Source: Sphaerolaimus hirsutus (lineage: Eukaryota > Nematoda > Chromadorea > Monhysterida > Sphaerolaimidae). Taken from it: DNA of 64,000 nucleotides. The DNA is taken from assembly GCA_964036195.1 (NCBI GenBank), contig OZ038457.1, forward strand, positions 10,629,147-10,693,146, in the 5' to 3' direction. The notes under the pieces were generated by a model. That model was not told the origin of the DNA, did not search any database, and worked only from the letters and a program-made list of their open reading frames with translations. Shown here piece after piece: positions 1-64,000 of the stretch (positions within the stretch are counted from its first letter, which is position 1; each line of letters opens with the position of its first letter). The position numbers were made by a program, and so were the translations under genes.

Positions 1-146
1 GAGGGTGACCTGACGGAGACAGGATCGCCACAGAGCCACGCTAGTCAAAGGGCTGTTTTTTGGGCATTCGCGGAGGTCCCTCGCTCCACTGGGTAAGAGT
101 GGACTCATACCTCGGAAGTGCAAAAGTAGGGGTATCAGTGTACAAA

Positions 147-180
147 GGGCTGTAGCTGACAGAGGGCTGTAGCTGACAGA
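147..180 (+). repeat. 17-bp tandem duplication
   Basis: The unit GGGCTGTAGCTGACAGA occurs twice head to tail (147-163 and 164-180) in the retroelement leader. Confidence 0.9.
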
Positions 181-312
181 GAGTGGATGTGAAAACCAAG
201 TATTAGGATACTTGGTAGCGTGTAGGGGCTTTGCGGAGCTCCCATCAAATATACACGCTGTGCCTGCTCGGTACCATCAGATCAGACAGCATAAAAGTGC
301 CAGAAATTCTGC

Positions 313-794
313 ATTGCACAGGCGCAATTGCAGAGCAGTGTACAGAAACACTGCCCAGAATCAGAAAGTGCACCAGAGTGCACAGAAACGTGTCACAGGT
401 GACACGGCAAGCGCAGCACTGCGCACAGCGGCACAGGAGCCGCTCAGGAAAGCAAGTGGCTGGCGTGGTCACAAGGCACACAGGCGTGCCAGAAAGAGCG
501 CCAGAGCGCTCAGAAAGAGTGTGTACGGACCCCCTTTGGGCGCACACTGCTGGGCAAATAAATTATTTATTGTCCAGGTGGATTTGACCGGTGTGTTGAA
601 GTCAACGCGTGTAAACAATCACGTCAGGGGCTTTAGGAACACACCTGGTGCCAGTGCAGTAAAGGTCAACGCGTGAGAACACGTCAGGGGCCTGAAGGAC
701 TGCATTGGTATTGTGCGTGGCACAACAAATCCGTGGTGCACAGAGCACTGCACAGAAAGACGCAGAGAAGCGTCACAAGCGTCACAGGAGACGC
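313..794 (+). other. array of short hairpins sharing one loop motif
   Basis: Perfect stems with a common loop, read directly: 313-328 (5 bp, loop ACAGGC), 336-353 (6 bp, loop ACAGAA), 368-383 (6 bp, loop CAGA), 389-406 (7 bp, loop CAGG), 427-444 (6 bp, loop ACAGGA), 475-490 (5 bp, loop ACAGGC), 496-511 (6 bp, loop CAGA), 759-774 (5 bp, loop AGAGAA) and 779-794 (5 bp, loop ACAGGA). Stem sequences are unrelated while loops and CAGAAA-like spacers are constant. This is the pattern expected of RNA structures selected for the loop, for example for Gag binding or packaging. The function is inferred. Confidence 0.75.
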
Positions 795-810
795 ACTATA
801 AAGAGAAACA

Positions 811-3800
811 GTGAAGGAAAATTCATCAGCAAAAATGGTTTCACCAACGGGTCACATCAGAAAGACCCTGGGGCCGGCAAAGCACAGGGTGGATAACAGA
901 TTGGCAAGAGAATATGCCAAATATGATCAAGAGTTATTTGCGGGAGCAACAAAGGAAGAAAAGAGAACAGAAATGAGAAGAGTGATTGCATCTGTCAAAC
1001 AGGAGGGTGCAAAATTGGACAGTGCAATGACGGCTGTGAAAACTCAATTTGACGCATGGAGGGATGTCGTCAAGGACATTGAAGAACCCGACCAGATGGA
1101 ACAAGAACAGAAGATGTACCAAGACTCATATGAGGAATATGCAAACATGTCAGACTTGGTGACACAGAAAATTGCAGCCATGAACGTGTACATCGAAGAG
1201 TTACAAGACATGATCCAGCAACTGAGCGGAAGTACCATGTATGAAGTTAACACAGCATTCATACAGCAGATGGCTGCACAAATGGCTCTGACAGCTCAGG
1301 GAGCTGCTCCGGGGGCCAGTTCAACCAATGCAACCACAGCAAAAAGCGTCAAATTACAGAAACTGGAAGTGGAACAGTTTACTGGGGAAATTGTCAAATT
1401 TCGATCATGGTGGCAAATGTTCGAATCCCACATCCACAATCGGACAGATTTGGAGGACATTTCCAAGTTCTCATACTTGAGGAGCTTGCTGAAAGGCTCA
1501 GCATTTGGCATGATCAGTGGATTGAGTGTGACAGCAGAGAATTATGCACCCGCAATTGCAATGCTCAAAAAGAGATATGACCAGCCAGTTGTGGTCAGAA
1601 ACACGCTGATGAGTAATATCATGAAGCTGCGACAGGCCAGGAATACCTGTCAGGATATGAGAATTTTGTTTGATGCAATTGAAAGGATGCTCCAGCAGTT
1701 GGAGTCACTAGGTGAATCAGTGGAACATCCAATGCTGTTGAGCCAGCTGCAACAGAAAGTGCCACCCGAGGTTCTCAGAGAAATCCAGAAGGAACAGGGA
1801 ACTGAGGAAGCCTTGACGGTGGAAAATTTCAGAAAGCTGTTTGGCAAGCAGCTAGCGCTCAGTGAGGCTGTACAGCACGCACAGCAAACTGAGGCACCAG
1901 TTCAGCAATCGCGCCAAGGGTTTGGGAATAATCCCCGCGCACAGCAATTCAATAATCGGTTTCAAGGTAATGGGAACCGATTCAGAGGGCCAGAGAACCC
2001 AAGGACCAGCACAGGGAGCATGTCTGTGATCCAGAATGGACAGAGTGCACCACAGGCTGGATTCATGAATCCTGGGAGGCCGTGTGTGTTCTGCAATGAC
2101 ACACAGCAATTACACTTTAATGATAAGTGTCCAAAGTTCAAAACTGCCAGAGAAAGGAGAGTGATTTTGTCAAAGGCAGAGCGATGCCTGAGATGCCTGC
2201 AGAAAGGGCATTACATGAATCAATGTCAATTTACGAGAAGTTGCTTCTATTGCAAGTCTAATAGGCACCACACTGCAGTGTGCCCAGAGAAATTTGGTGA
2301 TAATGGCAATGGAAACGCTGGACGGCAAATTCCAGCATTCAAAGCGAATGGTCAACAGAATGGCCAGCAATCAGCAAACAATGGCAGAAAGTCTGTGCCG
2401 ACGGCCGGTCGACCAGCACAGAGCCAACAGAGAAAGGCTACAGTGAATTGCGTCACTGTGGAAGAAGCTGGACCAGAAATGGTAGAGACAGAAACCATAT
2501 CCAGCACAGTGGTTACAGAACCGAATACAAAGCAACAAAATACGTCAGTGAACCTGTCAGTAAACAGGAATATGTCAATGTTGATGACAGCCAGAACCGT
2601 GATTGAGGCTTCAGAAATGGATACAGAGATGGAGCCTGAACAGCCACCACTACAGATTCAAGCGTTCCTGGACACAGGATCCCAGGGAACGTACATGTCA
2701 GAGAAAGTGGCCAAGAAACTCAATTTGAAAAGTACAGGTGAACACCACATCCAGGTGTACACATTCGGAAATGAAAAGCCGCACTATAAAGTAGTACAGC
2801 AAGTGGAATTCAGAATGCGGCTCAGAAATGGCCAGAAAGTTGATATGGTGGCTGATGTGGTCCCGACGTTGACCACAGAACAAGTCAAAGTGCCTGTGTC
2901 AGAACAGGACGAAAAGTATCTGCAGAAGTACTTCCCGGATGAGAGTTACTTTGCAGACAGAATTCCCAAAGGAAAAGGGACAGAGTGCAAGTTCAAGCCA
3001 GACATTATAGTAGGCTTGAATTATTTCTGGGACTTGATGTCCAGAAACACCAGCACCACCAGACTTCCGTCAGGATTGTATGTCATTCCATCAGAATTGG
3101 GATTGCTGATGGGAGGTGGGCAGCTGACGAGCAACAGAAATCAATGGACCACGGATGGTGCATATCCGGTGGTGGTCAACACAATTGTGCATCAAATTCA
3201 GAGAGAAAAGTGGTACGAGGAAGCACCGCTGTCAATTGCTCCTGTACGAAATGTCAAAGACATGGATAGACTGGATACCATTGGCATAATGGACCAGCCA
3301 GACCTCGTCGAGGATGATGAGGCCATAAAGCAATTCAATGAGAGTGTACAGAGAAACCCAGATGGACGGTACTCTGTTAAGTTCATGTACAAGCCAAATT
3401 TGCATGAACTTCCAGACAACAAAGCAATGGCGTTCAAGAGGTTCAGGTACCTCACCAACAGGCTCAAGAGAGACCCAGAATTACTGGAGAAAATTCAGGC
3501 AATCATGAAAGCGCAAGAGGAGCAAGGAGTGATTGAAAAAGTTCAAGAGGATATTATGGATGGCAGAAAGTTCCATATTTTGCCTCATCAACCAGTGATA
3601 ACGCCAGAGAAAACTACCACAAAGGTCAGAGAGGTATATGACGCCTCAGCAAAACCGCCAGGCATGCCAAGCTTGAATGAGTGCATGTATCGCGGTCCAG
3701 TGATACTACCACAGCTGGTAGGGATGCTGATGCGATTCCGGTTGCATGGAATCGCCCTGGTCGCAGACATAGAGAAAGCGTTTCTGCAAATTAGTCTGCA

Positions 3801-6800
3801 GGACAGTGACAGAGATGTGACAAGATTTCTGTGGTACAAGGATCCCACGAAACCATCTATGGAGGACAACATTCAGATTTACAGATTTGCCAGAGTGCCA
3901 TTTGGAATAATCTGCAGCCCAGCGCTGCTAGCGCTGACAGTCAGATACCACCTGAATCAAGCTGGCACAGAGAATGCAAAATTGATCGATGAAAATCTGT
4001 ATGTGGATAATTTGATCCTCAGTGTGGATACAGAGCAGAAAGCAATCGAATTGTACCAGGAATCCAAAGTGCTGTTCACAGAGGCACAGATGAATCTGAG
4101 AGAATGGAACAGCAACAATAAGAGTTTTACTTGGCAATTGGCAGAGTCAGATGTGGCCAAGGAAATTGTCACAACAGTCCTAGGAATGAAATGGGACACA
4201 GAGAGCGACCAGATGTGGCTGAAAACGCCAAAGACAGTTCAGCAATCACAATTATCAGAAACTGACCAGAAAATCAATCTTCCCACGAAAAGGACAGTTG
4301 CAAAGGTGACTGCAGGATGTTTTGATCCAATGGGACTCGTCAGTCCTGTCCTACTGCCAGCAAAGAGATTTTTGCAAACGTTATGGCATTCAGGACCAAG
4401 TGCCAAAGAATGGGACACACCCCTGTCTGAGGAACAGACAGCAATTTGGCAGCAATTAGAGACAGAATTGCTCAAAGTTGGACAGATCAAGTTCAATAGA
4501 AATTTGAGTTATCAGAGTGGTGCAGATGCACAACTGCACATTTTCGTCGATGCCTCAGCAATGGCATACAGCGCAGCGGCATACATATGCCAGAAAACAG
4601 AAAATGACAGCGGCACGTCAAGCCTGCTGTACTCCAGATTGAGACTCGCTCCAAAGAAACCAGAAGTGACAATTCCACGGCTGGAATTGTTAGCAATGTT
4701 GATCGGCAGCAGAATGTCAAAATTTATTCACAAAGAGCTCAAGGACGTCAAATTCAGTCAAACAGTTGTATGGTCAGATTCAACCTGTTGTCTGAAGTGG
4801 CTAACAACAGCGAAGCCACTGGCATGTTTTGTCAAGAACAGATTGGATGAAATCAGGAAAATTCAGAGTGAGATAGAGAACATGCACATCAGACACATCA
4901 CAGGACTGGAGAACCCAGCTGACATGGCCACAAGAGGCATGAATATGTCAGAGTTGGAAGGCAGTAACCTGTGGTGGAAGGGGCCAGAATGGCTAATGAC
5001 TGGAGAGTGGCCAGAGCCAAAAGTGGAGCCAGTCACGCCAGAAGTAATGGCAGAAATCAAGAAAGAAGAGCTCAAGTTCCCAAAAGCCAGTCCAATTTAC
5101 CTGGGCGCCACACAGCAAGTGGTCAGTGACCCAGATGCCAGCAATGTGCAAGCTGACGAAAGCAAGCAAAGCAATCCATTGGGAATTGAGATTCAGAGAT
5201 TCTCGTCACTGACAAAGTTACTGGATTCCACAGTATACGTGATGAGATTTATGCGACAGATGAAAAAAAAGCGCAGCAGAAGTGGCAGTCGGAGTGGACT
5301 GTCAGAAATCATGGAAAGTATCTGTGGTACAATGAAACCACAGGGAATTATCAGCATTGAAGAGAGAGAGATTGCGTTGAAATATTGGATCAAAGTGACG
5401 CAACAGAATCATTACAAAGGAGTGGCAGAGATTCTGGCAACAGGCCACAGCAGAGGCAGCCAGAATAGCAAGAAAACAGCTGCAGACCAGCAGTTGATCA
5501 AATGGCTCAATGTGCAAATGCATCAGGATGGAATCCTGAAGTGCCATGGCAGAATGGAGCATACAGACCCACAGGAGGTCACAGTGCCACTCATACTGTT
5601 GCCAGCAATGGCTACAGTGACTCAACTGATCGTCAGAGACCAGCATGAGAAATTGATGCACGCAGGAGTGCAACATACATTGGCAGCGATCAGACAAAAG
5701 TACTGGATTACACAGGGCAGACGGGTGATCTACAATGTGACGAGAACCTGCCCAACCTGTAAGAAATTGGGAGCGAAGCCGTACCAGCTTCCACCAATGC
5801 CAGATTTGCCAGAAACCAGAGTTCAGAGAGCCAGACCGTTCCAGTACACGGGTTTGGATTATTTGGGACCAGTTTGGTACAAAGTGGACAAAGATCACAG
5901 GAAAATGTGGATTTGTTTGTTCACATGCATGGTAACACGTGCAGTTCACCTGGAAAGTGTGCTAGACATGACAGCACAAGAATTCCTGAACGCAGTCAGG
6001 AGATTCATCGCCAGGCGTGGAAAGCCTGAAGCAGTTATTTCAGACAATGCGACGCAATTCAAATTGACAGAGAAAGTGCTCAACACAAGCAATGACAAGG
6101 CCATCAATACTGGAAAGGAATGGTCAGAAATGGTCAAAAATGGAGCCGTACAGACATACTGCTCGCAACAACAAATCCAATGGAACATGACGACTCCCAT
6201 GGCACCGTGGCAGGGAGGAGTCTATGAAAGAATGGTGGGCATCACCAAGAAACATTTCAAAGCAGCTGTAGGGCACAGAATGTTAACCCTGCAAGAATTG
6301 TTGACACTTCTGCCAGAAGTCGAGGCAGTGATCAACAGCAGGCCAATCTCTTACATCTATGGTGATGTAAAGAGCCTCAGAGTGCTGACGCCAAAAGACT
6401 TCCTGACAGGGGAAGGTCAGATTGGAGCACCACAGTTTGATGCAGACAAAGATGGAGAATTTGTGCCCAGAATGGATAACGCAGCGAAACTGCAGAAATA
6501 TTGGGAGACAACCCAGCAAACTTTGGATAAGTTCTGGGACTTATGGCATCAAGAGTATATCCCGAGCTTGAGGGAAAGGACTCAGGTGACGCACAAACAT
6601 GGCAGATTGACAGCGACTCAAGAACCCAAAGTGAATGAAGTTGTGCTGATTTATGAAGAGAACATGCCCAGAGGTGCATGGAGGATGGGTCGCATCGAGC
6701 AGTTAGAGCCCAGCAAAGATGGACAGATTCGCTCAGCAAAAGTCAGAACTGCCAACAGAAATGTGGTCAGCAGACCACTCAATCAATTGTATCCGCTGGA

Positions 6801-9537
6801 AATCAATTCAAAGACAATGGATATCCCAGAGACAGCAGTGACAGTCAAAGTGGATTTACTGGACCCAGCAATTGTCCAGAAACATGTCAGAAATCAGAGC
6901 TCGAACAGAGACTCTGTATCAAACCCTACTCAGAGGAACTCAGTGTCAGATAGAGTCCTGAGGAGTGCAACAGGGAAAACCACAGCAACCACCAGCAGTC
7001 TAGTGATTGGAATGCTGTGCATGGTGTTGATGTTGACAGGCATGTCAGAGTCAGCAACGCTGAGAGAAGCCGGCAAAGCTTACAGCGAAGTATTTTCCAG
7101 AACATACATTCTAGAAACCTCGACAGTAAGGCCACCATCATTGGCAGCGCATCATGGATTGCCGCCTTTGCCTTCAGAATGGCCGCCAAAGTCTGTCAGA
7201 GAGATGCAGACTTATGAGAGATTCAAAGACGCAATCAAGGATCATCCTGTGGAACAGGTGATCAGTTCACAAAGCCAGAAGTATCAGATTTGCACCAGTG
7301 GAAGGCATGGACATGCGCTTACAGTTCCTGAAGAAGTGCAGTGCCATATCCCACCAAGGAATTTTGTCAAGGCAATGAAAGTTACACTTTACGCACAGAG
7401 ACAGATTCCACAGAAAGAGAAAGCATACAGATGCTACATCAGAATCAAAGAAATCATCACACACACCAGTTTCTGGGGAGCGAAAGGCATTACAGGCAAT
7501 TTTGAGAAATACCAGCAAGTTGGCGTGGTAGCCTGTAACTATGCAAGAATTCACAAGATGTTCAGAGGAACACCTTTGGTAGAAATGGAACCCAGAGTGT
7601 GGACAACCAATCAAACCTTGAATGTGGAATATTCATGGTGTTGTCATGACAAAGAAAATGTTGTCAGTAACTTCTACATGGAAGAAGGAACCGTGGCTTC
7701 ACTTGATGGAAAGACTGTAATCAGCGACTTGCAAGATTTCAGCCAGTGCAGAGCCATGATGGGACATTGCAGAGACCACAATTATGGAATCACAGTGTGG
7801 GATACGGAGAATTTCAAGCATCAATGTGCATATGAGAGAATTGGCAGATTCAAATCAGAGATATCTGGCCAGACAATTATTGTATCAAAATTGCAAGCAG
7901 CATACTCCCACAGCAACAAGACAAAGAGGCCAATTGGCTCAGAATGTGTTCCAGGAGACACATACTACACCGATCAAGGAGGTGTATTCATCCAGTTTGA
8001 CAGAAGAGAAGATGTGCCTGTGGAATGGGCAATGCCAGGAAAGATAGTGGAGGCGAGAGAGTCAACAATCAGTGGAACATTGTATGCCAGATTGGACGAC
8101 AGAAACTCCAAGTTTCAGTTCCTGCAACATGTGGTCAGAGAGATGACTCAGGCACAATTTGCGATTGTATGGCATCAGTTATGTCAACTTCGCAAGAACC
8201 AGCTGGACATGTTGACTCAGCTTTTCCGCATCGATCCAACACTGGGGATTCGAGCCATGCTGGGAAGACAGGATGTTCATGCAGAATGGGCTGGAGAAGC
8301 AATTATGTTTTGGGAATGCAAGGAAGTGCAGCCATACATAATTTATCAAACGGGAAAAGTGGGAGAGACATGTTACAAATACACACCAATGAGGTTGGAC
8401 AAAGATGGGCCCTTGTGGTTCAAGAGCCCAGGCAGCAGAGACTTGGTAGAGAAATCACCAGAAGAGGACTGCAGCCACACCACACCGCACCTGTACAGAA
8501 ATGAACATGGACAGTGGAAGTCCGCACATGGAATGGTGCATGTCACAGAGACTCCAATTGAAATGACATGGAAAGGACAATGGCAGGCCTTCACGTTTGA
8601 TGCGCCTCACCTGTTCACCAACATTGTCAACAGAGCGACCAATTTCATGGATGTCAGAGGCCAGATTCAGAGACTACAGAATTTGGAGCATGTGCAGAAC
8701 CAGTTGATCGATTACACAGCAGATATGTCATTGGATCCCAGAGTGATCAGAAATTCAATAGAAGGCATTGGAGCTGGAATTGGACAGACAGCAGCAGGAA
8801 TCGGCAAGGCATATGGTCACTATATATCTGGAGTATCAAAAGGGTACACTAACTTTATGGGAGGAATGTTGAAAGGACCCTTTCAAGTGATCATCAACAC
8901 AATCGCAATGCTGCTGGGAATCACAATCCTGATAGCTGGAATCGTAGCTGCAGGATACCTGTGGTACAATTGGAGAATTGCCACAGGGAAACCAGTGATT
9001 CCACCATGCGTATACACATGCATATGGAAATGCATAGTGTGTCCATTCAAGTGCATATGGCTATGCTTCAGAGCCGTCAGATACACTATCAAGAAGTCAA
9101 CTCAAAAAGAGACCAATTACCCACAGAGAAAAGTACGCAAAACAGAGTTGAGACCAGCAATCAAGAGGAGAGCCAGATCCAACTCAACACAGTCCGTCAG
9201 ATTTGCCAGGAGAGCAGAAACAGAGGACAGAATGGCAAAGTCACTATCAGCATACGTTCAGCCAGATGAAAGTTCAGCTGATGAGGGACAAGTCAGAGCC
9301 AGGAACAGAGACAGTGTTCACATGCCCGATATCCGCAAATTCACCTCACGCGAACGCGCAGGAAGCGACACGGGCAACTACCTGCTTCATCATCAGGCTA
9401 GGTCGGCGTTGGCATCGCCAGCAACCGGACCTGCAACTTCACGCACGCCCACGACTTCGCGCACGACCACGTTCACCACCGAGGCGACTGTGGAAACGCC
9501 ACTCATCACTTTGGCGCCCACCACCACCAGCATGTGA
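811..9537 (+). CDS. BEL/Pao retrotransposon gag-pol-env polyprotein
   Basis: One open frame of 2908 codons with no frameshift or stop. Order, with approximate residues: gag with a DUF1759-like region (180-350) and CCHC knuckles (about 459-472 and just after); A17-type aspartic protease (DTG near 621); reverse transcriptase with YVDN at 1064-1067 instead of YVDD; RNase H (about 1245-1400); integrase with an HHCC finger and D, D, E residues near 1683, 1743 and 1804; a DUF5641-like tail. An env-like segment follows in the same frame: a hydrophobic signal near 2060-2085, a Cys-rich ectodomain, one membrane helix near 2690-2725 and a basic cytoplasmic tail. The order protease-RT-RNaseH-integrase and the A17 type place it in BEL/Pao. 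The env origin is uncertain; capture of a chuvirus-like glycoprotein is known for arthropod BEL elements but was not tested here. The start at 811 is the first Met before gag. The intact frame suggests a young copy. Confidence 0.93.
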   Translation: MKENSSAKMVSPTGHIRKTLGPAKHRVDNRLAREYAKYDQELFAGATKEEKRTEMRRVIASVKQEGAKLDSAMTAVKTQFDAWRDVVKDIEEPDQMEQEQKMYQDSYEEYANMSDLVTQKIAAMNVYIEELQDMIQQLSGSTMYEVNTAFIQQMAAQMALTAQGAAPGASSTNATTAKSVKLQKLEVEQFTGEIVKFRSWWQMFESHIHNRTDLEDISKFSYLRSLLKGSAFGMISGLSVTAENYAPAIAMLKKRYDQPVVVRNTLMSNIMKLRQARNTCQDMRILFDAIERMLQQLESLGESVEHPMLLSQLQQKVPPEVLREIQKEQGTEEALTVENFRKLFGKQLALSEAVQHAQQTEAPVQQSRQGFGNNPRAQQFNNRFQGNGNRFRGPENPRTSTGSMSVIQNGQSAPQAGFMNPGRPCVFCNDTQQLHFNDKCPKFKTARERRVILSKAERCLRCLQKGHYMNQCQFTRSCFYCKSNRHHTAVCPEKFGDNGNGNAGRQIPAFKANGQQNGQQSANNGRKSVPTAGRPAQSQQRKATVNCVTVEEAGPEMVETETISSTVVTEPNTKQQNTSVNLSVNRNMSMLMTARTVIEASEMDTEMEPEQPPLQIQAFLDTGSQGTYMSEKVAKKLNLKSTGEHHIQVYTFGNEKPHYKVVQQVEFRMRLRNGQKVDMVADVVPTLTTEQVKVPVSEQDEKYLQKYFPDESYFADRIPKGKGTECKFKPDIIVGLNYFWDLMSRNTSTTRLPSGLYVIPSELGLLMGGGQLTSNRNQWTTDGAYPVVVNTIVHQIQREKWYEEAPLSIAPVRNVKDMDRLDTIGIMDQPDLVEDDEAIKQFNESVQRNPDGRYSVKFMYKPNLHELPDNKAMAFKRFRYLTNRLKRDPELLEKIQAIMKAQEEQGVIEKVQEDIMDGRKFHILPHQPVITPEKTTTKVREVYDASAKPPGMPSLNECMYRGPVILPQLVGMLMRFRLHGIALVADIEKAFLQISLQDSDRDVTRFLWYKDPTKPSMEDNIQIYRFARVPFGIICSPALLALTVRYHLNQAGTENAKLIDENLYVDNLILSVDTEQKAIELYQESKVLFTEAQMNLREWNSNNKSFTWQLAESDVAKEIVTTVLGMKWDTESDQMWLKTPKTVQQSQLSETDQKINLPTKRTVAKVTAGCFDPMGLVSPVLLPAKRFLQTLWHSGPSAKEWDTPLSEEQTAIWQQLETELLKVGQIKFNRNLSYQSGADAQLHIFVDASAMAYSAAAYICQKTENDSGTSSLLYSRLRLAPKKPEVTIPRLELLAMLIGSRMSKFIHKELKDVKFSQTVVWSDSTCCLKWLTTAKPLACFVKNRLDEIRKIQSEIENMHIRHITGLENPADMATRGMNMSELEGSNLWWKGPEWLMTGEWPEPKVEPVTPEVMAEIKKEELKFPKASPIYLGATQQVVSDPDASNVQADESKQSNPLGIEIQRFSSLTKLLDSTVYVMRFMRQMKKKRSRSGSRSGLSEIMESICGTMKPQGIISIEEREIALKYWIKVTQQNHYKGVAEILATGHSRGSQNSKKTAADQQLIKWLNVQMHQDGILKCHGRMEHTDPQEVTVPLILLPAMATVTQLIVRDQHEKLMHAGVQHTLAAIRQKYWITQGRRVIYNVTRTCPTCKKLGAKPYQLPPMPDLPETRVQRARPFQYTGLDYLGPVWYKVDKDHRKMWICLFTCMVTRAVHLESVLDMTAQEFLNAVRRFIARRGKPEAVISDNATQFKLTEKVLNTSNDKAINTGKEWSEMVKNGAVQTYCSQQQIQWNMTTPMAPWQGGVYERMVGITKKHFKAAVGHRMLTLQELLTLLPEVEAVINSRPISYIYGDVKSLRVLTPKDFLTGEGQIGAPQFDADKDGEFVPRMDNAAKLQKYWETTQQTLDKFWDLWHQEYIPSLRERTQVTHKHGRLTATQEPKVNEVVLIYEENMPRGAWRMGRIEQLEPSKDGQIRSAKVRTANRNVVSRPLNQLYPLEINSKTMDIPETAVTVKVDLLDPAIVQKHVRNQSSNRDSVSNPTQRNSVSDRVLRSATGKTTATTSSLVIGMLCMVLMLTGMSESATLREAGKAYSEVFSRTYILETSTVRPPSLAAHHGLPPLPSEWPPKSVREMQTYERFKDAIKDHPVEQVISSQSQKYQICTSGRHGHALTVPEEVQCHIPPRNFVKAMKVTLYAQRQIPQKEKAYRCYIRIKEIITHTSFWGAKGITGNFEKYQQVGVVACNYARIHKMFRGTPLVEMEPRVWTTNQTLNVEYSWCCHDKENVVSNFYMEEGTVASLDGKTVISDLQDFSQCRAMMGHCRDHNYGITVWDTENFKHQCAYERIGRFKSEISGQTIIVSKLQAAYSHSNKTKRPIGSECVPGDTYYTDQGGVFIQFDRREDVPVEWAMPGKIVEARESTISGTLYARLDDRNSKFQFLQHVVREMTQAQFAIVWHQLCQLRKNQLDMLTQLFRIDPTLGIRAMLGRQDVHAEWAGEAIMFWECKEVQPYIIYQTGKVGETCYKYTPMRLDKDGPLWFKSPGSRDLVEKSPEEDCSHTTPHLYRNEHGQWKSAHGMVHVTETPIEMTWKGQWQAFTFDAPHLFTNIVNRATNFMDVRGQIQRLQNLEHVQNQLIDYTADMSLDPRVIRNSIEGIGAGIGQTAAGIGKAYGHYISGVSKGYTNFMGGMLKGPFQVIINTIAMLLGITILIAGIVAAGYLWYNWRIATGKPVIPPCVYTCIWKCIVCPFKCIWLCFRAVRYTIKKSTQKETNYPQRKVRKTELRPAIKRRARSNSTQSVRFARRAETEDRMAKSLSAYVQPDESSADEGQVRARNRDSVHMPDIRKFTSRERAGSDTGNYLLHHQARSALASPATGPATSRTPTTSRTTTFTTEATVETPLITLAPTTTSM

Positions 9538-11060
9538 CGTTGCTGCAACAACGAGGTGCAGCAACTCTTCCGCCCGGAGTGTGCTGACCGTGGCAAAATG
9601 GATGGATAAAGAAATACAGAGAATTGATAATTAGGCTCATATTCGCACATTTACTTATTTGCACTATTTTACTTTTCATGCACTATATTTATTTACCACG
9701 CAAATATCAAAATATATTTCCTGCACTATATTATTTATCCATGGAGAATATTTAATTAGGAAAGTGTTTTATGAGTAATCAATATGTTTATGTGAAATAT
9801 TTAGGTTAAAAGTTCAAATAAGTTGTTATTAGGTGTATTAATATAAAATTAGGCTCATTCAACTCGCCGTAATTTTCTGATCATGATTATATATACATTT
9901 GCATAGTTTACTTGCAGTTTACAAAAGTCAAATCTTGTAAATATTTACGTGCTGCGTAATTATCTAGGCCAGCGTCCTAATAGAGAAATAGTGCCCTGTA
10001 TGCAACTAGCATTTACTGAACGTGTTTTACGAAGCCCTTCGCGTAGGCATAACTGTTATAACCCTGCTCATAAGTTATATTATATTTACTTTGATATTAT
10101 GGTAAATACCCTGCTCAAATTATACCTAAGAATGTATTATAAACCCTGCTCAATTAATATACCCATTAACCTCGAATAAGTCCCAAGTTGCCAATTATAA
10201 AGTATACGATTTCAGGAAGTGATTACTATTATTGTATTGAATATACTTTGTTCTATTTACGTCATTAGGAACATTTGCACTACTACTTACAATTTCCAAA
10301 CCCTATTATATTAGTCCCAATGTGCGTCAATGTTTTCTGACAAATTGAACCAAATTAGTAAATCGGCCGAGTTTGCCGACTTCGCGCCTCTCAAGATTAA
10401 TAGTTTTTCTATTAGCCCAATTTGTACCTGGTATTTCTTTACCATAATTATTTGAATGTATGCACGCGTAAATAAGCCAACTGTTTCAACTAAATGTGTC
10501 TTATTATTGCATTTATGTCTTATTTGTGCATTTGAATGTAGGAATTTACTGTAGCTATGTTTTATACATTATTTTCCGTGTCTTAGCTACTTTGAAAGTT
10601 TTTATTTCAGTCTGCGGACCCCAAGCTACTGAACGAAAATAAGCTAGCGATAGAAACTTCGACTAGGAAGCTCGCTAGGCTTTGCGCTTTTGAAATACGC
10701 TGTATCTGATCGAAATAAAGTACCTGAAACAATCTTGAAACCCCTTTTCAACACGCAACCACGAAATAAACTCAACTTGGCTGTCGACAAGTGGACGTTC
10801 GGCTACAACGGGAAATCAACCACTCTAAAGGCCGTTTCTCAGTACGGTCTTGGAGTTGCCGGATTCGGTGGTAGAAGACGCTGACTTCGGTGGCTTCATC
10901 ACACTTAGTATGAGGGTGAAAGCGAGTGCGCAATATTCTTTATCGGCGGACATCATATCATTCGGAATCAGGCGGAATATCATTCATAATTCCCCCGACA
11001 TAATGCCCCAGATTATCACGCTGGTTACATCAGAGTGACCGCACAATACGCACGTAATTC
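9538..11060 (+). other. 3' region of the BEL/Pao element, probable 3' LTR
   Basis: AT-rich DNA after the polyprotein stop. A purine-rich run at about 9605-9630 could be the polypurine tract. AATAAA occurs near 10715 and 10757 and would suit the R region of a 3' LTR. The motif CCCTGCTCA occurs three times at about 10060-10150. Because the 5' LTR is not in the window, I could not confirm LTR identity or its borders. Confidence 0.4.
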
Positions 11061-13254
11061 AGCACATGTCTATTTGGCCGCCTGTTCATTTCGGCGGCAC
11101 TCGCGCTTGAAGTACCTGGCGCCGACAAAATCTGTTGCCGTAAGGCACCATTAAATCCGGATATCGGCGCTAAGCCGATCATCGAAAGGCACGCTGGCCG
11201 ATCAAAATTATCGGCACTGATTTCATCTATTGTGATGCAAGAAAAACGCTTGCATCACATCAAACAGATTTTATCGGCGCTGAGCACTTCAAATTACGCA
11301 AGCACCCCGCCAATTTCCTATCTGCACGGCGGGATTAGTGGCACGCAGCCACGCACACATGCATTTAAGTGCGCCGCTGCGCGCCAAAAAGTCAGTCGCC
11401 ACAAAAAATTTTGGCAGTTTTGCTGCGCGTTGGTGGCGCGGCGACGCGGCCTGCGTGCCAGTGGGCTTGGGAGCCCTGGGCAGTTGTGCCCATTTATTTA
11501 GTATATAAAATATTTATTTATCGTTTATTTTGGTAGGACATTGGCATTCCCAGCCATTTTTGTCATTTATTCGGCGCAGGAATTTAGCGGGCTAGCGCGC
11601 TATGGCTTTTTGTGTAGGTGCCTGCGAGCCGCGACGCATTTTGCATTTTTTACTGTTTTAAGTGCAATTTTGACCCGGCGAAGGGTCACTGGCTTTTGCC
11701 AGTATTCTGCGGCGCGCAGCGCTGACACAGTCGCGCAGTGGCAGGGCCGTTCTTCGGCCAAACTTTCCCACTACCGCCAGCCGATCTGATCGGCTGCGTG
11801 GCGCACCCCCCTCCTTGGTCGGCAGCAACTTTTGTGGCGCTTGTCACTCACATTTTTTGCATTTTTTTGGTAACTGCTTAGCCATTTCCTACTTCCCTAG
11901 TTGCACTTTAACAGTATTTACCTTACTCTCTAAGTACATTATAGTTTTTATGGCAAGTCTTTATATGCATTTCTGTGGTAGTTTCAATGCCATTCTGGAG
12001 ATTAATATTTCCATTCAATTTTACCATCTGTAGCTTGGAACCAGATATTTTACATGTTTTTCATCACATTACATCAAATTAATTTTATTCTTGTCACTTT
12101 ATTAATCTAATGATATTCATCAAATCTAATATCTAATGTTCATCATGTTGTAAAATTTTTTTTACATGTTATACAACCTCAGTATAACACGTTTTCTGCT
12201 TTTTACAAATAATTGGACGGGGTGTACGTTTTTCTATAACACCCATGTCTTCTAATAATGTGGTATACAAATACTTATAACCCGCCCTGTTGCGTGTTAT
12301 TGAAATATCGATTGTCTGCCCACGCGCTCATTTGCACGTTAGACGGGTAAGATATTGATTTCCAGGTGACCTCTTTTTATGTAATAAACAAAAGGACGTG
12401 TTAGCACGGGGTACATATGGAATAATTAGCATGTTACGTGGTATACCAATAAAACCTAAATCTCGCGGACAGCCTGCCACCAGCCTCCCATTTCTCTATT
12501 GTGAAAAGTCTCAACTATTCTGAACGCTAGTGTATTACTAATGTTGAAAAAGTCTGTTTTCCAACAATAACCCTTGGCATTGACTCTGACCCTTGACATA
12601 TTTCGAAATGAATTGGTGATCATTATCTAAATGTTTCTGTCCACGCCTAAATGGAGAATGAGTCGGAAGCAAGCTATATATTATCGCTTGTTTACAGACG
12701 CCTGAAAAATGATCGGGCACAAATGACAAGTACACGGAAGTTCTAAATACCTATATGGAACAGCTACAGTAGGAAAATGCCATCATGCGGTTTTGCATAC
12801 ACATAGTTTTCCAACATACTGACTTGTGTTGAAATATTTTTACGGTGCTTATTAATATCATTTATTTTTAATAAAAACGCCAGAAACGTCCCTATTTCAT
12901 TTGCATACATAAATTATTCCATTAAAATGTTTTGAAGGCATTACGGACTTCAAGTGTCATATTTATAGATACCTATTAAGATACATTTTCCTATCTGCAG
13001 TCACTTGACAAATACGGAAAAGCACGTGTACAGTGTTGTCGAAAGCGGATGTTGTTTGTAAAACGTCTCCTTATGAAAAAAATGTAGCAGAGTAATTGGG
13101 TATTATTTACTGTAAGAGATATTATATCCAAAAATTTTATGTGAAAATTTATTTGTTTTCTGTTGTGATGTCGCCAGCTGGCGTGCGCTGCGCCGCGCCG
13201 GAATACCACACGAACACAAATATTTGGTGCAGTTGTGACTTTGTGCATAGTGAG
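11061..13254. other. intergenic DNA without a recognised gene
   Basis: 11.06-11.80 kb is moderately GC-rich with several short open frames but no coherent protein signal. TGGCGCCGACAAAATCTG at 11118 resembles a retroelement primer-binding site and may mark another decayed element. 11.8-13.2 kb is AT-rich and I see no gene in it. Confidence 0.5.
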
Positions 13255-13776
13255 TAACGATGGCAAACCCTCCCGAAAAAGTATTTAAATTTTTAAGTAT
13301 TTTTTTCAAAACGACTTTTCCAATTTTCGAATTTTTTCCGGAAATAGTTTTCGAATTTTCGAATTTAGTTTTCGAACTTTCGAATTTTTTTTATTACTTT
13401 TCAAATTTTCAAATCTTTTTGTTGCTTTTAGATTTTTTTGCATCAGATTATTGCATTTTCAAATTTTTGGTCTGACTATTGAATACATCTTTATGTTTTA
13501 CAGCTTTACCGCTGTTACCGCATAAGTATTTTGCTTCTGCTGCTACAAAAAAATCCGTGTGAATGTGATATTTTTGGTTAAGTTTCTTCATTTTTTACTC
13601 ATTATCAACAAAAATCACCAAAAAAATTCGGAAACGTTTTCGATTTTTCGAATCTTTTGAAAAAAAATCGATTTTTATGTATTTTTTCACCGCGTGGTTA
13701 AAAATTCGAAAAGTCCTAAAACATTGGAAAATTCGAAAATGTTTTTGAATTTTCGAATCTTTGTTTGCCATCGTTA
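13255..13776. mobile_element. hAT-like MITE, family M (TTCGAA repeats)
   Basis: Terminal inverted repeats TAACGATGGCAAAC and GTTTGCCATCGTTA, flanked by the exact 8-bp duplication ATAGTGAG (13247-13254 and 13777-13784). The interior is AT-rich and full of TTTTCGAA-type motifs near both ends. The 8-bp duplication fits hAT transposition. No transposase is present, so it is non-autonomous. Confidence 0.88.
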
Positions 13777-14373
13777 ATAGTGAGTGATCTTTGAGTTGTC
13801 CAAATAGATGCTATCTTCTCGCTTGCACAGTGATTGATGCGAATTAGAAGGTGTATGCAAGAGTGTTTAATAAGAAAAACGTAAAATAAGCATTCCAGAA
13901 AATAAAATTTGTAAACTCTGTACGCGACTCCGCCTTTTCCTTTTTTTGTGAGGTGCGTGCATAAGTATCGTGCCCATGCTTTACTGACCAAGACATAAGT
14001 AATTTTGAACGCATAGTTTGCGGTCCGTCCAGTATACGTAAATAATACTACTAAAAGAACAAAAAAGTGACTTATGTAGGTATTTTAGTATTTATAATAA
14101 TGAATCAGTAATTGTTGGAGCAGCTTTGCTAATCCGCAAAGTGCAAGTGAGACATGCGAAAGATAAACATTGTCTGTTGAAAAATGGAATGATGATAAAG
14201 TAAAGAAAAATACATAAAAATGGATGTGATAACATCGTGATAAGTGATAACAGATGACATGCACACATACAATGCACACTTTAGAATACGTAAATATGTA
14301 TTTGCTCAAGTGAAAAAGCAACTTTTTTAAACATGCCATAAAACTCCAACTTAACAACTTCCCTGCCCAAAAC

Positions 14374-14568
14374 TCACAGCAACAAGTCGTGCTGTCCATA
14401 GGCGCTGGCGTCGGACGAACACCGGGAAGCGATCTGCGGCCTGGGCGAACTGGCGGCGGCGTGGCCGGCGGCGGGCGGCGCCACCTGCTGCTGCAGCTGC
14501 TGCGCCGCGTCGTGCAGTTCCTCGCTGTCGCCGCGGTACAGGAACGACTCTCGTCGCCCCAGGTGGCC
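14374..14568 (-). CDS. host gene exon 21, probable 3' end
   Basis: Acceptor AAAACACAG, phase 0. Encodes GHLGRRESFLYRGDSEELHD then a Gln/Ala-rich run and ends ...GQHDLLL followed by TGA. A GTGAGT overlaps this TGA, so the exon could instead splice on at 14378. No further exon was seen down to 13.8 kb, which favours the stop. RRES is a good PKA-type site. Confidence 0.7.
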   Translation of the reverse strand, partial: GHLGRRESFLYRGDSEELHDAAQQLQQQVAPPAAGHAAASSPRPQIASRCSSDASAYGQHDLLL

Positions 14569-17500
14569 CTGTGTTTTGGCTCAGGCTTAGGTTTGGTTCA
14601 TGTGTTGCCAATCTCGGCCAGGGCTGCCAGCAACTCACGTGGGCGGACAGTGGCGTCGGCGGCTGCAGAAGCGTGCTACCCGTCGCGACGGCCAGACGAC
14701 GCCCGTCGGTAGCGCCGTGGTCCACGTCGAAGCTGTGTAAAAACGTGTAAATACGTTTACATTTCCTTTGAAAAGGTATTTTTCCTTTTTGAATTTTGAA
14801 TGTACTCGAGTACAGAAAACGTATTTCAGATGGGCTTTTATATAGGCTCTTTTCAAGGCATAGATGGGGAAAAAGCTTAAAATTGAGGGAAAATAGCCAA
14901 AATGTTTACCTAAGTAAGAAAATATATACCCGGCCAAAATAGCTCAAAATAAACAACAAGCACATAAACTACCGTAATTTCCTCGAAATACCCCCCCCCC
15001 CTCGAAATACCCCCCCCCCCCTCGAAATACCCCCCCCCTCGTTTGACCCCCCCCCCCTCTCGAGACCACTATGAAACAATCACCCCCCCCCCTCGAAATA
15101 CCCCCCCCAAATTGAGTGTAAAGAGAACGTACATGACAAATACTGCAGTTTGTGTTCTGCGTAGTGCAGAACACACGTTAAAACAATGTCGGAATCACGT
15201 TAGAACAGTGTTTATACCATCTACGTACTAATATTAGTCTACAGAACCTTATAAATGGCGGTTTTTGTTGCATTTTTCGACGTCTGCGTACGTTTCAGAC
15301 GACAATTTCGTACTTGGTTTTCAAAAATTTTCTTGTGAAATAATAACCCCCCCCCCCCTCGAAATACCCCCCCCCTTGTTTGACCCCCCCCCCTCTCGGG
15401 ACCACTATGAAACAATCACCCCCCGGGGGGTATTTCGAGGAAATACGGTAGTGTATTTTTGCTGAAAATGGGCAAAAAGGTATAAAAATTAGTGGTTTTT
15501 AGTGCAGAATTTCTCAAAAATTTCACTTTTACATGTTCTGGGGATATTCAAGTTTACTCATGAGTAAAATAAATACTCGATGTTTTCTGTACTCAGGGTT
15601 GAGTAAAAAATACTTTATGATTAGGTACATATACTTTGAAAGGGTTTGGTACATTTAACAACTTTTTACCGTATTTCTTCTAATAGAAGAGCGCCGTTCT
15701 ATTTTTTTCGTCAACTTTTTTACCTGCCGTTCTATTGGAGGTGCCGTTCTATTGGAGGCTGCCGTTCTATTGTTTTCGTGGATGCAAAAACATGCCAAAA
15801 CCTGCCGTTCTATTGGATGTGCCGTTCTATTGGAGGTATGCCGTTCTATTAGAAGAAATACGGTATTCTCAAAGTACAAGATCATTTGGCCCCACGGAGG
15901 CTACTTCCAGTATGACATTTGTGCCTTAGACATTTTTCAAACTAATGGTATATTGTCGAACAACTCCTCTGGGGAGTCGTTTTTTGCCAGACAAGTTTGA
16001 GTAACGGATTCTTGTGTATACCGAGTATTTCAATTATTTTGGTATTTTAACGTGATAAACTTAACGATGTTATCCACCATTAAATTAGTGGCTAAGAAAG
16101 TACGTAAACAAGCACACTTCCGGTTCGAGTTGAATACATATGGGAGCTGATATGCACTAATATTCATATTGAAGATGCCCAGTGCCCAGTGGTACATTTA
16201 AGGTTTTGCATACCTCGCATAGAGGATATGCAAAGGTATTAAAATACATGGATGTTGTTTGTTGGTGTGGTATTTGGGCTAACCAAGTAGATTAGGTGTA
16301 CATTTTGCATGCCAATTTTGCTGATAATAATGATTGACGGATCTTCGGAGAGTTTTCTCTACCTGCAGGTTTGGATAGATAAATACATTCAGTACCAAAC
16401 ATGTTACAAGCACAGCAAATGTATCCATGGGATGGCAAGGCAACCCTACACCACAATAAAAGCAGATGCATGTCTGTTGCATATCTGCATCATTGGGCAT
16501 CCACTCAGGGTGGCCATCTGTGCATCATGGATACTCTTGAGTGATCAGATCAATTAGTGTAGAAAGCATGTCGCATTGCATATCCACCAAACTAAGACAC
16601 TTCCAAACAAGCACATGCAGATGCGTAAATAGAGCTCAGTTTGCTTGTTGCACCAGTTCAGCAAAGGTCAAAGGAGACAGGTACGAAAAATGTGGCAAAG
16701 TCATGATTGTGCATGCAAAGGCACATGGACAAGTGTAGTATTTGATTGACTTATTGTAGTATTTAAGTCAATCAACTACTACACAAGGATATGTATCAGG
16801 CAGATATGCAATGGCATCCCCTGGTATTAAATAAAAGGTTGCACACTGAACTCCACTGAACAAAATTGAACAAACACCCAACACATCATTGGGTCTTGAG
16901 TGGGAATGTGTAGTTATTTTGAAGTAGGGCAAATCAGTCCGTGCGACCCCCAGCTTACAACTGCATGTTCGCAACTGCAAAACAACAGCCGTTGTGCGAG
17001 AACACGGAAACGCACTTTACGCCGGTAGCATCGCAGTGTTCACTGGAATTGACAACGGCTATCTGCTCGGCTGGCGCCGCGCCCTGGCCGTGCTGCCGGT
17101 GCAGGCGGTGCGTCAGTGCGTCCGAGTGCCGCCGCCAGCCGCTCAACGAGTAGTCGCACCTGTCGCGGGGCGGCGGCGTCGACGTGCCGTGCGTCGGCGA
17201 CGCGGCGTGCACCGCGGACGGGGTCGCCTGCGCGGCACGACACGTGTGCGCGATCGATTGAGTTGCGTCGACTGCGGTAACCACCTGATAATAGAACAGG
17301 TGACCGGCCAGCTGGTGGTGCGGGTGCAGGTGCAGCGACTGGCGGCGCCCGCGAGTCGCGATGGACTGGTTGCACAGGGCGCACGTGGCCCGCGCCGCCC
17401 TGCCGTCCATGGTGGAAATGGGAGCTGCGCTGTGCAGCTACTTGGATGCTTTGAAAAGCGACGCGGCGGCAGCGATCGTTTCGCTGCCAGCTGCTTCAAG

Positions 17501-20500
17501 TAAGTAGGTTTCAGCGACGTAGTAAGCTGTCAGGTGAATACAATAGTAAGCTGTCAGTAGACACACGATGGACAAAGTGGCCAAAAAAAACGTGTATGCT
17601 CATGCGCGCTGAAATATACAAGTAAATATGTGCTTTGTCTAGCAAAAAGCGCGAAGAATTTGGTCGCTTACAAAAACTTACGCGGTTAATATGTAAGTCG
17701 GTAAATAAATACATTAGTTGCATTTCAATACATTGTACTCAAGACGTCAGTAAAAATGCAGATGCATCAAAGGTAAAAATGTACTGTCTGTATTCATGTC
17801 GATGCATGTAAGTAAATACCTAGTAGGAACGGTCCTGTTCGCATCACACTTTTCAAGATCGTTAAAGACTCAGACCAATCGCGTTTCGCGATTTTATTTT
17901 CGTATGGTTTTCCAAATATGTATACAAATACATAGGTACTGACTACCGTGTTTCCCCGAATTATCGCCCTTGAATTGACCCCCCCCCTCGTAATACCCCG
18001 AGGTCTGAGCGAGCTGAGGAAAGAATAAACCTCCCTCAAATACCCCTGTCTCTGTCTGGAATGATAGACATCATGTGTGCAATGTATATTACGTGTTAAT
18101 TGCTGCCAATTTGCATCGCATCTACACAAAGAGTAGTTGGTGTATACATATACGTACCTACCAGAGTTGTTAAAATACCGGTATTTTTGGAAAGCGTAAG
18201 CGTAAGCGTAAATACACTTTCCAAATTTTCAGTATGGATACTGAAAGCGTAAGGTCTTTTTAAAATACCTGGGAAAGCGTAAATAAAAGCGTAAGCGTAA
18301 AAAATTTTTAAGAGACGTTTTCTCAGTGAATTCTTTCCAAATCAAGCTCTCAGCGACATTTTTCGGATGTCCACTTAGTAGTCTGCCCTCATATGTTGTT
18401 TGGAAATTCATCGGCAGCGACACTTACCGAATTTCTTCTAATAGAAGAGCGACGTTCAATTTTTTTGTCAACTCTATTTGCCTGCTGTTCTATGGGAGGT
18501 GCCGTTCTATTGGAGGCTGCCGTTCTATTAGAAGAAACACAGTAAGTCATCTTTGTATTTTCCAACTTGGAGTTACTGCTGTCGACGGCGACAACATCGT
18601 CGTCGGAATCCATTTTCAGCCCAAAATTTTTTATCTGAAGCCATGATTTTGTGCTCGACGACACAGTATTAGCAAGACATTTATACTGCTACACAATTTG
18701 TAAATGTGCCACTATTCAGCACATTACTGCACGCACGCAGTAATTTTTTTGGTACGCAGTTTCGTTCACTTTTTTTGTGGTTTTGTGCTTTTTCAAAAGT
18801 GTACAACTGAAAAGTGTGAAAAGCTTTTTTACGCTTTTAGTACCCGGGTATTTTGGCCGGGAAAGCGTAAAAAAGCGTACGGGTATTTTCTGAAAGCGTA
18901 AGCGTAAGCGTAAGTATAAATACCCATTCACCCGGGTATTTCGGGTAAGCGTAAATACGCTTTCGCAACTCTGGTACCTACCTATATTTGTTCAAATATA
19001 TTCTGTTTTGTCACATTGATTAAACTCGGCAGACATGAAAGGAATCAGTGATTCGGCCCTTACGTACCAATTTTAAATTTCGTAAAAATTGTTAAGTTAA
19101 TTTTGAATTTGAATGAATGCATTCCAATCGATTCATGGTAAATCTTATTCAATCCGACGTTTTATGCGAGAACAGGATAAACTGGACACGCATATTGTCA
19201 TATGAAAGCAGATAACAAGGTATTTTATTGTAACAGTCCGGACAAATTCCAACAAAAAAGTACGTATGTGTGCGTGCGATAGAACAAGGGAAGAACGACC
19301 CTGTACACTGTACACCACTAGCGAAATCTGGATCGTTTTGAAAATCTAAAAATTGCTCTGAATAACATAAAATGCTCACTATGTTCGTAATAATAAGAGA
19401 TTATCGTATATTTATCAAGTGTAGATCTTAAATTCAAATTTCGACGGTGACGTTCACTTATCTAATTGAAAAATTTGTTGATGGTCATCCCTACGCATGA
19501 AATACGAGTGTCAATAACAATGAAATTGGGTTAGAATGGCACTTGTACAAAAATTCGTTAGACCATTGACTCGCATAATGTCTGCCGAGTTTACCAGTTT
19601 TCGGTATGTAAAAGCCTATTCTTTACTATGCTCCTTCACGAAAATTTTTGACGAAATAACAAACCCCCTCAAATAAGCCTCTCGCTCGAATAAACCGCCC
19701 CTCAAAATTTGCTGGCGAAATAATAATTTGCTGGCGCCCACTGGGGGTATTTCGAAGAAATCTGTACATCGATAATATTGGCACGCAACACGCAAGTGAA
19801 TATTTATGACTGTATGAATGTGGGTATATTTTCGCCATACATATTTACGCACGTAAATAGTTATATATTTATTTACAAGATGATGTGTAATGAAAATCCA
19901 AAAGGTGGGTGGAACACGGAAAAAATGACGGTTAAACAACCATAAAAATCTTGTTTGAAATTAAGCCGCAAACGTGGTCGCGCACACTGGTGTGCTGTTG
20001 GTACACTGCAGAGTTGTGCAAATACTGGTATTTTTGGAAAACGTAAACGTAAATGTAAATACCTTCTCCAAATCAAAAGTATAAATACTAAAACGTAAGG
20101 TATTTTTAAAATACCGAGGAATACATAAAAAAACGTAAATGTAAAAAAAATTTACACACAGTATTTGCCATTGTGCTTTGGAAAATACCATAATTTTCAC
20201 ACCTCACGACTGGCGTCACTCCGAGACCCTATAAAACGCCCTGTAAAATGTCAAATATCTGGCAAAGTGTCTAAAGTCATGCAAAATGCTCTGGCAGGTG
20301 GCAAATCTTTCCCCTTTTTAGCTGGGCATTTTACATGAGTTTTGACATTTGCATGAAATTTTACATTTTACGGGGCATCCTACAGAGTCTGGGATTGGCT
20401 GGCACCAGAGGTTGCACTCGCCCTGCCAGTTTCAAAATGTGTGCTACTCACAGTTGTTGCAAGTGGCGTTGTCAGAATTCATCACAAAAATTTATTATGC

Positions 20501-23500
20501 AAGGTGCCGCAAACAAACAAAAAGGTTTCTGTGTTCAGCATTTGAACACATTTATGAATATGTACATTTATGAATATGTGAATATGAATATGTATGAGTA
20601 TTCCATGTGTAAGTGCAAGCGTGCAGTCACTTTTTCATATGCCGCTTTTTTGTTACATGTTACATTTATGCAAAAACATAAGAATATTGTTGGCTGCAGG
20701 TGGTGCGACCCATTTGAACATGTGCACGTGTGAACGATCACACGTTTTTTTACGTTTTCCCTAGTACCTGGGTATTTTGGTCAGGAAAACATAACAAAAC
20801 GTAATGGTATTTTTGGAAAACGTAAATGTAAATGTAAGTATAAATACCCGAATAACCGGGTATTTCGGGTAAACGTAAATACGTTTTTCCAACTCTGGTA
20901 CACTGGTCGTACTGCTTCGCGTCGACGTGTATTGAACAAATTTACTACCACAAATCGTTCGAAAATAAACACGTCACTTCTCATTTTCTGAATTTTAAAA
21001 TTTCGTGATCTTTTTTACGTTTTATTTCAATATCTATTTAGGTGTGTATGTTACAAATCATATCTGAAACAACCATTTTGCACGACTCGTTATATCTAGT
21101 GCTGAGTTTGTCATTACCTGACACAACGTGGTATAATATCGATTTATTTCGAATTTTTTATGCAATCCCCCCATTTACGTTTGCACATTCGATGGATGTG
21201 TGTAGCGGCCATCTAAAAGGATTAAGTAGTGCAAGTCATTTCAAGTGCCACTGATGGGAGTGCTCAAGGAATGATATTTTGTGTTTGTGTGGAATTCGTA
21301 TGAACTGGATTAAGAACTGAAAATGCACATGCGGTGAAGTCAGCACAGTTTTTGAGTTCCAATCTAACACCTAATATCAACTATTAACAGTGTTTGGGAA
21401 ACAAATATGGAAATACCTACTTCTTAATGGCACTGCGCACACTAGTTTATTAACACCAGTAAACTCCAAATTTAGTGCTCATAGGTAAATCAGCGTTGAA
21501 CATATCTGAGTTTTATTTTGAGTTTACATTTTTTATCCCCCTCCCCAGTCGACAGATAGCAAAAGCAAGGTAAATAGCATCTAGCAAAGTAAATAAATAC
21601 CTACATATTATTTTATTTTTTTCTATTTAAAGTATGCTAAATGTATTAAGGTAGGTATAAAAAATAGGTAGGTAGGTAGGTAGGTATATACCTAATTACT
21701 TACCTAGTGCAGCGATGATACCAGATAGTAAATATATGAATTTTATGAACCATCCGTAAATATGATTTGTCGCGGAATGTGCTACGATCGAATGAACAGA
21801 GAAGCTTTGAAATATAAAACGTAGAACGAGAAAGCAGGCCCTTCACTTTATAATTTTGAGACAATTATTATGTGTATAGTAATTTAATTTCGCGCTAGGA
21901 GGTCACTTCAAACTGAGTTTTTGAGTACCGTATTTCCTCGAAATACCCCCCGGGGGGTGATTGTTTCATAGTGGTCCCGAGAGGGGGGGGGGGTTAAACG
22001 AGGGGGGGGGTATTTCGAGGGGGGGGGGTTATTATTTCACAAGAAAATTTTTTAAAACCAAGTACGAAATTGTCGTCTGAAACGTACGCAGACGTCGAAA
22101 AATGCAACAAAAACTGCCATTTATAAGGTTCTGTAGACTAATATTAGTACGTAGATGGTATAAACACTGTTCTAACGTGATTCCGACATTGTTTTAACGT
22201 GTGTTCTGCACTACGCAGAACATAAACTGCCGTATTTGTCATGTACGTTCTCTTTACACTCAATTTGGGGGGGGGGTATTTCGAGGGGGGGGGGTGATTG
22301 TTTCATAGTGGTCTCGAGAGGGGGGGGGTCAAACGAGGGGGGGGTATTTCAAGGGGGGGGGGGTATTTCGAGGAAATACGGTATGTGAAGATTGTTATCT
22401 GTGCGGTTGTAGAAAAGCGCCAGAAACAACGGCGGCAAGCGACAAGGACGCCAAGGCGTTGTTCAAAAAGGGTGCCTTTATGTCTAGGTACATAAAGTAG
22501 TCAATGTGTAGCTGCGATGCTAATTTGCAGCAACTGATACACCGTGTACATTGCATACATGATGTACAATACTCCAAAGGGGGTATTTTGAGGGGTCTAT
22601 TTTTTCCTCAGCTCGCTCAGACCTTGGGGTAATTCAAGGGGGGATAATTCGAGGTTATGAGGTACTTTAAAAAAAGCATATAGAAGTGAGTGAAGGTAGG
22701 TTTTTGGGAAGAAACATAAATATATTTAGGTACTCTGTATTTGCATGATTATATTTTTACTAGGTACCTATGTATTTCTGAGTAAAAGGTTTCAGCGCTG
22801 TTATGCTGCGATTACAGCTCGGGCATAAAATTGACCAGCGTAAAATTGATTTTTGGGTGTAAAATTAATTACAGGTGAATGGATAAAGATATGGCATTGT
22901 AATTTCAGTCAAAGAAAGCGCACATGCAGATGTTGCTTGTGTCCAAAGCTCATCAGTTTATTTTAATTGCACTAAAGTTATGAATTTTGGCGCAAATGTT
23001 TATAATTTTATGCCCTAATTTTACGCCACTTACAGCGCATAATTGACAAATTGTGCTAAAATTCATAACTCCCAGTACCATTAAAATAAACTCCTGAGCT
23101 TTGGACACAAGAAACGTCTGCATCTAAGCTTTCTTTGACTGAAATAACAATGTCGTATCTTTATCCATTCATCTGTAATTAATTTTACGCCCAAAATCAA
23201 TTTTACGCCCGGTCAATTTTACGCCCGAGCTGTAATCGCAGCATTAACTGTGCTTCAGCCTTTTTGTAAAAACTCTGAAGCTGAAAATGACTAGTATCCT
23301 TCATTAGCAATGGAGAAAAGTTATAGAGCAAGTTAGGATATGAATATATTAGTTTTGATTACCTATTCACCTCAATTATAAAATACCTCGGTTGGTTATT
23401 ATTTGATTGACTATATGTAAATGCAAAATATTTTCAATTTATGCAATGCGCAGGGTCAAGATATGGGAAGTAAACATTTTTTTACTTGGATTAAATGTAA

Positions 23501-26500
23501 CAGAATTATAAATGTACCCTATTTTCTCAAAATACCCCCAGGGAGTGTACTAGGTATTTTGAGAGTGAATTTTGAGGAAGTTTATTCAAGTTTTTTTTAA
23601 AGGTGGTTCATTTCGCCAGAAATTTCGTGAAATCCCACATACCGTATTTCTTCTAATAGAACAGCATATCTCCAATAGAACGGCGGGTATTGGCATGTTT
23701 TTGCGCTCATGAAAACAATAGAATGGCGCCCTCCAACTTAATGGCACCTCCAATAGAACGGCATGTAGAAATTGCATTGGAATAGTGCTAAAACAAAACA
23801 AAAAAGTTATTTTATTTTATTCTTCAATTTTCCATATGATAATTATTTATAATATTTTGCCAACCCTGGTTGAACGCTCTAAATTAGCCCAGCAAGACCA
23901 CGTTATTGAAGCTCAAATTCAATCAACCATATCCGCCACGTAAACCGAGTAAAACCATTCTTAGAGCCCCTTTTCTTTGGACAGGGCGCTGCCCAAACAA
24001 AAGCATTTTTGACACAGCCTCAACCCCAATACCTATACCTGACTGGCAGAAAAATTTGGCCAATGTGGCCAATACAACGGCCGACAAGAAAGTCTGGGGC
24101 CAGTTCTGCAAATTGAGAAGTGAGAAGTAAAATGGCAAATGCAAAGTGAAATGAGAAGTGAGAAGTGAATTGAGAAGGAAATTGGGAAAAGCGAACGGAA
24201 ATTACTTCAAATCTTTATTTTTTAAGTTCGCTTTTTCCAATTTACTTGCCATTTCACTACGCATTTGCCAATTTTATTCTCAATTCACTACGCATTTGCC
24301 ATTTTACTTCTCACTTCTCAATTTGCGGTCCTGGCGCTTGGCCTGGTCTGGTGTGGTCTGGTCGTCCGTAACGGGACGACAAGAAGGTCAGGCGGAACAC
24401 CCCCCCCCCCCCCCACCCCCCAATTACTCATATGTTCGCACCTGACACTCTTCTTGTGCGCGCCGCGCGAGTGCGAGTTGCAGCCGGCGCCGGGGGTCGC
24501 CAGCAGGCTCGCAGGCGGCTGGTGCGGGTTGCCCGCGTCGGCGGGGCTGCCCGACGAGGTGGACTCGACGGAGGCGCCCAGGTGCAGTCTGCCGACGCGC
24601 CGCCGCGCCGCCTCCAGCTGGTCGCCGCTGTAGCGCCGCTGCACCCACGCGTGAGGTGATGTTGGAGGGGATAACTGCCGTTCCATGGCGCTGGTGAATT
24701 GAAACTGCGGCACGTTTCTCCCGTCACTTTTCTGCGCGCGTGCTCATATTCTGTTCGTATTTATACCCGACTTGATATTTAAAGTGCATGTGCGGTTCAT
24801 GTGGGCAATATGCTAACTGTTGCTTAGGCATGAAATTATTATAAAATGTCGAAAACGTGCGTCGATGTTCAATTGTAAATGTAAAATAACTGAACAGCGA
24901 TTAGGGTGTCAACAAAAACTTTTTGGCGGAAAACGGAAACGGAAACGGAAAAAATTTTGCACATGCCGGAAAACGGAAATGGAAACGGAAAAATTTTTGC
25001 ACTTGCCGGAAAACGGAAAACGGAAAAATGGAAGGCCGGAAAACGGAAACGGAAACGGAAAAATTTGCTGAAATTATGCTGGAAACGGAAAAAAATTGCT
25101 GAAATTTTGCCGGAAACGGAAAAAAATTTGCAGAAATTTATCCTGAATTAAAAAAAATTGCAGAAATCTCACTAGAAATAGGAAAAATTCACTATATTGA
25201 GAACCTGTATGCATTTTTACCAGTTTGGCTGAAACAGAAAACAGAAAATTGAGCTGGAAAGTGGAAAAAAGTTGGAAAACAGACAATTGAACCGGAAAAC
25301 GGAAAAAAGCGGAAAAACTGAAAAAAATTGCCGGAAAACGGAAAGTGAGCCGGAAAAACGGAAACGGAAACGGAAAAAAAATTTAGCAGCCGGAAAACGG
25401 AAACGGAAACGGAAAAAAATTTGCCTGCGGAAAGCGGAAACGGAAAACGGAAAACGGAAAGTTGACACCCTAACAGCGATGGATGTTTGCGTAATTTGAT
25501 ATACAAGTTGCATGTACGAGTAACATTCGGCACCCCGCCAGTGAAGACATAAATGGTCCTACACACACTAATTTACTACATTCGAGTTCACTGGAATATC
25601 CCTCAAATACGATTGATGGAGATTAAAGGTGACTCATGCTAGTAGACTCAAATGTGTTCAAAGCTGATCAGGTTATGAGTACCTATTCGAAATAAAGGTT
25701 GTAAACTAGTGTGTCTACGCTAGTGATGGAAAAGCACCACGAAAATGGCGCCCATCCAGGAAAATTTCACGCGATATCGGGCGCCATCGAAAACAATGGC
25801 ACCGGGCACCAGCAAAAAATAGTGCCATGCGCCAAGGGCGCCAAGAGCGCTGGGGACGTATGGCGCCATTAAAGGGTGCCAGCCCTTGGGCACCATTCCA
25901 TCACTAGTGTAGGCTCAATACAATAACCGCACGTGCATTATGTCACCGCAGTAAACCACTATCACTTAAAACACTATCACGAATATATTTACTTATGTAA
26001 TTACAACAATAAATACGGGGGCACCAGAATTCACCAGAATGTGCTCGTTTAAGTACGTATGAAGAAAAAGTGTGTGAAATGTTTTTCATCATTTGCACAG
26101 AGTCTCAGTTTGCGCACGTTCAAACAGCTGCCGTCATCGCAGAAGTATCTTTTGGTGCTTTTGTAGGGCATTTATTTATTTTCTCTTCCAGCTGGCGTAG
26201 AATGACTTGACACACATAATTTGGTTGCTAAATTATTTTGTAGTAAATTCAACATACTACAGTATGAATGGAGAATAAATGCTTCGGCTAGTTGCCGCTA
26301 AATAGTTTGTTATACAAGCAACGTAATTGTCATGACCAGTGCAAAGTTGTTAAAAGGTTCGTACGTTTACTCGAAAAATACGCGTACGCGTGTACGCGGT
26401 AAATACATTTACATTTACTTTTTTAAATACCGTACGCACTCGTACGCGTACATTTTCAAAGCATACGCGCACGGAAAATTTATTTCAGAATTCTAGTGAT

Positions 26501-29500
26501 TTACCGGATTTGGATGAATTAGTGTTATATTTTTGTTGCCGCTATTGGCCCCGCACACGCTAGTTGACATCGACACCAAATGTCAACTGGTGCCGATCTC
26601 GATTCAAAGCTTGCTGACGAGCTGACGAACGACCTTCAAACGCAAGCTTTGAATTGGGAACGGGACCAGTTGACATTTGGTGTCTATGTCAACTAGCGTG
26701 TGTAGGGCTAATCTTGCTATTTTTATCTCCTAGAATAAAGAGACCCTGAAAACTATGTTATCTATCATTTTCTTAAACAAAACCATATGTTGTGCTGTAC
26801 ACATATGAAAAGTGCCCACTTGACACCCACTTGAAAAAGTATTGATGCCTCACAAAAGGTGTAGCGCCAGGAATGACGAAAAGTAGTCGTTTCTACACTC
26901 ACAAGAAAAGTACCCAAATTTACGCGTAGGTACGAGTAAAAAGAAGTATTTTACATTTTCGATACTTTGTGGTGAGTAAAAAAAATACTTTACGTTTACA
27001 TATACTTATAAAAAAGTTCAGTAATTCTAACAACTCTGGACCAGTGCGCAATCAAATAAAAAAATATAACACAAGCTTAATCATTTTTTTAGTTGGAATG
27101 AAGTAAATACCTAGGTACTACACCTGGCTGCACTGCTAGACATTTATTCTTTTTGTTTGGCAACTCAAACGCGATCATCTAAATTCCTATGTGTTATTTC
27201 ACTGTGGCGTCGCGAATAGCTGGGTGTTATGCTTCACAAACATCATATGGTGGTTAACAAAAGTGCGAATGAAATGAAGCTCAATAACACATCCTTATTA
27301 CCCGTCACCAAATCCAATTTTGAGCAGTTCTGTGCCGCCTTCAGCGCAATAATTCAAGTTAGATGTGATGATTTTATCTGTTTCTGCTGAACGACGCATT
27401 GGTTGGAATTTTCTGTATTCTATGGGGCTGCGCACACTTGTACACCATTAAAATTTAGGAAACTCGTAAATCTATTCTGAACCATTTTGAGTTCACCCAA
27501 ATGAGAAGTGTGTCACTGTCGAGTACTGTTGACGGCAGCCACAACATTCATTCTTGTAAATCAAAATTTGTACAAAACAGATTTAAGTGTTTCCCAAATA
27601 TGGATGGTGTATTTGTGTGCGTGGCAACTGCAAATTCACTGGACCTTCAACGGTTCAACCTTTTTGTAATTGATGAAAGCGAATATGTACGTGCGTGAAT
27701 ATTTGTGTACTTAACTTTCATTTAAGAGTGTGCGTGGTGATATTGGAGGGAAAACCGACTTTTAACCAACTCAAATTGTAAGCCGTCAATTGATAAGCCG
27801 GAGTGCGCATGCATGCCATATTTGACTCCTTTTTAATTTTATTTCATATTCCCGTAATACTCGTTTTTAAGCCGCAAAATAATTACATTGTTCACTCGAA
27901 TTGTATAGTCATCTGCGAATCGCATGCTATGCATTTTTCCTGAACGAAATATTATTTACATCATTAAAACATTTGATTTCAGACTGAAACGTAAATAATA
28001 TGTTAGTTGTACTCGGCTCCGCATTTTTTTAAATATTTTTCTTCGAACCCAGCGTCGACCTACCTTTGTCCATACGTGTGCGGCTGGCTGTGCGGCAGGC
28101 GCCTCAGCTCCGGCAGCGTGTGCCTGGTGGACGGCGTGCGGTACCTCCTGCGGCGCAGCTCCACCGGTGTGACGAACAGAACGTCGGCGCAGCGCTGCAG
28201 NNNNNNNNNNNNNNNNNNNNNNNNNNNNNNNNNNNNNNNNNNNNNNNNNNNNNNNNNNNNNNNNNNNNNNNNNNNNNNNNNNNNNNNNNNNNNNNNNNNN
28301 NNNNNNNNNNNNNNNNNNNNNNNNNNNNNNNNNNNNNNNNNNNNNNNNNNNNNNNNNNNNNNNNNNNNNNNNNNNNNNNNNNNNNNNNNNNNNNNNNNNN
28401 CGATATGCCGCGGCGCAGTGGCGACCGCCGCCGGTGACCGTCACGATCGCCGCCCGAACCAACATGATACAACTTGTTCAGTGATTGTGTGTATGATGGC
28501 TGGAAATGATTGCTTAGGTGGTGCTGATTCAGGCATCACTTTCATCAGCTGAGATTCATTTACCTCGGATCGCCTTCGGTTCAATGATCGATCGTTTATA
28601 GTCACTGTGAAATCATTGGTTTTGGTGCGTACCGCCGGTGTGTTTTTCTCGGAGGGAGTTTCGCACATACAGTAGCTACTTGCTGCCATTTCTCATTTTC
28701 TAATGGTTTTTATTGGATTAGGATTGGTACCCTCAAAAAATCTGTAATGTAAATATTAATCAGTAAGTCAAAACTAAAATACAATATGGTAAGGACTGAA
28801 TATAAGGGCTTCATATTTTTTGACGGTATAATGTAGCTGTATACAACCATAAAATAACCGACATTCATATAAACACTAGCGCAAATGATAAATATTGAAA
28901 AAAATGATACGGTATAATACATTAAAACCCATTCGATTTACCTACCTAATAACATACTGGCATATAAAGAATTTATTTAATTTCATAACTGTTATATTGA
29001 ATAATTTACTTATTTATTTTACCTTATACCAGTAAGTAAATACGTAATTACACGTGGTAGTACTGGATGGACATACGATTAAAAACAACTAGGTACTAGG
29101 CAGAGTTGCGAAAGTGTATTTACACTTACCCGAAATACCCGGGTAAATGGGTATTTATATTTACACTTACACTTACACGTTCATAAAATACCCATACACT
29201 TTTTTTACACTTTCCTGGGCAAAATACCCGGGTACAGAAAGTGTATTTTTTTTCTTTCAGATGGCCCTGTTTTATGCTTTTGAGAAAGCATAATATAGGG
29301 TCATGTACATGGTCGGGCTGAAAAGTCCCCGGGCAGTGCTCGCCATTCACGCTAGGCGTAAGCTACGGTTATAAAATTTTAACACATTAATGTATCAGGT
29401 GTTTTGAGTTTTCACCCAAAATTTCACCCCTCTAGCTCCACCCACTGCGGAACTGTGGGGGTTACAATTTCGGTCATTTTGTACTGATGTACAAATGGTG

Positions 29501-32500
29501 CTCTAGCTCAACGCTGATTTAAGTTGTGATCATGAAACTTTGGCTAGTGTAAGACACCAGTGTTGACAATGTGCTGATAGTATTCAACACTTTCATCAAC
29601 ATCATTGCTATTAAGGTAAAATTAATATGCAGATCAGGGTGTTGTGCAAGAAACGTGGGAACTGTGATGGATGTTTTTGGTGATCATCTGAGATCGTGTT
29701 GTATTGCAGTGATTTTAATGTTGTTTTGAAATGTGCAGTAAATTATTATGTCAATTAAATTTCATTTGTGTTTCATTACTAATCTGTAGTGGACACATTA
29801 CCTGTGTTTAACAGCAGTGTGCATGAAAAACGCCTCCTGTATTAACCTGTATTGACCAACCGTAGAGGCAGAATGATGAATTTGGTAGTGAGAGTAGTGA
29901 CAGTAATGGCAATATGGACTAGGCTTATGATATAATAGCTAATGTTGGTTAGTGCTGGCACATTGCCAACACTGGTGGCTTACACTAGCCAAAGTTTCAT
30001 GATCACAACTTAAAGCAGCGTTGAGCTAGAGCACCATTTGTACATCAGTACAAAATGACCGAAATTGTAACCCCCACAGTTCCGCAGTGGGTGGAGCTAG
30101 AGGGGCGAAATTTTGGGTGAAAACTCAAAACACCTGACATATTAACGTGTTGAAATTTTATGAGTGTAGCTTACCCCTAGCGTGAATGGCGAGCACTGCC
30201 CGGGGACTTTTCAGCCCGACCATGTACAAAAAATGCATTGAATGTAGAAAATATGGCAATGTACAAACTAGCCTTTGATCTACAACCTTTGATCAGTACT
30301 CATGGTATTCTACAGTTTCATCATACTTTTGTAAAAAGGACGAGATCAATGGAAATTCACCAGCTGGACACAAAGTCAACTTTTGCATTGACATTCGCTG
30401 CATGTCCATCCTTGCATCTCAACAGTGCTGTATCGCATTGCCTCATCAGTAAAATATCAACGCTGAAGAAGTGCCATTATTAGGGATCTTCATACCACTA
30501 CAGTATTTGTTACAGTCTGAAATGTTTCATCAAAGGCCGTAAAATGTGAAATAATGCATGAAAATGATAAATCAATTGATCTAAAGGTGAGAACAGCAGT
30601 GTTTTCTAATGCTCAACAGTGAGAGCTCTTTCTAAAAAAAATTTTACACTTACACTTTTTTTACACTTTCCTAGGTATTTTTAAAATACCTTACACTTTT
30701 GGTATCCATACTCAAAATTTGGAAAGTGTATTTACACTTACACTTACACTTTCCAAAAATACCGGTATTTTAACAACTCTGCTACTAGGTAGGTAAATGA
30801 GTTTGAGCAGAAAATTAGTGTCATCGTATGCAAACTGTAAAGACTGTCTACGATTGTATAATATTATATTTAAGATGAATTAAACAGATCCATAGTCCAT
30901 TGAATACCAACCAACTATACACGGTTCACATACACTAGTACCGTAAATTTTCTAATTCGGCGACAGGTCTCCAATAATACGACATCTCCAATAGTGCGAC
31001 GAGTCATATTTTCGTCACATCTTCAATAAAACTAACAATTTATAAATTGTACCTATTTACAGATGGGATCCATTTACAATTATTCAAAAAAAAGGACATG
31101 AATTCATGTACCTAAACTTCACATTCAGCGGCTTCGCCGAACTAAGAAGGTGGATTTATTCGAGGGGGGAGTTCTTTTCCTCGTGTGATTAACAGGTGGA
31201 GTTATTGAAAGCGAGCTCTTTGAAGACTTATACGGAATAGGATTTGCAATATGTTAAAGCCGATTCTACCCTTTATTTATGTGATAAATTTATCATGAAA
31301 TTTCATGAAAACTGACAGAAAAAAAACATTCCTTAAAAATCCCACACTCGAAAGTCCCCTTTCGAATAAAGCCATTCAAATTTTGCTGGTGAAATGATTA
31401 CCTAACCAAAACATTGGGGTGGTTATTTCGTGGATATAAATAAACATACCTATGTACAACATTCATAGCTCAGTGATTTCATCCGAGCACATTTACCTAA
31501 ACATGTCTAGCCATGTGTTGCATAAAACCCGTTCTAATCTAGCACTGGGCATTTTTTCAAGGTGAGTAGTTATCGTATTACATCGAATAGGCTGTCACTG
31601 GGGCGTTTTCCGAGAAGGAGTTTCACACTCTCGTAGAAGATACCCTCTCAAGACGGTATTGAATGTTGGACCTGCTAAATCACCGAAAATGCATCGGTGC
31701 GCGTGGCTCTAGCGAGGCTAAGTTGTGGCTGCGGCTGCATTCTTCTGCCGGCGGCTGGTGCAGGTGCCGCGTCCAACTGGCGCGACAGGTCGTTCTGCTG
31801 CAGTGCCTGCATAAGATTGACCAGGTTACAGGTGGGATTAGGGCTCGAACTCGACTCGACTCGACTCGTGACTCGAGGGTAAAACAGGGTACCGACTCGC
31901 CTCGTCTGACTCGACCGGAAAAATATGGCCCAAACTCGAGACTCGAAGTTGTTGCCTCACTCGACTCAAAATTTTGGCAAATTTCGAGTCAGGATTTCCA
32001 TTGAATAATGTCCTGAAATATCAATTTTGATATGAAATTTTAAACATATTTTTCAAAAATTTGGCGCGCGAGTGTGATAAATTGTGGATCGGATTTTTTA
32101 TTTTTTTTATTTTATACTTTATTTGGGATTGCTTACGTCAGAAAGAATAAAAATCAATCGAGCAAGCAGCGATTATCCACGTTTACGGTGTACCGCTCCA
32201 ATCTATATACAAACCTACACTATATCTAACCGTTCACACAGCCGATCACTTGCGCCGATCACATGCGAAAGATATCGAAATTCACGCGCGACCTTTGCTG
32301 TGGCTTGTACCGGCTTTGACTCCTGAAATGTGATGGAAAAAAACGACAATCGATGCATGAATATTATCGATTATGATCTCTTACACCTTCGTACCACACA
32401 ACTATTTCAAGCGTTTTGTGTTCACGTGAACCGATTTAAAATAATAAATATTTTACGCATCATAAATTTTCGAGGAATTCCGTAAAAATGTGTACAGAAA

Positions 32501-35500
32501 ACCATAAACAGCAGCCAAAATGGTCGAAACATCATCTTCGGGAGCTCGTTGTTACCCGAAACGTACAACCCATTTTTCGTGCACACGTTGGAACAAATCC
32601 AAACGTAATGGACTCACACTGCCGCATCGTCGAAGTATATGGTCGTAACGTCGACTTGGTTTCGAAGGCTACCATGCCTGCTGGCAGCCGTGTATTGCGT
32701 TTCCGCCCCCGACTGGTCCTGCCCGACGTGCCTGTGATGTTTGACGTATCATCCGGTGGGCATTCGAGGTGAGAATTTGTAAACTTTTAAGCCCTTCCTA
32801 GACACTTTTACATTCCTAAACTTGTGTCCAAAAACGAAATGCCAAAAGTTCAAACTTCCTCAGGTATGAGGCCGTTAGCAAAGTTGACGACGTCACAATC
32901 AATGTTAAGTCCTGGACTTTCCCGCGCGTCCTCTGCCAAGACCACGGTGTGGTTGATAGATTGGCGGAGAATTTCCAGGTGGATTTTCCCCTTCTTGTTT
33001 TTTGGGATCTATTTTGCCTCTTAAGCTGTATCTACTGATTATTTTTAAAAATATTCTATCCAGACCATGACACTTCATACGACACCTACCGACAATATGT
33101 TGGTCGAGGATGGTACAATTCCCGCGCAAGAAAGCCAGTGTCCGACGAACCAAGATGTCCAATGCACCAAGCTGATGTCTAGCGAACACTGGTCGCTGAA
33201 CGGCTCACTGTATGGAACAACGTTAAGCCGTGCGACGGCTTCCTGCAAGAGAGGCATGATTGAAGTGGAACTAAGTGCCAACTAGCAACGTTCAAGTAAT
33301 GTGATGTTTGTCTATTTTTCCCCCTCATGTTTTTTGGTAGATATACTTATTTTTATATGATGAGTTTCCCGTATTTTCTTTTGACGGTTCAATTTTTGGC
33401 TGCAATATTAAATATATTGCTTGGTAAAATAAAGATGGCGCCCGTCAAAAATTAAAGATGGCGTCCTGAAGATAAAGATGGCGTCCATATGATGATGACC
33501 ATTTATTATTGGTATTTTCAATATTTTAACCCACACACTGTACTATAACTACATAGATGCATGAAAAATGCCGAGGAAATTTGATTTGGACGTGTATCTG
33601 GGTCTAGTCCAGATTACCCCACTGATCCAATAGCAACTTTTCCAGCATTTTTCCACGCATATATGTAGTATGGCACAGTGTACTAGTCTCTATACCGAGT
33701 AATTTTTCATACCTTCTATTATCAACTTGTCCACTGCCTTCCTGTGGGCTGGGCAAATCCATTTTGATAACCAATCATTTCTAGAGGCACATTGCGATAC
33801 ACACTTTAGTTCCATGATGGTATGTCTATATTGTTCCAAAGCTGAACAGTTGTATAAAATGTGGTCTTGATCACAAATTACTTTAAGCCCTAATATTGTG
33901 CATTTCGAGCATGTTTTACTATTAGTTCCGTTATGGTGCCTAAGTGCATTATGACGTGCTGCAAACCAAGCTAGATGGTTGAAGTGTACCCCCCCCGGGT
34001 GCATTTGTTCGCCTATATCATTCCTTATTGTGCAGACTTTTTGGTTCGTAACCGTTTTCTTTGATGATGATATTCTATGATGCCTACATGCAAGTTTAAC
34101 GTTTGTTTTCGTAAGGGCGCGTGCTATAGATACTGGGAGTGAGATATCCGTGCAACAAGAATTCATTCGCGATGAAAGTGTACTGATATTTTCCTTTCGT
34201 AGGCGTATATTGTCTTGTAGTTTTGCGTCGCTTATCATAGCTGTTTTTAGGAGTCTATCTGTTGGTAAACTATTTCCATAATTGGTGAAGGTGATAGTCA
34301 TCTGTCGAAATCTATCGGAAGGTAGTTCTCCTCCCAAATCCAGCAGCAGACTATCTCCGCTTGCAGATTGAGGTAGCCTGCAGCAACGCTTCATAGTCCG
34401 TAGGTAAAGTTTATCCATTTTTGTTAGGATACCTTTGTTACATCCGGTAACTTCTAGTCCATACATGCTACCACTCTCTACATATGATTTCCAAGCTGTC
34501 TTACCATACAGAAGTGGTTTCGTTGTTTTTTGTGCCGAGAGGATAGCTAGACTGCTATTCTTTAGCATTTTGTTGTAACATGTTTCCATGTGTTTTTTGA
34601 ATGGTGTTTTTGTATTTGATATCAGCACTCCTAGATACTTTATTTCGTCGATTTCTTTTATATATCCTATCTCTTTGTTTGCATTGTAGCCTAGCTTCCA
34701 TTTTATATTGTGTCGTGGTGTACCCCATCTAATTACCGCCGATTTTTCTTGATTTATCGAGACGTTCCATTTCCAAGCCCAATCTGTAAATGTTTTCATT
34801 AACATCTGCAATTCATTTTCTGTGTTCGATAGAATGCAGATGTCATCAGCGAAGAAGAGACCCGGTATTTTTGGCAACCCGCGGTCTATCTTTGCACCGT
34901 AACTGGTGTTCAAAAGTTCTGTTGCTAAGTCGTGCATGTATATTGCGTAGAGGGTAGGACTTAAGGCACATCCTTGTGCAACTCCGATTGGATAATCCAT
35001 TTCATCACTTATATAATCACCGTAAGTCATTTTCACCTTAATATTTGAGTATGCATTTTTTACAGCGTTGGTGAGTAAACTCGGTAATCCCATGTTACTC
35101 ATTTTCGCCCATAGTTTTTCTCGATCCACTCTGTCAAAGGCTTTAACTGCATCGACGAAACATGTGTAAAAGGAAGAGCCGTTAGCCTTAGCATAAGCAT
35201 GACATGTGTTTATGATTTGTACGTTATCGCATGTTCGTCTGTTTGGACGGAATCCGCCTTGCAATTCGGTGAAGCTATTTGCTTTTTCTAATAGGAACAT
35301 TAGTTTATTGTTTAATAGTATCATGTAAAGTTTTTTGATGTTGCACGAGATTCCAATTGTTCTGTAGTTTTGCATATTTGCTTTGTCCCCCTTTTTATGC
35401 AGTAAAACTAATTTGCACAATACTGCATCGGTCGGTATCACCGATCCGTGCAACCACGAATTGTATAGTTGTACTAGATAACTTCTTATATTTTCTGTTA

Positions 35501-38500
35501 AAAATTTCAAGTGTTCGTGATGAATCCCTGTCGTACCAGGCGATTTATTTTGTTTTAGTTGCTTTATTGCTGCATCCACTTCTTGCAGTGTGAAGTCTTG
35601 GGTTATAGCATCTATATCATCTTGGTCGAACTTTTGATCATGCACTGTATATGTTGTAGGCGAGCCCGGGTTTTTTGTCATTATATTGTCCCATACTTTT
35701 GTCATTTCTTTGTTCATTTCCGTTGTGGTCTCTATCTGTTTGCCATCGGATGTTTTAATAGTCGTCACTACTCTTTCTGAATGCCAATTTTTATTTATAT
35801 GTTTGTATATGTCCTTCATCTCCTTCCCCTTCTGCTGCATGACATTTTCTATATGTTTTTCATTTGAACATATATATAATAGACGTTTTTCTTTCTTGAG
35901 TGCATTTTTCAGACGTTTTAGTTCATCGCCCAATTCGGTACTGTATCCTATTCGTATTTTACGCCTTGTTTTGGCGATGTTCCTATGTAGCTTCTGAATC
36001 GTGTGTGGAACCGAAACATTTTTTGCAAATATCTTCCTGTCTTTTGTGGCAGCATTAGAGGCAGCGTGTATTTCGCTAACCACCTCCTCATATGTCTCCA
36101 CCGATTTGTGTTGAAGTGATTTGCAGTATTCTTCCCACTCAAGGCCCTTAGGTTTTCGGTCTTGTTTGATTCTTTTTTTTATATCTAGGGATCCGTCTAA
36201 GTTCAGTATTATAGCGTGGTGGTCTGATAGAAGAGGACATTTCGTACCAGAATTGTCTATGTAGCCGTTTATGTCATCATGTCCAAAATTTGTAAAGCAG
36301 TAGTCAATAACCGTTTGACAATTAGTATGCTCAAATGTCCATATGTCTGAGAAAACTGAATTTACTAGTGTTGGCCCGTATTCTGCCATCCAGTCACGTA
36401 TTAGTTTTCCGTTTATGTTGATATCACTATGGTTATTTGGTAGGCCCAGGTCATCATTACCAATATGCCCGTTAAAATCCCCGATAATCAAAGTCTTTTG
36501 CCCATAATTTGAGTGGTGTAGTAATGTTTCCCCCATTTCCTTGAGCAGCGCCTCATTTTTATCTTGAATCTGTACTGACTTCTTTGATTTGCTATTGTTT
36601 TCTAGATAGCATGTTAAGAAGTTGTAAGTTTGCAATTTAGTATCAATCGAAATGCCAACTAAATTTGACACGTTTTGAAAAGACAGTGATTTGTATGGTA
36701 TATTATCTTTAACATATATAGATATACCACCCGTCTTTACATCAGTTTTAAAAGTGTGTATCGCATTATAGCCTGGTACCCTTATTGCATCTGTGGCACA
36801 TCTGAAATGAGTCTCGACGAAAAACATTATGTCGGCACTCACATTTTTAACCGCTGCAAAAAGTTCTTCACCTTTCCATCTTAACGAACGTGCATTTTGA
36901 TATAGTAATGTAATAGGTAGAGACATGGTATTTGCCACCATAAATTGGTCAACACAAGTGTCGGCGCATTCGTTTGAAATTGCATTTATTGGATCTATCG
37001 TAAGGAAAAAAGTGCAAAAAAATGTCCAACTGTGTAGCCAATTACCCGTTTTGCTAGTATACCATAAAACGTAAACAATGTTTATCATCCACATAAAATT
37101 TTGGAAAGCTGGCTTGCTGCCAAATGTAATAACATTGAAAATAAAACGATTTAAGCGCCTAAGTGCATTATCTATCAGTCCTGAGCTGATTGGTGGGCAA
37201 AGTGTTGAGTCAGCGTCCGCGCACCGGGTGTTTTGTTCATGTCCGTCACGCGGGAGTTTGTGTCCTGCGTGTTTACGATGAATTATTGCAATGTCCATAG
37301 TGGCTATACTATCGACTGACATTTTAACTAGTTCGCGCCGTATCAGTTCACAAATAACCATGTTGCCAAATTCTGCAGTGTGTATACCATCGCGTGCCAT
37401 AAGGCGTAAGAATAGGTCGATGCTGTCGTCACAGTTGCACTCGGCATGTTCCTCGCGCACAAATTTTATCAACGGCAATATGGTCACATTTGCTAAGTCC
37501 TTATTGGCGAGATCAATTAGCGCATTTTCTAATTTACTAAAAAACAAGAGCGTATCCGCACATAACAGGCGAGACCAACCATTTTTCAGGTGCCTATTCA
37601 TGGTCGGACCGATAAGCGATAAAATGAATTTTCCCTTAGGTTGCAGTTTAAGTCCAGTTGACACCAACACAGCTTTGATGCACTTGAAAACACCCGCGAT
37701 AAAAAAGTCGTCGACGCATGTGGCGCTGAAATTCTCTGTGAAATACTGATCTGCGTCACATGCGTCTAACACACAGCGAATTATTACAGCATCGTAACAT
37801 GTTTCGAATTGGACGTCTGCCAACGCAGCGCAAATAGTCGGTAGGCATTTGCCACTAAACATTGATTTGGTACTATGGACAGTAACAGGCAACTTATGGC
37901 TGGCACAGTCGGCGCTAAGCATCAATTGAATCGAATGAGCACATGAGTCGCCCGCGATGAGTACCGTATAAAAATACTCATACGCATTATCGTAATCGAC
38001 GCCAATTTTAGAGCAGTGGTTCCGGAAGGCCGGATTTGAATCACTATCGCGGTACGATATTTTGGGACCCATATCGCATGAGATGTGTAGATTTCGCAAA
38101 ATCTCAAGGGGGGACATTTTTTTATATCCAAATTGCTTTTCCGTGAAAATTGCAGTTTCTGGATTCTTCGCCCCTGACTTGACAAATGAAGCCAGCGTTT
38201 TGGCGCATCGAGCAGCCGTGATAGGTGCCAAATGGCTCAGGCGCATGCCTTTAGGCACATGGCGGATCATTCCGGTGTGGCCCATCGCACGTACCTGATT
38301 GGTGGGGGGTGGATTTGTCGTCCTTTTCACAAAGCGTAAGCCGGCGGCAGCGCTTGCCTGTGCGTGGCCTGCGTAGGTGCCATCGATCGCTGCCGTGCGC
38401 TGCGGCTTGGGCGCGTTTGTCGACGACTGGCCACCTATGTATATTATGATGTGTAACGGAATTACGTTAAAAGTTGGAACAGTGCCAAACGGTTGTGAAT

Positions 38501-41500
38501 GTGTTCGTATAAATTTACCTGGCACACTGTCAATCATCGGTTCATCACAGCCGAAATTTGGTTGTTGCATTCTCTGCTGGCGACCCTGGCGAACCACCGT
38601 TGCCATCTGTACGTCGGGCCCGCGTGGCACGTTCGCTGTAAATAGACACACTTTTTCGATGGGAATAAAGTCAGTTGAGAAAACGTTGAATTTATAAGTC
38701 TGTATTTTAATATTGTACAACGTCAACGTTGTGGAAAATGTCTCTACGTACAACGTAAAAATTTTCGGTGTATCCAAAAATTGAATTAATGTTAAATTGG
38801 TCTCATAGTTCACATTATACGTACCATTATTTGGCAGTCCCGGGAATTCGCCCTCCCAGTAAGGATCAGTGTCTATCAACGGTTCTTGCATAGTGCGTAA
38901 ATCTTCCTGTGTTTGTTGATGGGCTGTCCGATTTTGACGACTGCCCCCGTATGCGCCACGCTCTGTGTGACACGTTTTAAGCAGGAATGTATTTATTAGC
39001 AATATGACTACAATTCCACATTTGATCAACCAACCTTTATACGAGTTTCCACCGCGAGATAAATTTCTATTTTGACTCCCGTTTCCACGCCCGCGGCTGT
39101 TGAAGTCACGCCCGCGCTGGTTCTGCTGGCGACCACGTTGCCCACCGGTGTCGTCATTTCGTTGTCCACCACGGCCACCGCGGGCACCGCCCGGTCCAGA
39201 TAAGCCCTTGCGCAGTTCGGCGTCGTTGCGTTTCTGAGCGTGCATCGATGTGGTGTATATTTTATCTGTAGGACAATTATTGTCACAAATGTGTAGTTTG
39301 GTGTCTATCGATTTTCTGAATTCGTTTATATACGATGAAAGTTGTATACTGTACATACCCACCTTTTGAATATACCATTGTGGTGGCAGCAGGTTCGCTT
39401 GAGTTCTTGCGTACAGGTTGCCAAAGTCCATCGCGCAGAACTGTTTTTCTTTTTGAAATTTGCCGAATGACCCCATATCGGGGACATATTCCAGCGAGCC
39501 ATCGTCCATTCGTTTTGAAAAAACGGTTTCTTCGGTGAGTGTTTCTCGGATTTCCATCAGGGCTTCCCCATAAAGGTTCATGTAGGGCGCCAGGTAGTGG
39601 GGCCCGTCGGCCGTTGTCGCGGTGCACTGCGGGGGTATGTGTATGTTGTTGTTGTCTAATGACCTACCGTGGAAGTGTGACCGCGTATGAAACAGTGTAT
39701 ATGACAAGTGTGTATCAGTAAAAAGTAACCCTAAGCATGTCTTAAGTCGTCGTATTTTGGCGTATATGTTTTCTTCCCTTATTTTAAGTATTTGTGGGTA
39801 ACATGGGGGATCGGCAGGGGTAAATATGACAGTAAGGCCAACCTCTAAGCGCCCTTTGTTGTACCCGCTCATCATAGCGCCCTTCCATCCGTAGTTCGGT
39901 GCTTCGCCTGCACATCTAATCTCTCTGTTGGTGATAATCCAGCCGCCCTCTACTTCGTCGTGGCCAGTTGCCCACAGAAGTTGCCTGAGGGATGTAGGAT
40001 TAGAATGCGATGATTTCAAAGTCAATGTCAAGTTTTCGTATTTTGAGTTGAATATTAAAGAAATATGTTGTACATTTGCATAAGTGTCATATGAGATATC
40101 ATACTTAATCGGTATTTTGCTAGTGTATACTGTTCCCAAGATGTATTGCCATCTTATTGTTCTTTTTGTAACGCGTCTGGCTCTATTCACTATAGAATGA
40201 TTTAAAAAAGTCACCCACCGCAATCCTACATTGTTCTCTGCGGCATTCTGAAGAATTACGAGCAGTGCCGTGTACGCGAAAGTTTTCTTGGCGTCTGAGA
40301 CTGTCTCATATAATCTGCCCGACCCGGTAGTTCTGCCATTACCGGGCTTGAACCAGACTGTACCAATGTCCACGTTTTGTTCTTTCACGTATCGACCTAT
40401 GTTCCCAGCTATCCTCTTTGCGCACCGGCTGAATTCATGAAAGCCCGCATCCCATTGCAGGCCGTCTGTCACCGCGAAAAGTTGGTGCAAATTTATGGCG
40501 GTACTGGCCAAAATTTGGCTGCCGCAAGCCTTGGCCTCGGCCTGAGTGGGTAAGTGTAAATATGTGTAATTTTCACCATGTTTACATTTGAGTAGTAAAT
40601 GCTTAGGTTTTACCAATAAATGTCTATTGACAGATAATATCTGAATTCGCGCAAAAATATTCTTTAGTCTTAAACTTGTTATTTTTTGTTTCATACTTGT
40701 TTTACATTCTAGAGAGTACCTCAAGGATGGCACGTAGTTTGTACCTTTTTGGCAAGGTGCCATATTGTACTCATGGATTGTGAAGCAGATGTGTTGACTT
40801 ACATATATTAGCGCCGTCAGAATGCAGTCGAACATAGCCCCATCGTATCGCACTTTCCAATTATAGTATCCGCCAAAGGGGTCGGTTGGATCGTCGAAAC
40901 AAATGACGACATCTTGCACGCTTGTGTTCGACGACGACGCACCCCCTTTGTCGATCTTGGATGCTGGTTGGGATTTTTCCATCTGCGACATGGATGTGTA
41001 AATTGTAGCTTGTATGTAGGGCTTGCATGTTATGAGTAACAGGCCATTGACGTTATTTTGTCGATTACAGTTTTTGATAAGATTTTTTAAGCGTATCATT
41101 GAAAGTACATCTTGAGTATCGGGCAAATATGCTAATATTAATCCCCACTGTGTATACATTCTGCTTCCATAGCCATAGAAAAATGCAAAACTGACTTCTG
41201 CCATCGCTTGTATGGTGCGTGGGCATTTTGCAGATCGAACAACGGTGCTGGCAGGCTCGTTAGACATCTGTTTGCGTTTTGATGAGCCCGGTACCTCGGC
41301 AGTGTTCGAAATGTTGTGAATTTTGCCTCGTTCCAGAGCCATCAGCCGCAGTCTGATGTTGGCTAGGCAATCGTCTGTTTTCTTGTCCGTCTGTGTTTTA
41401 GAGTTTACATGTATGTATTGTGACGTGTAGTATGCAGACATTGGCAGATAAAACAGATTTGATGACAGTTCTATAATAGGCATTTTCATGTGTATGGGTG

Positions 41501-44500
41501 ATGTTTCAGATTGATACGAAACCATGTGTAGGTGTTTAAACTGAGTTTTTCTACATTTTACCAGACCAATACCAATGGAAGCGGTAGTTGTACCCAAATT
41601 CATGGTTGACCCATTGCTAACCTCGTGTAATTTTCGAACCTCGGTTTCGAGCGTTTCGAGTCTAGCTGAAATTTTTCTTGTTTCCGTAGCAAATTCTTCT
41701 TTCGATCGGGCGTCGAGTTGACCCATGGCCGAAGCGACTTGTATTTCCAACTGTAATGAGTAAAGCAGTAGTTGCATGGGAGTACCTGCATCTATGTATA
41801 CGATAGATATTATTATGTGCCTGCACTCTATAGATATTTCGGTAGATATTTTTTCAGCATATTTTTCTTTTTTAAAAACCCGTTTTTCAAAAATGTGATT
41901 TATTGTGTAATAAAATATGTAGGCTGTGCAAGCTAGTTTGTCGCACGAGTTTACCATGTATGTATCAGTTGAATCGGTGTCATAGTTTGCCAGCTTTTCA
42001 AAAGTGTTTTTTACTAGAGTAGACTTTTTTAAAAAACCGTGTAACATAGCAACATCAATCCGTATGCACCTATTACTAACCCTCTGCAAATAATCTCCCT
42101 GTCTTCGTCGTCCTTCTTCTAGGTCTCTAATCAAGTGCACTAAGTAGGCGACATCTTGCGAATTAGGCGTTAGCGTCGGATTTTCTAAAAGTTTGTCCTC
42201 TAGGCTGCCTGCCAATTCGTAGGGGTGAAGCTGTGTACCCGCCATTAGATGTCCAGCGGACGCATGGACTGTTACCGGCTCCCAGCTGACAAATGAGCCT
42301 GTCGCATCGCAACCTGTGAAAGCGGGATATGTACCATATAGCAACATGTCAGATAAGTAGCTATAAATAGATATTCTGTCAATCAATGAGTTTTTCAAGT
42401 GTATATAGCTGATACAATCAATTTTCATGTCTAAATACTGTGAATCGTATCCTATGAACCGGTACATATACCGAAACGGTAACCCCCGGTAACCTTTGGC
42501 TTGGGCGAACGAAATCATCTTTTTTGAGTTGCCGAAATCTGTCCGCACAACGACACCAGAGTCAAGTTTCAAATGTCCTTGATGGCCGGCGTAGTAGCCG
42601 CCGTATTTAGTAGGGTCGAAACCGATACCGTAGTTGACATATGGTTCGTCCACGTTGTCAACGTTTTGGTCGTTGTCACTGGAGTCATCTAAATTTACCG
42701 GCGCAGCGTCGTGTGACTCTTTTGAATTTTGCGCGTCTTGTGTCTGCCCCCGTTCTAAATTCGCCGACAAAATTTGTGCGTTGACAGTTGTCAGCTTTCC
42801 AACATCCGGATCGACTGTATTCAATGGCATCGCGTCAGTGGCTGTGGTTGGCGCCACCGGATCCGATTTTTCATTCTCAAGATTGGAATCTGAGTGAAAA
42901 GTGGGAGACCATGATGAATGTATGTACGAATTATACTTATTGGAATGGTGATTTTCGTATATTGACAACGTCAGAGTTGTGAGAATTTGTAGTATATTTA
43001 TATTATGTAGGTGTTTACCGGTAGAGGGCGCATAGTGTAATCGTTCAAGTGTTCTCCATGTTTTGACAATGTCATATCTTTCAATTTTGACCCCCCTCGA
43101 GTGAAATGCGACCAGTGTGAACGTGTACTCACCCACAGTACTATCGACCTTGCTGCGATCCGAGTTTCTAAATTGTGGTAGAGCGCTGTTCTTGGGTTTC
43201 GCCGCAGGCGTGGTCAAGTTTTGGGATGCAGAACGATTCCTGGCAGCCACAGTCACTTTTGCAACTTTTTTCGATTGTGCACTCTGTTTTGCAGTTGTGT
43301 TTTGCGCTGCCGCTATTGTCGACGCGCGCAGAGCTCGTGCTGACATTGTCAGTGTGTCTAGCGCGTTTGTCGGCGTCTGTAAGGAGGGTGTCGACTCGTG
43401 ACTCGAGGGTAAAACAGGGTACCGACTCGCCTCGTCTGACTCGACCGGAAAAATATGGCCCAAACTCGAGACTCGAAGTTGTTGCCTCACTCGACTCAAA
43501 ATTTTGGCAAATTTCGAGTCAGGATTTCCATTGAATAATGTCCTGAAATATCAATTTTGATATGAAATTTTAAACATATTTTTCAAAAATTTGGCGCGCG
43601 AGTGTGATAAATTGTGGATCGGATTGGCATATGGATTATTGAATGGTGTTTAAACTCAAGATTCTTATTACCATACAATTCTACATAATGTGCGTGCACA
43701 CGCTAGTTTAGTGCCAGATTTTGGTAAACTCATAAATCGGCTTTGATAAAATGCATTTGAGTTTACTGAAATGAGTTATTCTTAATCCTCATCAACCGCA
43801 GTTGACAGATATGACATTCTGGTAAACTCAAATGCGTTCAAAGCTGATTCATTAGTTTACCAAAATCTGGCAGTAAACTAGCGTGTGCAGCGCCACATGC
43901 GAAACACACACACACCACCTCAAATGCATTGCACAATGTTGGCACTGATCCAAAAAAGGCCTATTTTATTTTTGCAACTTTATTTGTAGCAACATGAGTG
44001 ATAAAAAATTTTTTTTGCTTTATCTTGATATTTAAATGAACTGTTGGCGTTTAGACTTCATTAAGTGTGTGTCAAAACATTGGTAGAGAAACCAGTGTCA
44101 AAAATTACTGCAATGGTCATACCAAAAAGTAACGCATACGACTCGACTCGAGACTCGAGATTTTTGCCTGACTCGACTCGACTTTTCACTGGCTCACACG
44201 ACTCGACTCGCCGACTCGACCGGAAAAAATTTGGAGTTGCGACTCGAACTCGAGTTTGAAAAAAATCGAGTTTCGAGCCCTAGGTGGGATGCTTGTGTAT
44301 GGTATGTCAACAGCGTATACTTGCAGTGACTGAGTGTTCGAAATAACGCAAAAGATAATGAAAATACTTTTCTCTGTAGAGAATCATCATTTTTATAACT
44401 TACGCTTTGCAAAAAATCTGCGCCCATTATCGCTGCTTATTTTAAGTACCCAATTAAAACTGCTCCATGGCCGCGGCCACCCGCCGAACGGTACCCAACA

Positions 44501-47500
44501 AACCTCCAGCGCGGTGTGGAAGCTCTCAACGGACTCGTGGTGCTGCGGCGGCGTGGGCTGCAACTGGCGCCCGACCCCTTCTAGCTCGGCTCCTCGGTTG
44601 CTCTCCCGTCCTTTGTTGCACTCGTTCATCACGGGCAAGGCGGGCACGGTGCTCACGCGCGTCGGGAAGGGCGGCAGGCCGGCCACCCGCTGCAGCGCCC
44701 TGGGTGCCGCCCTTGGCGGGCTCGGCGGCGCGGTCGCCGGACCCGCGGCCTGCGAATACTTCAAGTCCAGTTACCGTTTTTCCTCGGGTATATTTTTCAT
44801 AGTGCAAATTTTGAGGGGGGTTAAACGAGGGGGATATTACGAGGGAAGGGTTTATTTATTCAATGTGGCCATTTTGAGGGGGTATTTCGAGGAAATACGG
44901 TACCCAAAAACTTTAACATGTGTCATTTTGTTCCAATGAACAGCGAACTTGACGCGTTGACCCAGTATTTACCTTCTGCGGCAGTGAGCGGTGTGGCGGC
45001 AGCGGCGGATGACCCATTCCTGTCGGCGTGATTTCCTTGGACTGCTGATTGGCGCGCTGCGGCATGGCGCTGGCGGGCACGTGCACGGCCATCGTCGAAT
45101 GAGCCAACTGCGTCGCGATGTGGCTTCTGACTGGGGGCGCGCCCGCACCCTCGCCTGGATGGATTGGTCAAACTTATTGGACGAGAAAACCAGTTTGAAG
45201 CGATCAATTTAAATGCATTCTTTTTACTGTGTTTGTGAGTAGATTGTCAAAGACTGAAAAATGTATTTAACATGCTAAAAAGGCACAAAAAGTGCAGCGG
45301 CATGCGGATGCATCGTTCTTTTAATCTTTTTCCAACTTTAAAAGTAATAGTGACGAAACTGTGTTGATTAGAGCAGTGAAAACAACACAACACCGGTGAA
45401 ATGCTGCCATGTGGTGCGCAGCTGCGACGACAGCCCGGCGCCCGGTTGAGGCTGCTGCGCGGCCGATTGGCGCCGCGACTGGCGACCGTTGCGCCGCTGG
45501 TGTCGTCTAGAAGTCTCGTCCGATTCGAACAGTGCTATGGATTTATGATGTTAAGTTGTTTGAGTAAAATCCTCTATCGGAAAATATCGTGTTTAAATTT
45601 TAAAAAGTTTTGGTTCACATGGCCATCCTGGCCAGTAATGTGCAATAAGAGAAAATCAAAGAAAAGCAGGGTTAACGTTAACGTGTCAATATGCGTGCGT
45701 GTTGTTTACAAATCTCCGCAGAAAAACGCAGTGAAAATTCACCTGAAAAGTAAGCTGGCAAGGCAAATCCGGATGGCATTTTGTGTACCCTACCACCCTT
45801 CTTTGTAGTCGCCGATTTAATCGATGGTCTGCGCTCTAAGGGCGGTGTCGTCCGCGTGCGCCGCACATCGTGAGTAGCCTTGCCCAGCAACATGGAGCTC
45901 ACCTGGCGAATGCACGTACTAAATGTACTTTTGTGACAAAACAAAAATGAGATTAAGTACGTGAAAGTGGACTGGATTCGTGTGTGAAGCGGCGCGTATA
46001 CACATAACTCGACAAGAATCACGAGATTTTTGGTGAAGATCCTACACGGATCAACACACTCTTTATTAAAGCGAGCAGCGCTAATTAAAAAGCAGAAAGC
46101 ATTGACCTTCCTGCCAATTTGCAAGTTGTGATTCACACTTGCGTACTCCATGAACCACCGGGAAGCCTCAATTTACAGACGCTTCACCACTCATCACACT
46201 CTCACCTTCCATCTCTACACCTCACCTTCCTCTTCGTAGACGAGCTCCTGTACACGCTGAGCCGGTCGTGTCTGGCGCGTCTGCCGTACGCCTGCGACAG
46301 GGTCGACCCCACAGCCGCCGAAGTGATGGCCGAGCCGAGGCCCAGCTGCGGCAGGTTGCCCATGGACACGGACATGGCCATGTTGGAGCCGATCACGCTG
46401 GCGCCCGCTACGGGTGCTCCGGCTGCCACTGATAGCATGCCGCCCAGTGCTCGGTTCGTTGCAGAGGGAGCGTCTGCAGAAATGTCGTGGTTTTTGATAC
46501 CAGGAGCCAGTTCAGAGTTGTTATAAGCACTGAACTTTTTCTGAAGTACCCGTACTGGTGAATACTTTACCCATGCTGAAAAAATACCTGGGTAAAATAC
46601 TTTTTTACCCAGTACTTGAGTAAAATTGTGAAAAAGTATTTTTCCAAGTTTTTTTGGAGTATTTTTGAGTAAATCGAGTATTCTTTGTCATGGGAGTGTA
46701 AAATCAACAGAGTTGTACAAATACTGGTATTTTCGGAAAACGTAAACGTAAACGTAAATACCTTTTCTAAATTGTGAGTATTAATACTGAAAACGTAAAA
46801 TACTTTTAAAATACACGGGTAAACGTAAAAAAAAACGTAAACGTAAAAATTTCTTTGAAGTGCACAACCCGTGGTCAGATGCATTGAAAAACACCTTTGT
46901 TTTTCCTATTTCAAGCATTTCTCTGCTAATACGATCACATTTTTGCTTACCTATGTTATTTATCAAACAATTAAGCAGCTAATTGGCCAAAAATATAAAT
47001 TGTACTTATTGTATCAGAAAAAAGTTCAAAAATGCACTGTTTTTGTGCATTTTCCATACGATTTTTACGTTTTCTTTGGTACCCGGGTAATTGTGCCAGG
47101 AAAACGTAACAAAACGTAATGGTATTATTGGAAAACGTAAACGTAAACGTAAATATAAATACCCAAATAACCGGGTATTTCGGGTAAACGTAAATACGTT
47201 TTTCCAACTCTGAAAATCAATAAATTTTTTGGGGGATGCACGGGTGCTTAACGCGCGTGGCAATGAGATAAAACAATGTATGCCTGCATTCTGAGAAGAA
47301 ATTACACATGAAAATATTAATTTATGCAGGCATACAGATAACACACGGTCACTTTTGACTTTTTGTGTGCATATTTGAATTTTCTGAAATACCCAGAAGT
47401 ACCCAGTACTGATGAAAAAGTAGGCGTACATATGGGTACTGGTACAATTAAAGTGTTGTACCCATGGGTATTTACCCAGTACTCAGTTTTACGCATATTT

Positions 47501-50500
47501 CAGAGTAAAAGTAATTACCCACTATCAACTCTGGGCCAGTTCCGCAAGTGGAGAGGTGCAAAACCACTTGAGAAGTGAGAAGTAAAGTGAGAAGTGGGGT
47601 GAAAAGTAAAAAGTCGAAAGCGAAGTATACTTTTTACTTAACATTTCACTTTTCACTGCCAAATTTTGCCGGAAATGGAGAAAATTTTCATAATTTACCT
47701 AATTGAAAAACTACATGCCGGTTTACCAGTTTGGCTGAAATAGAGCCGGAAAATGGTAACGGAGCTGGGAAAAAAACAACAGAAAATTTGCCAGAAAAAT
47801 ACCAGAAAAAGGACAATGAGCCGGAAAAAATATAAAACTGAAAAAATTGGAAATAGGAAAAATTCCATTCGGAAAACAGAAAGTCGACACCTTACTTCTA
47901 ACTCGCAAGGTGTGTCGCTACCCACCAGGTATTCGCTTTGGGATCGCTTGCGTCGCTGGAACCATCATCCCGCTACCCACTGGCACGAGCGCACTTCTGA
48001 CATCGTAATCTGCGTGCGGCCAGAAAAGTCAAACCACCCCTGTCGGTGTAAATATTCACAAGTGTAGAGTGACATACTTTGCAGCGGGGTCTGGCTGTGC
48101 CAAAGAACCGGATTGGGCGGGCCGGAGGGCTGCGCTTCCAGCGGCAAGTTCTGCTGCGCGCCCAGTCTGGGCAACGGTACTGCCGGCGGCGTGTCGGCCC
48201 CGCTGTCACGGCGCCTGGGGGCAGTCCCAGACGCTGTAAAATGTCAAATGCAAGGTGCAAAGGTCATGTAAAATGCCCTGTAAAATGTCAAATGTCATGC
48301 AAAGTGACAAAAGTCATGGAAAATGCCCTGCAAAATGGCAACTCGCTTTTATCTGACATTTTACATGACTTTTGACACTTTACGTGACATTTGACATTTT
48401 ACAGGGCATTTTACAACGCATTTTGCATTTTGTAGGGCATTTTACAGGGTCTGGGATTGGCGCCTGGTGCTCGGCCGCTGCACGATAACCGCCGGCGCGC
48501 CCGCTTTTGACTCGCTCGCATCCAGCAGTAGCTCGCTCCGACCTACACGACGCAGATTCATTAGAATCGGCAGGGAAAAATTCAGGTATACTCGGCGGAT
48601 TGCAAAGTATGTGCAGAATCCTACCATTATTTAATGAATAAAATATTGTGATAAATTTTATAATTACTTATTCCGTAGTAAAAACGAAATATTATGATGG
48701 AAAACAGTATAATCTTTGGTGTATTATTCAGCTGGGTTATGGTAGGTTTCCATACTAAGTGTGATGTCCGCCGAGTATACCTAGTTTCAATTTTACCAGG
48801 TGTCTTTGGTGCGGCCAGATGGGGAGGAACTTCCGGCTTCTTGACGATTCTTGTTTCACTGAGAGTTCTCGGCCGCGCTGCGGATGAAACGACAATTAGC
48901 CCCAGGCAGCGTCACGTATATAACGGCGTTGGCTCGCTTGGCATGTAACCCGCTTGGCACGTAGCACCCTTGGCATGTAGACCCGTTGCGGGTGTCCCAT
49001 GGGGGACTGCTCAACTAGCTATCGATCTCGAGGCTACTATTCCGAGCCCCACATCTCTCAACTATCTATTATCTAAGTGGAGCGAATTTTGCCATATATA
49101 TATATTTTTTGCCTCAGCGAGCCCCCAGAATAATTTTCAGCCATCTACCTACCCATTCGGAGGAGAGATTCGTTATCTATTATGCCGCCGCGAGGGTCAA
49201 AACCTTGGAAACCCCAGATCCGCTGTCTACTTGCCAAACGGGTTACATGCCAAGCGGCGCGGGCCAGTATTTAACACCGCAGTGTCTCTGTCCACTGTCA
49301 GTCGACTAGAGAAGTCATGCACCGGGTTGCACCCACAGTCCCACATCACAAACGGGATGCGACAGCGGTCCAGCAAACGCTTAGTGAAAACAACTGAATG
49401 AAACAATCATAACTCATTCAAACGGAAATAAAATATGAATCATGAGCAGTCAGGCAAATTATTTATTGTTGCATTGATTTGGTTCATTTGATATGTTTCA
49501 TTTTTATTTAAATAATTTTGCTATTTATACGAATTCTACGTCTCTGAATTTTTATCTAAGCAATAAATACCTACCTTTATCACTACAATAAAAATGTGTA
49601 AATGGTAATGTGATCTCTGATAAATAGGACATGTGACATGCGTAAATGAGGTATGTATTTACATTTCGAAAAGATCAGATTGCACAATGGATTCAGCAGC
49701 ATAGAGACGATAAACATTTGGTTCTAAGTATTACAAATTAAAGCTACACTACAAAAACATGGCACACGTGAATTATAGCATGGGATAGGTGCGTAAAACA
49801 TTGTAAGTTTTTTAAATTTATTTACATAAAGTTATTGTTCTGGCAATCAATATTTGCGAAGACTGAAGTGCAAAAGTATAAATATACCGTATTACCTCGA
49901 ATTATCCCCCCCTTGAATTAACCCCCCCCCCCTCGAAACACCCCCCCCTAAATTTCGGCTGAGGAAATAATAACCCCCCCCCCCTCGAAATACCCCCCCT
50001 AAGATTGAGTGTAACGTGAACGTACATGACAAATAATGCAGTTTGTGATATGTACTATGCAGAACACACGTTAAAACTGATGATTAAGTGACGTTAGGGA
50101 AGGGTTTTTGTGTATATATACAGTAATATATGTCTATAAAGACATATAAATCTATGTGATTGTTTGATTTTTCTACGTCTGCGTATGGGGAATTTCCGAA
50201 AATTTCTGGCGAAATAATAGACCCCCCCCCTCGAATAACCCCCCCCTCGAATTATCCCCCCTCAAATTTTGCTGGCGAAATAATAAACCCCCTGGGGGTA
50301 TTTCGAGGTAATACGGTAGGTAAAACAAATTCAAATTGCAGAAACATAAAATTCACCCCCTTGTTTGCATGAACAAGACATGTTAGCACTCAATCTTTAT
50401 TTTTTGATAAGTTCTCACTGCATATTTCAAAATAACTTAACCTCAGCAGCTTGCAGAACAAAATGACAAATAAAAACACGACATAAAAAATCCAAGCCCA

Positions 50501-53500
50501 ATTCTACATTAACACTGTAAGATCTCATATTCATTCAGCTGAATTTATTCAGTGACTGCACAAAGCGGAGCTGTAGAGTGTAGAATTAAACTCAGGTACA
50601 TAGTCCAAAAATACAATCCCCACGCAGCGATCAGACATTGTAGCGTCACACATTGTAGTGCATTCCGATGGGCATTGCATACTCACCACCCCCAATGTGA
50701 GTGAGCACGTGCGGCTGGAGCGGCGGCGGCTGGCGGCGGAGCATGCCGGGCTCGTCGGTAGTCTTGCGCCACGCTTCCACCACCGAGCCCAGGGGGCAGT
50801 CCCAGACCCCGTAAAGTGTCCAGTAACGTGTCATGTCATGTAAAATGTCAATCGAAACCAGAAAAAAAAACAGAATTTAATTCTGAACTTTGCAAGACAA
50901 TTGACACTTTGCGCGACATATTACATGACATTTGACACTTTACGTTACACTTTACAGGGTCTGGGAATGGCACCAGCAGCTCGTTGGCGGACGACTGCAG
51001 GTGCTGCATGCTCTGCCAGCGGCGGTGCTGCTGCAGCGCGTTGGCGGCCACGTCGGCGAACGAGAATTGACGGCCAGAGTTCGGCGCTGTTTGCTCTGCG
51101 GTTGAGGGTTGTCGAATGATGACAGCGAGTGATTACCTCCAATTGTAGGTATATCTTAAATTGATTTTGTCACTTTTTTCTGTGCGTTCAAATTGAGGGT
51201 ACTTTTTATTAGAGGTATGCCTACTATTGGAGGTAATCTAGTAATTGCCGCATTTCCTCGAAGTATCCCCCGGAGTTTATTTTTTCAGAGTGGAAATTTT
51301 GAGGGGGGTTAAGCGAGAGGGTATTTCGAAGGAAGGGGGTATTTCATGGGGGGTATTCCGAAGAAATACGTTATGTCACCTTTACTGAACCAACTAGCGG
51401 TGCGCGCCGAGCGCCCAGGCCTGTTCGCAATGGCCGGATCCGTGTTGGTCGTAGTGAACACAGGCTGGTTTTGACTACGTTGCTGTTGCCGTTGCGCATT
51501 CGCCGCCGACCCGCTGGAGCTGCGCGGCCGTTGCCCCGTTGAAAACAGCTCCGCGTCCACGGATGGCATTTGGTAGCCGGCCAACTGCGAGTTTCGACCG
51601 TTTTAGGGTCATAAAGGGTGGAGAGGGTAAGTATAATTGTAAATTGATTGTAAATTTAATTATTTATAATAAACCGGATGTGCGCCGTAGACGTTCTCGC
51701 CGCCGGGCATCCACACAGCGTGACCAGCGGCGGCATCCCGGGCAGACCAGCCGCCTGCACAAATAAATGTGAATATACGGTATATTTCACTGCTGTAGTA
51801 GTTGATTGAACTATCAACTACTACAACTGTGAAGCAGCGTTTACAGCTTGGCGAAAAGTGAAAAGTAGATTGTAGGATAAAAGGTTGCCAAACAATTTAC
51901 GGTGAGCGATGCGATTTTTTCATTTGAATGAAGGATGCTTGATACAAAATGAGCCAACATAAAATCAATTTGACATGGTTGACAAGGTGCACGTTTGCGG
52001 TCTACGGCGGCTGCCTAAAATCGGTTGCTCTTATTTGCAATACGGGTAAAGGCACCTTTGGTTGTTTGGTGCACACTGCACACTTCTTGTTGTCCACGTT
52101 GTTTTGGCACATTCCACTTTGGTATATGAACCTTAAAGCTTGATTTTTGGAGGTTTCACGAATGCACAAAGTAACCATAAAACGAGTGGACATCAGTCAT
52201 CCCATGTGCAAAACAATGTTTTTTCATTGATCACAGTACAGCTTGTAATGATCAACGGAAAATGAGTACCTATATGGAAATCTGATTTTTCATTTAGCCC
52301 ATTTTCAATCATACATTTTTCATTCAAATTAGTTGGTCAAATTGATCTTACAACCATACATTTATTCTTCGAATTAGCTGGTCAAATATATTTCACGTTG
52401 GCTCACTTTAAATCAAAAATTTCTCAATGAAATTAGGAAGTCACATCTGTCACAAAACATTCTTCGGTAACCTCTTTGTTTTACGTTTCACATCTCATTT
52501 TTCTACATGCTGTAAAGTGTGCTATCTTTATCTGTAGACCACGGCATATTAAAGCAAAAAAATCTAGGTATTTTAAGCAAAAAAACCTGGATGCGACAAC
52601 GGCAGCCTCTCAATAGTGGTGGGCGTGCGCTCGATGTGCACGGCGGGCGGCATGCCAGTCACCGACCGGCCGTAGTGCGACATGGACACCGAGTTGCGCG
52701 ACGCGCGCCGCCGCGACGCGCCTTTGCTGCCTGGCGACACGGCGCGGTGGTCGGCGCTCGTGTGCCGCATGCCTGAAAGCCGACAATGGGGCGGGTACTT
52801 TTTGTGTGAGCAATATTTGAACAGTTTTGAATGACAAATAGGACACATGAATAAGGAAACGTTCTCACGTCGAGCATACGGACAGGTATAGGTATCTAAA
52901 TACAGTGGGTTTTGAATCACGTTTTGGTAATAGAGTCAGCTACCGTATTTCTTCTAATAGAAGAGCGCCGTTCTATTTTTTCTTCAACTTTCTTTACCTG
53001 CCGTCAAATTGGAGGCTACCGTCCTATTTTTTTCACCAATTTTTCCACAGATTTCTCATTTTAACATAGCCGTATTTTTCAATGAAGTTTGAGAAATACT
53101 TTAATATCAGTGTATCAGTTTCAAATACAACGTACTTTCTACCTGCCGTTCTAATGGAGGTGGCGTTCAATTGGAGGCTGCCGTTCTATTGTTTTCGTGA
53201 GCGCAAAGATGTGCCAAAACCTGCCGTTCTATTGGATGTATGCCGTTCTATTAGAACAAATATGGTAACCAATACATTTAGTTCCTAACTCAGACCGCAG
53301 CCTTGAAATAAACTCTTGTGAGGTGGGAAAAAAAGTCAGAAAGTGGTGCCGAACGCCACAGCTTATATGTATAGTTGGGACATCCCAGAACGCCGAAATG
53401 CGTCACAAAAAAAGCGCAAAACCGTAATAGCGACCGCAAATGAAGTCATTCCATCTCCAGTTTGCGTAAACACAGCGATTCCCGAAATGAAGGCTACCGA

Positions 53501-55141
53501 CTGAGACGAATGCGGACACACAGTGACAAAGGTGGAAATACGAAAGGGTAGCCGATGAAAAGCGGAAAAACGGCATTTTCCGCCAATACACCCACAGTGT
53601 TGTTAGTGACAGGACGACCACGGGGAACAACTATATATAGTAGATACAAGAATACAATATACAAAACGGTACTACCGTGTAAGCACGCTTGGAATCTGGC
53701 CGTCAGATGGGCGACGGTCAGCTTTTTCCGCTTTGCTGTAAAATAATTGTCAAATTTGCTGTACACAGCACCGAATGCAAAAACTGCTTCTATATGTTTT
53801 CATGTTCTACATGTTGAAAAAAATCCAATTTACTCAAAAAGTGCAACCTAGCTGAGCGCACATTCAAACGATTTCCAACCGCTGCCTTCCATGCGCCGCC
53901 TGGCCGCCTGCTGTCCGTACTCGGCCGCGCCGCTAGCGTAGCCGCCGTACTGTTGCGCGCTGATGAAGGTGACCTTGGCGAAGGTCTTGAAGAAGTACCG
54001 GACGACGATCGCCCACAGGATGAGCACGACCGCGTGCAGGACGTACTCGTGCGGCATGAGTTGGATGATCACCGGGTCCAAGTCTGAACGGACACAGATT
54101 GACACAAATCTACGGATTCAATTCCTACAAAAAATTGTGCAAAAGCAGGTGCCAGTCCCGAGCACTGTAAAGTCTAAAGACAAGTATCATGCCCGAAATT
54201 TCGATGGTCCATTGTGCCTAGGGTGTGAAAAAAATTTTTTTACGGAAAACGGAAAGGTAGAAAATTTTCACTTGACGGAAAACGGAAAGGTAAAAAAAAA
54301 TTTCTGCCGGAAAACGGAAAACGGAAAGGTAAAAAAATTTCACTCAGCGGAAAACGGGAAAACGGAAAGGTAAAAAAATTTCAGCTGCCGGAAAACGGAA
54401 AACCGAAAGGTAAAAAATTTCCTGCGGGAAGGCGGAAACGGAAAACGGAAACGGAAATTTGAGACCCTAATTGTGCCTGCGCACACTAGTTTTCACACGA
54501 AATTTCTAAAACTCACAAATCAGCTTAGAACGCATTTGAGTTTTCTACAATGAGGTGGCCATCAACTACAGTTGACGGAGATAAAAAATAACTCATTGTG
54601 GAAAACTCAAACATTTTCAAAGCTCATTTATGAGTTTTCAGAATTGCGTGTGACAACTAGTGTGCATAGGGCCATTAGTGTGCGCGGCCGCTTTACAGGG
54701 CTCGGGACTGCCTCCATGATCGCACCATGCCCAGGAGTGGTGACGTTGACGCAGGTATCGACGGACGTGCGGCTGCACGCGTCGAGCGTGTGCGCGCAGA
54801 TGTCGTAGCTAGTGTGCACGTCCAAGTCGCGCAGCACCGCCATGCGCTGCTCCGGCGCCAGGCTGTAGGACACCTGCATTTTCGTCCAGCCTCTATATTG
54901 AAATGGGCCGTGGAACGGAGAAAATGCGGCGCTACCTTTGCCAAGTCGCCCGCTGCCGCGTAGCTGAGCACGGTGGCGACGGTGGTGCCGCCGATGGCTG
55001 CCGGAGGCGGCGCGCCCGCACCGATCGTGCCGTTGTGCAGCTGCGGCTGGTCGTGCGCGAACAGCCAGCGCACCGTGACCGACGTGGAGCTCACCGAAGG
55101 GGTGCTCAGCGTGGTCACCGGTGGGGGCGCGGGCGCGCCCG
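14374..55141 (-). CDS. 21-exon host gene, single-pass membrane protein with long tail (family not recognised)
   Basis: Model built from splice sites and phase: exons at 54936-55141, 54726-54873, 53880-54083, 52587-52772, 51675-51754, 51386-51584, 50956-51095, 50687-50807, 48446-48542, 48078-48214, 46226-46473, 45789-45902, 45394-45506, 44973-45126, 44504-44749, 31684-31806, 28064-28472, 24442-24690, 17160-17429, 14639-14732 and 14374-14568. Phases agree at all joins except the exon split at 50.8 kb and the one around the gap. The visible product is about 1240 residues. It contains an FN3-like strand pattern, one hydrophobic helix and a very long low-complexity tail rich in Ser, Pro, Gln and Arg with scattered RRxS-type sites. 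Its architecture could fit KIAA1549-like proteins, but this is only a family to test first. The 5' end is missing. The final exon may end at a TGA (14374-14376) or continue through the GTGAGT at the same place. One intron holds the 11.3-kb retroelement in the same orientation. Confidence 0.8.
14639..14732 (-). CDS. host gene exon 20
   Basis: Acceptor TTTACACAG, donor GTGAGT at 14638; phase 2 in, phase 0 out. Encodes FDVDHGATDGRRLAVATGST and a short Pro-rich end. The following intron is 70 nt. Confidence 0.72.
14970..15450. mobile_element. MITE family A, copy 1
   Basis: Inverted termini ACCGTAATTTCCTCGAAAT and ATTTCGAGGAAATACGGT on TA, with long C and G homopolymer tracts inside each end. Nearly the reverse complement of the copy at 21926-22383 over its whole length. 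Confidence 0.85.
15667..15865. mobile_element. MITE family B, copy 1
   Basis: Starts TACCGTATTTCTTCTAATAG and ends with the reverse complement on TA. The interior repeats GCCGTTCTATTGGAGG several times. Confidence 0.8.
15866..17159. other. intron DNA without further genes
   Basis: AT-rich intron sequence. A hairpin at 16733-16785 pairs GATTGACTTA with TAAGTCAATC; a related hairpin carrying GTAGTAGTTGAT lies at 51793-51826. Nothing else recognised. Confidence 0.5.
17160..17429 (-). CDS. host gene exon 19
   Basis: Acceptor AGCTGCACAG, donor GTGCGA at 17159; phase 2 in and out. Encodes a His/Cys-bearing segment (RATCALCNQSIATRGRRQS, HPHHQLAGHLFYYQ) and a Thr/Pro-rich end. The CxxC and clustered histidines might bind metal, but spacing does not match a finger I know. 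Confidence 0.72.
17944..18135. mobile_element. partial family A-like element
   Basis: Begins ACCGTGTTTCCCCGAATTAT, followed by C-tracts and a segment shared, in reverse complement, with 22485-22650. One-sided or degraded. Confidence 0.5.
18162..18973. mobile_element. hAT-like MITE family C, copy 1 (GCGTAA motif)
   Basis: Ends CAGAGTTG and CAACTCTG, flanked by the exact 8-bp duplication GTACCTAC. Both subterminal regions carry arrays of GCGTAA on the same strand and the phrase AAATACC/GGTATTT. A B-family MITE is nested at 18425-18544. Confidence 0.9.
18425..18544. mobile_element. MITE family B, copy 2 (nested)
   Basis: TACCGAATTTCTTCTAATAG start, matching inverted end, TA target. Inserted in the C copy around it. 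Confidence 0.75.
18974..20008. other. intron DNA, A-like remnant only
   Basis: AT-rich. A degraded A-type arm with C-tracts lies at about 19650-19770. No gene seen. Confidence 0.5.
20009..20897. mobile_element. hAT-like MITE family C, copy 2 (ACGTAA motif)
   Basis: Ends CAGAGTTG and CAACTCTG with exact 8-bp duplication GTACACTG (20001-20008, 20898-20905). Same layout as copy 1 but the repeated hexamer is ACGTAA at both ends. An F-family element is nested at about 20217-20396. Confidence 0.9.
20217..20396. mobile_element. MITE family F, copy 1 (nested)
   Basis: Inverted ends of the CCCAGACCCTGTAAAATG type, here CACTCCGAGACCCTATAAAA on the left. Internal short repeats of the form TGTAAAATGTCAAATG. 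Lies in the C copy. Confidence 0.75.
20898..21925. other. intron DNA with a GGTA microsatellite
   Basis: AT-rich, no gene seen. A TAGG/GGTA microsatellite lies at about 21662-21688 and a one-sided G-family end near 21430. Confidence 0.5.
21926..22383. mobile_element. MITE family A, copy 2 (inverted partner of copy 1)
   Basis: Starts TACCGTATTTCCTCGAAATA, ends with its reverse complement on TA. The whole copy matches copy 1 in the opposite orientation, including the unique interior, so the two flank 15.4-21.9 kb as an inverted pair. Confidence 0.85.
22801..23246. mobile_element. foldback element K
   Basis: A palindrome of about 446 bp: TGCTGCGATTACAGCTCGGG at the left is mirrored at the right, and pairing continues with few mismatches almost to the centre. 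Each arm carries repeated TTTTACGCCC-type motifs. Confidence 0.8.
23640..23765. mobile_element. MITE family B, copy 3 (degraded)
   Basis: Starts TACCGTATTTCTTCTAATAG; several AGAACGGC units follow; the right end is decayed. Confidence 0.6.
24097..24335. mobile_element. foldback MITE family E
   Basis: Arms AATTGAGAAGTGAGAAGTAA and reverse complement; interior of repeated AGAAGTGA and GGCAAATG motifs. A decayed relative is at about 47533-47660. It ends 107 bp past the donor of exon 18. Confidence 0.7.
24442..24690 (-). CDS. host gene exon 18
   Basis: Acceptor AATTCACCAG, donor GTGCGA at 24441; phase 2 in and out. Encodes RQLSPPTSPHAWVQRRYSGD followed by QLEAARRRVGRLHLG, one of the few tail segments that looks like a structured helix, then a Ser/Pro-rich end. 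Confidence 0.8.
24902..25472. mobile_element. hAT-like MITE family D, copy 1 (CGGAAA motif)
   Basis: Ends TAGGGTGTCAAC and GTTGACACCCTA, exact 8-bp duplication ACAGCGAT (24894-24901, 25473-25480). The body is almost wholly runs of GGAAAACGGAAACGG, so the hexamer AAACGG is repeated throughout. Confidence 0.9.
25565..25717. mobile_element. MITE family G, copy 1
   Basis: Imperfect palindrome with ends ACACACTAATTTAC and GTAAACTAGTGTGT. A second small element with inverted ends CTAGTGATGGAA abuts it at 25716-25913. Confidence 0.6.
25716..25913. mobile_element. small inverted-repeat element H
   Basis: Left CTAGTGATGGAA and right TTCCATCACTAG with repeated GGCGCC-type motifs between (GGGCGCC, GGCACC). 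No coding potential. Confidence 0.6.
26342..27038. mobile_element. hAT-like MITE family C, copy 3 (GTACGC motif)
   Basis: Ends CAAAGTTG and CAACTCTG with exact 8-bp duplication GACCAGTG. The left arm carries GTACGC repeats; the right arm has decayed to AGTA-like repeats. A G-family palindrome is nested at 26547-26708. Confidence 0.82.
26547..26708. mobile_element. MITE family G, copy 2 (nested)
   Basis: Palindrome with ends GCACACGCTAGTTGACA and its complement; arms pair almost to the centre. Confidence 0.7.
27047..28063. other. intron DNA without further genes
   Basis: AT-rich. A G-type end, GCTGCGCACACTTGTA, lies near 27428. I see nothing else. Confidence 0.5.
28064..28472 (-). CDS. host gene exon 17, interrupted by the assembly gap
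   Basis: Starts after GAACAAG (phase 0), runs into the 200-N gap and ends at the strong donor GTAGGT (28063) with phase 2. Readable parts encode GGDRDGHRRRSPLRRG and, below the gap, ADVLFVTPVELRRRRYRTPS. True length is unknown; the frame across the gap cannot be checked. Confidence 0.6.
28201..28400. other. assembly gap (200 N)
   Basis: A run of exactly 200 undetermined bases inside a GC-rich exon. The round number suggests a placeholder length. Confidence 0.99.
28473..29100. other. intron DNA without features
   Basis: AT-rich; no inverted repeats or coding signal recognised. Confidence 0.5.
29101..30781. mobile_element. hAT-like MITE family C, copy 4 (AGTGTA motif)
   Basis: Ends CAGAGTTG and CAACTCTG, flanks GTACTAGG and CTACTAGG (7 of 8 match). 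Orientation is opposite to copies 1 and 2. Both ends carry TACACT arrays (AGTGTA on the other strand). It is long because element L is nested inside. Confidence 0.85.
29308..30224. mobile_element. nested long-inverted-repeat element L
   Basis: Arms of about 270 bp start GGTCGGGCTGAAAAGTCCCC and are mirrored at the right end, on a TA target. The middle, about 350 bp, has no transposase. TA target and arm length suit a Tc1/mariner-type non-autonomous element. Confidence 0.75.
30790..31683. other. intron DNA with degraded A and B ends
   Basis: One-sided B-like start at about 30943 and A-like CGAGGGGGG/TTCGAATAAA stretches at 31155-31440. No gene seen. Confidence 0.5.
31684..31806 (-). CDS. host gene exon 16
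   Basis: Acceptor CTTATGCAG, donor GTGATT at 31683, exactly 41 codons in phase 0. Encodes ALQQNDLSRQLDAAPAPAAG and a Pro/Gln segment. Confidence 0.75.
31861..32095. repeat. 235-bp target-site duplication, left copy
   Basis: Identical at all 235 positions to 43391-43625. It is MITE-I sequence, so the repeat is duplicated target rather than part of the insert. Confidence 0.93.
32488..32768 (+). CDS. opposite-strand gene in the retroelement, exon 1
   Basis: First exon of a three-exon gene read against the retroelement's own direction. ATG at 32488; ends CATTCGAG|GTGAGA with two bases of a codon left over. Encodes a basic, beta-rich-looking sequence (for example RIVEVYGRNVDLVSKATMPA). Joined exons total 618 nt, exactly 206 codons with stop. 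No family recognised. The intron (32769-32863, 95 nt) contains stops, so coding without splicing is not possible. Confidence 0.7.
32864..32978 (+). CDS. opposite-strand gene in the retroelement, exon 2
   Basis: Acceptor TTCCTCAG, donor GTGGAT at 32979, phase 2 in and phase 0 out. Encodes YEAVSKVDDVTINVKSWTFP and continues to LAENFQ. The frame is clear from codon composition. Confidence 0.7.
33064..33285 (+). CDS. opposite-strand gene in the retroelement, exon 3
   Basis: Acceptor TTCTATCCAG, phase 0, 73 codons then TAG. Encodes a Thr/Ser-rich C-terminus with several cysteines (for example SQCPTNQDVQCTKLMSSEHW). A second frame is also open for 39 codons, but only this one fits the phase. Confidence 0.62.
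   Translation, partial: TMTLHTTPTDNMLVEDGTIPAQESQCPTNQDVQCTKLMSSEHWSLNGSLYGTTLSRATASCKRGMIEVELSAN
33420..33490. repeat. threefold AAAGATGGCG repeat
   Basis: AAAGATGGCGCCC, AAAGATGGCGTCC and AAAGATGGCGTCC occur at about 20-nt spacing between the two convergent genes of the retroelement. Confidence 0.7.
33690..43346 (-). CDS. giant non-LTR retroelement polyprotein (SGNH-like, endonuclease, RT)
   Basis: Open for 3218 codons from the first Met inside the insert (an earlier in-frame Met lies in the duplicated target and is ignored). Approximate residues from that Met: 1-1370 unknown; about 1375-1430 RGG-rich, likely RNA-binding; 1790-2000 SGNH-hydrolase-like with GDS at 1799 and DGIH at 1986; 2140-2380 APE-type endonuclease with YQNARS, ET, GDFNGHIG near 2288 and SDHH near 2373; 2500-2900 reverse transcriptase with FADD at 2832-2835; a C-x2-C...H-x4-C knuckle near 3145. 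Key residues are intact. Esterase domains are known in ORF1 proteins of CR1-like LINEs, which supports the SGNH call. Normal LINEs keep ORF1 and ORF2 separate and much shorter. At least twelve AT-rich GT...AG segments lie in the N-terminal 1700 residues yet remain open. Confidence 0.88.
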   Translation of the reverse strand: MSARALRASTIAAAQNTTAKQSAQSKKVAKVTVAARNRSASQNLTTPAAKPKNSALPQFRNSDRSKVDSTVGEYTFTLVAFHSRGVKIERYDIVKTWRTLERLHYAPSTGKHLHNINILQILTTLTLSIYENHHSNKYNSYIHSSWSPTFHSDSNLENEKSDPVAPTTATDAMPLNTVDPDVGKLTTVNAQILSANLERGQTQDAQNSKESHDAAPVNLDDSSDNDQNVDNVDEPYVNYGIGFDPTKYGGYYAGHQGHLKLDSGVVVRTDFGNSKKMISFAQAKGYRGLPFRYMYRFIGYDSQYLDMKIDCISYIHLKNSLIDRISIYSYLSDMLLYGTYPAFTGCDATGSFVSWEPVTVHASAGHLMAGTQLHPYELAGSLEDKLLENPTLTPNSQDVAYLVHLIRDLEEGRRRQGDYLQRVSNRCIRIDVAMLHGFLKKSTLVKNTFEKLANYDTDSTDTYMVNSCDKLACTAYIFYYTINHIFEKRVFKKEKYAEKISTEISIECRHIIISIVYIDAGTPMQLLLYSLQLEIQVASAMGQLDARSKEEFATETRKISARLETLETEVRKLHEVSNGSTMNLGTTTASIGIGLVKCRKTQFKHLHMVSYQSETSPIHMKMPIIELSSNLFYLPMSAYYTSQYIHVNSKTQTDKKTDDCLANIRLRLMALERGKIHNISNTAEVPGSSKRKQMSNEPASTVVRSAKCPRTIQAMAEVSFAFFYGYGSRMYTQWGLILAYLPDTQDVLSMIRLKNLIKNCNRQNNVNGLLLITCKPYIQATIYTSMSQMEKSQPASKIDKGGASSSNTSVQDVVICFDDPTDPFGGYYNWKVRYDGAMFDCILTALIYVSQHICFTIHEYNMAPCQKGTNYVPSLRYSLECKTSMKQKITSLRLKNIFARIQILSVNRHLLVKPKHLLLKCKHGENYTYLHLPTQAEAKACGSQILASTAINLHQLFAVTDGLQWDAGFHEFSRCAKRIAGNIGRYVKEQNVDIGTVWFKPGNGRTTGSGRLYETVSDAKKTFAYTALLVILQNAAENNVGLRWVTFLNHSIVNRARRVTKRTIRWQYILGTVYTSKIPIKYDISYDTYANVQHISLIFNSKYENLTLTLKSSHSNPTSLRQLLWATGHDEVEGGWIITNREIRCAGEAPNYGWKGAMMSGYNKGRLEVGLTVIFTPADPPCYPQILKIREENIYAKIRRLKTCLGLLFTDTHLSYTLFHTRSHFHGRSLDNNNIHIPPQCTATTADGPHYLAPYMNLYGEALMEIRETLTEETVFSKRMDDGSLEYVPDMGSFGKFQKEKQFCAMDFGNLYARTQANLLPPQWYIQKVGMYSIQLSSYINEFRKSIDTKLHICDNNCPTDKIYTTSMHAQKRNDAELRKGLSGPGGARGGRGGQRNDDTGGQRGRQQNQRGRDFNSRGRGNGSQNRNLSRGGNSYKGWLIKCGIVVILLINTFLLKTCHTERGAYGGSRQNRTAHQQTQEDLRTMQEPLIDTDPYWEGEFPGLPNNGTYNVNYETNLTLIQFLDTPKIFTLYVETFSTTLTLYNIKIQTYKFNVFSTDFIPIEKVCLFTANVPRGPDVQMATVVRQGRQQRMQQPNFGCDEPMIDSVPGKFIRTHSQPFGTVPTFNVIPLHIIIYIGGQSSTNAPKPQRTAAIDGTYAGHAQASAAAGLRFVKRTTNPPPTNQVRAMGHTGMIRHVPKGMRLSHLAPITAARCAKTLASFVKSGAKNPETAIFTEKQFGYKKMSPLEILRNLHISCDMGPKISYRDSDSNPAFRNHCSKIGVDYDNAYEYFYTVLIAGDSCAHSIQLMLSADCASHKLPVTVHSTKSMFSGKCLPTICAALADVQFETCYDAVIIRCVLDACDADQYFTENFSATCVDDFFIAGVFKCIKAVLVSTGLKLQPKGKFILSLIGPTMNRHLKNGWSRLLCADTLLFFSKLENALIDLANKDLANVTILPLIKFVREEHAECNCDDSIDLFLRLMARDGIHTAEFGNMVICELIRRELVKMSVDSIATMDIAIIHRKHAGHKLPRDGHEQNTRCADADSTLCPPISSGLIDNALRRLNRFIFNVITFGSKPAFQNFMWMINIVYVLWYTSKTGNWLHSWTFFCTFFLTIDPINAISNECADTCVDQFMVANTMSLPITLLYQNARSLRWKGEELFAAVKNVSADIMFFVETHFRCATDAIRVPGYNAIHTFKTDVKTGGISIYVKDNIPYKSLSFQNVSNLVGISIDTKLQTYNFLTCYLENNSKSKKSVQIQDKNEALLKEMGETLLHHSNYGQKTLIIGDFNGHIGNDDLGLPNNHSDININGKLIRDWMAEYGPTLVNSVFSDIWTFEHTNCQTVIDYCFTNFGHDDINGYIDNSGTKCPLLSDHHAIILNLDGSLDIKKRIKQDRKPKGLEWEEYCKSLQHKSVETYEEVVSEIHAASNAATKDRKIFAKNVSVPHTIQKLHRNIAKTRRKIRIGYSTELGDELKRLKNALKKEKRLLYICSNEKHIENVMQQKGKEMKDIYKHINKNWHSERVVTTIKTSDGKQIETTTEMNKEMTKVWDNIMTKNPGSPTTYTVHDQKFDQDDIDAITQDFTLQEVDAAIKQLKQNKSPGTTGIHHEHLKFLTENIRSYLVQLYNSWLHGSVIPTDAVLCKLVLLHKKGDKANMQNYRTIGISCNIKKLYMILLNNKLMFLLEKANSFTELQGGFRPNRRTCDNVQIINTCHAYAKANGSSFYTCFVDAVKAFDRVDREKLWAKMSNMGLPSLLTNAVKNAYSNIKVKMTYGDYISDEMDYPIGVAQGCALSPTLYAIYMHDLATELLNTSYGAKIDRGLPKIPGLFFADDICILSNTENELQMLMKTFTDWAWKWNVSINQEKSAVIRWGTPRHNIKWKLGYNANKEIGYIKEIDEIKYLGVLISNTKTPFKKHMETCYNKMLKNSSLAILSAQKTTKPLLYGKTAWKSYVESGSMYGLEVTGCNKGILTKMDKLYLRTMKRCCRLPQSASGDSLLLDLGGELPSDRFRQMTITFTNYGNSLPTDRLLKTAMISDAKLQDNIRLRKENISTLSSRMNSCCTDISLPVSIARALTKTNVKLACRHHRISSSKKTVTNQKVCTIRNDIGEQMHPGGVHFNHLAWFAARHNALRHHNGTNSKTCSKCTILGLKVICDQDHILYNCSALEQYRHTIMELKCVSQCASRNDWLSKWICPAHRKAVDKLIIEGMKNYSV
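36930..38434 (-). other. SGNH-hydrolase-like domain region
   Basis: Within the giant frame, GDS codons at 37944-37952 and DGIH codons at 37380-37391 are 187 residues apart, the usual spacing of blocks I and V in SGNH/GDSL hydrolases. This is the longest stretch in the N-terminal part without an intron-like segment. Substrate unknown; LINE esterase domains are thought to act on lipids or membranes. Confidence 0.65.
38435..43132 (-). other. intron-like in-frame segments of the giant ORF
   Basis: Candidate GT...AG segments (plus-strand limits, length): 42890-43132 (243), 42314-42493 (180), 41751-42080 (330), 41391-41561 (171), 40983-41195 (213), 40542-40802 (261), 39985-40218 (234), 39627-39842 (216), 39234-39362 (129), 38963-39034 (72), 38636-38824 (189), 38435-38518 (84). 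Some borders are strong, for example GTGAGT...TTTTCACTCAG and GTAAGT...CCCACTCAG. Others had alternatives and I chose phase-compatible pairs, so multiples of three are partly built in. The lack of any stop is not. Confidence 0.65.
43391..43625. repeat. 235-bp target-site duplication, right copy
   Basis: Identical partner of 31861-32095, directly abutting the 5' end of the retroelement at 43390. Confidence 0.93.
43689..43895. mobile_element. MITE family G, copy 3
   Basis: Palindrome with GCACACGCTAGTTTA at the left and TAAACTAGCGTGTGC at the right; closely similar to the copy at 55319-55520. Nested in MITE I. Confidence 0.75.
44504..44749 (-). CDS. host gene exon 15
   Basis: Acceptor TATTCGCAG, donor GTTTGT at 44503, phase 0 in and out (82 codons). 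Pro/Ala-rich first half, then Gln/His/Glu-rich (for example QLQPTPPQHHESVESFHTAL). An A-family MITE ends 22 bp upstream of the acceptor. The intron that follows, 31807-44503, holds MITE I and the 11.3-kb retroelement. Confidence 0.78.
44772..44902. mobile_element. MITE family A, short copy next to exon 15
   Basis: Ends TACCGTTTTTCCTCGGGTAT and ATTTCGAGGAAATACGGTA. It stops 22 bp upstream of the exon 15 acceptor, so it may contribute to the branch-point region. Confidence 0.65.
44973..45126 (-). CDS. host gene exon 14
   Basis: Acceptor CCCCAGTCAG, donor GTAAAT at 44972; phase 2 in, phase 0 out. Encodes STMAVHVPASAMPQRANQQS and a Pro/His-rich end. Confidence 0.75.
45394..45506 (-). CDS. host gene exon 13
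   Basis: Acceptor GACTTCTAG, donor GTGTTG at 45393; phase 0 in, phase 2 out. All three frames are open because of GC content; the frame was chosen from the flanking phases, giving an Ala/Arg-rich segment. Lower certainty than its neighbours. Confidence 0.5.
45789..45902 (-). CDS. host gene exon 12
   Basis: Acceptor CATTCGCCAG, phase 0. Encodes SSMLLGKATHDVRRTRTTPP. Two donors are possible (GTGGTA, or GTACAC at 45788); only the latter keeps phase with the next exon. Confidence 0.68.
46226..46473 (-). CDS. host gene exon 11
   Basis: Acceptor ATTTCTGCAG, donor GTGAGG at 46225; phase 1 in, phase 0 out. Encodes a small-residue-rich stretch (for example GAPVAGASVIGSNMAMSVSM) followed by the basic RRARHDRLSVYRSSSTKRK. 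The hydrophobicity is modest, so I do not call a second membrane helix. Confidence 0.8.
46708..47212. mobile_element. hAT-like MITE family C, copy 5 (ACGTAA motif)
   Basis: Ends CAGAGTTG and CAACTCTG, exact 8-bp duplication AAAATCAA. Both arms carry ACGTAA arrays, as in copy 2. The shortest, uninterrupted copy (505 bp). Confidence 0.9.
48078..48214 (-). CDS. host gene exon 10, 3' side of the F2 introner
   Basis: Acceptor CTGCCCCCAG lies in the right-hand target duplication; the first base completes the codon left open by exon 9. Encodes RRDSGADTPPAVPLPRLG and ends at donor GTATGT (48077). With this pair of sites the insertion adds exactly six codons and keeps the frame. Confidence 0.78.
48215..48445 (-). 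other. intron created by an F-family element (introner)
   Basis: Donor CCT|GTAAAATG lies in one inverted repeat of the F element; acceptor CTGCCCCCAG lies at the other end, finishing in the duplicated target GGCGCCTGG. Removing 231 nt joins STRRQSQT-L-RRDSG in frame; without the insertion the exon would read STRRRDSG. The net gain is six codons. Confidence 0.78.
48219..48458. mobile_element. MITE family F, copy 2, inside a coding exon
   Basis: 240 bp between two copies of GGCGCCTGG (48210-48218 and 48459-48467). Ends CCCAGACGCTGTAAAATG and CATTTTACAGGGTCTGGG. The interior repeats TGTAAAATGTCAAATG-like units. Confidence 0.88.
48446..48542 (-). CDS. host gene exon 9, 5' side of the F2 introner
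   Basis: Acceptor GTCGTGTAG, phase 1 in. Encodes RSELLLDASESKAGAP and continues through STRR into 13 bases contributed by the F element, ending at donor CCT|GTAAAATG (48445) with phase 2. Confidence 0.78.
48935..49256. mobile_element. inverted-repeat element N
   Basis: Left CGCTTGGCATGTAACCCG is mirrored at 49239-49256, with pairing over about 30 bp. A shorter TTGGCATGTAGACCCG copy follows the left end. A 143-codon open frame crosses this region but has no protein-like features. Confidence 0.6.
49257..49884. other. intron DNA without features
   Basis: AT-rich; nothing recognised. Confidence 0.5.
49885..50318. mobile_element. MITE family A, copy with TTACCTCG ends
   Basis: Ends TACCGTATTACCTCGAATTA and GGGGTATTTCGAGGTAATAC on TA, C-tracts inside. 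The interior is distantly related to copies 1 and 2. Confidence 0.8.
50687..50807 (-). CDS. host gene exon 8, 3' half of the split exon
   Basis: Encodes VVEAWRKTTDEPGMLRR and a Pro-rich stretch, and ends at donor GTGAGT (50686) with phase 1, matching exon 9. The start is uncertain: the F element's expected acceptor TTTACAG reads TTTACGG in this assembly, and using that position would also shift the frame. Confidence 0.65.
50797..50969. mobile_element. MITE family F, copy 3, inside a coding exon
   Basis: 173 bp with ends CAGTCCCAGACC and GGTCTGGGAATG. It splits the reading frame between LLVP and VVEAWRK. Flanks CTGGTGCC and CTGGGCTC match at 5 of 8 positions on the minus strand, so it is older than copy 2. 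One splice-site base is changed (see findings). Confidence 0.8.
50956..51095 (-). CDS. host gene exon 7, 5' half of an exon split by an F element
   Basis: Acceptor AACCGCAG; phase 1 in. Encodes RQFSFADVAANALQQHRRW and SANELLVP. The last bases come from the end of an F-family insertion, whose inverted repeat supplies the donor CCT|GTAAAG at 50955. If the insertion is removed, the frame continues LLVP-VVEAWRK into the next piece. Confidence 0.72.
51247..51373. mobile_element. MITE family A, short degraded copy
   Basis: Ends GCATTTCCTCGAAGTATCCC and the inverted GGGGTATTCCGAAGAAATAC. Lies in the short intron between exons 6 and 7. Confidence 0.65.
51386..51584 (-). CDS. host gene exon 6
   Basis: Acceptor AACTCGCAG, donor GTAAAG at 51385; phase 0 in, phase 1 out. 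Encodes a Ser/Gln/Asn-rich tail segment (for example AELFSTGQRPRSSSGSAAN). A 127-bp A-family element lies immediately past the donor (51247-51373). Confidence 0.75.
51675..51754 (-). CDS. host gene exon 5
   Basis: Short 80-nt exon. Acceptor TTTGTGCAG, donor GTTTAT at 51674; phase 1 in, phase 0 out. Supported mainly by frame continuity between its neighbours. Confidence 0.65.
51770..52586. other. intron DNA with one hairpin
   Basis: Hairpin 51793-51826 pairs GTAGTAGTTGAT with ATCAACTACTAC around a short loop. Otherwise AT-rich with no gene. Confidence 0.5.
52587..52772 (-). CDS. host gene exon 4 (cytoplasmic tail)
   Basis: Acceptor GGCTTTCAG, donor GTTTTT at 52586, phase 1 in and out. Basic Ser-rich sequence including RRRASRNSVSMSHYGRS, with likely basophilic kinase sites. 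Confidence 0.8.
52941..53267. mobile_element. MITE family B, copy 4
   Basis: Starts TACCGTATTTCTTCTAATAG and ends TATTAGAACAAATATGGTA. Contains repeated CCGTTCTATTGGAGG units. Confidence 0.75.
53268..53879. other. intron DNA without features
   Basis: No inverted repeat or coding signal recognised. Confidence 0.5.
53880..54083 (-). CDS. host gene exon 3 (membrane helix)
   Basis: Acceptor TGTGTCCGTTCAG; donor GTTGGA at 53879 (weak); phase 1 in and out. Encodes a hydrophobic stretch, YVLHAVVLILWAIVVRYFF, followed by basic residues, consistent with one transmembrane helix and the start of the cytoplasmic tail. Confidence 0.8.
54219..54469. mobile_element. hAT-like MITE family D, copy 2 (nested)
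   Basis: Ends TAGGGTGTG and GAGACCCTA, exact 8-bp duplication ATTGTGCC (54211-54218, 54470-54477). Body of GGAAAACGGAAAGGT repeats. Confidence 0.88.
54478..54673. mobile_element. MITE family G, copy 4 (nested)
   Basis: Ends GCGCACACTAGTTTTCA and AACTAGTGTGCATAGGGCC; imperfect palindrome. Confidence 0.65.
54726..54873 (-). CDS. host gene exon 2 (end of FN3-like domain)
   Basis: Acceptor AAAATGCAG, phase 0 in. Translation includes DLDVHTSYDICAHTLDACS, which matches the late-strand tyrosine pattern of FN3 domains, with several cysteines. The donor GTGCGA at 54725 leaves phase 1, as the next exon requires. An F-family element begins 15 bp inside this intron. Confidence 0.75.
54936..55141 (-). 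CDS. host gene exon 1 of the model (ectodomain, FN3-like start)
   Basis: Acceptor TCGCAG before 55141 and donor GTAGCG at 54935. It enters in phase 1 and leaves in phase 0. Translation contains SVSSTSVTVRWLFAHDQPQ and an NGT sequon, resembling the first strands of a fibronectin type III fold. The intron that follows is only 61 nt. Exons further upstream must exist but were not found. Confidence 0.72.
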
Positions 55142-55318
55142 CTGCGACGGGGCGCGGTTTTGCGAATGAGAGCACACACAACCATCGGACACAATAGAGC
55201 AGACTAACCACAAATGCTCGCTAGCATAGCTCAGCTAGATTACACTGCATGTATTTGAGTTTTTTTAGTGATGTAAAAATAACAACGGTCAGGTCAACTT
55301 GATTCATTTTTGTCATAT

Positions 55319-55520
55319 TGCGTGTGTACGCACGCTAGTTTACTGCCAGATTTTGGTAAACTCATAAATCAGCTTTGAACGCATATGAGTTTACTGGAAT
55401 GAGTTATTCTTAATCCCCATCAATTGCAGTTGACAGCCACCTCATTCTGGTAAACACAAATGCTTTAACGCCGATTTATGAGTTAACTAAAATCTGGCAG
55501 TAAACTAGTGTGCACAGCGC
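55319..55520. mobile_element. MITE family G, copy 5
   Basis: Palindrome with GCTAGTTTACTGCCAGATTT mirrored at the right; closest relative is the copy at 43689-43895. Confidence 0.75.
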
Positions 55521-56031
55521 CATTAGACGTGAGGTTGTATGTACCTAAATATGTATAACATACCCAACCCTACGCATACGCAAAAATGTCCTAAAATGGA
55601 GTAAGACAGATGAGAAAAATGTCGGCTGTGCTGCCCATTTTTGAGTAGGCGCATTACCCAATATTTACGCCACCATGTGAAGTTTATATTTCTACACAAA
55701 CAACATTTCAGCCTGTGTTGGGGGATTGACATAAAGACAATGCTTATTACGTTTCCATTCGAATGAAAAGTCAATCATAAGCTACTCTTATTTTATGTAT
55801 TTATCAATCACCACAATGCACGCGCAACAACCATAAACTTGGCATAGGTACACAAAAAAACCTAATCACATTTTCAACGCTGGGCTGGGTGCGGAAGAAA
55901 AAACAACAAGCGCAAAAAACACCAGTCTCAGCGGAGTGCTGATTGCTTCGTCGAGAGTATTAGTTAGCGGTGAAAACGTCCAGGAAGTTTCCCCATTACA
56001 ACTGGGCAGTGGGTGTAAGTGAATTTCGAAG
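55521..56031. other. intergenic or upstream intron DNA without features
   Basis: AT-rich, nothing recognised. Confidence 0.5.
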
Positions 56032-56412
56032 TACCGTATATCCTCGAACAAGTCCTCCTTCAAATAATTCCCTCTGTTAGTTGGGTGAAAAAAATAATAA
56101 TTTGATTACATAACCATTGAATAACGTCCCCTACACTGTGATGGGTAGGAAAGATGTGACATTTTTTCAAATAGTTTTTGTTATTTAAAGCCATGTATGC
56201 TTTTGCAGCTTATTTTCACTAGCATACATTTCATTGTTTGAATTATGGAATTTGATTCTAACTTACATTTTTATGGAACCCATTCATACAAAAAATTGAC
56301 AAATTGAATGAAAAAGTAACTCCCCTTGAACAACCCCCTTCATATAGCTCAACAGTCTAAAAAGTCTCATGAAAAATAACACCCCTGGGTACTTATACGA
56401 GGATATACGGTA
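56032..56412. mobile_element. MITE family A, divergent copy
   Basis: Ends TACCGTATATCCTCGAACAA and TTATACGAGGATATACGGTA on TA. C-tracts are reduced compared with other copies. Confidence 0.75.
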
Positions 56413-56831
56413 GATAAACGGTGAAAGAAGGGCCAACTGACGCGCATACCGCCAGAAGCTGCATTATACATATTTGCATCGGCGGGGACTGAACGCACGT
56501 CACCACACCGGTGTGTTCCCAACTCGTCATAATCCATATTGACATGTTTTGAGTTGTCAAGCGTCGAATCGTTATGGTCTTGAATTGGCATTGTCTCTAT
56601 TGCGAATTTCATCTCACATGGTATTGATTATCCATAATTATGGGAATTGGAAATAATCAGATGATCTCTGGTGTGTCAATATTAAAAAATTTCGAAAATT
56701 CAGTTAAGCACAGAAACGTTATCTAGATTTTTCTCTAGATCTAGATCTAGACGTCTTAATCTGATTTTTGCATGCACACATGCCATTTAATGACGAACTA
56801 TAACTATGATGGTTATGACAATTGGAGTCTA

Positions 56832-58188
56832 TGACGAGTCGGCAGCATAGCATAAATCGAGGGTGGCATTTTAGGGGGGGGGGGTCCACCAAACTTTCAT
56901 GTCGTCCCATTCTGTTGTACGTTGGCTGATTTTGATGCCGTTCAAGTATGTTGGGGTTTGAGGTTGGGTCTACGACCAAATTTTTTTGTTTCCTCAAATA
57001 ATCCCCCAGTTCCGAGATAAGGGGGGTCTATAAAAACGTGGTTATTTTGCATGTCCGATCAGGCATATTGAATTGAAAGCTCAATAACTCAGCCATTTCT
57101 GGGCCGATTACGATCGTTTAACACTTAAAATGATCGGAACAACCTGAAAGTTCCATTTTTGTAGTTGTATTAGTGATGTGTAAATTCCGTAAGCCAATTT
57201 GACCCGGTTTTTCAACACGAAAAATAATTTTTTTCTGAACATGCTATAATATATTTTACACAATGAGTATTCATATAAAACAAAAATAAGTTCAATATCT
57301 CTTTCTGATCAAAAGTTATGGCGCTTCAAACTTTTCCCTCCCATCCACATAAATAACCACATGAAGAACGATGCATGCAACTTCAAAACTCCATATCTCG
57401 ACCATTTGTCAGCCGATTTTTACCGATGAACACTTAAAATGATCAGAATAACATGGAGATATCGTTTTTATTCACAGTTTATTTGTATGCATTTCCATTA
57501 TGATAATTTCATTCAAGGGTTCACATTATTTTCTTGTATGGGAAGTTTGATGAAATATACGGATAATCTGGGTTTAATACTGAAATCTCCATGTCATTGT
57601 GATCATTTGAAGGATTCATTGGTGAAAATCGGCTGAGAAATGGCCGAGATATGGAGTTTTGAAGTTGCATGCATGTGGTTATTTATGTGCATGATAGTGA
57701 AAAGTTTGAAGCGCCGTAACTTTTGATTGGGAAGAGATATAGAACTCATTTTTGTTTTAAATGAATTCTCATTGTCTAAAGTATATGATACCATGTTCAG
57801 AAAAATGTATTTTTTGTGTTGAAAAACCGGGTCAAATCGGCATACGGAATTTAGACATCACTAATACAACTACAAAAATGGAATCCGCATGTTGTCCCGA
57901 TCATTTTAAGTGTTAAACGATCCAAATTGGCCCAGAAATGGCTGAGTTATTGAGCTTTCAATTCAATATGCGTGATCGGACATGCAAAATAACCACGTTT
58001 TTATAGACCCACCTTATCTCGGGACTGGGGGATTATTTGAGGAAATAAAAAAATTTGGTCGTAACCCCAACCTCAAACCCCAACATCAAAATCGGCCAAC
58101 GTACAACAGAATGGGACGACATGAAAGTTTGGTGGACCCCCCCCCCTAAAATGCCACCCTCGATTTATGCTATGGTCGGCACTCGTGA
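56832..58188. mobile_element. 1.36-kb foldback element J
   Basis: Two arms of about 640 bp in inverted orientation with a short centre near 57.5 kb. Pairing starts GACGAGTCGGCAGCATAGCA at the left, mirrored at 58.15-58.19 kb, and stays high throughout. No long open frame. Confidence 0.85.
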
Positions 58189-58189
58189 C

Positions 58190-58440
58190 GATTTAGGAGC
58201 AAACCCCACACCGCAACCCACGGCGGCGCGGCATTCTGCCGCCATGACACTTAATAGAAACTCGGCGCGCAACTCGACCGGGTGCACACGAGCGAGCGTT
58301 ATCCGCGGCAACGCGCGCGCGGGCCAAATGAAGGTTCATCCCCCCCCCCCCCCCGACGCGATGGAGAGACGAAAAAAACACTGAAATGAAATGCAGCTGC
58401 GCGCACGCGCGAGGCTGGACAATAAATTGTCTCGACAACT
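58190..58440. other. CpG-rich stretch
   Basis: Locally GC- and CpG-rich (GCGCGCGCGGGCC and similar) in AT-rich DNA, 3 kb upstream of the first host exon found. It could be a promoter or untranslated exon of that gene, but I see no splice-compatible coding exon. Confidence 0.3.
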
Positions 58441-59709
58441 GGCTACCTATGCGAGGGGTTAATTAAAAAAGATCCTGTTTTTGGAATTTCTCCCATTCTT
58501 GTGTTGACATTGAATATATATTTCCTATATACTGTATCCTGTGCGGAAGGACCAGACCTTCTCTTGGCAGTCCCTTATTTATGAGTAAATTTTTTCAAAT
58601 TGCTTGTACGTTGATCCGCTCTACCCTGAAATTAAATTAAATTACAGGGGTTTAATAGGGGTGCGGTTGTGGGGGGTTACTAACTACCCTACCCTACGCT
58701 AGCGAACGGGGGGGCGGCGCTCCCCCCCCCCTAAAATTGGATCTAAAATGACAGCGGAATGGACGTATGGCGCTGGCGCCATTTGTAGGTGCTGCGCCAT
58801 GGCGTTGGCGTTGTGGCTACAATATAAGAAAATTTTACCTAGGTAAATATATGAAATATGGTACCGCGAAATGCGTGCCTGCACGTAAAATTTTTGCGAT
58901 CAACCACAAAATCGCCATAGAAATGTGCCATTTCCGGCAACTTTTATGTCTGGCCCGGGAAAGGGGGGGGGGCGGCCGCCCTTCCCGCCCCCATTTACTG
59001 CACCCCAGCTATCTATCCCGAGACAAGTTTTGGTTATATAAAAATACTATCCACTGAATCTGACACCCTTCAAACGAATCAGTTACTAATCTATCAAGGG
59101 CGATTTTGGTCATATACCGATTTTTAGCAATATTTCCACCTTATTGGTATAAAAATACCCCCACGGATTGGTTTAAAAAAAAATTCGTCTTATCAAAATT
59201 GTATTAAATTTTTTTTATCATTCTTCATTCATGATTTATTTTATTATTTTCCGAAATGTCTTGAACAAAAAATGAATATTTTTGAATATAGAGCTTTTTG
59301 TGAAAGTAGGTATAACATAAGTATCTTGCTCGTGCGTTATCGACTAAAACATGTTTGAAATTTTTGACACATACTTTGCAGTCCGCAAGGTATATTTTCG
59401 CACGTATTTTTTTCGAATATGAGCATAGATAAAACATCTACGTAAGCGCTTTCTTTCAAAATAGAGCCGCATGTCAGTTGCTAATACCCAGAACAATACT
59501 TGCACACACAATTTATGCAAGTACCAAAAATACTTGATTTTACCCTCCCATAATGAAAAATACTATTATTATACGCAATTTTACCCACAAACTTGGTAAA
59601 AAGGTTTTTACCCAGTTACTTTAAAAAAATGTAATTCAAAATGAAAGTATTTACCTGTACCTATGAAAAAATTCAGTACCTACTTATCACAACTCTGGAT
59701 TAGCAAGTC
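58441..59709. other. intergenic DNA without a recognised gene
   Basis: AT-rich with two G or C homopolymer tracts (58.71 and 58.97 kb). A one-sided CAACTCTG end occurs at about 59690. Confidence 0.5.
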
Positions 59710-60382
59710 CCGTATTACCTCGAATAAACCCCCCTAACATTTTGCTGAAGAAATAATAAACCCCCCTCGCAATACCCCCACCCAAGGTGAGTGTCAAGAG
59801 AATGTACACGACAAATACCGCAGTTTGTGATCTGTATGATGCATGCAGAAAGAACACTTGGTTGTACGTTGAAACCAATGATTGAGTGACGTTAGGGCAG
59901 GGTTTATGTGTATACCGTATTTCCTCGAAATACCCCCCCCCCCCCTCGAAATACCCCCCCTAAAAATGGGCACTATGAATTTGTGGTCCGGGAAATGCAT
60001 AACAGACGTTCAAAACACTTACTGTGTTACGTTAGAACATCGTTTATACCATCTACATCCTTATAAAAGGCTGTAAAAACTTATAAATGGTGGTTTTTGT
60101 TGCATTTTTCACGTTTTTCTCTCAAAATTGTCACTCTGAAAAAATAAACCCCCGGGGAGTAATTCGAGGAAATACGGTATATACAGTTTTATACATATAT
60201 AAACACATATTCATCTATGTATTTGTTAGATTTTTCTGTCTGAGTACGTGGAATTTCACAAAAAATCTCGCGAAAAAATAGATATCCCTGGAATAAGCCT
60301 GCCTCAAATTACCCCCCCCCCCCCTGAAAATTTGCTGGCGGCATAAAAGACCCACATGGGGGTATTTCGAGGTAATACGGTA
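59710..60382. mobile_element. MITE family A, copy with a second A copy nested
   Basis: Outer ends CCGTATTACCTCGAATAAAC and TTTCGAGGTAATACGGTA. A complete inner copy lies at 59913-60179. Confidence 0.75.
59913..60179. mobile_element. MITE family A, nested copy
   Basis: Ends TACCGTATTTCCTCGAAATA and ATTCGAGGAAATACGGTA on TA, inside the outer A copy. Confidence 0.78.
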
Positions 60383-61340
60383 TGTTGACGGGAAACAATG
60401 TGCAATTTATTACATCCAATTGTTAAAAAGGCGCCTGGATCGTTTCGTCAAGTCGCAGGAAAATCAGATGAAATGACAGAAAAATGTAAAAACCAATTGA
60501 GATGACAGCCGCCATAATTACGCGTTCAAAACGAATTAGCGCAAAGAGAAATTCCTAGAAAAAAGATTGAGAAAAAGTTGAACAGGGTATAAAAAGAAAA
60601 ACGGACGGAACTCAAATAATACCCCTGCAAATTTTTCCTATGTTTTTCTACCCGTTTTTTCATAAAATACGTATAATTGTTTGGTGAAAACGCGCATAAC
60701 ACCGGGCGATTCATCCAACATGGTAGTCAATTTTGTTGAATATCTCGTCAAGTTAGGAGTCAGAGAATGATTGGTGCAGCTACCGTATTTCATCGAATAA
60801 ACTCTCCTCTCAAAATGTCCCCAGAGGCTTTAGCTGAGCAATAATAAACACTCCATCATGACGTCATCATTAATAAGATAAAAAACGTTCAAAAGAAGAA
60901 AAAATGATTTCAGGAACGAAACATATTTACGTTGGTTGCACTCGACTCCGCCTTTCTACCGGTATTTGAAAAATATTGTTGTATTTATTTGTGAAAGTGC
61001 GTATGTAGGTAAAAAAATACCGTGTTTCCTCGAAATAGCCCCAGAGGGAGGTAAGTGGGTAGTGGAATGGAATGGCACGTTAAAAGTTCAAAGAGAAATG
61101 GCAAGTGACAAGAAAACGATTTTCAGGGGTGAAATAAAAATTCGAAAACGTTTTCAAATTTTTCTTTGCCAAGCCGGCAAAAGTTGCTCAAAATAATTTA
61201 ATGGAAAGCGAGCGCAGAGGCGACCCACCCTGTTTAGATGTGGGCTGATTGCGGGTTGCGAACTGTTTGCGCAACAAGTCATCGGTAATCGTCTATCAAT
61301 TCGATCAATCCGAACGCTTCGACCGCCGCAGCGCAGCCCA
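60383..61340. other. intergenic DNA with one-sided A ends
   Basis: Single A-type starts at about 60781 and 61018. No gene seen. Confidence 0.5.
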
Positions 61341-61347
61341 GGCAAAA

Positions 61348-61420
61348 AAAGGTATAAAAGCGTGCCGCTCGAACGGCACAACTATTCACACTACTTGTCG
61401 CCACGATATCATCTGTTCAA
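61348..61420 (+). promoter_or_regulatory. TATA-box promoter-like site
   Basis: GGTATAAAAGC at about 61351 is followed by a small hairpin (GTGCCG...CGGCAC) and, about 30 bp downstream, TTCACACT, which could be an initiator. No convincing gene follows, so this may be a lone promoter or an element remnant. Confidence 0.35.
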
Positions 61421-62098
61421 GGTCAGTCTATTCAGCAAGGACTCGGGTTTATTTTTCTTACGGTAGTTCAACTGGAGTCCTATCCCAAAGTAGCATTCAA
61501 AAACAACAATTTTATATTTTCGAAAATCACAATCAATATTTATGAATATAAATTGGCTTGTCTGGCAAGTTCTTGGCGTTTCAGGATCGTCTCCCATTGG
61601 ATCGTCCCGGATTGTGAGAGTTCAGTTGGCATATATAAGCTGGAATTGCAGCTTGACATAAAATTAAAGAATAAAGCTTACCGCGAAATTGATTACATAA
61701 AAGTGGATGATCATAAATGTATCTAACTTTGTTTCCAACTGATTTTATATTGAAATTTCATTGAAAAATCGGGAACTCCGGAAACGGTGGATCGTGCACG
61801 TTGAGTTTTGGACATTATTGAGAGATAGATTAGTGCGGGATCCACATTTATGCAATCAACTTCACTGTAAAATTTTTACCAAAGTAATAGGTACCAGCTT
61901 AGGTATATATTTACCTTGGCTGAAACACCACTGATCGTCCAGGACGCTCCAATGCCAGACGATCAGGAAATGGCGAAAACTTCCCCGACAGACCAATTAC
62001 AATATATAAGATTTATATTTATATTTTTTTAAATTGTGATTGATATTTTTAGATTTATTTTTGAAATTAAAAAGGCAGCAAAAGTGCAGCCACCCCAT
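61421..62098. other. intergenic DNA without features
   Basis: AT-rich; no coding or repeat signal recognised. Confidence 0.5.
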
Positions 62099-62831
62099 CA
62101 GAGTTGTTAAAATACCTGTATTTTTGGAAAGCGTATACGTAAATACAATTTCTAAATTTTGAGTATGGAAACTAAAGCACAAGGTATTTTTGGAAATTCA
62201 TAAGTTTTGCTTGACATTATCTATCAATATTTTGGATTTTTATTAAGATAGTGTTAGAGATTAATTGGCCCATACAAACAAACTTCATCAAACTTTTTTC
62301 TCATCGAAAATAATGACTGAAATTTTGAAAATGGCTCCAAAATTTCAGTTTATGATTGAGAGCTTAGCTTTTTTCACAAAAACTGTGCTCAATTGCATAG
62401 TTTATTATAAAAAATTACAATCTAAAAACTAAACATGTACTTTTTATCAACAACAGTTTGAAAGACCAGTGTCATAGTCACATATTTACAATCCCACTCT
62501 GAAGACTCAGATGAAGTTTTATGAAAAAAGTTTCCATCATAATCTTAAGTTATTTTTTAATGGCCTTTCATTTCTATATCTCCATTTTTTATGAAACATA
62601 ATTTGGAAGGGTGCTGTCATACAAAAATGCATTTTTTCTGCAATTATCAGGCATGGTTGTGCAATATCCAGACATAATTCATTTGTAATTACCAGTAACT
62701 ATGTGTAATGAGCTGGAAAACAAAACATTGAGCTGGAAAATGGAAACAGAAATGGGCAAAATAAACATCAGTAAATCTAGAACTCTTTATGTTAAGATGT
62801 GGTATGAAAATTGATACGTTTAGCAACTCTG
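62099..62831. mobile_element. probable MITE family C, copy 6
   Basis: Ends CAGAGTTG and CAACTCTG. The left arm has the GGTATTTT-GGAAAGCGTA layout of copy 1, but flanks are not identical and hexamer arrays have mostly decayed. Confidence 0.55.
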
Positions 62832-63047
62832 ATCCCCCCCCCCCCCAGCGTTCAATATATCCCTCGCGCCAATAATCAACTAATAATGCTTAATGTTTTG
62901 TATTTAGCTCAAAGCATCAAATTTCAACCTTTACTTTTTTAAAGTACCGAATGATATTTTTAGATTAAATTTTTTACTTTCAGGACCCAGAAAATACATT
63001 CAGGGAAATAGTAGCTTGTCGATAAATATCACCAGTTTACCAGGTGC

Positions 63048-63457
63048 CACTCCCGGACCCTGTAAAATGCCCTGTAAAATGTCAAATGCCGTGCATGACA
63101 TTTGACATTCTACAGGAAGTTTTACATCACCTTTGACATTTTACATGGCATTTTACATGACTTTTGACATTTTGTACTAGACTTATCGTGACTTTTGACA
63201 CTTTGCATAGCATTTGCCACTTTACAGGGCATTTCTCATGACATATGCTATCTTACAGGGCATGTTACGTGACTTTTGACGTTTTACATGGCATTTCACA
63301 TAACTTTTGACACCTTGCATGGAATTTACACCATTTTACAGGACATTTTGCATGACTTTTGACATTTCACAGGGCATTTAGAAGGCATTTTACATGGCTT
63401 GAAACACTTTGCATGACATTTCACATGTTCCAGGGCATTTTACAGGGTCTGGGAGCG
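63048..63457. mobile_element. MITE family F, copy 5
   Basis: Ends CTCCCGGACCCTGTAAAATG and CATTTTACAGGGTCTGGGAG, with many repeats of the TTTTACATGACTTTTGACA type. The largest F interior in the window apart from the nested one. Confidence 0.82.
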
Positions 63458-63760
63458 CACCCAATGTGATCTAGACAAAGCTGAACACAATGTTGCGGCC
63501 AGGAGACATTTCCTCAGTTTCAAAGAGAGAGGGAGAAGGATTAAATACCGCCTCTAACATATTAGGGGCCATTAAAGACGGTATGAACGGAAAAAGACAC
63601 GTTGAGATACATTGAGACACATTGCTTGCGGTCACGGACACTAGTGCACCATCGAAAGTTGGGAAACTCATAAATCTGTTTTGAACGCAGTTTAGTTTAT
63701 CACAATGAATTTTTTTTGATCGCAGTCAACACAATAGTAGTTGACAGATTGCTCATTGTG

Positions 63761-64000
63761 TCTACACACACTAGTTTTCACCGTGACTTCGTGTGGAAAC
63801 TGAAATTTTTTCAAATGCAAGTTTATGAACATGGTTGAATTATTTTATTTTATTTAAATTAGAAATTAAATTAATGAAAGTTAAAATTTGAAAATTTGAA
63901 AACTAAATGTCATACCTAGCATACAAAAAGAGCAGGCTGAATGTTGCCGTGTCGCCAATTCAGTTTTCACACGAGTCACGGTGAAAACTAGTGTGTGTAG
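63761..64000. mobile_element. MITE family G, copy at the window edge
   Basis: Palindrome with CTACACACACTAGTTTTCAC mirrored at the last bases of the window; it may continue beyond. Confidence 0.6.

Follow-up and report, generated by a model that had tools for sequence, protein, structure and literature searches.

An intron-rich LINE family of Sphaerolaimus hirsutus with a frame held open through its introns, and its probable use of splicing as a Gag/Pol switch

The window, a stretch of 64,000 nucleotides from contig OZ038457.1 of Sphaerolaimus hirsutus, contains one copy of a LINE family whose N-terminal half, as a comparison of ten genomic copies shows, is a Gag gene broken by 13-14 predicted introns at fixed positions. 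When all introns are retained, the comparison further shows a single predicted open frame from the leader through the endonuclease and the reverse transcriptase (RT). We consider it quite probable that this LINE uses spliceosomal introns as a switch between Gag and Pol.

A LINE frame of 3218 codons had been described in the first-pass annotation at 33690..43346. It is present on the minus strand, is stop-free on translation, ends in the stop codon at 33690..33692 (minus) and extends from stop to stop over 33690..43550. The frame is open, but the element's own start codon is probably another than the ATG at 43346; the copy is 5'-truncated. This ATG lies inside exon 2 of Gag (43133..43376, minus), which is kept in copies L010, L013 and L017 and missing from L012, and it is not conserved, given that N is found at that site in L010, L013 and L017. 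A likely upstream first exon lies within the frame in seven copies, and the window copy is without it. The insertion spans 11,295 bp (32096..43390, minus), is truncated within intron 0, and lies between the two identical copies of a 235-bp direct repeat, one on the 5' side at 43391..43625 and one on the 3' side at 31861..32095, which we read as a target-site duplication of unusual length. Since 43390 is the apparent limit of the insertion, the part of the frame upstream of it would be flank. Intron 0 is left as a 14-nt remnant (CACCCTCCTTACAG, 43377..43390, minus) with a polypyrimidine tract and the acceptor TTACAG; its donor side is absent, and L010, L013 and L017 have a CAG acceptor at the corresponding position. 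Inspection of the sequence places the 3' UTR, with [A/G]CGCCATCTTTA repeats, at 32096..33689 (minus).

The RT domain lies at 34626..35396 on the minus strand (RVT_1, Pfam PF00078, E 1.7e-30), and by RT type the element is a LINE, or non-LTR retrotransposon. RVT_1 was the sole domain that the Pfam scan of the frame's product returned, the endonuclease (EN) not being detected; the product carries the motifs GDFNGH and SDHH, which may point to an APE-type endonuclease, and PF03372 or PF14529 is present in many of the distant proteins homologous to the EN-RT part. When the EN-RT part was compared by sequence with solved structures, R2 and L1 ORF2p chains were the best matches (E about 1e-24), and the window copy has the LINE-type insertion traits of an exact 235-bp direct repeat and a 5' truncation. 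A Penelope-like element was rejected on the APE-type domains of the homologues and on the lack of a GIY-YIG match in the Pfam scan, the latter weak since the scan missed the EN too, and a Ty1/Copia element on the presence of neither protease nor integrase in that scan. Searches for relatives elsewhere, which need shared 5-residue words, returned only distant RTs at no more than 28% identity, with two matches for residues 2190-3218 and 36 for the EN-RT part. With an alignment of two spliced Gags as query there were 0 matches and hence no Gag relative, a weak absence given the same word requirement.

The endonuclease-domain segment at 36192..36827 (minus) was used as a search query and gave 150 scored matches in the genome, 26 of which lie within frames of at least 3000 codons, which makes giant frames a trait of the family. 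Ten copies, chosen for their long frames, were compared, with stop counts off frame as the control: nine were read from the 26 long-frame places, and the tenth is L012 (2789 codons). Eleven of the 20 loci have a short open frame upstream of the endonuclease and do not figure in the intron tables (L009, L011, L014-L016, L018-L020, L022, L024 and L027); in these, introns are present where exons can be placed, and some are no longer multiples of three. In the ten copies the introns have the same positions and phases, the exons being conserved and the introns unalignable. The borders are GT-AG in 134 of 135 cases and GC-AG in the remaining one, this set having been obtained from 136 first-choice borders by moving seven and dropping one. 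Given that phases 0, 1 and 2 are all present, the borders track nucleotides rather than codons.

Thirteen introns (i1-i13) and the 14 nt of intron 0 make up the set of the window copy, where a dozen intron-like segments had been proposed; that they are many and all open stands, and the count is amended. The first twelve, placed on the minus strand by comparison with the other copies and each open in frame, are i1 (42890..43132, GTGAGT...TTCACTCAG, 243 nt, phase 1), i2 (42314..42493, 180 nt, phase 1), i3 (41751..42080, 330 nt, phase 0), i4 (41391..41621, 231 nt, phase 0), i5 (40983..41195, 213 nt, phase 0), i6 (40542..40802, GTAAGT...CCCACTCAG, 261 nt, phase 0), i7 (39985..40218, 234 nt, phase 2), i8 (39627..39842, 216 nt, phase 0), i9 (39234..39362, 129 nt, phase 0), i10 (38963..39034, 72 nt, phase 1, interrupting RGG-rich exons), i11 (38636..38824, 189 nt, phase 1) and i12 (38435..38518, 84 nt, phase 1). 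The borders given for i1 and i6 in the first-pass annotation prove exact to the base against the other copies. Its statement that the segments are phase-matched multiples of three holds for i1-i12 and fails for i13 (37265-37316), the most informative of the set, which has 52 nt, or 3n+1. Across the ten copies, likewise, i0-i12 are multiples of three and stop-free, i13 being the exception in length.

Over the ten copies, no stop is found in frame among 7993 intron codons, against 611 of 7974 (7.7%) and 641 of 7926 (8.1%) in the other two frames, or 1252 of 15900 jointly, which is more openness than chance would give. Upstream of the presumed first ATG, the 5' leader likewise lacks in-frame stops (0 in 910 codons, versus 50 and 40 stops off frame), and it has no conserved upstream AUG. 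GC content is 0.30-0.365 in introns and 0.49-0.52 in exons. Within two groups of copies, the peptides of homologous introns are 23% identical, those of unrelated introns 23-24%, and those of exons 66-71%. These values show intron peptides with no conserved sequence, whose sole apparent constraint is the absence of stop codons and frameshifts. An unspliced product would hold some 600-980 such non-conserved residues inside Gag.

Selection was estimated on seven copies of a sister subfamily (L029-L041), as the full-length copies of the window's family are too diverged in their introns. At similar pS, introns give a dN/dS of 0.61-0.88 and exons one of 0.10-0.23; L030 has zero intron differences and thus gives no intron ratio. 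By these estimates the introns of the sister subfamily evolve near neutrally and the exons do not. Conservation inside and outside the segments, the comparison proposed at the outset, is therefore unequal. Exitrons were considered and rejected on the same grounds: i0-i12 fit the rule on length and stops, but coding constraint is lacking, both in dN/dS and in an identity no higher than that of unrelated introns.

Intron 13 (37265..37316, minus) is 3n+1 in ten of ten copies, so the Pol frame is kept if it is retained and shifted if it is spliced, and RNA spliced there cannot encode the RT in frame. Its acceptor is the first AG from 40 nt past the donor in ten of ten copies, and the window copy has a single AG between 30 and 130 nt past the donor. 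In the spliced frame, translation continues through a Gag C-terminus to a TGA at 37175-37177 (37175..37264, minus), a stretch also read in the retained frame; this C-terminus is conserved over the ten copies, even among those 30-33% identical overall, and its stop is TGA in nine and TAG in one. Given the length of i13, the fully spliced product (about 1220-1255 aa) would end shortly past it. Computed lengths are 1253-1255 aa in the window copy, L010, L013 and L017, and 1218-1227 aa in L023, L026 and L028; those of L012 and L025, in which the 5' exon is missing, are unusable, and i12 is still counted in the 1251 aa obtained for L021. The proposal that splicing gives a shorter Gag-like protein and retention a frame through the RT thus stands as to coding capacity, amended by the frame shift at i13.

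The long last Gag exon before i13 (37317..38434, minus) may be SGNH-hydrolase-like, with GDS and D-G-[IL]-H motifs in ten of ten copies. The Pfam SGNH match is weak (four of ten members, best E 0.0013, none for the window copy), and a comparison with PDB sequences gave no match at E 5. CR1-like LINEs carry an ORF1 esterase of the SGNH/GDSL hydrolase type, with the catalytic Ser in GDS and an Asp-x-x-His. The Gag stop is separated from the endonuclease by a T-rich linker (36900..37174, minus, lower bound approximate) with TM-like 19-aa windows in nine of ten copies and none in the window copy. The search for an independent Pol AUG between i13 and the endonuclease gave no conserved one, and L012 has no AUG there.

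Copying from spliced RNA is expected to strip a retroelement of its introns, and the lack of introns in a copy is a standard hallmark of retrotransposition. Some copies of the sister subfamily are missing introns exactly from GT to AG: one of 72 nt in L030, L034 and L035, one of 120 nt in L030, L034 and L036, and one of 63 nt in L035, so that each of these four copies is without one or two of the three. The tree of this subfamily requires at least six independent losses. Exact losses in such recent copies show what only splicing before reverse transcription would readily explain; partly spliced RNA was thus certainly copied at times, to judge from the genomic copies, and the losses, falling at predicted borders, indicate splicing in place of RNA junctions. 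Among the window's relatives no loss is found where spacings were measured, the exact losses all belonging to one sister subfamily. Presence was scored there by exon-by-exon spacing, which is approximate, and the i12 column, an artefact, was ignored; in the 18 of 24 sequences that had at least two measurable spacings, all measured junctions of i1-i11 keep a gap of 33-882 nt. Long tblastn matches were discarded as a test for intronless copies, being noisy and extending into introns. One more distant place seems to be without i7 and i8.

Under the proposed switch, fully spliced RNA would give a functional Gag of ~1250 aa, while unspliced RNA would be exported and translated over its whole frame, giving one giant fusion protein of which the EN-RT would be the useful part. 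The endonuclease and RT would be reached only from RNA retaining i13, and the unspliced RNA would be copied in cis by the RT made from it. Since splicing of i13 abolishes the RT frame, RNAs without i13 could not copy themselves, which would explain both the inheritance of introns through reverse transcription and the need for readable introns. We infer in this way that the unspliced RNA is the one copied, and why. On balance we also favour, with less assurance than the switch as such, the broader reading that the retrotransposon enforces its own intron inheritance: only RNA that keeps i13 would encode the RT and be copied in cis, every intron would have to be translatable, and some 600-980 codons per element would be translated intron, almost free in content and held open by selection on stops and frame. 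Against the switch, an unspliced product with that many non-conserved residues in Gag may be a poor protein, and the stop-free 5' leader without a conserved upstream AUG is not predicted. Moreover, RNA lacking i0-i12 and keeping i13 would likewise have the coding capacity for Gag-Pol; the readability of i0-i12 is therefore accounted for only on the condition that the RNA is normally copied in its wholly unspliced form.

The introns may instead be real and open for the survival of the RNA, through escape from nonsense-mediated decay or other premature-stop checks, the source of Pol being partly spliced RNA in which i13 is the sole intron left. This would account for the open introns and the open leader alike, and partly spliced RNAs exist, as copies miss just one or two introns; however, copies missing most introns would then be the usual product, whereas the gaps at i1-i11 are kept wherever measured in those 18 of 24 sequences, and we regard it as unlikely. 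RNA survival and a Gag/Pol switch are compatible and not mutually exclusive.

Two further explanations are far less probable. The stop-free introns could be a habit of the host genome, to which the long open-frame values returned by the family search for some host chaperonin exons would point, yet two introns of one host chaperonin gene (516 and 386 nt, the latter not divisible by three) carry 16, 8, 8 and 9, 3, 5 stops per frame. The least credible is that no splicing occurs and the AT-rich segments are fast-evolving linkers within one giant protein: a frame open across all segments in ten copies would fit, but it sits badly with GT-AG borders in all three phases, with an i13 that is out of frame and followed by a spliced frame conserved in ten of ten copies, and with three such segments missing exactly at their borders in relatives.

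With the switch as the preferred reading, the LINE family retains 13-14 introns across distant subfamilies for an apparent reason legible in the sequence, namely a frame gate tying the copying enzyme to RNA unspliced at i13. Such a switch would give a LINE retrovirus-like control of the Gag : Pol ratio. The element offers a natural test of cis preference and illustrates the kind of sequence that arises where avoidance of stops is the chief constraint; genome annotation could easily overlook such introns or break up the gene. In line with the earlier remark that no LINE built this way had been described, a full-text literature search, judged by titles and abstract openings, returned none whose frame stays open across its introns.

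Several known systems share parts of this arrangement. In retroviruses unspliced RNA is both genome and Gag-Pol message, which is the likeness here, and spliced RNA gives other proteins; they differ in having LTRs and in that splicing yields Env and accessory proteins instead of Gag. Exitrons are removable, stop-free segments in multiples of three within constrained coding sequence, whereas the introns here lack amino-acid conservation and include one that does not keep the frame. Drosophila copia has a spliced GAG RNA in an arrangement like that of plant Ty1/Copia elements. In Arabidopsis EVD (Ty1/Copia), as described in the portion of the source available to us, spliced shGAG RNA gives Gag and unspliced full-length RNA Gag-Pol, Gag coming mainly from the spliced form (PMC8892269). 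The predicted coding capacity of the Sphaerolaimus LINE, spliced for Gag and unspliced for Gag-Pol, is alike, but EVD is an LTR element with one shGAG intron and coupled premature polyadenylation (PMC8892269), compared with 13-14 stop-free Gag introns here, the last of which shifts the frame. Penelope-like elements can also carry introns through replication, for which an antisense template is argued and an unspliced sense one is not excluded (PMC3846280); both they and the present LINE inherit introns, although theirs is another RT class with a GIY-YIG endonuclease and the sections available of that source gave no open-intron rule (PMC3846280). In the SpIREs of human L1, as outlined in the accessible text, host-spliced LINE RNA is reverse transcribed and leaves an intron-less copy that is retrotransposition-defective (PMC5860796). 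What SpIREs share with L030, L034, L035 and L036 is a segment missing exactly at GT/AG; unlike those defective L1 copies, the present LINE keeps its splice sites and its frame over distant subfamilies.

The giant frame reported by the first-pass annotation was borne out: it spans 3218 codons on the minus strand, from an ATG at 43346 to a stop at 33690 (3286 codons from stop to stop). RVT_1, at residues 2651-2907, is the sole Pfam domain in its product, and by sequence comparison the nearest solved structures are R2 and L1 ORF2p. The genome (348 Mb, 762 contigs) was searched with a 212-residue endonuclease query, yielding 592 candidates, of which 150 were scored. At 26 of these 150 matches, the window copy (W) included, the open frame reaches 3000 codons or more, with a maximum of 4293; giant open frames are a trait of this LINE family, beyond the window copy. 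Ten copies were read (W and loci L010, L012, L013, L017, L021, L023, L025, L026 and L028), i.e., nine of the 26 long-frame matches and one of 2789 codons, with a pairwise identity of 30-59% over the compared parts, introns counted in.

In W, L010, L012, L013 and L017, high-identity blocks are interrupted at common positions by unalignable stretches of varying length. These are the introns of the Gag half (i0 to i13), whose edges read GT...AG, except for a GC donor in i4 of L010. Their phases are 0, 1 or 2, each constant across the five copies, and the positions are the same in the L023/L025/L026/L028 group and in the lone L021. First-choice borders were GT-AG in 127 of 136 cases; on inspection seven were moved and one (i12 of L021) was dropped, giving final borders of GT-AG in 134 of 135 and GC-AG in the remaining one. 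The majority donor is AG/GTNAGT and the majority acceptor YNCAG (slashes mark borders); the shortest intron measures 52 nt and the longest 819 nt. The two segments initially proposed from W, at 42890-43132 and 40542-40802, correspond to i1 and i6 exactly to the base. Some loci show rearrangements: L031 (near 4456), L041 and L042 carry Gag-internal insertions of about 510 nt and larger, that of L031 with 8-bp overlapping ends resembling a target duplication, and in L015 the Gag exon matches lie on the strand opposite to the remaining element, as with 5' inversion at insertion.

The sister subfamily (the L029-L041 group) presents exact intron losses. L029, L030 and L031 are 99.8% identical over the compared part, yet L030 lacks a 72-nt segment (AAG/GTATGT...TACAG/GGG) and a 120-nt segment (AAG/GTTGGC...TTGCAG/ATG) that L029 and L031 keep. 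A genome search with the region of the losses, in which 16 candidates were scored, provided nine further copies. L034 lacks both segments, L036 only the 120-nt one, and L035 the 72-nt one together with a 63-nt segment (TCG/GTGACA...TTCAG/ATT) at, by our reading, the i8 position. All three lost segments are GT-AG and a multiple of three, and no other gap of at least 20 nt in the sister alignment starts with GT and ends with AG; those gaps represent ordinary indels or ends that align poorly. L030 groups with L029 and L031, both of which carry the introns, and L036 groups with L040, in which the 120-nt intron is present; this calls for no fewer than six independent losses (at least two of the 72-nt, at least three of the 120-nt and one of the 63-nt segment). 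Deletion by microhomology could imitate one such loss, but would hardly account for losses that fall again and again on identical splice borders. In a genome search with joined Gag exons, 67 of 499 candidates were scored; among the 200 matches listed, joined-exon matches stop near the junctions, some extending slightly into introns, and at C13:26524485-26525162, in a 4347-codon frame, the Gag match crosses the i7 and i8 junctions uninterrupted, so that this relative seems to lack both introns. Comparison of genomic copies demonstrates the exon-intron structure and the exact intron losses.

Across the ten copies, introns contain no in-frame stop in 7993 codons, versus 611 of 7974 and 641 of 7926 when this DNA is read in its two other frames; these off-frame counts are the proper control, given that these copies were selected for long frames. 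Identity between homologous intron peptides is 23.2% and 22.7% in the two groups of copies, against 22.8% and 23.5% for unrelated introns and 70.9% and 65.8% for exons, and blastn at 1e-4 found no match among 588 homologous intron pairs. The dN/dS comparison of segments with the remaining sequence, suggested in the first-pass annotation, agrees: in seven copies of the sister subfamily of L029, values are 0.61-0.88 in introns against 0.10-0.23 in exons, and synonymous divergence is similar in both. Four introns were covered (101 codons at most in all), one of which was identified by GT-AG borders and comparison with L042 rather than by an observed loss. The eighth copy, L030, has zero intron differences. 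Stops occur in the subfamily in the introns of L038 (two) and in the exons of L041 (one) and L040 (two). The sequences show that stops are selected against in introns, with little or no selection on intron residues. In L021, i5 (288 nt) and i9 (783 nt) consist partly of repeated units, yet are stop-free in frame. Stop-free introns could instead be a habit of the host, but this was not borne out by two introns of one host chaperonin gene, which hold 16, 8, 8 and 9, 3, 5 stops by frame and one of which is not a multiple of three. At the host chaperonin exons (L043), long open-frame values from the family search find no support in the sequence; for chained exons, such a value does not seem to mean an open intron.

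In the examined copies, i0 to i12 are multiples of three, as is required when a single open frame spans the sequence on either side. The last intron, i13 (37265-37316 in W), precedes the endonuclease and RT, measures 52-76 nt and is 3n+1 in all ten copies; its acceptor is in each the first AG from 40 nt past the donor, most copies having several AGs. If i13 is retained, the giant frame continues into the endonuclease; if spliced, the frame shifts and stops after 26-35 codons, at TGA in nine copies and TAG in one. This spliced-frame tail is conserved even among copies otherwise sharing 30-33%, reading NQTPGNRTLTQHFARQ in L010 and L012, RTPANTLPLSQHFARQ in L025 and L028, and QPITHHFTRLP in L021. 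Therefore the spliced reading of these bases appears to be under selection, the retained reading being open as well. The predicted spliced product has 1253-1255 aa in L010, L013, L017 and W (where exon 1 is missing), 1218-1227 aa in L023, L026 and L028, and 1251 aa in L021, a figure that still includes i12. It carries an RGG-rich stretch; GDS and DG[IL]H motifs occur in the long last Gag exon of all ten copies, and a Pfam SGNH domain matches weakly in four (best E 0.0013). An i13 equivalent remains in L029 and L030, with the donor chosen by match to the other groups and candidate lengths of 44, 70 or 88 nt (70 and 88 being 3n+1). From the Gag stop to the endonuclease runs a T-rich linker (36900-37174 and homologous regions), with TM-like windows in nine of ten copies and ends such as PINAIG, which we take to resemble a signal-peptidase site.

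The proposal that splicing gives a Gag-like protein and retention a frame through the RT is matched by the sequence, which has coding capacity for both forms. The spliced RNA would be the Gag message, and the unspliced RNA both the EN-RT message and the copying template. The RT may prefer the RNA from which it was translated, the cis preference described for L1 RT (PMC5860796). Because i13 is out of frame, RNA without it could not make RT, so that intron-keeping lines would be copied. No separate Pol start is conserved in the stretch from i13 to the endonuclease: in-frame AUGs are absent there from L012 and occur once each in L010 and L017, at differing positions. Over the 390 nt that precede the first ATG, the leader has no in-frame stop in 910 codons versus 50 and 40 off frame (seven copies: L010, L013, L017, L021, L023, L026 and L028), and its upstream AUGs occur in all frames; this stop-free leader is unexplained by the gate model. 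Five of the seven leaders have TTGGCN5GCCAA palindromes within an apparent 5'-UTR intron, presumably resembling NFI sites.

An exact 235-bp direct repeat (31861-32095 and 43391-43625) borders the window element (32096-43390) on both sides and is most simply a long target-site duplication left by a young insertion. Such a duplication is unusually long for a LINE; the surrounding region has GACTCGA repeats. The element starts inside intron 0, 14 nt ahead of exon 2, and is missing the leader as well as the small exon 1 that bears the likely native ATG; this exon reads M[AGS]D... in L010, L013, L017 and L028 and is less alike in L021, L023 and L026. The ATG at 43346 is probably not the native start, the position being N in L010, L013 and L017. 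Repeated [A/G]CGCCATCTTTA motifs occur in the 3' UTR of W (33400-33530), and CGCCATCTTTA motifs in those of L032 and L033, L010 and L013 often having GCCGCCATCTTTA; we take CGCCATCTTTA to resemble a YY1 site in reverse complement. Elsewhere in the window, 811-9537 (+) holds an intact 2908-codon ORF of a BEL/Pao LTR element, whose C-terminal part has a Monjiviricetes-type fusion glycoprotein domain (Pfam E 4.8e-15).

By RT, insertion and truncation the element is a LINE, and the expression strategy proposed for its family is new. A literature search by titles and abstract starts found no LINE with many readable introns and none with a frame-shifting gate intron. Partial parallels are known. In Ty1/Copia EVD, splicing yields a Gag-only RNA, shGAG (PMC8892269), as proposed here; human L1 SpIREs are spliced LINE copies (PMC5860796), as are L030, L034, L035 and L036, those of L1 being defective; and Penelope-like elements are retroelements that carry introns (PMC3846280), as does the window LINE family.
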